Of a stretch of DNA of 24,977 nucleotides, positions 1 to 24,977 are shown piece after piece. The position numbers and the translations under genes were made by a program. Each line of letters starts with the position of its first letter. Position 1 is the stretch's first letter. Origin of the DNA: Clostridiales bacterium (GTDB lineage Bacteria > Bacillota > Clostridia > Lachnospirales > Lachnospiraceae); contig JAJQIQ010000149.1 of assembly GCA_021199135.1 (NCBI GenBank), positions 1-24,977 on the forward strand, in the 5' to 3' direction. The notes beneath the pieces are model-generated. The model was given only the letters and a program-made list of their open reading frames with translations, was not told the origin of the DNA and ran no database searches.

Positions 1-819
1 CTCGACGAGCTTCTCGCTCAGATGAACAGCGCACAGCCCGCGAAGTCCGCGCTCGAGGCGTTCGCGAAGGCGCCGGCAGAGGAGGCAGCGCCGGCAGACG
101 AGATTTTGGACTTCGGCACGGTTGCAGATGAGCCGGAGACTGAATCCACGGCGGAAATCATAGACTTCGAGGCTTTCGCGAACGAGCTCTCGGATGAACC
201 GGAGGCTGGCTCAGACGAATCAGATGTGCAAGAGGAAAGTGGTCAGACTGCAGAGATAATAGATTTTGCCGCATTGAAGGAGGCCGCGGGGGCGGACTCT
301 GAGGCAGAGCCAGAGATAGATGAACCAAACATTAGTTCTACCATTGCGGACATGCTCGCGTTCGAGGATGAGCAGGACAGCGCGGACATGGAGGATTTCC
401 CGGAGGACAGCGAGCCCGAGCCCGCGCTTGAGATGGAGGGCCTCGATGAGATTCCGCAGGCCGCGGAGCCGACGGTCGACGTGCCGGACCTCGAGCCGAT
501 TGCAGATGAACCGGCGGAGGAGCCGACGGTCGACATTCCGGACATGGAGCCGCTCTCTGACGAGGCGATCGACATTCCGGACATGGCGCCGCTCTCTGAC
601 GAGGCGATTGACATTCCGAACATGGCGCCGCTTCCGGAGGAGCCGATCGACATTTCAGAAATTGATGCGCTTGCCGATGGGCCGGAGGCTGAGGCTGTCG
701 AGGACATCGAGCCGCTTCCAGATGAGCCGATCGCGATGTCGGCGATCGACCTCTCAGACCCGAACAAGCCGATGAGCCCGGACGACATTGCGGCGCTCCT
801 CGCGTCGATGGGCGCGTAG
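1..819 (+). CDS. Acidic repeat protein, 3' part of gene (5' end outside window)
   Basis: The frame is open from base 1 (L-D-E-L-L-A-Q before the first Met at 22), so the gene very probably starts upstream. The visible 272 residues are extremely rich in Glu, Asp, Ala and Pro and should be disordered. Three E-I-(I/L)-D-F motifs lie in the first third. A 13-residue repeat (D-I-P-D-M-x-P-L-S-D-E-A-I) follows at bases 532-648. The protein ends in NKPMSPDDIAALLASMGA, which resembles the short S-x-(D/E)-(D/E)-I-x-A-L-L peptide at the N terminus of flagellar switch proteins FliM/FliN; that resemblance is from memory and may be coincidental. No catalytic domain is visible and I do not recognise the gene. 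It shows no link to the mannan genes downstream. No convincing terminator follows it. Confidence 0.7.
   Translation, partial: LDELLAQMNSAQPAKSALEAFAKAPAEEAAPADEILDFGTVADEPETESTAEIIDFEAFANELSDEPEAGSDESDVQEESGQTAEIIDFAALKEAAGADSEAEPEIDEPNISSTIADMLAFEDEQDSADMEDFPEDSEPEPALEMEGLDEIPQAAEPTVDVPDLEPIADEPAEEPTVDIPDMEPLSDEAIDIPDMAPLSDEAIDIPNMAPLPEEPIDISEIDALADGPEAEAVEDIEPLPDEPIAMSAIDLSDPNKPMSPDDIAALLASMGA
532..660 (+). repeat. 39-bp in-frame tandem repeat inside the acidic protein gene
   Basis: Copies begin at 532, 571, 610 and 649 (the last partial and diverged), each starting gacatt. The exact 39-base spacing encodes a 13-residue unit, so the array keeps frame. It is a coding microsatellite-like array whose copy number could vary between strains. 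Confidence 0.85.
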
Positions 820-868
820 TGATGACATGCATATTATGACAAAATTTTGACATACGGAGGGGAACACG
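820..868 (+). other. Short AT-rich gap ahead of the mannan catabolic genes
   Basis: The 49-base gap contains the perfect palindrome CAAAATTTTG at 840-849, flanked by TGAC/TGACA-like bases, and the ribosome site GGAGGGG at about 856-862. TATTAT at 832-837 could be a -10 box, but no good -35 lies 16-18 bases upstream. No stem plus T-run is seen, so the end of the preceding transcript is unclear. The palindrome just ahead of the first catabolic gene is a possible operator. Confidence 0.35.
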
Positions 869-2113
869 ATGAGAGACTTGAAGAAATTTGAGGCAGAGAT
901 GAGGGAGCACCTGACGGGAACGCTCATCCCGTTCTGGATGGGCCTGCGCGACGAGGAGAAAGGCGGCTGGTACGGCTGGCTCTCCTACGACCTGAAGCTC
1001 GACCGGAATGCGGAGAAGGGCTGCATTTTAAACAGCCGCATCACGTGGTTCTTTTCGAGCGCTTACCGGCTGTACCGCGACGGGCTGATCACCGAGGCCG
1101 AGTGCGAGGCGCACGGCTTCCACGGCGAGGACCTGCGGGCCATGGCGGTACACGGCTACCGTTTCCTGTCGGAGTGCTGCATGGACCCGGAATACGGCGG
1201 CCTTTACTGGTCGGTGAACGCGGACGGCTCGCCCTGCGACACGACGAAGCACACCTACAACCAGGCCTTCGGGATATATGCGCTCTGCGCCTACTACGAG
1301 GTGATGGGCGAAACCCAGGCCATCGAGCTGGCGTGGAAGCTCTACTCCATCATAGAGGGGCACTGCTCCGACGCGGGCGGCTACCTCGAGGCGTTCACGC
1401 GCGATTTCGGGCCGGAGTCGAACGAGAAGCTCTCCGAGAACGGCGTGATGGCGACCAGGACTATGAACACGTTGCTGCACGTCTTCGAGGCTTACACCGA
1501 GTTTTACAAGGTGACCGGCGACGCCTGCGTAAAGGAGCGGCTCGTCTGGATTTTAAACACCTTTGCCGACAAAATGTTTAACCCAGAAATGAAGCGCCAG
1601 GAGGTATTCTTCGACGCGGATTACAACACCCTCATCGACCTGCATTCCTACGGGCACGACATCGAGACCTCGTGGCTTTTGGACCGTGGGCTTACAGTGC
1701 TCGGCGATGCGGACTGCACCGCGAAGGTCGCGCCGATGGCGCGCACGCTCTCCGCAAACATATACGACGTGGCTTTCGACGGCCATTCCCTGGCGGACGA
1801 GTGCGAGCGCGGAGTCGTAAACACTGGCCGCATCTGGTGGGTGCAGGCGGAGACGGTCGTGGGATTTTTAAACGCATGGCAGCGCGAGCCGCATGAGGAG
1901 AAATATTTGGACGCGGCGCTCTCCGAGTGGGAGTTCGTCAAGACTAACCAGGTCGACCACAGGCCGGGCTCCGAGTGGTACTGGCTCGTGGATGAGAGCG
2001 GCGCGCCGGTGGAGGGCAAGCCGATCGTCGAGCCGTGGAAATGCCCGTACCACAACGGCCGGATGTGCATGGAAGTGATACGCAGGCTGCAGGGGGAGGT
2101 CCACGATGCATGA
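869..2113 (+). CDS. Cellobiose/mannobiose 2-epimerase (N-acylglucosamine 2-epimerase superfamily)
   Basis: Predicted cytosolic enzyme that epimerises the reducing-end sugar of beta-1,4 disaccharides (cellobiose to Glc-Man, mannobiose to Man-Glc; EC 5.1.3.11 type). At 414 aa it matches the family length and has no signal peptide. Family landmarks of the (alpha/alpha)6 barrel are visible: R57 in [28 protein letters not shown] at 128-143, H204 in [10 protein letters not shown]259/H263 in [14 protein letters not shown]323-W324 in WWVQAE, and H395 in [12 protein letters not shown]; the last three histidine regions hold the proposed catalytic residues of the family. ATG 869 follows GGAGGGG with proper spacing. 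It overlaps the GH130 gene by 8 bases, which implies coupled translation, and that partner argues for mannobiose as the physiological substrate. Confidence 0.93.
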
Positions 2114-3278
2114 GATGTACTATGTCGAGAAGGATCGCCAGGAGGCGCTTCTGAACCGACCGAATAAAAAAGCCGATTTTTACAATGGGCTCCTGACCCG
2201 CTATGAGTACCCGGTGCTCACCAGGGAGCACATCCCGCTGGCGTGGCGCTACGACCTCGACGAGAAGTCGAACCCGTACTTCATGGAGCGCCTCGGGGTG
2301 AACGCGGTGATGAACGCGGGCGCAATCATGTTAGGCGGCAAATACTGCCTTATCGCCCGCGTCGAGGGCAATGACCGGAAGTCGTTCTTCGCGGTGGCCG
2401 AGAGCGACAATGGCGTCGACGGATTCCGCTTCAGGGATTATCCGGTCGTTTTGCCGGACATCGACCCCGACGAGACGAACGTCTACGATATGCGGCTGAC
2501 GCGCCACGAGGACGGCCACATCTACGGCGTGTTCTGCTCGGAGTCGAAGGACAGGGAGTCCGACGACCTCTCCGCGGCGGTGGCCGCGGCGGGCATCGTG
2601 CGCACGAAGGACCTGGAGACTTGGGAGCGGCTGCCGAACCTCGTGACGCTGCACTCCCCGCAGCAGAGGAACGTCGTGCTGCACCCTGAGTTCGTGGACG
2701 GCAAATACGCATTTTACACCCGCCCGATGGACGGATTCATAGAGACCGGCTCGGGCGGAGGCATCGGCTTCGGGCTTTGCGACGACATCACGCACGCGGT
2801 CATCGACGAGGAGAAGATGACCAGCATGAGGAAATACCACACGATCACCGAGGCGAAGAACGGCGCGGGCGCGGTACCCATAAAGACCGACCGCGGCTGG
2901 ATCCACATAGCGCACGGCGTGCGCAACACGGCGGCGGGGCTCCGCTACGTGCTCTATGCTTTCGCGACCGACCTGAATGACCCGTCGAAAGTCATCGCGG
3001 AGCCGTCTGGGCTCCTCCTAGGGCCTCGCGGCGGGGAGCGCGTCGGCGACGTGAGCAACGTCGTATTCTCAAACGGTGCCATAGTAAACGGTGCGGGCGA
3101 GGTCTTCATCTATTACGCCTCGTCGGACACCAGGCTGCATGTCGCGACGACGACGATTGACCGCCTCATCGACTACGTGTTCAACACGCCGTCTGATCCC
3201 GGGCGCTCGCCGGACTGCGTGAGGCAGCGCTGCGATTTGATCCGCAAGAACATGGAAATTTTGAGTCGGGAGGGCTGA
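2106..3278 (+). CDS. GH130 phosphorylase, probably 4-O-beta-D-mannosyl-D-glucose phosphorylase
   Basis: Cytosolic five-bladed propeller phosphorylase that with phosphate splits Man-beta-1,4-Glc into mannose-1-phosphate and glucose (EC 2.4.1.281 type). The 390 aa length, the [19 protein letters not shown] segment at 56-74 and the [20 protein letters not shown] region fit GH130 subfamily 1; D128 in YDMRL is the expected proton donor. [15 protein letters not shown] is a further GH130 signature. The ATG at 2106 sits inside the end of the epimerase gene and has a strong site, AGGGGGAGG, at 2091-2099. The pair performs the known epimerase-phosphorylase route for mannobiose. Subfamily 1 versus 2 (mannooligosaccharide phosphorylase) is judged by motif only; subfamily 1 is much the likelier. 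Confidence 0.93.
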
Positions 3279-3282
3279 GAAA

Positions 3283-4329
3283 ATGTTTATACCTGCAAAT
3301 GACGGGAGGCTGCGCTACAGCGGCAGGATTGATTTCGACGATCCGTCCGCGCCGGTGCTAGTGTACGCGGCGACATACATCAAGATAAACTTCACCGGGA
3401 CGTCGGTGAAGGCCGAATTAAAAAACCACAGGAACTGCTGGTCAAACTACATGGGCTATGTCCTGGACGGGGAGAAGGGAAAGTTCCTCCTGCCAAATGA
3501 CGAGAAAGCGACCTACACCATCGCGGAGGGGCTGCCCGATGCCCGCCATGAGCTCATGCTCTACAAGCGCATGGACAGCTGCCACTATGTCACGTTCTAC
3601 GGCTTTGAGCTGGACGACGGGGCGGAAGTTCTGCCGCCCCCGGAAATGCCGCGCAGGCGGATGGAGTTTTTCGGCGACAGCGTCACCTGCGGCGAGGTGT
3701 CGGAGGCGGTGGACTATGTCGGCAAGGAGGACCCGGTGCACGACGGGGAGTATTCCGACAGCTGGTGCGCCTACTCGTGGAAGACCGCGAGGAAGCTCGA
3801 CGCCGAGGTGCACCTGACCTCGCAGGGCGGCATATCGCTGCTCGACGGCACGGGGTATTTCGCGGATCCGTACTTCCTCGGGATGGAGTCGAGCTACGAC
3901 AAGATAGAGTACAACCCGGGACTGGGCGAGACGAAGCCGTGGGATTTCTCCCTCTACACGCCGCACGTGGTCGTGGTGGCGATCGGCCAGAACGACTCGT
4001 ACCCTTATGACTGCATGGCGGAGGACTATGACGGCTCCCAGGCCGTGAAGTGGCGGGAGCACTACAAGGCCTTCATAGAAAAGCTCATGGAAATCTATCC
4101 GCGGGCGCACATAATCCTTGCGACCACGATCCTCGGCCACAACCCGAATTGGGACAAGGCCATCGGCGAGGTCTGCCATGCCATAGGCTCGCCAAGGGTC
4201 ACGCAATTCTTATACAGCAAGAACGGCTGCGGCACGCCGGGCCACATCCGCGAGCCCGAGGCGGAGGTGATGGCGGACGAGCTGTCGGGATACATCAGAT
4301 CGCTCGGAGAGGAAATCTGGCAGGATTAA
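3283..4329 (+). CDS. CE2-type SGNH acetylesterase, cytosolic
   Basis: Predicted to remove O-acetyl groups from imported manno-oligosaccharides. The 348 aa protein has the CE2 order: an N-terminal beta-sandwich (about 1-115, with YIKINFTGTSVKAELKNHRN) and a C-terminal SGNH hydrolase domain. Catalytic features are S133 in FFGDSVTCGE, G183 in SQGGIS, N237 in VAIGQND and H321 in GTPGHIREPEA. There is no signal peptide, so it works in the cytosol. Only 4 bases separate it from the GH130 stop, and GGGAGGG at 3268-3274 is its ribosome site. A CE2 beside a CE17 matches the Roseburia intestinalis pair known to deacetylate all mannan positions; transfer of that exact specificity is inference. Confidence 0.9.
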   Translation: MFIPANDGRLRYSGRIDFDDPSAPVLVYAATYIKINFTGTSVKAELKNHRNCWSNYMGYVLDGEKGKFLLPNDEKATYTIAEGLPDARHELMLYKRMDSCHYVTFYGFELDDGAEVLPPPEMPRRRMEFFGDSVTCGEVSEAVDYVGKEDPVHDGEYSDSWCAYSWKTARKLDAEVHLTSQGGISLLDGTGYFADPYFLGMESSYDKIEYNPGLGETKPWDFSLYTPHVVVVAIGQNDSYPYDCMAEDYDGSQAVKWREHYKAFIEKLMEIYPRAHIILATTILGHNPNWDKAIGEVCHAIGSPRVTQFLYSKNGCGTPGHIREPEAEVMADELSGYIRSLGEEIWQD

Positions 4330-4374
4330 AATAAGTGCAAGGCAACAGATGAGCATAAATGCGAGGTAGGGAAT

Positions 4375-5487
4375 ATGGGATACGACATCAATTACGAGAA
4401 CGGCAACGCGAACGGCGGGGACGAGGGGAAGATAAAGGCCCTGATGCAGCGGGCCGAGGCGGGCGGCGAGTTCGTCATCGGCTTCATCGGCGGCTCCATC
4501 ACGCAGGGGAGCGTCTCCAGCACGCCCCAGACATGCTATGCGTACCGGGTGTACGAGTGGTGGCAGCGGACGTTCCCGCAGAGCAAATTTACCTATGTAA
4601 ACGCCGGGGTCGGCTCGACGACGTCCGAGTTCGGCGCAGGCAGGGTGAAGGAGGATTTGCTCTCCTATTCGCCTGACTTTGTCATGGTGGAGTTCTCCGT
4701 GAACGACAAGGCGACCGAGCATTTCATGGAGACCTACGAGGGGCTCGTGCGGCAGATTCTGTCTGCGGACTCCCATCCGGCGGTCATGCTCCTCCACAAC
4801 GTGGAGTACGACACCGGCGCGAACGCGCAGGTCATGCACGCCAAGGTCGCGAGGCGCTACGGGCTTCCCGCGGTCAGCGTCCAGAGCACGGTCTTTCCGG
4901 AGATTGTCGCGGGGCGCATCGAGCGTCCGGAGCTGTCCCCCGACGGCCTGCACCCGAACGACGCGGGGCATGAGATACTGGCGCGACTCGTCACCTACCG
5001 CCTCGAAAAGATAAAAAATGCCGCGCCCACATCGGACGAGAGGCAGGATATGCCGCTTCCCGCTCCGCTTTCTGTAAACGCATATGAGAATGCGCGCTAT
5101 TTTCACAACAGGAACATCGAGCCGGAACACAAGAGCTTTATCACGGACACTCGCGAGAGGAATGGCTGCGCAGACTGCTTCACACGCGGATGGACTGCGG
5201 GGAACGTTGGCGACACCATCAGCTTTACCGTGCACGGGAGCGGCGTCGCCGTGATGTACCGCAGGTGCGTGGCGCATCCCAACCCGATCGCGGAGGTGAC
5301 CGTGGACGGGGAGCATGCGGTGCGGCTCGACGCCAACTTTGACGAGACCTGGGGAGATTTGATCGCGCTCGCGGGAGTGACGGAGCACGGGGAGTGCCGC
5401 GACCACGAGGTGGAGGTGCACATCCTGGAGGCGCACGACGATGATGCGGCACCGTTTTATTTGATCGGGCTTGTGGTTTCACAATAA
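4375..5487 (+). CDS. CE17-type SGNH acetylesterase with C-terminal CBM35-like domain, cytosolic
   Basis: Predicted mannan-oligosaccharide acetylesterase. The SGNH domain (about 1-215) carries S41 in FIGGSITQG, G78 in NAGVGST, N110 in VEFSVND, and the D190-x-x-H193 pair in PDGLHPNDAGHEIL. A beta-rich domain (about 230-370) follows, in the position where characterised CE17 enzymes have a CBM35-type module that shapes the substrate pocket. No signal peptide is present, so it should act after import together with the CE2 enzyme just upstream (45-base gap, ribosome site near GAGGTAGGG at 4360-4370). A secreted paralogue with the same layout lies at 7932-9269. The CE17 call rests on motifs, domain order and neighbours. 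Confidence 0.88.
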   Translation: MGYDINYENGNANGGDEGKIKALMQRAEAGGEFVIGFIGGSITQGSVSSTPQTCYAYRVYEWWQRTFPQSKFTYVNAGVGSTTSEFGAGRVKEDLLSYSPDFVMVEFSVNDKATEHFMETYEGLVRQILSADSHPAVMLLHNVEYDTGANAQVMHAKVARRYGLPAVSVQSTVFPEIVAGRIERPELSPDGLHPNDAGHEILARLVTYRLEKIKNAAPTSDERQDMPLPAPLSVNAYENARYFHNRNIEPEHKSFITDTRERNGCADCFTRGWTAGNVGDTISFTVHGSGVAVMYRRCVAHPNPIAEVTVDGEHAVRLDANFDETWGDLIALAGVTEHGECRDHEVEVHILEAHDDDAAPFYLIGLVVSQ

Positions 5488-5590
5488 TTAATTTTAGATT
5501 TAATAAATCAGCATTAAATTATTTCTTAAATCTACATTTAATAATACCGCAAAGTACGCAAAATATAACACTTGACAGGGAGATAGACAA
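5488..5590 (+). promoter_or_regulatory. AT-rich gap with inverted and direct repeats before the GH1-PMI gene
   Basis: A 9-base perfect inverted repeat, TAGATTTAA (5495-5503) and TTAAATCTA (5526-5534), is separated by 22 bases. GATTTAATAAATC (5497-5509) is itself a palindrome with one central base. ATTTAATAA recurs at 5498-5506 and 5536-5544. This is the largest gap within the catabolic run and could hold an operator or an mRNA processing or internal start site. TATAAC at 5564-5569 has no matching -35. GGGAG at 5578-5582 is the ribosome site. Confidence 0.4.
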
Positions 5591-7906
5591 ATGTTTCGAG
5601 ATGATTTCGTGTGGGGAGTGGCGGGCAGCGCATACCAGATAGAGGGGACCGAGCCCGGCGACGGCCACGGGCTGAGCGTCTGGGACCGCTTCGTGGAGGA
5701 CGGGCGCGTGTTCGAGGGGCAGAACGCCGAGGTCGCCTGCGACCACATGCACCGCTACCGCGAGGATTTCGCCCTGATGGGGAGCCTGGGCATACGCGCT
5801 TACCGCTTTTCGGTGAACTGGGCGCGAATAATGCCGGACGGCACCGGCCGCGTGAATGAAAAGGCGATCGCGATGTACCGCGACATGATAAAGTGCATGA
5901 AGGCAAACGGCGTCACGCCCTACCTCACGCTCTTCCACTGGGAGTACCCGCTCGCGCTCTACTACAGGGGCGGCTGGCTGAACCGCGACTCCGTGGAGTG
6001 GTTCGGCGAGTACGCCAGGGTCATCGCCGAGAACTTCGGCGACATCGTCGACAATTTCATCACGATGAACGAGCCGCAGTGCCACATAGGCCTTGGGCTT
6101 GCGTCAGGGGAGCACGCGCCGGGCATAAAGATGGCCCCCAAGGAGACTTTCCTCGCCGCGCACCACATCCTGATGGCGCACGGCCAGGCGGTCATAAACC
6201 TCCGCAAATACGCGGGGAGGCCGATAAAGGTGGGCTACGCCCCGACCTGCGGGGTGCCCTATCCGCTGACCGACTCGCCGGAGGACGTCGCCGCCGCGAA
6301 GGAGGCCTATTTCGGGCTGAGCGACTCGGACATGGATCACTGGGCGTGGAACGTCTCGTGGTTTTCCGACCCGGTGTTCCTCGGGCATTACCCCGAGGAG
6401 GGCCTTAAGAAATTTGCAAAGTACCTGCCGGAGTTTGCCGACGTGGACATGGCGCTCATAAATCAGCATCTCGACTTCATGGGCGAGAACATCTACAACG
6501 GCTATCCCGTACGCGCGGGGGCCGACGGCAGGCCTGAGCCCCTCGGGAACCCGGCGGGGACGACGCTCACCGCGTCGCACTGGCCGGTGACCCCGTGCGT
6601 GCTCTACTACGCGTCGAAGTTTCTGACGGAGCGCTACCCAAATGTGCCGCTCTACATCACGGAGAACGGCATGGCCTGCCACGACATGGTAAGCGCGGAC
6701 GGGCAGGTGCACGACCCGAACCGCATATCCTTCATTGACGAGTACCTAGGCCAGCTCCAGCGGGCGGCCGACGAGGGCGCGGACGTGCGCGGGTATTTCG
6801 TGTGGACCTTCCTCGACGATTTCGAGTGGCCCGAGGGCTACAGCCAGCGCTTCGGCTTCATCTACGTCGACTACGCGACGCAGCGCCGCACGGTCAAGGA
6901 TTCCGCCTATTGGTATAAGAAGGTCATCGAGACGAACGGCGGCTGCCTTTCGGTGAACAACCCCGCCCGCGACATCATCTTCCTCGACCCCGTCTGCACC
7001 CACAATATCTGGGGCGGCAAGAGGCTTAGGGAGGAGTTCGGCTGCAAAATCGACGGCGACGACATCGGCGAGTGCTGGGGCATCTCCGCGCACCCGAACG
7101 GCGACGCGACGGTGAAGGACGGCAGATATGCGGGGATGAAGCTCTCCGAGGTATGGCAAGCACATCCTGAGCTATTCGGAAATCCTGCGGGCGGTGAGTT
7201 CCCGCTCCTTACGAAGATAATAGACGCGAAGGACGACCTGAGCATCCAGGTGCACCCGGACGACAGCTATGCCGCCGAGCACGAGAACGGCGCGATGGGA
7301 AAGACCGAGTGCTGGTATGTGCTGGACTGCCCCGAAAGCGGGACGCTCGTCGTCGGCCACAACGCGGAGAGTAAGGCACAGCTAACCGATATGGTAAATG
7401 GCGGAAAATGGGATGAGTTCATCCGCGAGGTCCCGATAAGGAAGGGCGACTTCATCCAGATCGACCCGGGCACTGTCCACGCCATAAAGGGCGGGGTGCT
7501 CCTTTTGGAGACGCAGCAGAACAGCGACGTCACCTACCGCGTGTACGACTACGGCCGCCTCTGGAACGGAAAGCCCAGGGAGCTCCACCTCAAGAAGGCG
7601 CTCGACGTGATAAAGGTCCCGGCGGACGCGGCGTCCTCTGTCCGGCATACGGACGGCCTGCCGAAAAATGAGCTGAACGTGCTCTACTCCTGCAAGTATT
7701 ACACGGTGTTTCTGCTCGACCTCGACGGGGAGATATCGTTTGAACAGAAGTATCCTTTCCTGAACGCGTCCGTGGTCGAGGGCTGCGGCATCGCAAACAG
7801 CCGCGCGGTGCGCCAGGGCGAGCATTTCATATTCCCGGGCGGGTTCGGCGAGGTGCGCCTGCAGGGCAGGATGAAGCTGGTATTTTCGACCGTGGAATCG
7901 GCATAA
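5591..7906 (+). CDS. Fusion of GH1 beta-glycosidase and type I mannose-6-phosphate isomerase
   Basis: One uninterrupted 771-aa frame joins two complete enzymes. Residues 1 to about 450 are GH1: acid/base E161 in FITMNEPQ, nucleophile E358 in LYITENGMA, and E412-W413 in DDFEWPEGY. That Glu is typical of glycosidases acting on unphosphorylated sugars, where 6-phospho-beta-glucosidases usually have another residue. Residues about 462-771 are a full-length (roughly 310 aa) cupin-type phosphomannose isomerase: THNIWGGKRL, metal ligands Q553 and H555 in IQVHPDD, E573 in KTECW, H630 in PGTVHAI, and R650 in TYRVYDYGR. No signal peptide. Likely roles: hydrolysis of imported beta-glucosyl/mannosyl disaccharides, and Man-6-P to Fru-6-P conversion downstream of GH130 product Man-1-P. 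Neither active site lacks a key residue. Confidence 0.92.
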   Translation: MFRDDFVWGVAGSAYQIEGTEPGDGHGLSVWDRFVEDGRVFEGQNAEVACDHMHRYREDFALMGSLGIRAYRFSVNWARIMPDGTGRVNEKAIAMYRDMIKCMKANGVTPYLTLFHWEYPLALYYRGGWLNRDSVEWFGEYARVIAENFGDIVDNFITMNEPQCHIGLGLASGEHAPGIKMAPKETFLAAHHILMAHGQAVINLRKYAGRPIKVGYAPTCGVPYPLTDSPEDVAAAKEAYFGLSDSDMDHWAWNVSWFSDPVFLGHYPEEGLKKFAKYLPEFADVDMALINQHLDFMGENIYNGYPVRAGADGRPEPLGNPAGTTLTASHWPVTPCVLYYASKFLTERYPNVPLYITENGMACHDMVSADGQVHDPNRISFIDEYLGQLQRAADEGADVRGYFVWTFLDDFEWPEGYSQRFGFIYVDYATQRRTVKDSAYWYKKVIETNGGCLSVNNPARDIIFLDPVCTHNIWGGKRLREEFGCKIDGDDIGECWGISAHPNGDATVKDGRYAGMKLSEVWQAHPELFGNPAGGEFPLLTKIIDAKDDLSIQVHPDDSYAAEHENGAMGKTECWYVLDCPESGTLVVGHNAESKAQLTDMVNGGKWDEFIREVPIRKGDFIQIDPGTVHAIKGGVLLLETQQNSDVTYRVYDYGRLWNGKPRELHLKKALDVIKVPADAASSVRHTDGLPKNELNVLYSCKYYTVFLLDLDGEISFEQKYPFLNASVVEGCGIANSRAVRQGEHFIFPGGFGEVRLQGRMKLVFSTVESA

Positions 7907-7931
7907 CATATGATTACGAGGAGGCGTTACG

Positions 7932-9269
7932 ATGAAAATTAAGGAACTGAAATTTATACGGACGGGCGCGGCGCTGCTGCTGTCCTCGGCATTGTTTCTG
8001 ACGGCCTGCGGCGGCACGGCCTCGTCCACAGCCGGCTCCGGCACAGAGTCGGCAGGCGCGGAGGTGACCGAGACGGAGGCGACAAGCGCGGCGGCCGATA
8101 CGGAGGAGGGGCAGCAGGAGACGGCTTCGACATATGTGGCTGCCACCTGCCCGACTTCATATGTGTCCGACGATGAGTATGCGCTCGCGACGGAGTGGAA
8201 TTCCTGCGATGACACGGCCCTTGCGGCGGTGATGAAAAAGGCGGCTGCGGGCGAGCCCGTGACGATCGCCCTGATCGGCGGCTCCATCACCCAGGGCACG
8301 ATCTCGAGCGGCTCCATAGACAGCGAGGTCGAGACGAAGGAGGACTACGCGGACCGCTTCTGCGACTGGTGGAGCGAGACGTTCCCGGACACGGAATTTA
8401 CCTTCATAAACGCCGGCATCGGCGGGACGGACTCCTACCTCGGCGTGCACCGCGTCGAGGAGGACGTGCTTCAGTATTCGCCCGACCTCGTGCTGGTGGA
8501 GTTCTCCGTGAACGATTCCGACTCCACGACCTACGAGAAGACCTACGACAACCTCGTGCGCAAGATTTTGAAGTCCGACAGCTCCCCTGCGGTCATGCTC
8601 CTTTTCATGGGGCAGACGAACGGAGCCACGGCCCAGGCCAAGCACCTGCTCGTCGGCTTCAACTACGCCCTGCCGATGGTCAGCTACTACAACGTGATCA
8701 AGGACATGATGGACAACGGCGTGTATTCGGCCGAGGAGCTCTCCGGGGACGAGGTGCACCCCTCGTCGCTCGGCCACGCCATCACGGGCGAGATCCTCTG
8801 GAAATACTTAAGCAATGTCTACGCCGGCATGGACAGCTACGGCGATCCCGAGCCGTTTACGGCTGACCCGGTGACCAGCGAGAAATACATGGACGCGCAG
8901 ATCCTCGACAGCAACGACGTCACGCCGGATGATTTAGGCACCTTCGCGGAGTCCGATGCCTGCTACCAGTACCCGAACGGCTGGCAGACCGAGGAGGGGG
9001 ACGGCGGCATCACCTTCACCGCCACCTTCCAGAACCTGGGCATCCTCTACTACGCGATGACGAACGGGCTGAGCGGCCAGTTTGACATCTATGTGGACGG
9101 CGAGGCGGTATACAAGATTGACGCCGACTTCTCCGGCGGCTGGGGCAACGCCATCGAGGCCAAGGAGGTCTACAGCTCCGACGCGGCGGCCGAGCACACG
9201 GTGGAGATCCGCAAGGCCGACGGGTCGACCGGCGACGTCTTCACGCTGCTCGGGCTCATGGTATCGTAA
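7932..9269 (+). CDS. Surface lipoprotein SGNH esterase, CE17-like paralogue
   Basis: Exported version of the cytosolic CE17-type enzyme. A signal peptide ends in lipobox LTAC with Cys26 as lipid-anchor site, then a Ser/Thr/Glu-rich linker runs to about residue 70. The SGNH domain has S118 in LIGGSITQG, G164 in NAGIGGT, N194 in VEFSVND and D273-x-x-H276 in GDEVHPSSLGH. The C-terminal beta domain (about 310-445) ends TLLGLMVS, parallel to YLIGLVVS in the cytosolic enzyme. Both domains therefore appear duplicated together. It should deacetylate mannan at the cell surface, exposing chains to the GH26 mannanase. AGGAGG at about 7919 supports ATG 7932. It is the last gene before the terminator at 9297. 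The substrate is inferred from context. Confidence 0.88.
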   Translation: MKIKELKFIRTGAALLLSSALFLTACGGTASSTAGSGTESAGAEVTETEATSAAADTEEGQQETASTYVAATCPTSYVSDDEYALATEWNSCDDTALAAVMKKAAAGEPVTIALIGGSITQGTISSGSIDSEVETKEDYADRFCDWWSETFPDTEFTFINAGIGGTDSYLGVHRVEEDVLQYSPDLVLVEFSVNDSDSTTYEKTYDNLVRKILKSDSSPAVMLLFMGQTNGATAQAKHLLVGFNYALPMVSYYNVIKDMMDNGVYSAEELSGDEVHPSSLGHAITGEILWKYLSNVYAGMDSYGDPEPFTADPVTSEKYMDAQILDSNDVTPDDLGTFAESDACYQYPNGWQTEEGDGGITFTATFQNLGILYYAMTNGLSGQFDIYVDGEAVYKIDADFSGGWGNAIEAKEVYSSDAAAEHTVEIRKADGSTGDVFTLLGLMVS

Positions 9270-9296
9270 ACACCAAAAATACCAAATAGGATTCAC

Positions 9297-9330
9297 ATTC
9301 CTGGGCACAAACCGTGTCCAGGAATTTTTA
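9297..9330 (+). terminator. Intrinsic terminator ending the catabolic gene run
   Basis: ATTCCTGGGCAC (9297-9308) pairs with GTGTCCAGGAAT (9314-9325), 12 pairs including one G-T wobble, around a 5-base loop AAACC. A TTTTT run (9325-9329) follows at once. It lies 28 bases after the stop codon at 9269. Confidence 0.93.
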
Positions 9331-9338
9331 ACTTAAAA

Positions 9339-9358
9339 TTTAGCTAAATTTAGCTAAA
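9339..9358. repeat. Two abutting 10-bp perfect palindromes TTTAGCTAAA
   Basis: TTTAGCTAAA occurs at 9339-9348 and again directly at 9349-9358. Each copy is its own reverse complement and the spacing is one DNA helical turn. They sit between the terminator and the promoter at 9486. This arrangement would suit side-by-side binding of a dimeric regulator, but chance in AT-rich DNA is possible. Confidence 0.55.
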
Positions 9359-9485
9359 CTATTAATCGAAAAAATATCGAAAGCCTGATTTTACTGAATT
9401 TTCAAAAAATCAATGGTGAAAGTATCCAAAAATTTAATAAAAATTTGTGCATATAGGCAAAATATCCAAATCATGTGAAGTTTTT

Positions 9486-9514
9486 GTGACATTCATCGGA
9501 AAATGTGCTATAAT
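9486..9514 (+). promoter_or_regulatory. Sigma-A type promoter with extended -10 for the mannanase/transport operon
   Basis: GTGACA (9486-9491, five of six matches to TTGACA) is separated by 17 bases from a perfect TATAAT (9509-9514). A TG at 9506-9507 makes it an extended -10. Transcription would start near 9521, giving a leader of about 160 nt before ATG 9684. Confidence 0.85.
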
Positions 9515-9520
9515 ACATCC

Positions 9521-9683
9521 ATTCCAGTATATCTAACTGTGTCAACTGTGTGAAAAACATGTAAAAACATTGTGAAATTCCCTGTGGGGAGATTTTTCCT
9601 CACGATCCGCCGCAGGATGTAAATGGCGGATAAAAAAAGCTAAAAAAGGGTAAAAAAGATTAATTAAATTGGAGGGTCGGAAA
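9521..9683 (+). promoter_or_regulatory. Untranslated leader of the GH26/transport operon with short repeats and a hairpin
   Basis: Directly after the predicted start point, AACTGTGT is repeated at 9535-9542 and 9544-9551, and AAAAACAT at 9553-9560 and 9563-9570. ATCCGCC (9605-9611) pairs perfectly with GGCGGAT (9625-9631) around a 13-base loop, followed by A-rich DNA, so it is not a terminator. A weaker stem TCCC/GGGA (9579-9590) precedes TTTTT (9593-9597) and might act as a leaky attenuator. GGAGGG at 9671-9676 is the ribosome site. No known riboswitch class is recognised. Confidence 0.5.
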
Positions 9684-11324
9684 ATGATGTCTCATAGGCA
9701 TATTGCAAATCGCATACAGCGGCGGGGAATGGCGCGCAAGCTGGGCGCGTGCGCCCTCATAGCGGCGTTGCTCTGCGGGCTCTGCGCGGGCTGCGGAAGC
9801 TCAAGTTCTGGTTCGTCTGGTTCGGGCTCACAGGGTTCTACGGAAAGCAAATCCGAGGAATCGGTTTCCCAGCAGTCCACGGAGGCGGCGGCGGAGCAGG
9901 TAGCCGAGGAGGAGAAGGAGCCGTTCGTCGCGGAGGTCGTCGCATCGTGCGAGGCCGAGGACGCGGAGCTGCTCGGCGCTGTATACATCGACACCACCAC
10001 TTCGGGCTTCTCCGGCACCGGCTATGCGACCGGCTTTGCGAGCGATGACGACGGCTGCGCGTTCACGGTGGACATCCCCGAGGACGGCACCTACGACCTC
10101 GACTTCATCAGCGCCAGCGCCGGCCAGTACAAGGAGAACTTCGTCTATGTGGACGGCGAGAACGTGGGCTCAGCCGTCGTCGAGTCCGAATCATTCACGG
10201 ACTCCATCGTGCAGCGCGTGTACCTGGAGGCAGGGACGCACGAAGTCACCATTATGAAATCATGGGGGTGGATAGACTTGGACAGGCTTGACATATTGAC
10301 GACGGAGCCCATCGACTCCTCCATATACAACGTATCGGCCACGCTCTGCAATGCGAACGCCACGGACAATGCCAAGCGGCTCATGAGCTACCTGGCGGAC
10401 TGCTACGGGACCTCGATCCTGTCTGGCCAGTACTCAACGGATGGCCAGTACGGCAAGGAGTTCACAGTGGTCTACCGCGAGACCGACAAATACCCGGCAA
10501 TCCTCGGGCTTGACATGATTGAGTACAGCCCGTCGCGGGTGGCGCACGGCAGCACTTCGAACGCAGTGGATTACGCCATCCAGTTCTGGGAGAACGGCGG
10601 CATCGTGACATTCTGCTGGCACTGGAACGCGCCAGAGAAATACCTCACGGGTGACTGGTACAGCGGGTTTTACGCGGACAGCACGGATATCGACCTCGCG
10701 GCCATCATGAACGGCGAGGACGAGGAGGGCTACGACCTCCTCATGGATGACATAGACGCGATCGCCCAGGAGCTGTTGATATTGCAGGATGCCGGGGTGC
10801 CGATCCTCTGGCGGCCACTGCACGAGGCGAGCGGCGGCTGGTTCTGGTGGGGCGCGGCAGGCGCTGACGCCTACAAGCAGCTCTACATACTGCTCTACGA
10901 CAAGCTCACCAACGAATACGGTTTGAATAATCTGATATGGCTCTGGAACGGGCAGGACGCCGACTGGTATCCGGGAGATGAATACGTCGACATCATCGGC
11001 GAGGACCTCTATCCGGGCGAGCATGTGTACACCTCCCAGGCCGACACCTACTTCAAGGCCGTCGACTACACGAGCCCGGCCAAGATGGTCGTGATGGCGG
11101 AGAACGGCTGCGTCTTCGACCCTGACCTTGCGGTGCGCGACGGCGCGATGTGGGGCTTCTTCTGCACCTGGGGCGACGAGTTCGTGGCTAAGAGCTCAGG
11201 GATATACGCCTACAGCGAGCAGTACACGGAGAGCTCCATGCTTCAGAAGGCCTACGACAGCGATGTGGTCATCACGCTCGACGAGCTGCCGGACCTGACG
11301 ACCTATCCGATACGGGATGAATGA
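9684..11324 (+). CDS. Surface lipoprotein GH26 endo-beta-1,4-mannanase with CBM35-like module
   Basis: Predicted extracellular enzyme that cuts beta-1,4-mannan backbones (EC 3.2.1.78). Numbering from ATG 9684, the signal peptide ends in lipobox LCAGC (Cys37), followed by a Ser/Gly/Glu linker. Residues about 83-205 form a CBM35-like beta-sandwich (SCEAEDAELLGAVYI to GWIDLDRLDIL). Residues about 213-545 are GH26: acid/base E381 in WRPLHEASGGWFWWG and nucleophile E473 in MVVMAENGCVFD, with CWHWNAPEKY at 311-320. GGAGGG at 9671-9676 is 7 bases from ATG 9684; an in-frame TTG at 9669 lies upstream of that site and is rejected. It is the first gene of the operon driven from 9486. Its stop overlaps the next start (ATGA). 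Confidence 0.95.
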   Translation: MMSHRHIANRIQRRGMARKLGACALIAALLCGLCAGCGSSSSGSSGSGSQGSTESKSEESVSQQSTEAAAEQVAEEEKEPFVAEVVASCEAEDAELLGAVYIDTTTSGFSGTGYATGFASDDDGCAFTVDIPEDGTYDLDFISASAGQYKENFVYVDGENVGSAVVESESFTDSIVQRVYLEAGTHEVTIMKSWGWIDLDRLDILTTEPIDSSIYNVSATLCNANATDNAKRLMSYLADCYGTSILSGQYSTDGQYGKEFTVVYRETDKYPAILGLDMIEYSPSRVAHGSTSNAVDYAIQFWENGGIVTFCWHWNAPEKYLTGDWYSGFYADSTDIDLAAIMNGEDEEGYDLLMDDIDAIAQELLILQDAGVPILWRPLHEASGGWFWWGAAGADAYKQLYILLYDKLTNEYGLNNLIWLWNGQDADWYPGDEYVDIIGEDLYPGEHVYTSQADTYFKAVDYTSPAKMVVMAENGCVFDPDLAVRDGAMWGFFCTWGDEFVAKSSGIYAYSEQYTESSMLQKAYDSDVVITLDELPDLTTYPIRDE

Positions 11325-12025
11325 TGTCTTGGTGGAGACGTATATTTTCTTATGAGGGGACGCTGATCCAGGTCCTCGAGAAGATCGGAAAGGTGATTGT
11401 GGACAACATCATGTTTCTGGTCTGCTGCATACCGCTCGTCACCATCGGGGCGTCGCTGACGTCATTTTACTATGCGATGATAAAGAGCGTGCGCCGGGAG
11501 CGGGGGAATCTGATCCGTGAGTTTTTCTCCTCGATGAAGCGCATCATAGGCAAGGGATGCATATTCACGCTGGAAATAGCCGCGGTGGCGGTGGTGCTCC
11601 TGTTTGGCCTGAGGTATTCGATCGCGAGGGAGTCGCAGCAGCTGACTTTTTTGTATCTGATCCTGCTGGCGCTCTTTGGGATGGTGTCGATATACGTTTT
11701 TCCGGTGCTCTCGCGCTTTACGCTAAGTCACAAGGACATCTGGAAGCTGGCGTTCATCATGTGCTTTAAGCACTTCCTGACGACGATCATCATAGCGGCG
11801 GGGAGCGTGCTGATCGGATATTTGGTGATCTTCAGGCTGCCGATCGCCTGCATCTTGGTGGCGCCGGGCGCATGGTGCTACGTGATCACGTTTTTGATGG
11901 AGAAGGTTTTGCTTAAATATATGCCGCCTCCCTCCGAGGAGGACAGCGGCGAGTGGTACTACGAGAAGACCGGTTGGCAGAAATGGAAAGAAGCGAAGAA
12001 AGGAGCAAGGCATGAAAAGAAATAA
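11321..12025 (+). CDS. DUF624 (YesL-like) membrane protein
   Basis: Small integral membrane protein of 234 aa with about five hydrophobic segments, including VIVDNIMFLVCCIPLVTIGA near the N terminus, which is the typical DUF624 opening, plus FTLEIAAVAVVLLFGL, LYLILLALFGMVSIYVF and a later segment before the charged C terminus (EKTGWQKWKEAKK). This family is habitually found beside sugar ABC transporter genes in Firmicutes; its function is unknown, with an assembly or accessory transport role often supposed. It starts inside the GH26 stop (ATGA) and its 3' end overlaps the binding-protein gene by 14 bases, so it is translationally coupled on both sides. Confidence 0.85.
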   Translation: MMSWWRRIFSYEGTLIQVLEKIGKVIVDNIMFLVCCIPLVTIGASLTSFYYAMIKSVRRERGNLIREFFSSMKRIIGKGCIFTLEIAAVAVVLLFGLRYSIARESQQLTFLYLILLALFGMVSIYVFPVLSRFTLSHKDIWKLAFIMCFKHFLTTIIIAAGSVLIGYLVIFRLPIACILVAPGAWCYVITFLMEKVLLKYMPPPSEEDSGEWYYEKTGWQKWKEAKKGARHEKK

Positions 12026-15008
12026 GCGACTTAAGAAGACGGTGTCAGTCCTGCTTATCGTCGCCATGTTTTTCGGGATGTTGATGCAGGAGGGCGGGAC
12101 GAGCGTCTATGCCCAGACCGACAAGACGATGGACGATTACGACGACATCGTGAGCACTTATTCCGTCGACGACTCCATTCCGAGCTACAGCGAATATGTG
12201 ACGGAGTTCCCGCCCACCTACCCGGACGCGGAGGTGACGCTGGGCGCGGACGACTGCGTCCGCTACGACGAGAGCGACGAGTCGGCGGAGCCCGTCATCT
12301 ATACGGACTACGAGGGCATGGAGGGCGACAGCGTCTACACCAGCGAGGATTCCCTGGTCGAGTTTGAGGTGACCATCACGCAGGAGGGCTTCTACACCCT
12401 CTCCTTGGAATATTACCCAGTCGAGGGTAAGAACTCCGACATCGAGCGGAGCATCTTCATCGACGGCGAGCTCCCCTACGCGGAGTTGTCCACGATCGAC
12501 TTCAACCGCGTGTGGCAGTACGACGTGGATGAGGGCCAGGACGACGGCTCCGGCTCCGCGACATATTACTGGGAGAAGGACAACCAGGGCAACGACAACA
12601 AGCCCACGATGATAGAGACGCCGGAGTGGATGACCGAGTACGTCTACGACAGCAACGGCTATGTGACGTCGCCCCTGAGCGTGTATTTCACGTTGGGCAC
12701 CCACACGATCTCGCTGCTCTCCCTGCGCGAGCCGCTGCTCATCCACCAGATCATACTGAACAACGCCGATGAGACGCCGACCTACGCCGAGGTCAAGGCC
12801 GCCAATGATGCGGCGGGCGCGACTGACACGAGCGGAGTCTGCGTGACCATCGAGGGCGAGAACGCCACTAAGACCTCCTCCCAGATGCTCTATCCCATCC
12901 AGGATCAGTCCGCGCCTTCGCTTTCGCCGGTGAGCGCGAAGGAGCTTCTGAACAACACCATCGGAGGCAACTCTTGGCGCCTGGTAGGCCAGTGGATTGA
13001 GTGGGATTTCGACGTGCCCGATACCGGATACTACAACATATCCCTCCACGATTGCCAGAATTATGTGCGAGGCATCTATGTGTCGCGGCGTATCACGATA
13101 GACGGGGAGGTTCCGTTCGCCGAAATGGAAAACTACGGCTTCTCATTTGCCTCCAGCTGGCGCGAGGACGTCATCTCCGACGATGACGGCAACCCGTATT
13201 CCTTCTACTTGGAGGCGGGGCACCACACGATCCGCATGCAGGTCGTGCTGGGCGACTTCTCCGACATCATCAGCCAGGTTCAGGACTGCGTGACGCAGCT
13301 GAACAGCATATACCGGCAGGTCATAAAGATTACCGGCGTGTCCCCCGACACGTTCCGCGACTACCAGTTAGAGGCGACGCTGCCTGAGCTCAACGCCGAG
13401 CTGGTGGCGGTTCGCGACGAGCTCGGCGACGCGATCACGCGCCTGCAGGAACTCGTGGGTACGAAATCCGACAAGGAGACGGTGCTCATCACCATGCGCG
13501 ACCAGCTGGATGACCTGATCAAAGACGGCGAGTATTTCGTCCGCGTCATCAGCTCCTACAAGGTGAACGTCCGCGCCTGCGGCAACTGGATCACCGAGGT
13601 CATCGAGCAGCCGCTGGCCATCGACCAGATAAACATCTACTCCGCAGATCAGAGCGTGACCTACTCAAAGACCGGTTTCTTCGCGAAGGCCGGATATGAG
13701 ATCGTGCGGCTGTTCTATTCATTCATAATCGACTACAACCAGATCGGAAACGTCTCGGACAAGAGCGACGAGAACCCGACGCTGACGCTCTGGATTGGCA
13801 CAGGCCGTGACCAGGCGAACGTCATAAAGGCTATGATCGACGAGACGTTCACGAACACGTACAACATAAACGTCAACGTCCAATTGGTGGACATGAACAC
13901 GCTCTTGCGAGCCGAACTGGCCGGCGAGGGCCCCGACGTGGCCATACAGGTCGCCAACACAAACGGAATCGCGGGAGCTGTGCTGAACACGGGCAATGAC
14001 ACGCCCGTGAACTACGGCATCCGCAACGCGGTGCTGGATCTGTCACAGTTCGACGACCTGGACGAAGTGCTGACGCGCTTCTCCGACGCGGCGATAGTGC
14101 CGTTCCAGTTCAACGGCGCGACATACGCCTTGCCCGAGACGCAGACTTTCCCCGTAATGTTCTACCGCAAGGACATTTTGGCCGAGATAGGCTTGGACGT
14201 GCCCGAGACATGGGATGACGTGAAGGTCGCAATGGCGGTGCTGGCGCAGAACCAGATGGAGTTCGGAATGCTGCCCAGCGAGCAGATATTCGCGATGTTG
14301 CTGTATCAGAACGGCGGCTCCTACTACACCGAGAATGGCGACGCATCGATGCTCGACTCCGACATCGCCGTGAACGTCTTCAAGGAATACTGTGAGTTCT
14401 ACACCGACTACAAGCTGGATGAGTCCACGAGCGTGGAGGAGCGCTTCCGTACAGGTGAGTGCCCAATCATCATAGCCGACTATACAGACTACAACAACTT
14501 GGTCGTGTCCGCACCGGATATCGCCGGCCTCTGGGATTTCACCACGGTGCCCGGCACGGTGCAGGAGGACGGCACCATAGACCGAAGCACCGGTTCCACG
14601 GGACTTGCCAGCATGATAATGGCTGACACGAAGTACCCGGAGGCGTGCTGGGAGTTTCTGAAATGGTGGACCAGCGCCGACGTGCAGATCCAGTACGGGC
14701 GTGAGATGGAGAGCCTGATGGGATCCGCGGCCCGCGTGCCCACCGCAAACCTCGAGGCCTTCTCCAGCATGGCTTGGCCGGTCGACGACCTGGAGGCGCT
14801 TGAGGAGGCGTTCCAGTGGGTAAAGGGCATCCCGCAGGTACCGGGCGGCTACTACTCATGGCGAAATGTCAACAACGCTTTCTATACCGTCACGACGGAC
14901 ACGGACACGGCCTCCCCGAGGGAGGAGCTGATGGACAAGGTGCTCTACATAAACGCGGAGATCGACTACAAGCGCACGGAGTTTGGCCTGCCTCTGGCGG
15001 GAGAATAA
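12012..15008 (+). CDS. Giant modular ABC solute-binding protein (two beta-sandwich modules, helical insert, MalE-like domain)
   Basis: At 998 aa it is over twice the usual length. A signal peptide ends near SVYAQ with no lipobox Cys, so retention at the surface must use another route or partner. Module A (about 70-255) and module B (about 275-425) look alike: each has an EGFYTLSL/TGYYNISL strand, an IFIDGELPYAE/ITIDGEVPFAE strand and a LGTHTISL/AGHHTIRM strand. In B an amphipathic helical stretch (about 418-515, rich in L-x-x-x-L and charged residues) is inserted before the final strand QPLAIDQINIYS. The last about 410 residues (from LTLWIGTGRDQ at about 590) form a MalE-type binding domain with FNGATYALPETQTFPVMFYRKD and ACWEFLKWWTS. 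AAAGGAG precedes ATG 12012. It should capture manno-oligosaccharides for the permeases downstream; the ligand is inferred. Confidence 0.88.
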   Translation: MKRNKRLKKTVSVLLIVAMFFGMLMQEGGTSVYAQTDKTMDDYDDIVSTYSVDDSIPSYSEYVTEFPPTYPDAEVTLGADDCVRYDESDESAEPVIYTDYEGMEGDSVYTSEDSLVEFEVTITQEGFYTLSLEYYPVEGKNSDIERSIFIDGELPYAELSTIDFNRVWQYDVDEGQDDGSGSATYYWEKDNQGNDNKPTMIETPEWMTEYVYDSNGYVTSPLSVYFTLGTHTISLLSLREPLLIHQIILNNADETPTYAEVKAANDAAGATDTSGVCVTIEGENATKTSSQMLYPIQDQSAPSLSPVSAKELLNNTIGGNSWRLVGQWIEWDFDVPDTGYYNISLHDCQNYVRGIYVSRRITIDGEVPFAEMENYGFSFASSWREDVISDDDGNPYSFYLEAGHHTIRMQVVLGDFSDIISQVQDCVTQLNSIYRQVIKITGVSPDTFRDYQLEATLPELNAELVAVRDELGDAITRLQELVGTKSDKETVLITMRDQLDDLIKDGEYFVRVISSYKVNVRACGNWITEVIEQPLAIDQINIYSADQSVTYSKTGFFAKAGYEIVRLFYSFIIDYNQIGNVSDKSDENPTLTLWIGTGRDQANVIKAMIDETFTNTYNINVNVQLVDMNTLLRAELAGEGPDVAIQVANTNGIAGAVLNTGNDTPVNYGIRNAVLDLSQFDDLDEVLTRFSDAAIVPFQFNGATYALPETQTFPVMFYRKDILAEIGLDVPETWDDVKVAMAVLAQNQMEFGMLPSEQIFAMLLYQNGGSYYTENGDASMLDSDIAVNVFKEYCEFYTDYKLDESTSVEERFRTGECPIIIADYTDYNNLVVSAPDIAGLWDFTTVPGTVQEDGTIDRSTGSTGLASMIMADTKYPEACWEFLKWWTSADVQIQYGREMESLMGSAARVPTANLEAFSSMAWPVDDLEALEEAFQWVKGIPQVPGGYYSWRNVNNAFYTVTTDTDTASPREELMDKVLYINAEIDYKRTEFGLPLAGE

Positions 15009-15024
15009 TAGGGGGACTTAGGTT

Positions 15025-16047
15025 ATGTCAGAAAATACTGCGGCGGTTACCAAGAAGACGAGGCCGGTGAAAGAAAAACCGGTAAAGACGAAGCCGGAGA
15101 AAAAGGAGACGATGAACAAGAAGCTGGCGGAGATGTCGCCCATGAGGGCCAGGATGCACAGGATGGGCTACCAGATCAGGCGGAACAAGGCCTGCTATTT
15201 CATGATGGCGCCGTACTTTATCCTGTTCTTCATCTTCACGGTGGTGCCGGTGCTGATGTCAATAGTGCTCAGCTTCACGTACTTCAACATGCTGGAGGCG
15301 CCCACCTTCATCGGTTGGGGCAACTATATCAAGCTGTTCCTCGAGGACGACATTTTCATGATCGCGCTGAAGAACACGCTGATCTTCGCGGTAGTGACGG
15401 GGCCGGTCAGCTACATCCTCTGCCTCCTGTTCGCCTGGATCATAAACGAGTTCCACGGGAAGCTCCGCGCGTTCCTCACGCTAGTATTCTACGCGCCCAG
15501 CATCTGCGGAAACGCCTACATGGTATGGCAGCTGATCCTGTCCGGCGACCGCTATGGCTACTTAAACGGAATTCTCATCAGGCTCGGAATCATAGATGAG
15601 CCCATCCTCTGGATGCAGACTGAGAAATGGGTCATGCCGGCGCTCATCGTCGTGCAGCTGTGGCTGTCCCTCGGGACTGGCTTCCTGTCGTTCATCGCAG
15701 GACTCCAGACCGTGGACAAATCCCTGTATGAGGCGGCGGCGCTGGACGGCGTCAAGAACCGCTGGCAGGAGCTCTGGTACGTGACGCTCCCGGCGATAAG
15801 GCCGCAGCTAATGTTCGGCGCGGTCATGCAGATCACGCAGTCGTTCGCGGTGTCGGACATATCCATACAGCTGGCCGGCAACCCTTCAGTGAACTACGCC
15901 GGCGCCACGGTCGTCACGCACTTGCTCGACTACGGCACCACGCGTTTCGACATGGGCTATGCGTCGGCCATTGCCTCGGTGCTGTTCGCGCTGATGGTCG
16001 GCACTAACTTGCTCATTCAGAGATTGTTAAGGAGGGTCGGTGAATAA
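15025..16047 (+). CDS. Sugar ABC transporter permease, MalF/UgpA type (pair 1)
   Basis: Inner subunit of a carbohydrate importer, 340 aa with about six membrane segments. An unusually Lys-rich cytosolic N-terminal tail of about 60 residues precedes the first one (YFMMAPYFILFFIFTVVPVL). The ATPase-docking EAA loop is clear: YEAAALDGVKNRWQELWYVT at about 233-252, followed by LPAIRP. GGGGGA at about 15011-15016 supports ATG 15025, 16 bases after the binding-protein stop. Its own stop overlaps the start of the partner permease by one base (TAATG), as is usual for heterodimeric pairs. Confidence 0.95.
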   Translation: MSENTAAVTKKTRPVKEKPVKTKPEKKETMNKKLAEMSPMRARMHRMGYQIRRNKACYFMMAPYFILFFIFTVVPVLMSIVLSFTYFNMLEAPTFIGWGNYIKLFLEDDIFMIALKNTLIFAVVTGPVSYILCLLFAWIINEFHGKLRAFLTLVFYAPSICGNAYMVWQLILSGDRYGYLNGILIRLGIIDEPILWMQTEKWVMPALIVVQLWLSLGTGFLSFIAGLQTVDKSLYEAAALDGVKNRWQELWYVTLPAIRPQLMFGAVMQITQSFAVSDISIQLAGNPSVNYAGATVVTHLLDYGTTRFDMGYASAIASVLFALMVGTNLLIQRLLRRVGE

Positions 16048-16955
16048 TGAGAAGTCGTGAGAGAGAAATCGATCCCCGCATGAAAAAAGTGCATTTCTGG
16101 AACCGGCCTAAAGAGACTAAGCTGAACCGTTCCATGGCAGGAAACACGCTACTTTTCGTCATCATGATCATCTGCGGCATCTTCATGGCGCTGCCGCTCG
16201 TCATGATCATAAACAACGCGCTGAAGCCTCTGGACGAGATTTACCAGTTCCCGCCTAGGGTCTTCGTGCGGCATCCCACGCTGGAGAATTTCTCGGACCT
16301 TTTCGTCATCATGAGCGATTCCTGGGTCCCGTTCTCCAGGTATATTTTGAACACGATCATCATCACCGGCGGCGGCATGGTGGGACACGTCATAATCGCG
16401 TCCCTGGCGGCCTACCCGCTGGCGAAGCACGAGTTCCCGTTCAAGAGGATCCTCTTCCAGATGGTCGTGCTCTCGATGATGTTCTCATGGACGGTCACGC
16501 AGATCCCGCAGTATTTGGTGATCAGCTGGCTGCACATAAACAACACCTACGCCGCGCTGATACTTCCGGCCTGGTGTTTCGGCATGGGCCTTTACCTGAT
16601 GAAGCAGTTCATGGAGCAGCTGCCTGACTCGCTGATGGAGTCGGCGCGGCTGGACGGCGCGTCCGAGTGGAGCATATTCTGGAGGATAGTCATGCCGAAC
16701 GTCAAGCCCGCGTGGCTGACGCTGGCCATCTTCCAGTTCCAGCAGATGTGGGCGAACACGGGCTCCCTGTTCCTACGCGACGAGCAGCTCAAGCCTATGC
16801 AGTACGCGCTGCAGCAGGTCATCGCAGGAGGCACGGCGCGAGCCGGCGCAGGAGCCGCGGTCACGTTCATCATCGCGGCAGTGCCGATCATATTCTTCCT
16901 GTTCTGCCAGAGCAACGTCGTGGAGACCATGACGTCGTCCGGCATGAAGGATTGA
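16047..16955 (+). CDS. Carbohydrate ABC transporter permease, MalG/UgpE type (pair 1)
   Basis: Partner of the preceding permease, 302 aa. The first segment is NTLLFVIMIICGIFMALPLV, followed by a MalG-like external loop ALKPLDEIYQFPPRVF. The EAA loop reads SLMESARLDGASEWSIFWRI with MPNVKP. AAGGAGGG at about 16028-16035 is the ribosome site. No ATPase gene follows, so energy coupling must rely on a shared MsmK/UgpC-type ATPase encoded elsewhere, as is common in Firmicutes sugar importers. Confidence 0.95.
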   Translation: MRSREREIDPRMKKVHFWNRPKETKLNRSMAGNTLLFVIMIICGIFMALPLVMIINNALKPLDEIYQFPPRVFVRHPTLENFSDLFVIMSDSWVPFSRYILNTIIITGGGMVGHVIIASLAAYPLAKHEFPFKRILFQMVVLSMMFSWTVTQIPQYLVISWLHINNTYAALILPAWCFGMGLYLMKQFMEQLPDSLMESARLDGASEWSIFWRIVMPNVKPAWLTLAIFQFQQMWANTGSLFLRDEQLKPMQYALQQVIAGGTARAGAGAAVTFIIAAVPIIFFLFCQSNVVETMTSSGMKD

Positions 16956-16968
16956 TAGGAGGAGCGGT

Positions 16969-18471
16969 ATGAGGAGACGAAAGACATATCTCAAACTGGC
17001 TGCCCTTTGCATGGCGGCGCTCGTGGCGGCCTTGGTGCCGATGGAGTCGCTGTACGCGGACGAGCTTCCATATGAGACCTACACGTATGACTACTGGGAA
17101 AACATCGTCATCACCCCGGCGGCCTATGTGCCGGCGGGCAGCGTGACCGGGACGGACGTAGGGGCGGGCGAATTCAGCGAGCCGCAGGATTTCTGCCTGG
17201 ACGACGACGGCAACCTCTATGTCGCGGACACCGGGAACAACCGCATCGTCGTGCTCGACCCCACATATTCCGAGGTGCTGCAGGTCATCGACAGCTTCGA
17301 TATGCGCGGGACGACGAGCACGTTCGACGCGCCGTACGGGGTCTGCGTGTCCGAGAACGGCCAGCTCTACATTGCCGACTCCAACAACAGGCGGGTCGTG
17401 GTCCTGGAGCTGAACGGCGACTTCGTGAAGATCATCGACAACCCGCAGTCCGAGATCCTTGAGGACGGCTTCGACTTCGTGCCTCTCAAGGTCACGGTCG
17501 ACTATGCGGACCGCGTGTATGTCATCGTAAAGAACGCTTTCGAGGGAATCCTCGTGTTTGAGAACACCGGCGATTTCACCGGATATTTCGGAACCATCGA
17601 CGTGACGCTGACGCTCTGGGAGAAGTTCTGGAGGAGGCTTGCCAGCAAGCAGGAGCGCGCCAAGTCACAGCTGTACATCCCGACCGAGTTCACGGGCATC
17701 GACATCGACAGCGACGGCTTCGTTTACGCGTCAAACATCGACTCAGAGGGCGAGCAGGGCGTGCGCCGGTTGAATCCCCGAGGGGAGGACGTCATCCAGA
17801 AGGGCGAGAATGGCAACGTCGGCGGCGACATCGTGACCGGCACCTACGGCACGTACAGCGGCCCGTCCGAATTCACCGACGTGGTGTACCGGGGCAAGGG
17901 AATGTACTCTGCGCTCGACCGCAAGCGCGGGCGCATCTTCACATACGACAAGGAGGGCAACCTGCTCTATATCTTCGGCGGGCTTGGCAGCCAGGAGGGG
18001 ACCTTCAACACGCCTATCGCCATAGAGTCGACGGACAGCCAGATCCTGGTGCTCGACGCCTACTACGGCTCCATCCTGCTGTTTGACGCCACGGAGTACG
18101 GGCAGCTGATAAACGATGCGGTCGGCCTCCGCTACGACGGCGACGAGACAGAGGCCATCGCCAAGTGGGAGCGCGTGCTCGAGCTGAATGAGAACAACGA
18201 GCTGGCGAACACCGGTATCGGCAAGGCATACCTGACCGCCGGCGACAACAAGACGGCGATGAAATACCTCAAGCTCGGAATGAACCGGAAATATTATTCC
18301 ATCGCATGGAAGCGCTACCGCAACGAGATCCTCTCGAACAACATCGGCTGGATCCTGACAGTGATAATAATTGTCATCATCTTGCTCATCGTATACTTTA
18401 GGATTATCCGCCGCCACTTTGGCAAGCACAAGGGCGAGAAAAAGAAGAAGCAGGAGGGGCTGTTGACATGA
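16969..18471 (+). CDS. Extracellular NHL beta-propeller protein with TPR segment and C-terminal membrane anchor
   Basis: A 500-aa protein with signal peptide (cleavage near LYA-DE, residue 30), then about six NHL-type blades to roughly residue 385, for example DDDGNLYVADTGNNRIVVLD and SENGQLYIADSNNRRVVVLE. A TPR-like helical pair follows (about 390-450, AIAKWERVLELNENNELA). One membrane segment (about 458-478, ILTVIIIVIILLIVYFRII) precedes a Lys-rich tail. Topology should be propeller and TPR outside, tail inside. NHL propellers bind proteins or glycans; a scaffold, sensor or substrate-docking role is inferred. The gene starts 13 bases after the permease (GGAGG site) and overlaps the Yip1 gene by ATGA. 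A lactonase-type enzyme is less likely given the membrane anchor. Confidence 0.8.
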   Translation: MRRRKTYLKLAALCMAALVAALVPMESLYADELPYETYTYDYWENIVITPAAYVPAGSVTGTDVGAGEFSEPQDFCLDDDGNLYVADTGNNRIVVLDPTYSEVLQVIDSFDMRGTTSTFDAPYGVCVSENGQLYIADSNNRRVVVLELNGDFVKIIDNPQSEILEDGFDFVPLKVTVDYADRVYVIVKNAFEGILVFENTGDFTGYFGTIDVTLTLWEKFWRRLASKQERAKSQLYIPTEFTGIDIDSDGFVYASNIDSEGEQGVRRLNPRGEDVIQKGENGNVGGDIVTGTYGTYSGPSEFTDVVYRGKGMYSALDRKRGRIFTYDKEGNLLYIFGGLGSQEGTFNTPIAIESTDSQILVLDAYYGSILLFDATEYGQLINDAVGLRYDGDETEAIAKWERVLELNENNELANTGIGKAYLTAGDNKTAMKYLKLGMNRKYYSIAWKRYRNEILSNNIGWILTVIIIVIILLIVYFRIIRRHFGKHKGEKKKKQEGLLT

Positions 18472-19100
18472 AAAAATATTTTTCTGGAGACAAATGGAAA
18501 TATGCCTTCTACACCGTCAGCCACCCCATGGATGCCTACTATGAGATCCGGCATCGGGACCGTGGCAGCGTGCCGATAGCGATTATTTTCGTCATCTTGT
18601 TTTCGTTCACGTTCTCGATAAACAGGATCGGCGCCAGCTTCGTGGTGAACGACACCGACCCGTCCACCGTGAACGCGGCGACGGAGCTTGTCGCCGTGCT
18701 GATGCTGTACGCGCTCTTCTGCATAGGCAACTGGTCAATCACCTGCCTGATGCAGGGCGAGGGGCGGCTCAAGGATATCACGATCGCCATCGGCTATGGG
18801 TTCATCCCGATGATCGTCTGCATAAACATCGGCACCATCGTAAGCCAGGCGGTCGCGAAGGATGAGGCGGCGTTCTACTACCTGATCTGCGGAATCGGGA
18901 TCGCGTACGGCCTCGTCATGATGTTCATGGGCATCATGACCGTGCACAACTACACGCTCGGCAAGGCCATACTGACGGTTATCCTGACCTTCGTGGCCAT
19001 GCTGATAATAATTTTCTTGGTACTGTTGTTCATCGATCTGATCAACCAGGTATTCAGCTTCTTCCGCAGCATATACCAAGAGCTGATCTACCGCACCTAG
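18468..19100 (+). CDS. Yip1-family integral membrane protein
   Basis: A 210-aa protein with about five membrane segments: VPIAIIFVILFSFTFSI, ELVAVLMLYALFCIGNW, a GFIPMIVCINIGTIVS segment, LICGIGIAYGLVMMFMGIMT and a long segment ending IIIFLVLLFIDLINQVF. The N terminus KYAFYTVSHPMDAYYEIRH resembles the opening of bacterial Yip1 proteins (P-x-x-x-F-x-x-I/R pattern). Function unknown. It starts within the stop of the NHL gene (ATGA) and ends 11 bases before the DUF5696-like gene, with AGGAGGAGG as that gene's ribosome site. Constant coupling to these two neighbours suggests it is a membrane partner of theirs. Confidence 0.75.
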   Translation: MKKYFSGDKWKYAFYTVSHPMDAYYEIRHRDRGSVPIAIIFVILFSFTFSINRIGASFVVNDTDPSTVNAATELVAVLMLYALFCIGNWSITCLMQGEGRLKDITIAIGYGFIPMIVCINIGTIVSQAVAKDEAAFYYLICGIGIAYGLVMMFMGIMTVHNYTLGKAILTVILTFVAMLIIIFLVLLFIDLINQVFSFFRSIYQELIYRT

Positions 19101-19111
19101 GAGGAGGGGAC

Positions 19112-21694
19112 ATGAGCAGAAGCAGAAAAATCATCATTGCCGTCGTAGCGATCATAGTGCTCATCGCCGCCATCGTGTTCCTCAGGTGGGTGGTGCATTA
19201 TCGCATGTACAATGTGTACAAGAACGACCTGTCTTCCTATGAGTACGAGGAGGGCACGACCTACCAGGCGCTGAGCGAGACCATCTCCGACGTGAAGGAG
19301 ATGGATCTTGTGGCGGAGAACGACACGCTCAAGCTCTATGCCGACACCGAGACCGGATATGTCGCGGTGGTCGACAAGAGGAACGGCCAGATCACGTACT
19401 CCAACCCGCTCGACGCGGACGACGACCCGGTTGCGAACACGGCGAACGTGAATTACCTGAAGTCGCAGCTCGTGGTGGATTACTTCAACACGTCGAGGAC
19501 GCAGGGCACCTTCGACTCATACAGTTATTGCACCAGCCTGGGCCAGCTCGAGGTGGAATCCATCGAGGACGGCATACGCTTCATATACACCATCGGCGAC
19601 CTCTCGAGCGCGACGGGTATCGTGCCGCAGTACATCAGCGTGGACACGCTGAACGACGTGATATCAAAGCTCCCTGACGACGAGGCGAGCTTCGTGTCCA
19701 AGAAATATATTGACAGCAAGGTGGCCGACAACTACATGGAGCTTCTGGAGTCGGCGGTCAGCGGCGCTTCGCAGCTCCGTAAGCTGAACACCTACTTCGA
19801 GGAGGTGGGATTCACCGAGGACGACTACATTCGCGAGATGGAGGGATCCGGCGTGGAGGGCGCGGTGCCGATTTCCTTCGTGATTCCGCTTGAGTACCGC
19901 CTGGACGACGACGCGGTCGACGTCTCCATACCGATGTGCGCCGTGGAGGAGAACGGCGGCGGCACGATTTACCGCATCCAGATGCTGCGCTACTTCGGCG
20001 CGGCTGGGACGGACGAGGACGGATACATGCTGGTGCCGAATGGCTCCGGCTCACTGATAAACTTCAACAACGGCAAGAGCTCCGTGGAGAATTATTCCGA
20101 GTATGTCTACGGGATGGACCTGCTGACGGCCGACTACACCGTCGTTGAGAACACAGAGGACACGAAGATGGCGCTGTACGGGATTTTCCGCGACGACAGC
20201 AGCATCTTCGCGACGATAGAGGACGGCGCGTCGCTGTCGTACCTCACGGCGGGCGTGTCCGGAAAAGTGAATTCATACAACTACGTCTACCCGACGTTCG
20301 TGCTGAGGGGCAACGACAAGCTGTCGATGTTCGGCACGACCGGAAACGAGGCTGACCTGCCGATCGTGGAGACGAAATTCTACGATGTGGACCTGACGGT
20401 GAAGTACACGATGCTCGCCGGGGACGAGACGGACTACTCGGCAGCCGCCAACTATTACCGGGAGCGCTTGGTGAGCGAGGGGGCGCTGACGGATGACGAG
20501 AGCGGCGATGGCGACATCAAGTTCTATTATGACGTCCTGGGAGGCGTCAGCAAGAGCAGGTATTTCCTGGGGATCAAATACACCGGCACCTATTCCATGA
20601 CCACGTTCGCGCAGGCCGAGGAGATTTCGGACGACCTGGCGGCGAGCGGCATCACGAACCAGGTGATGAACTTCCAGGGCTGGATGAACCGCGGCTACTA
20701 CCACGACGTGGTGAACCAGATCCACGTCATGGGCAAGCTGGGCGGCAAGTCGGGCCTGAAGAGCCTGAACAGCACCGTGTCTGAGAACGGCGGCATCCTG
20801 TACGCCGACGTGGCGTTCCAGAAGGTGACGGAGATCAGCCGGCGGTACTCTTCGAACAGCGAGACATCCCGCTACTACGGCGGCGGCTATATCGCGGACT
20901 TCGGCCTCGTCAATCCGGCGACGATGCGCCGGACTTCAGGCCTTGGCTACAACGCGAACCTTTACTACCTGATTTCGCCCAAGTTTTTGGTGCGCTACGT
21001 GAATAAGTTCACGAACAAGATTGGCAATTACGACGTGGACGGCATCTCCCTGCGCGACCTAGGCGACGAGCTGCACTCCGACAAGAAGAGGACGGCGGTC
21101 ATAAACCGCGAGGAGGCGCTGGACGTGGTGCTCGCGTCACTGCAGCAGGTTGACGACGTCGGCAAGAACGTCCTGCTGAACAACAGCAACGACTACGCCT
21201 TCGCCTACGCCGACGACATCATAAACGTGCCGCTAACCGGAAATAACTACTACATCATCGACGAGGACGTGCCGTTCTACGAGATGCTGATTCACGGCTA
21301 CATAGACTACTCCGGGGACGTGATAAACTTAAGCGACTCATCGGACATCACGGACATAGTCCTAGAGCTGGTGGAGGCCGGCGCCTCACCGCACTTCATG
21401 TTCTCCTGGGAGTCATCCAGCGAGCTGAAGAACACGGCATTGAACCGTTTCTACTCCATCCAGTATGACAACTGGAAGGACACGGCGGTGGACATATATG
21501 AGCAGGTGAACGGCGCACTCCAGTACGTGAGCGGCTCCGCGATCGTAAAGCACGAGATCATAAGCGACGCCCTGAGGGCCGTCACATATGACAACGGCGT
21601 CACGATCTATGTCAACACCGGCACACAGGACGAGACGGCGGATGGCATTACTGTACCGGCCAGAAGTTATGCAGTAAGGGGAGGGCAGTCATGA
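19112..21694 (+). CDS. DUF5696-like membrane-anchored protein with glycoside-hydrolase-like architecture
   Basis: An 860-aa protein with one N-terminal membrane segment (about 7-28) and the rest probably outside. Residues about 64-460 are beta-rich and resemble the supersandwich domain preceding TIM barrels in families such as GH31 or GH101 (DTLKLYADTETGYVAVVDKR). Residues about 470-770 look like a TIM barrel: FYYDVLGGV, NFQGWMNRGYYHD, GGILYADVAF, DVDGISLRDLGDEL, GKNVLLNNSNDYAFAYAD. Acidic candidates for catalysis are D566, D643, D649 and D652. A small C-terminal beta domain (VTYDNGVTIYVNTG) also fits glycosidases. The DUF5696 label is from memory of Firmicutes families seen with Yip1 and ABC permeases; enzymatic activity is a hypothesis. 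Its stop overlaps the next permease start (ATGA). Confidence 0.7.
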   Translation: MSRSRKIIIAVVAIIVLIAAIVFLRWVVHYRMYNVYKNDLSSYEYEEGTTYQALSETISDVKEMDLVAENDTLKLYADTETGYVAVVDKRNGQITYSNPLDADDDPVANTANVNYLKSQLVVDYFNTSRTQGTFDSYSYCTSLGQLEVESIEDGIRFIYTIGDLSSATGIVPQYISVDTLNDVISKLPDDEASFVSKKYIDSKVADNYMELLESAVSGASQLRKLNTYFEEVGFTEDDYIREMEGSGVEGAVPISFVIPLEYRLDDDAVDVSIPMCAVEENGGGTIYRIQMLRYFGAAGTDEDGYMLVPNGSGSLINFNNGKSSVENYSEYVYGMDLLTADYTVVENTEDTKMALYGIFRDDSSIFATIEDGASLSYLTAGVSGKVNSYNYVYPTFVLRGNDKLSMFGTTGNEADLPIVETKFYDVDLTVKYTMLAGDETDYSAAANYYRERLVSEGALTDDESGDGDIKFYYDVLGGVSKSRYFLGIKYTGTYSMTTFAQAEEISDDLAASGITNQVMNFQGWMNRGYYHDVVNQIHVMGKLGGKSGLKSLNSTVSENGGILYADVAFQKVTEISRRYSSNSETSRYYGGGYIADFGLVNPATMRRTSGLGYNANLYYLISPKFLVRYVNKFTNKIGNYDVDGISLRDLGDELHSDKKRTAVINREEALDVVLASLQQVDDVGKNVLLNNSNDYAFAYADDIINVPLTGNNYYIIDEDVPFYEMLIHGYIDYSGDVINLSDSSDITDIVLELVEAGASPHFMFSWESSSELKNTALNRFYSIQYDNWKDTAVDIYEQVNGALQYVSGSAIVKHEIISDALRAVTYDNGVTIYVNTGTQDETADGITVPARSYAVRGGQS

Positions 21695-22698
21695 GACCAA
21701 TCATAAATCGGGAGAAAGAGCGCGAGGAAGAACAGGTGAAAGAGCGCGTGAAAGTGCGCGCGGTGGCGCGCGAGCGGGAGCCCAGAATTAAAAAGAGAAG
21801 GCTTTCCCTGAGCCAAAGGCGGGGGATATCGGGGCTCCTGTTCATACTGCCCTGGCTGATCGGGTTCATCTGGTTCTACGCCAGGAGCCTGTTCATGACC
21901 GTCCAGTTTTCCCTGTCGGACCTGACGGTGAACACCGGCGGCGGTTACAGCTTGGCATTCGTGGGGCTCCAGAACTTCATATACGCGTTCCGGGTGCACC
22001 CGACGTACAAGCAGGTGCTCGTCACCTCCCTCGGCAACATGCTCATAGACGTTCCGCTGATCACGTTCTTCAGCCTGTTCATGGCCATATTGCTGAACCA
22101 GAAGTTCAAGGGGAGGACGCTTGTCAGGGCGATTTTCTTCCTGCCGGTCATCCTGAGCTCCGGCGCGATATCGGACGCAATGGATTTGGCCAGGACCATG
22201 ATGAGCGGCGGCATTTCGTCCGCCAGCGCCGAGATGGCGGCGGCCACCACGACCGGCGTGAGCGTGCAATACTACATACAGATGTTCAGCGCGCTCGGCA
22301 TACCGCAAAGCCTGATAGAATATGTCTCGGGAGCCGTGAACCGGATAAGCGACATCGTGAACGCCTCGGGAATACAGATAATCATATTCATAGCGGCCTT
22401 GCAATCCATACCGAGCTCGATGTACGAGGTGGCGAAGATCGAGGGCGCTACCAGCTACGAGACATTCTGGAAGGTGACCTTCCCGATGGTGCTGCCTCAC
22501 GTCATCACGAACATAGTCTACACGGTGGTGGACAGCTTCACGAATTCCGACGTGGTGGATTTGGCGTACACCACGGCGTTCGAGGACATGAATTACGGGC
22601 TGAGCTCCGTGTTCAGCTTGGTGTCCACGGTGATAACATGCCTGATACTCGTGATTGTCTGTCGATTTATACAGAAGCGAACGTTCTACTATAATTAA
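21691..22698 (+). CDS. Sugar ABC transporter permease, MalF/UgpA type (pair 2)
   Basis: Second inward permease of the locus, 335 aa. A highly charged Arg/Glu/Lys cytosolic tail (about 45 residues) precedes the first segment ISGLLFILPWLIGFIWFYAR. The EAA loop reads YEVAKIEGATSYETFWKVTF with PMVLPH. A long extracellular part between membrane segments (about 165-225, SSASAEMAAATTTGVSVQYY) is larger than in pair 1. It is coupled by ATGA to the DUF5696-like gene, which suggests the two products work together. Sequence differs clearly from pair 1, so this is not a recent duplication. Confidence 0.94.
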   Translation: MRPIINREKEREEEQVKERVKVRAVAREREPRIKKRRLSLSQRRGISGLLFILPWLIGFIWFYARSLFMTVQFSLSDLTVNTGGGYSLAFVGLQNFIYAFRVHPTYKQVLVTSLGNMLIDVPLITFFSLFMAILLNQKFKGRTLVRAIFFLPVILSSGAISDAMDLARTMMSGGISSASAEMAAATTTGVSVQYYIQMFSALGIPQSLIEYVSGAVNRISDIVNASGIQIIIFIAALQSIPSSMYEVAKIEGATSYETFWKVTFPMVLPHVITNIVYTVVDSFTNSDVVDLAYTTAFEDMNYGLSSVFSLVSTVITCLILVIVCRFIQKRTFYYN

Positions 22699-22715
22699 GG
22701 GAAAGGGGAAAAGAG

Positions 22716-23744
22716 ATGGAAAAGGCGAAAACCGAAGGAAAACCGGTCATCAAGGAAAAGCTCGCCACCGCGAGCAAAAAATACCATGAGTTCATGGATG
22801 ATGCCCAGTTCGTCAACGACCGCCAGCGCTGGATCAACAACGGCAGGAAGTTCATCATGTTTTTGTTCAAGCTGGTCATCATCGTGGGCGTGTGCTACGT
22901 CATCCTAGGTCCGGTGATTGGAATTATCAGCAGCTCTTTTTTCTCCGATGCGGATAATTACAACCCGATGGTGTACCTGATTCCGCAGGCGCCAACGCTT
23001 GACCGCTACAAAGTGGCGATGCAGTACTTAAATTACTGGAAGACGATGTTTTCATCGCTCCTGTATTCCGGTACGCTGATGGTCATCCAGGTGTTTATCT
23101 GCTCGATGGTTGGATACGGGTTCGCGAGGTTTGACTTCCCGCTGAAGAAGATTCTCTTCGCCCTCGTGGTCGTCATGATCGTCATCCCGACGCACACCAT
23201 CATGCTTCCGCTGTACATGACGTTCGCGCAGTTCGACGTGTTCGGCCTCATCAAGCTGTTCACGGGGAGCGCGATAAACCTCCTGTCCACGCCGGTGCCC
23301 ATGTACATCATGACGTTTTTTGGCTGCGGGCTGAGGTCAGGGCTCTACATCTACATATTCAACCAGTTTTTCCGAGGCCTCCCGAAGGAGATCGAGGAGG
23401 CGGCGCTGGTGGACGGAGCCAGCACTTGGTACACCTATTTGCGCATCATGCTGATAAACGCGCTTCCGTCCGTCGTCACTGTCGCCATATTCTCACTGGT
23501 ATGGCAGTACAACGACACGTTTTATGCGAAACTGTTCCTGATCAGCGACAGCATCGTGATCAGTAAAAAGATATCTACGATAGAGGCGTCCATTTCCAAC
23601 GTGGAGAAAATCCTGGATCCAAACATCCTGGAGCTGTACGTGGATGCCGGAATCGTGCTGATCATGATACCGATAGTAATCATCTACATCGCATTGCAGA
23701 AACAGTTTATTGAAGGCGTTGAACGGAGCGGTATCGTCGGGTAG
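22716..23744 (+). CDS. Carbohydrate ABC transporter permease, MalG/UgpE type (pair 2)
   Basis: Partner of the preceding permease, 342 aa with a cytosolic N-terminal region of about 45 residues, then FIMFLFKLVIIVGVCYVILG. The EAA loop is IEEAALVDGASTWYTYLRIM. The external loop NPMVYLIPQAPTLDRYKVAM is MalG/LplC-like. The ribosome site AAAGGGGAAAAG lies just before ATG 22716. No ATPase follows. A lipoprotein gene begins 52 bases downstream without a visible terminator between. Confidence 0.94.
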   Translation: MEKAKTEGKPVIKEKLATASKKYHEFMDDAQFVNDRQRWINNGRKFIMFLFKLVIIVGVCYVILGPVIGIISSSFFSDADNYNPMVYLIPQAPTLDRYKVAMQYLNYWKTMFSSLLYSGTLMVIQVFICSMVGYGFARFDFPLKKILFALVVVMIVIPTHTIMLPLYMTFAQFDVFGLIKLFTGSAINLLSTPVPMYIMTFFGCGLRSGLYIYIFNQFFRGLPKEIEEAALVDGASTWYTYLRIMLINALPSVVTVAIFSLVWQYNDTFYAKLFLISDSIVISKKISTIEASISNVEKILDPNILELYVDAGIVLIMIPIVIIYIALQKQFIEGVERSGIVG

Positions 23745-23796
23745 CATGCGGCCGTTTCGCACGACAAAAACAAATTCAAAAAAAGGAGGAGAAAAA

Positions 23797-24977
23797 GTGA
23801 AAGCAAAGAAAATCATGGCGATTTTGCTCGGCGCTACGATGGTTGTGGGCTTGGCGGCCTGCGGCAGCAGCACGGATGAGAGCGGAAACGCCAACACTGA
23901 GGAGGCTTCCACCCCTGCTACGGAGGTGGAACAGGAGGAAGAAGAGCCTGCCGCAGTGGAGGACATCGGCGATGTCAGCATCGACTTCGAGGACGGCTCA
24001 TACAGCTTCGTCGGCACTGACAAGACCGTGACTTCCGCCGCTTCAGATCTGACCATTTCCGTGGCGGATTTCAACGGCTCCAAGGCCCTCAAGGTTGAGG
24101 GCACCGGCAGTGGCGACTATGTGGGAATCCAGATGGATGCTCTTTTGGGCGACAGCATCTCGAGCGTGGCGAGCGTGGAGATGAGCATCGGCTCAGAGAA
24201 CCCGGACGGCACCTTCTACTCCACTGCGGGATGCATTTATGGGTTCATTGGCGAGAACAATGACAAGAATTATGCGGAATGGTCCGTATATCTGGAGGAG
24301 GCCAATCCAAAGAGGGTCAGCTACACCGTGCCGGACGGCTACACCTGCACGGAGGGCAACTACCTGGTAGTTTCCCTGGAGACGGACACTGGGTATGACA
24401 AGGGGGATTCCCCGGCAATACTCTACATCGACGACATAGCGTTCAAGGATGCCTCCGGCAATGTCCTTAGCGCTGACACATCCGCTGAGTATGCGGCGGC
24501 AGACACTGGAGAAGATCGCACGAACCTCGGCGGCATCGCAAATGCGGTTGAGTTCGAGGGCTTCAGCACCAGCGGCGACGGCTGGGCGCAGGACGGCTTC
24601 GACATGCCGCAGGAGATCATCGATGCGCTCGTTCCGGGCTCCGTAGTTGAGATCAGCTACAGCAGCGACACCGGCAATATCTGGCTGGTAATGCCGGATG
24701 CAGATGCGGGCTGGATGCGCGTAGGCGTGGGCGATCTGGACAGCAGCGGCTCAGACAGCTCATACTACAACAGCTCAAGGACCACGGCTCAGGTCACCTA
24801 CGAGCAGATCGCGGCGGTATGCGGCGACGACGTATCGACCTGGGGCGGCAGGATGCAGTGCGAGTCCGACGGCGCTTGGGAGGTATACTCCATCAAGGTC
24901 GGCACGCTGGTTCCGAACTACACCCTGACGGATGCCGTGAACTTCGAGGGCTTTGCCACCAGCGGAGACGGCTGGGC
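23797..24977 (+). CDS. Lipoprotein with repeated beta-rich carbohydrate-binding-like modules, 5' part (runs off window)
   Basis: Starts at GTG 23797 behind a strong AAAAGGAGGA site (23781-23790) and stays open for 393 codons to the window end. The signal peptide ends in lipobox LAAC (Cys22) and an acidic Glu-rich linker follows. Residues about 60-220 form a jelly-roll-like module that begins VSIDFEDGSYSFVG and ends AILYIDDIAFKDASGN, reminiscent of mannan-binding CBM families such as CBM27. Then a module starts NAVEFEGFSTSGDGWAQ at residue 249 and a second copy starts DAVNFEGFATSGDGWA at 379, a 130-residue period. No catalytic domain is reached. It may be a further mannanase, a binding protein for permease pair 2 or a non-catalytic glycan binder. 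Confidence 0.8.
   Translation, partial: MKAKKIMAILLGATMVVGLAACGSSTDESGNANTEEASTPATEVEQEEEEPAAVEDIGDVSIDFEDGSYSFVGTDKTVTSAASDLTISVADFNGSKALKVEGTGSGDYVGIQMDALLGDSISSVASVEMSIGSENPDGTFYSTAGCIYGFIGENNDKNYAEWSVYLEEANPKRVSYTVPDGYTCTEGNYLVVSLETDTGYDKGDSPAILYIDDIAFKDASGNVLSADTSAEYAAADTGEDRTNLGGIANAVEFEGFSTSGDGWAQDGFDMPQEIIDALVPGSVVEISYSSDTGNIWLVMPDADAGWMRVGVGDLDSSGSDSSYYNSSRTTAQVTYEQIAAVCGDDVSTWGGRMQCESDGAWEVYSIKVGTLVPNYTLTDAVNFEGFATSGDGW
24541..24977 (+). repeat. 130-residue module repeated in tandem in the terminal lipoprotein
   Basis: The coding motif (N/D)-A-V-x-F-E-G-F-x-T-S-G-D-G-W-A begins at base 24541 and again at 24931, exactly 390 bases apart. Only the start of the second copy is in the window. 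Conserved Trp and Gly positions suggest two copies of a small beta-sandwich binding domain. Confidence 0.75.

Follow-up and report, generated by a model that had tools for sequence, protein, structure and literature searches.

Eight consecutive genes, encoding a large modular solute-binding protein, two permease pairs and, between these pairs, an NHL beta-propeller protein, a Yip1 protein and a DUF5696 protein, probably constitute a single uptake apparatus, conserved in fibre-degrading Bacillota, in which two CUT1-like importers would share a surface assembly. The genes occur together almost without exception in related plant-fibre-degrading bacteria, so that a single uptake machine is the most likely explanation. 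The basis of this reading is the conservation of the genes, their order and co-divergence, the fusion of two of them, and the fold and motif loss of the DUF5696 protein.

Locus structure and encoded proteins

The window, that is, the whole stretch of 24,977 nucleotides analysed, is contig C214 of a 1.57-Mb metagenome-assembled genome (MAG), which is 74% complete and has its closest named relatives mostly among the Lachnospiraceae. The gene list, order and overlaps that had been claimed for 12012..23744 were borne out by ORF coordinates and Pfam searches, with SBP1, P1, P2, NHL, Yip1, DUF5696, P3 and P4 following each other on the plus strand. The features of the region are as follows:

9297..9325, plus strand, candidate terminator-like hairpin ahead of the operon (15 such sites found against 9.8 expected)
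9486..9514, plus strand, candidate sigma-70-like promoter match, 11/12, TG before the second hexamer (11 found against 7.8 expected)
9669..11324, plus strand, GH26 beta-mannanase with CBM35 (GH26 8.5e-73, CBM35 8.2e-21; TTG start as listed)
11321..12025, plus strand, DUF624 membrane protein, MusI-like (DUF624 1.1e-9; MusI_fam 65.4 bits, cut-off 160)
12012..15008, plus strand, SBP1, modular solute-binding protein of 998 aa (SBP_bac_1, E 1.2e-20)
15025..16047, plus strand, P1, permease of the first pair, EAA loop (BPD_transp_1)
16047..16955, plus strand, P2, permease of the first pair, UgpE/MalG-like below NCBIfam cut-offs (BPD_transp_1)
16969..18471, plus strand, NHL beta-propeller and TPR protein with one C-terminal transmembrane segment (NHL 9.5e-15; TPR matches under cut-offs)
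18468..19100, plus strand, Yip1-domain membrane protein, five hydrophobic segments (Pfam Yip1 2.6e-14)
19112..21694, plus strand, DUF5696 membrane-anchored ectodomain, GH129/GH101-like fold (Pfam DUF5696 2.7e-191)
21691..22698, plus strand, P3, permease of the second pair (BPD_transp_1)
22716..23744, plus strand, P4, permease of the second pair, EAA loop (BPD_transp_1)
23797..24977, plus strand, CBM65 lipoprotein, truncated by the contig end

Counted from the preceding stop, the spacing was +16 nt for SBP1-P1, -1 (TAATG) for P1-P2, +13 for P2-NHL, -4 for NHL-Yip1, +11 for Yip1-DUF5696, -4 for DUF5696-P3 and +17 for P3-P4, the eight genes being packed throughout with overlaps of 1-4 nt or gaps of 11-17 nt. 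The GH26 gene overlaps the DUF624 gene by 4 nt and the latter overlaps SBP1 by 14 nt; the transcription unit is likely to be larger than eight genes, with GH26 and DUF624 joining upstream. The CBM65 lipoprotein gene starts 52 nt after P4 and runs off the end of the contig. An acidic repetitive ORF of 265 aa (22-819; repeats such as EEPTVDIPDMEPL), which precedes the mannan genes, was without Pfam match.

The structure model of SBP1 (pLDDT 87.4, pTM 0.84) comprised beta-sandwich regions at approximately 58-255 and 276-413, a helical hairpin at 414-531 and a MalE-like SBP domain at 590-990, and its TM score against 5ysb_A was 0.80 by target length and 0.33 by query. All Pfam matches of the N-terminal part were far under the cut-off. 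A lipobox-like pattern was present in 4 of 46 SBP1 sequences, and looks convincing in L056 alone; given this rarity, SBP1 is usually secreted or held by an N-terminal helix, and it may dock to a membrane partner. A second solute-binding protein, SBP2, was encoded within five genes downstream of P4 in 36 of 44 cassettes and, among the matches listed, in 61 of 63 from named genomes, counting cassettes with enough sequence past P4. The lipobox pattern was found in 34/36 of these SBP2 and in 46/61 of those in named genomes (among the matches listed), and SBP2 itself resembles ordinary lipoprotein SBPs.

In Pfam searches all four permease genes exceeded the BPD_transp_1 cut-off, and their products are similar to ordinary sugar permeases, scoring below the NCBIfam cut-offs. 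Among 42 cassettes an EAA-like pattern was detected in 22 P1, 39 P2, 36 P3 and 40 P4 proteins, and in the window a stricter pattern was matched by P1 and P4 only. No ATPase was found by Pfam among the eight genes, and the 74% complete MAG has one OB_MalK match (381-aa ORF), on a different contig. This arrangement agrees with the multitask ATPase that has been postulated in C. phytofermentans (PMC4452783) and with the unlinked MsmK that powers a transporter of A. bescii, where two SBPs serve one permease (PMC12838199), as described in the accessible parts of both papers.

Hydropathy analysis agreed with the signal and membrane segments claimed for the accessory proteins, giving hydrophobic stretches in the NHL protein (N-terminal, 10-28, and near the C-terminus, 462-480), in the Yip1 protein (five segments) and in the DUF5696 protein (one, N-terminal, 6-24). 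The Yip1 protein scored 53.9 bits against a cut-off of 28.6 and covered profile positions 3-172 of 173.

Conservation and joint inheritance of the cassette

DUF5696 (PF18952) was searched in 200 genomes of the same family, of which 79 had a match and 59 a match above the cut-off. A long DUF5696 protein was encoded in 43 of the 200; in each of these, one or more copies are preceded by Yip1. DUF5696 was detected at E <= 1e-30 in 37 of 398 genomes of the phylum and above the cut-off in none of 14 control genomes. Yip1 is widespread by itself, being present in 7 of the 14 controls. Yip1 was then searched in the 43 same-family genomes and in 36 genomes of the phylum (own genome left out), and was immediately upstream of DUF5696 on the same strand at 72 of 75 same-family places and at 54 of 55 places elsewhere in the phylum. 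The gene-neighbourhood search proposed in the preliminary description, where rare co-occurrence of the three accessory genes would have counted against a common role, therefore did not contradict it, as Yip1 lies directly 5' of DUF5696 at 126 of 130 places over both samples.

The same-family count is based on 75 DUF5696 matches with E values up to 7.7e-48; it includes the match of the window and excludes weaker ones, partly GH129-like enzymes. Of the 72 positives, 71 came from the profile search (Yip1 431-1501 nt away) and one from examining the locus sequence. The phylum count is based on 55 of 56 DUF5696 matches (own genome excluded) and 55 hand-picked Yip1 matches, and any omitted Yip1 can only lower the 54/55. 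The same-family exceptions were a partial match in G016, which resembles a gene split between two contigs, and two short paralogs with ORFs of 560 and 584 aa (L194, G030:C8:62062-63354, and L195, G051:C156:9610-10938), both without NHL or Yip1 neighbours; at L194 two permease genes come next. The match at the single phylum exception begins 478 bases from the contig end and is apparently truncated there. When eight Yip1 places not listed beside DUF5696 were examined, three (G173) were in cassettes and five had no cassette part nearby, and Yip1 alone is thus no mark of the system.

The Yip1 match was inside a long ORF at 28 of 71 same-family places (>400 aa) and at 34 of 54 phylum places (>600 aa). 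Ten long Yip1 ORFs were scanned and all ten carried NHL repeats above the cut-off together with Yip1, representing NHL-Yip1 fusions; the Yip1 part was above its own cut-off in nine and reached 22 bits in L090. At G039:C143 such a fusion adjoins DUF5696. A tree built from 61 DUF5696 sequences requires four changes between the fused and split states (a tree without support values; the cut NHL ORF of L084 was entered as unfused). Five genomes from two other families (G239, G261, G281, G334 and G364) had 8 to 17 Yip1 places each, mostly in ORFs of approximately 680-840 aa; these sizes match those of NHL-Yip1 fusions, which suggests many cassettes per genome.

Gene order was determined in 61 neighbourhoods, the window and 60 taken from the better-scoring DUF5696 matches with room around them. 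The order SBP1 (at least 900 aa)-P1-P2-NHL-Yip1-DUF5696-P3-P4 was found in 45 of the 61, including L045 and L074, in which the Yip1 ORF is known from the profile search, and L050, in which P3 is two ORFs. Among the 16 without the full order, nine were cut by a contig end (L032, L037, L051, L052, L055, L059, L067, L075 and L084). SBP1-P1-P2 came after the trio and not before it in L085, with both P3 and P4, and in L088 and L090, with one of P3/P4 recognised; it was not found beside the trio in four (L064, L077, L081 and L083), of which L083 was also cut downstream and the NHL gene of L064 was also not recognised. Alignment A1 was built from the relatives L002-L030 except L016 and L027, which leaves 27 of 29.

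Among the matches listed, the full order was also present in 58 of 80 loci of named genomes, a set found with a closer alignment of eight DUF5696 members and hence biased towards the window's own clade; this count accepts the short SBP1 ORFs of L106, L151 and L180. Of the 22 misses in that set, 17 look cut by contig ends, and in L107, L110, L120, L144 and L152 another ORF stood where P2, Yip1 or P4 was expected. Full cassettes are carried by Lachnoclostridium phytofermentans KNHs2131 (L155), Clostridium sp. KNHs205 (L145) and Thermoanaerobacterium butyriciformans (L163), as well as by four genomes of 6.5-7.3 Mb from another family (L071-L074, L076 and L087).

Co-divergence was studied in 42 of the 45 full cassettes. 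P1, P2, P3 and P4 formed four separate clades with 42 members each, and the pairwise distances of the eight proteins correlated at r 0.91-0.97, which indicates that the two permease pairs are old and have kept their positions. Since shared species ancestry alone could yield such correlations, the paralogous cassettes of six two-cassette genomes were compared, and in all 12 comparisons made for each of three module pairs a module matched its own cassette more closely than the paralogous cassette. No module exchange was therefore seen, and in this sample the block was inherited whole. The earlier claim that the accessory genes and both permease pairs belong together is sustained by linkage, fusions, co-divergence and the lack of module exchange, and it is strongly supported that they form one inherited unit. 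Such co-inheritance could also reflect shared regulation or sensing.

Flanking genes, substrate and the DUF5696 protein

The 5' half of the window is a beta-mannan locus with genes for an AGE-type epimerase, GH130, CE2, an SGNH esterase, a GH1-phosphomannose isomerase, a second SGNH esterase and GH26-CBM35. The GH1 beta-glucosidase and the phosphomannose isomerase, the latter with type I catalytic and cupin domains, are fused in a single ORF of 771 aa (5591-7906). The flanks of other cassettes were scanned in 159 of 211 long unlabelled ORFs, as two lists of 77 and 82 proteins with the first 25 families listed for each. Both lists contained GH43 (5 and 6 members, respectively), GH10 (2 and 2), GH26 (1 and 4), GH3 (2 and 5) and the arabinofuranosidase C-terminal domain (2 and 7), and CBM65 (12), GH130 (8), GH67 (2) and pectate lyase (1) were listed for one set. 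These flanks point to mannan, xylan, arabinan or pectin, so that the cassette appears to serve plant polysaccharides in general. Of the mannan substrate first proposed, what stands is the assignment of the window copy, which is supported by its GH26, GH130, CE2/SGNH, AGE and GH1-phosphomannose isomerase genes; it does not extend to the cassette in general, as GH10, GH67, GH43, arabinofuranosidase, GH3 and pectic lyase are found elsewhere. Export or surface-glycan assembly was rejected, since the flanks look catabolic.

Regulator families were also present in the flanks (LacI, 5 + 2 members; AraC, 2), in accordance with a sensing role, which we consider unlikely: the NHL/TPR, Yip1 and DUF5696 proteins would form a surface receptor of substrate or transporter occupancy that signals gene induction, like transporter-coupled sensors. 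Beta-propellers are common in sensors, and the NHL protein consists of an ectodomain, one transmembrane segment and a short basic tail. Against such a role, none of the eight proteins showed a signalling output domain in Pfam searches, no kinase was among the first 25 families of each flank list, and the trio sits between permease genes.

The whole ectodomain of the DUF5696 protein, composed of a beta-sandwich, a TIM barrel and a second beta-sandwich, has the GH129/GH101 fold. Positions which we take to be catalytic in the relatives were mapped by hhalign, with the register near D649 uncertain by approximately one residue; D649 is kept in the window and N690/N691 stand where soluble relatives have E477/E478. 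Both aligned positions were acidic in 11 of 61 DUF5696 proteins, and a conserved nucleophile and acid/base were thus not found, whereas P721 and N739 were invariant (61/61). The preliminary description had the surface proteins trim oligosaccharides; the glycosidase fold agrees with this, but the catalytic pair, D/N in the window, is not conserved, which makes trimming doubtful. Since most of the clade, the window's protein included, retains D649, DUF5696 could conceivably use a non-canonical acid in catalysis. It appears improbable, nevertheless, that DUF5696 is a cell-surface exo-glycosidase of the GH129/GH101 clan that acts before import and is served by the propeller and Yip1, given the asparagines at the acid/base position and the low conservation of the pair; moreover, the solved GH129 enzymes, in the accessible parts of their descriptions, act on alpha-GalNAc or 3,6-anhydrogalactose, unlike mannan or xylan.

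A soluble family of approximately 630-720 aa (L091-L102; 54-76% identical to L091) was also found in same-family genomes, with GH101 Pfam matches in four of four members scanned and, throughout, invariant D and EE motifs. Alignment A2 of this family contained 11 of 14 loci, leaving out L101, which was masked, and the short DUF5696 paralogs L103 and L104. Its members, which are placed in DUF5696 by Pfam, are likely to be active enzymes of the GH129 clan.

Proposed uptake apparatus and relation to known systems

In the proposed apparatus, the two type-I importers would be SBP1/P1/P2 and P3/P4, the latter with the lipoprotein SBP2 usually encoded just downstream. Judging from their families, extracellular GH26 and CBM proteins would cut and hold the polysaccharide, and SBP1, with its beta-sandwich modules and helical arm, may dock to the assembly and in that state capture long oligosaccharides. 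Together with the NHL/TPR propeller and its transmembrane stalk, Yip1 could form a scaffold recruiting both permease pairs, as the NHL-Yip1 fusions and the precedent of YknW suggest. DUF5696, with its decayed catalytic pair, would be a sugar-binding or gating platform and not a hydrolase. An unlinked multitask ATPase of the MalK/MsmX type may drive both pairs, and esterases, phosphorylases and isomerases, again by family, would complete the degradation. A more elaborate version is put forward tentatively, and is rather doubtful: a supercomplex of Gram-positive bacteria dedicated to polysaccharide import and comparable in function to the Sus systems of Bacteroides, in which propeller and Yip1 would physically bridge the two importers while DUF5696, a former glycosidase turned chain-end receptor, would present long decorated oligosaccharides to SBP1 and hand them between translocators.

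That the block holds merely two ordinary independent ABC importers with unrelated hitch-hiking genes, together as an operon, agrees with the likeness of each permease to ordinary sugar permeases (below NCBIfam cut-offs) and of SBP2 to an ordinary lipoprotein SBP; this explanation is very improbable and was rejected on the Yip1-DUF5696 linkage (126/130), the NHL-Yip1 fusions, the co-divergence and the lack of module exchange (12/12 per module pair).

The single-apparatus reading was compared with known systems. The cassette shares with CUT1 maltose-type importers served by an unlinked MsmX/MsmK ATPase the MalE-like SBP fold, the EAA-loop permease pairs and the lack of an ATPase gene, and differs from them in its two permease pairs, its 998-aa modular SBP and its three constant extra proteins. 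MusI (DUF624) is an accessory of the maltose importer MusEFGK2I. A DUF624 gene lies directly 5' of SBP1 in many Lachnospiraceae cassettes, and in the window it likewise adjoins a CUT1 SBP gene; however, the window copy is weakly MusI-like, below the MusI_fam cut-off, and does not belong to the constant eight. The DUF5696 protein has the whole-ectodomain fold of GH129/GH101 glycosidases and differs in being membrane-anchored and in its non-conserved catalytic pair.

With the beta-mannan loci of Roseburia and Faecalibacterium, the window shares the logic of GH26 (Roseburia), GH130, epimerase, CE2 and GH1, as far as these loci are described in the accessible parts of the papers (PMC6385246, PMC8262883). 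It resembles the R. intestinalis type in its set of GH26, GH130, epimerase and esterase, but has two permease pairs, with the three accessory genes between them, where that type has one SBP and one permease pair. According to the accessible text, R. intestinalis imports beta-mannan oligosaccharides through one SBP and two permeases (PMC6385246), and the accessory proteins are therefore not needed for mannan uptake as such; F. prausnitzii has a similar transporter and one hypothetical protein, and NHL, Yip1 and DUF5696 are not mentioned for these mannan loci in the accessible parts (PMC6385246, PMC8262883).

In Bacillus, the Yip1-family protein YknW can influence how the ABC transporter YknXYZ is assembled, acting by way of a composite interface, according to the accessible part of the report (PMC4887032). 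By analogy, Yip1 of the cassette may be an assembly partner of its transporter. YknWXYZ, an SDP-toxin efflux pump, differs in that it exports, belongs to another ABC type and includes a membrane fusion protein, and a propeller, a GH-fold protein and an SBP are not described for it in that part (PMC4887032).

In titles and abstract starts of open-licence PMC articles, no paper naming DUF5696 and none on MusI was found, nor any on the cassette through the topics of Yip1, NHL, ABC transporter and substrate; among the bacterial transport work followed up there, Yip1-family proteins led to the YknW and bacteriocin-cluster papers only. The cassette is not described in the accessible parts of papers on P. 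taichungensis xanthan, on the C. phytofermentans genome, CAZymes and evolution, on B. producta and on Bacillota mannan utilization. Each part of the cassette belongs to a known family and, as far as seen, the conserved ensemble is uncharacterised.

The Gram-positive uptake systems in the compared literature, as described in its accessible parts, have one permease pair and one or two SBPs, whereas the cassette has two pairs. A shared apparatus, if true, would provide DUF5696 with a role, and likewise the propeller proteins that some sources call 'gluconolactonase' or 'YncE'.
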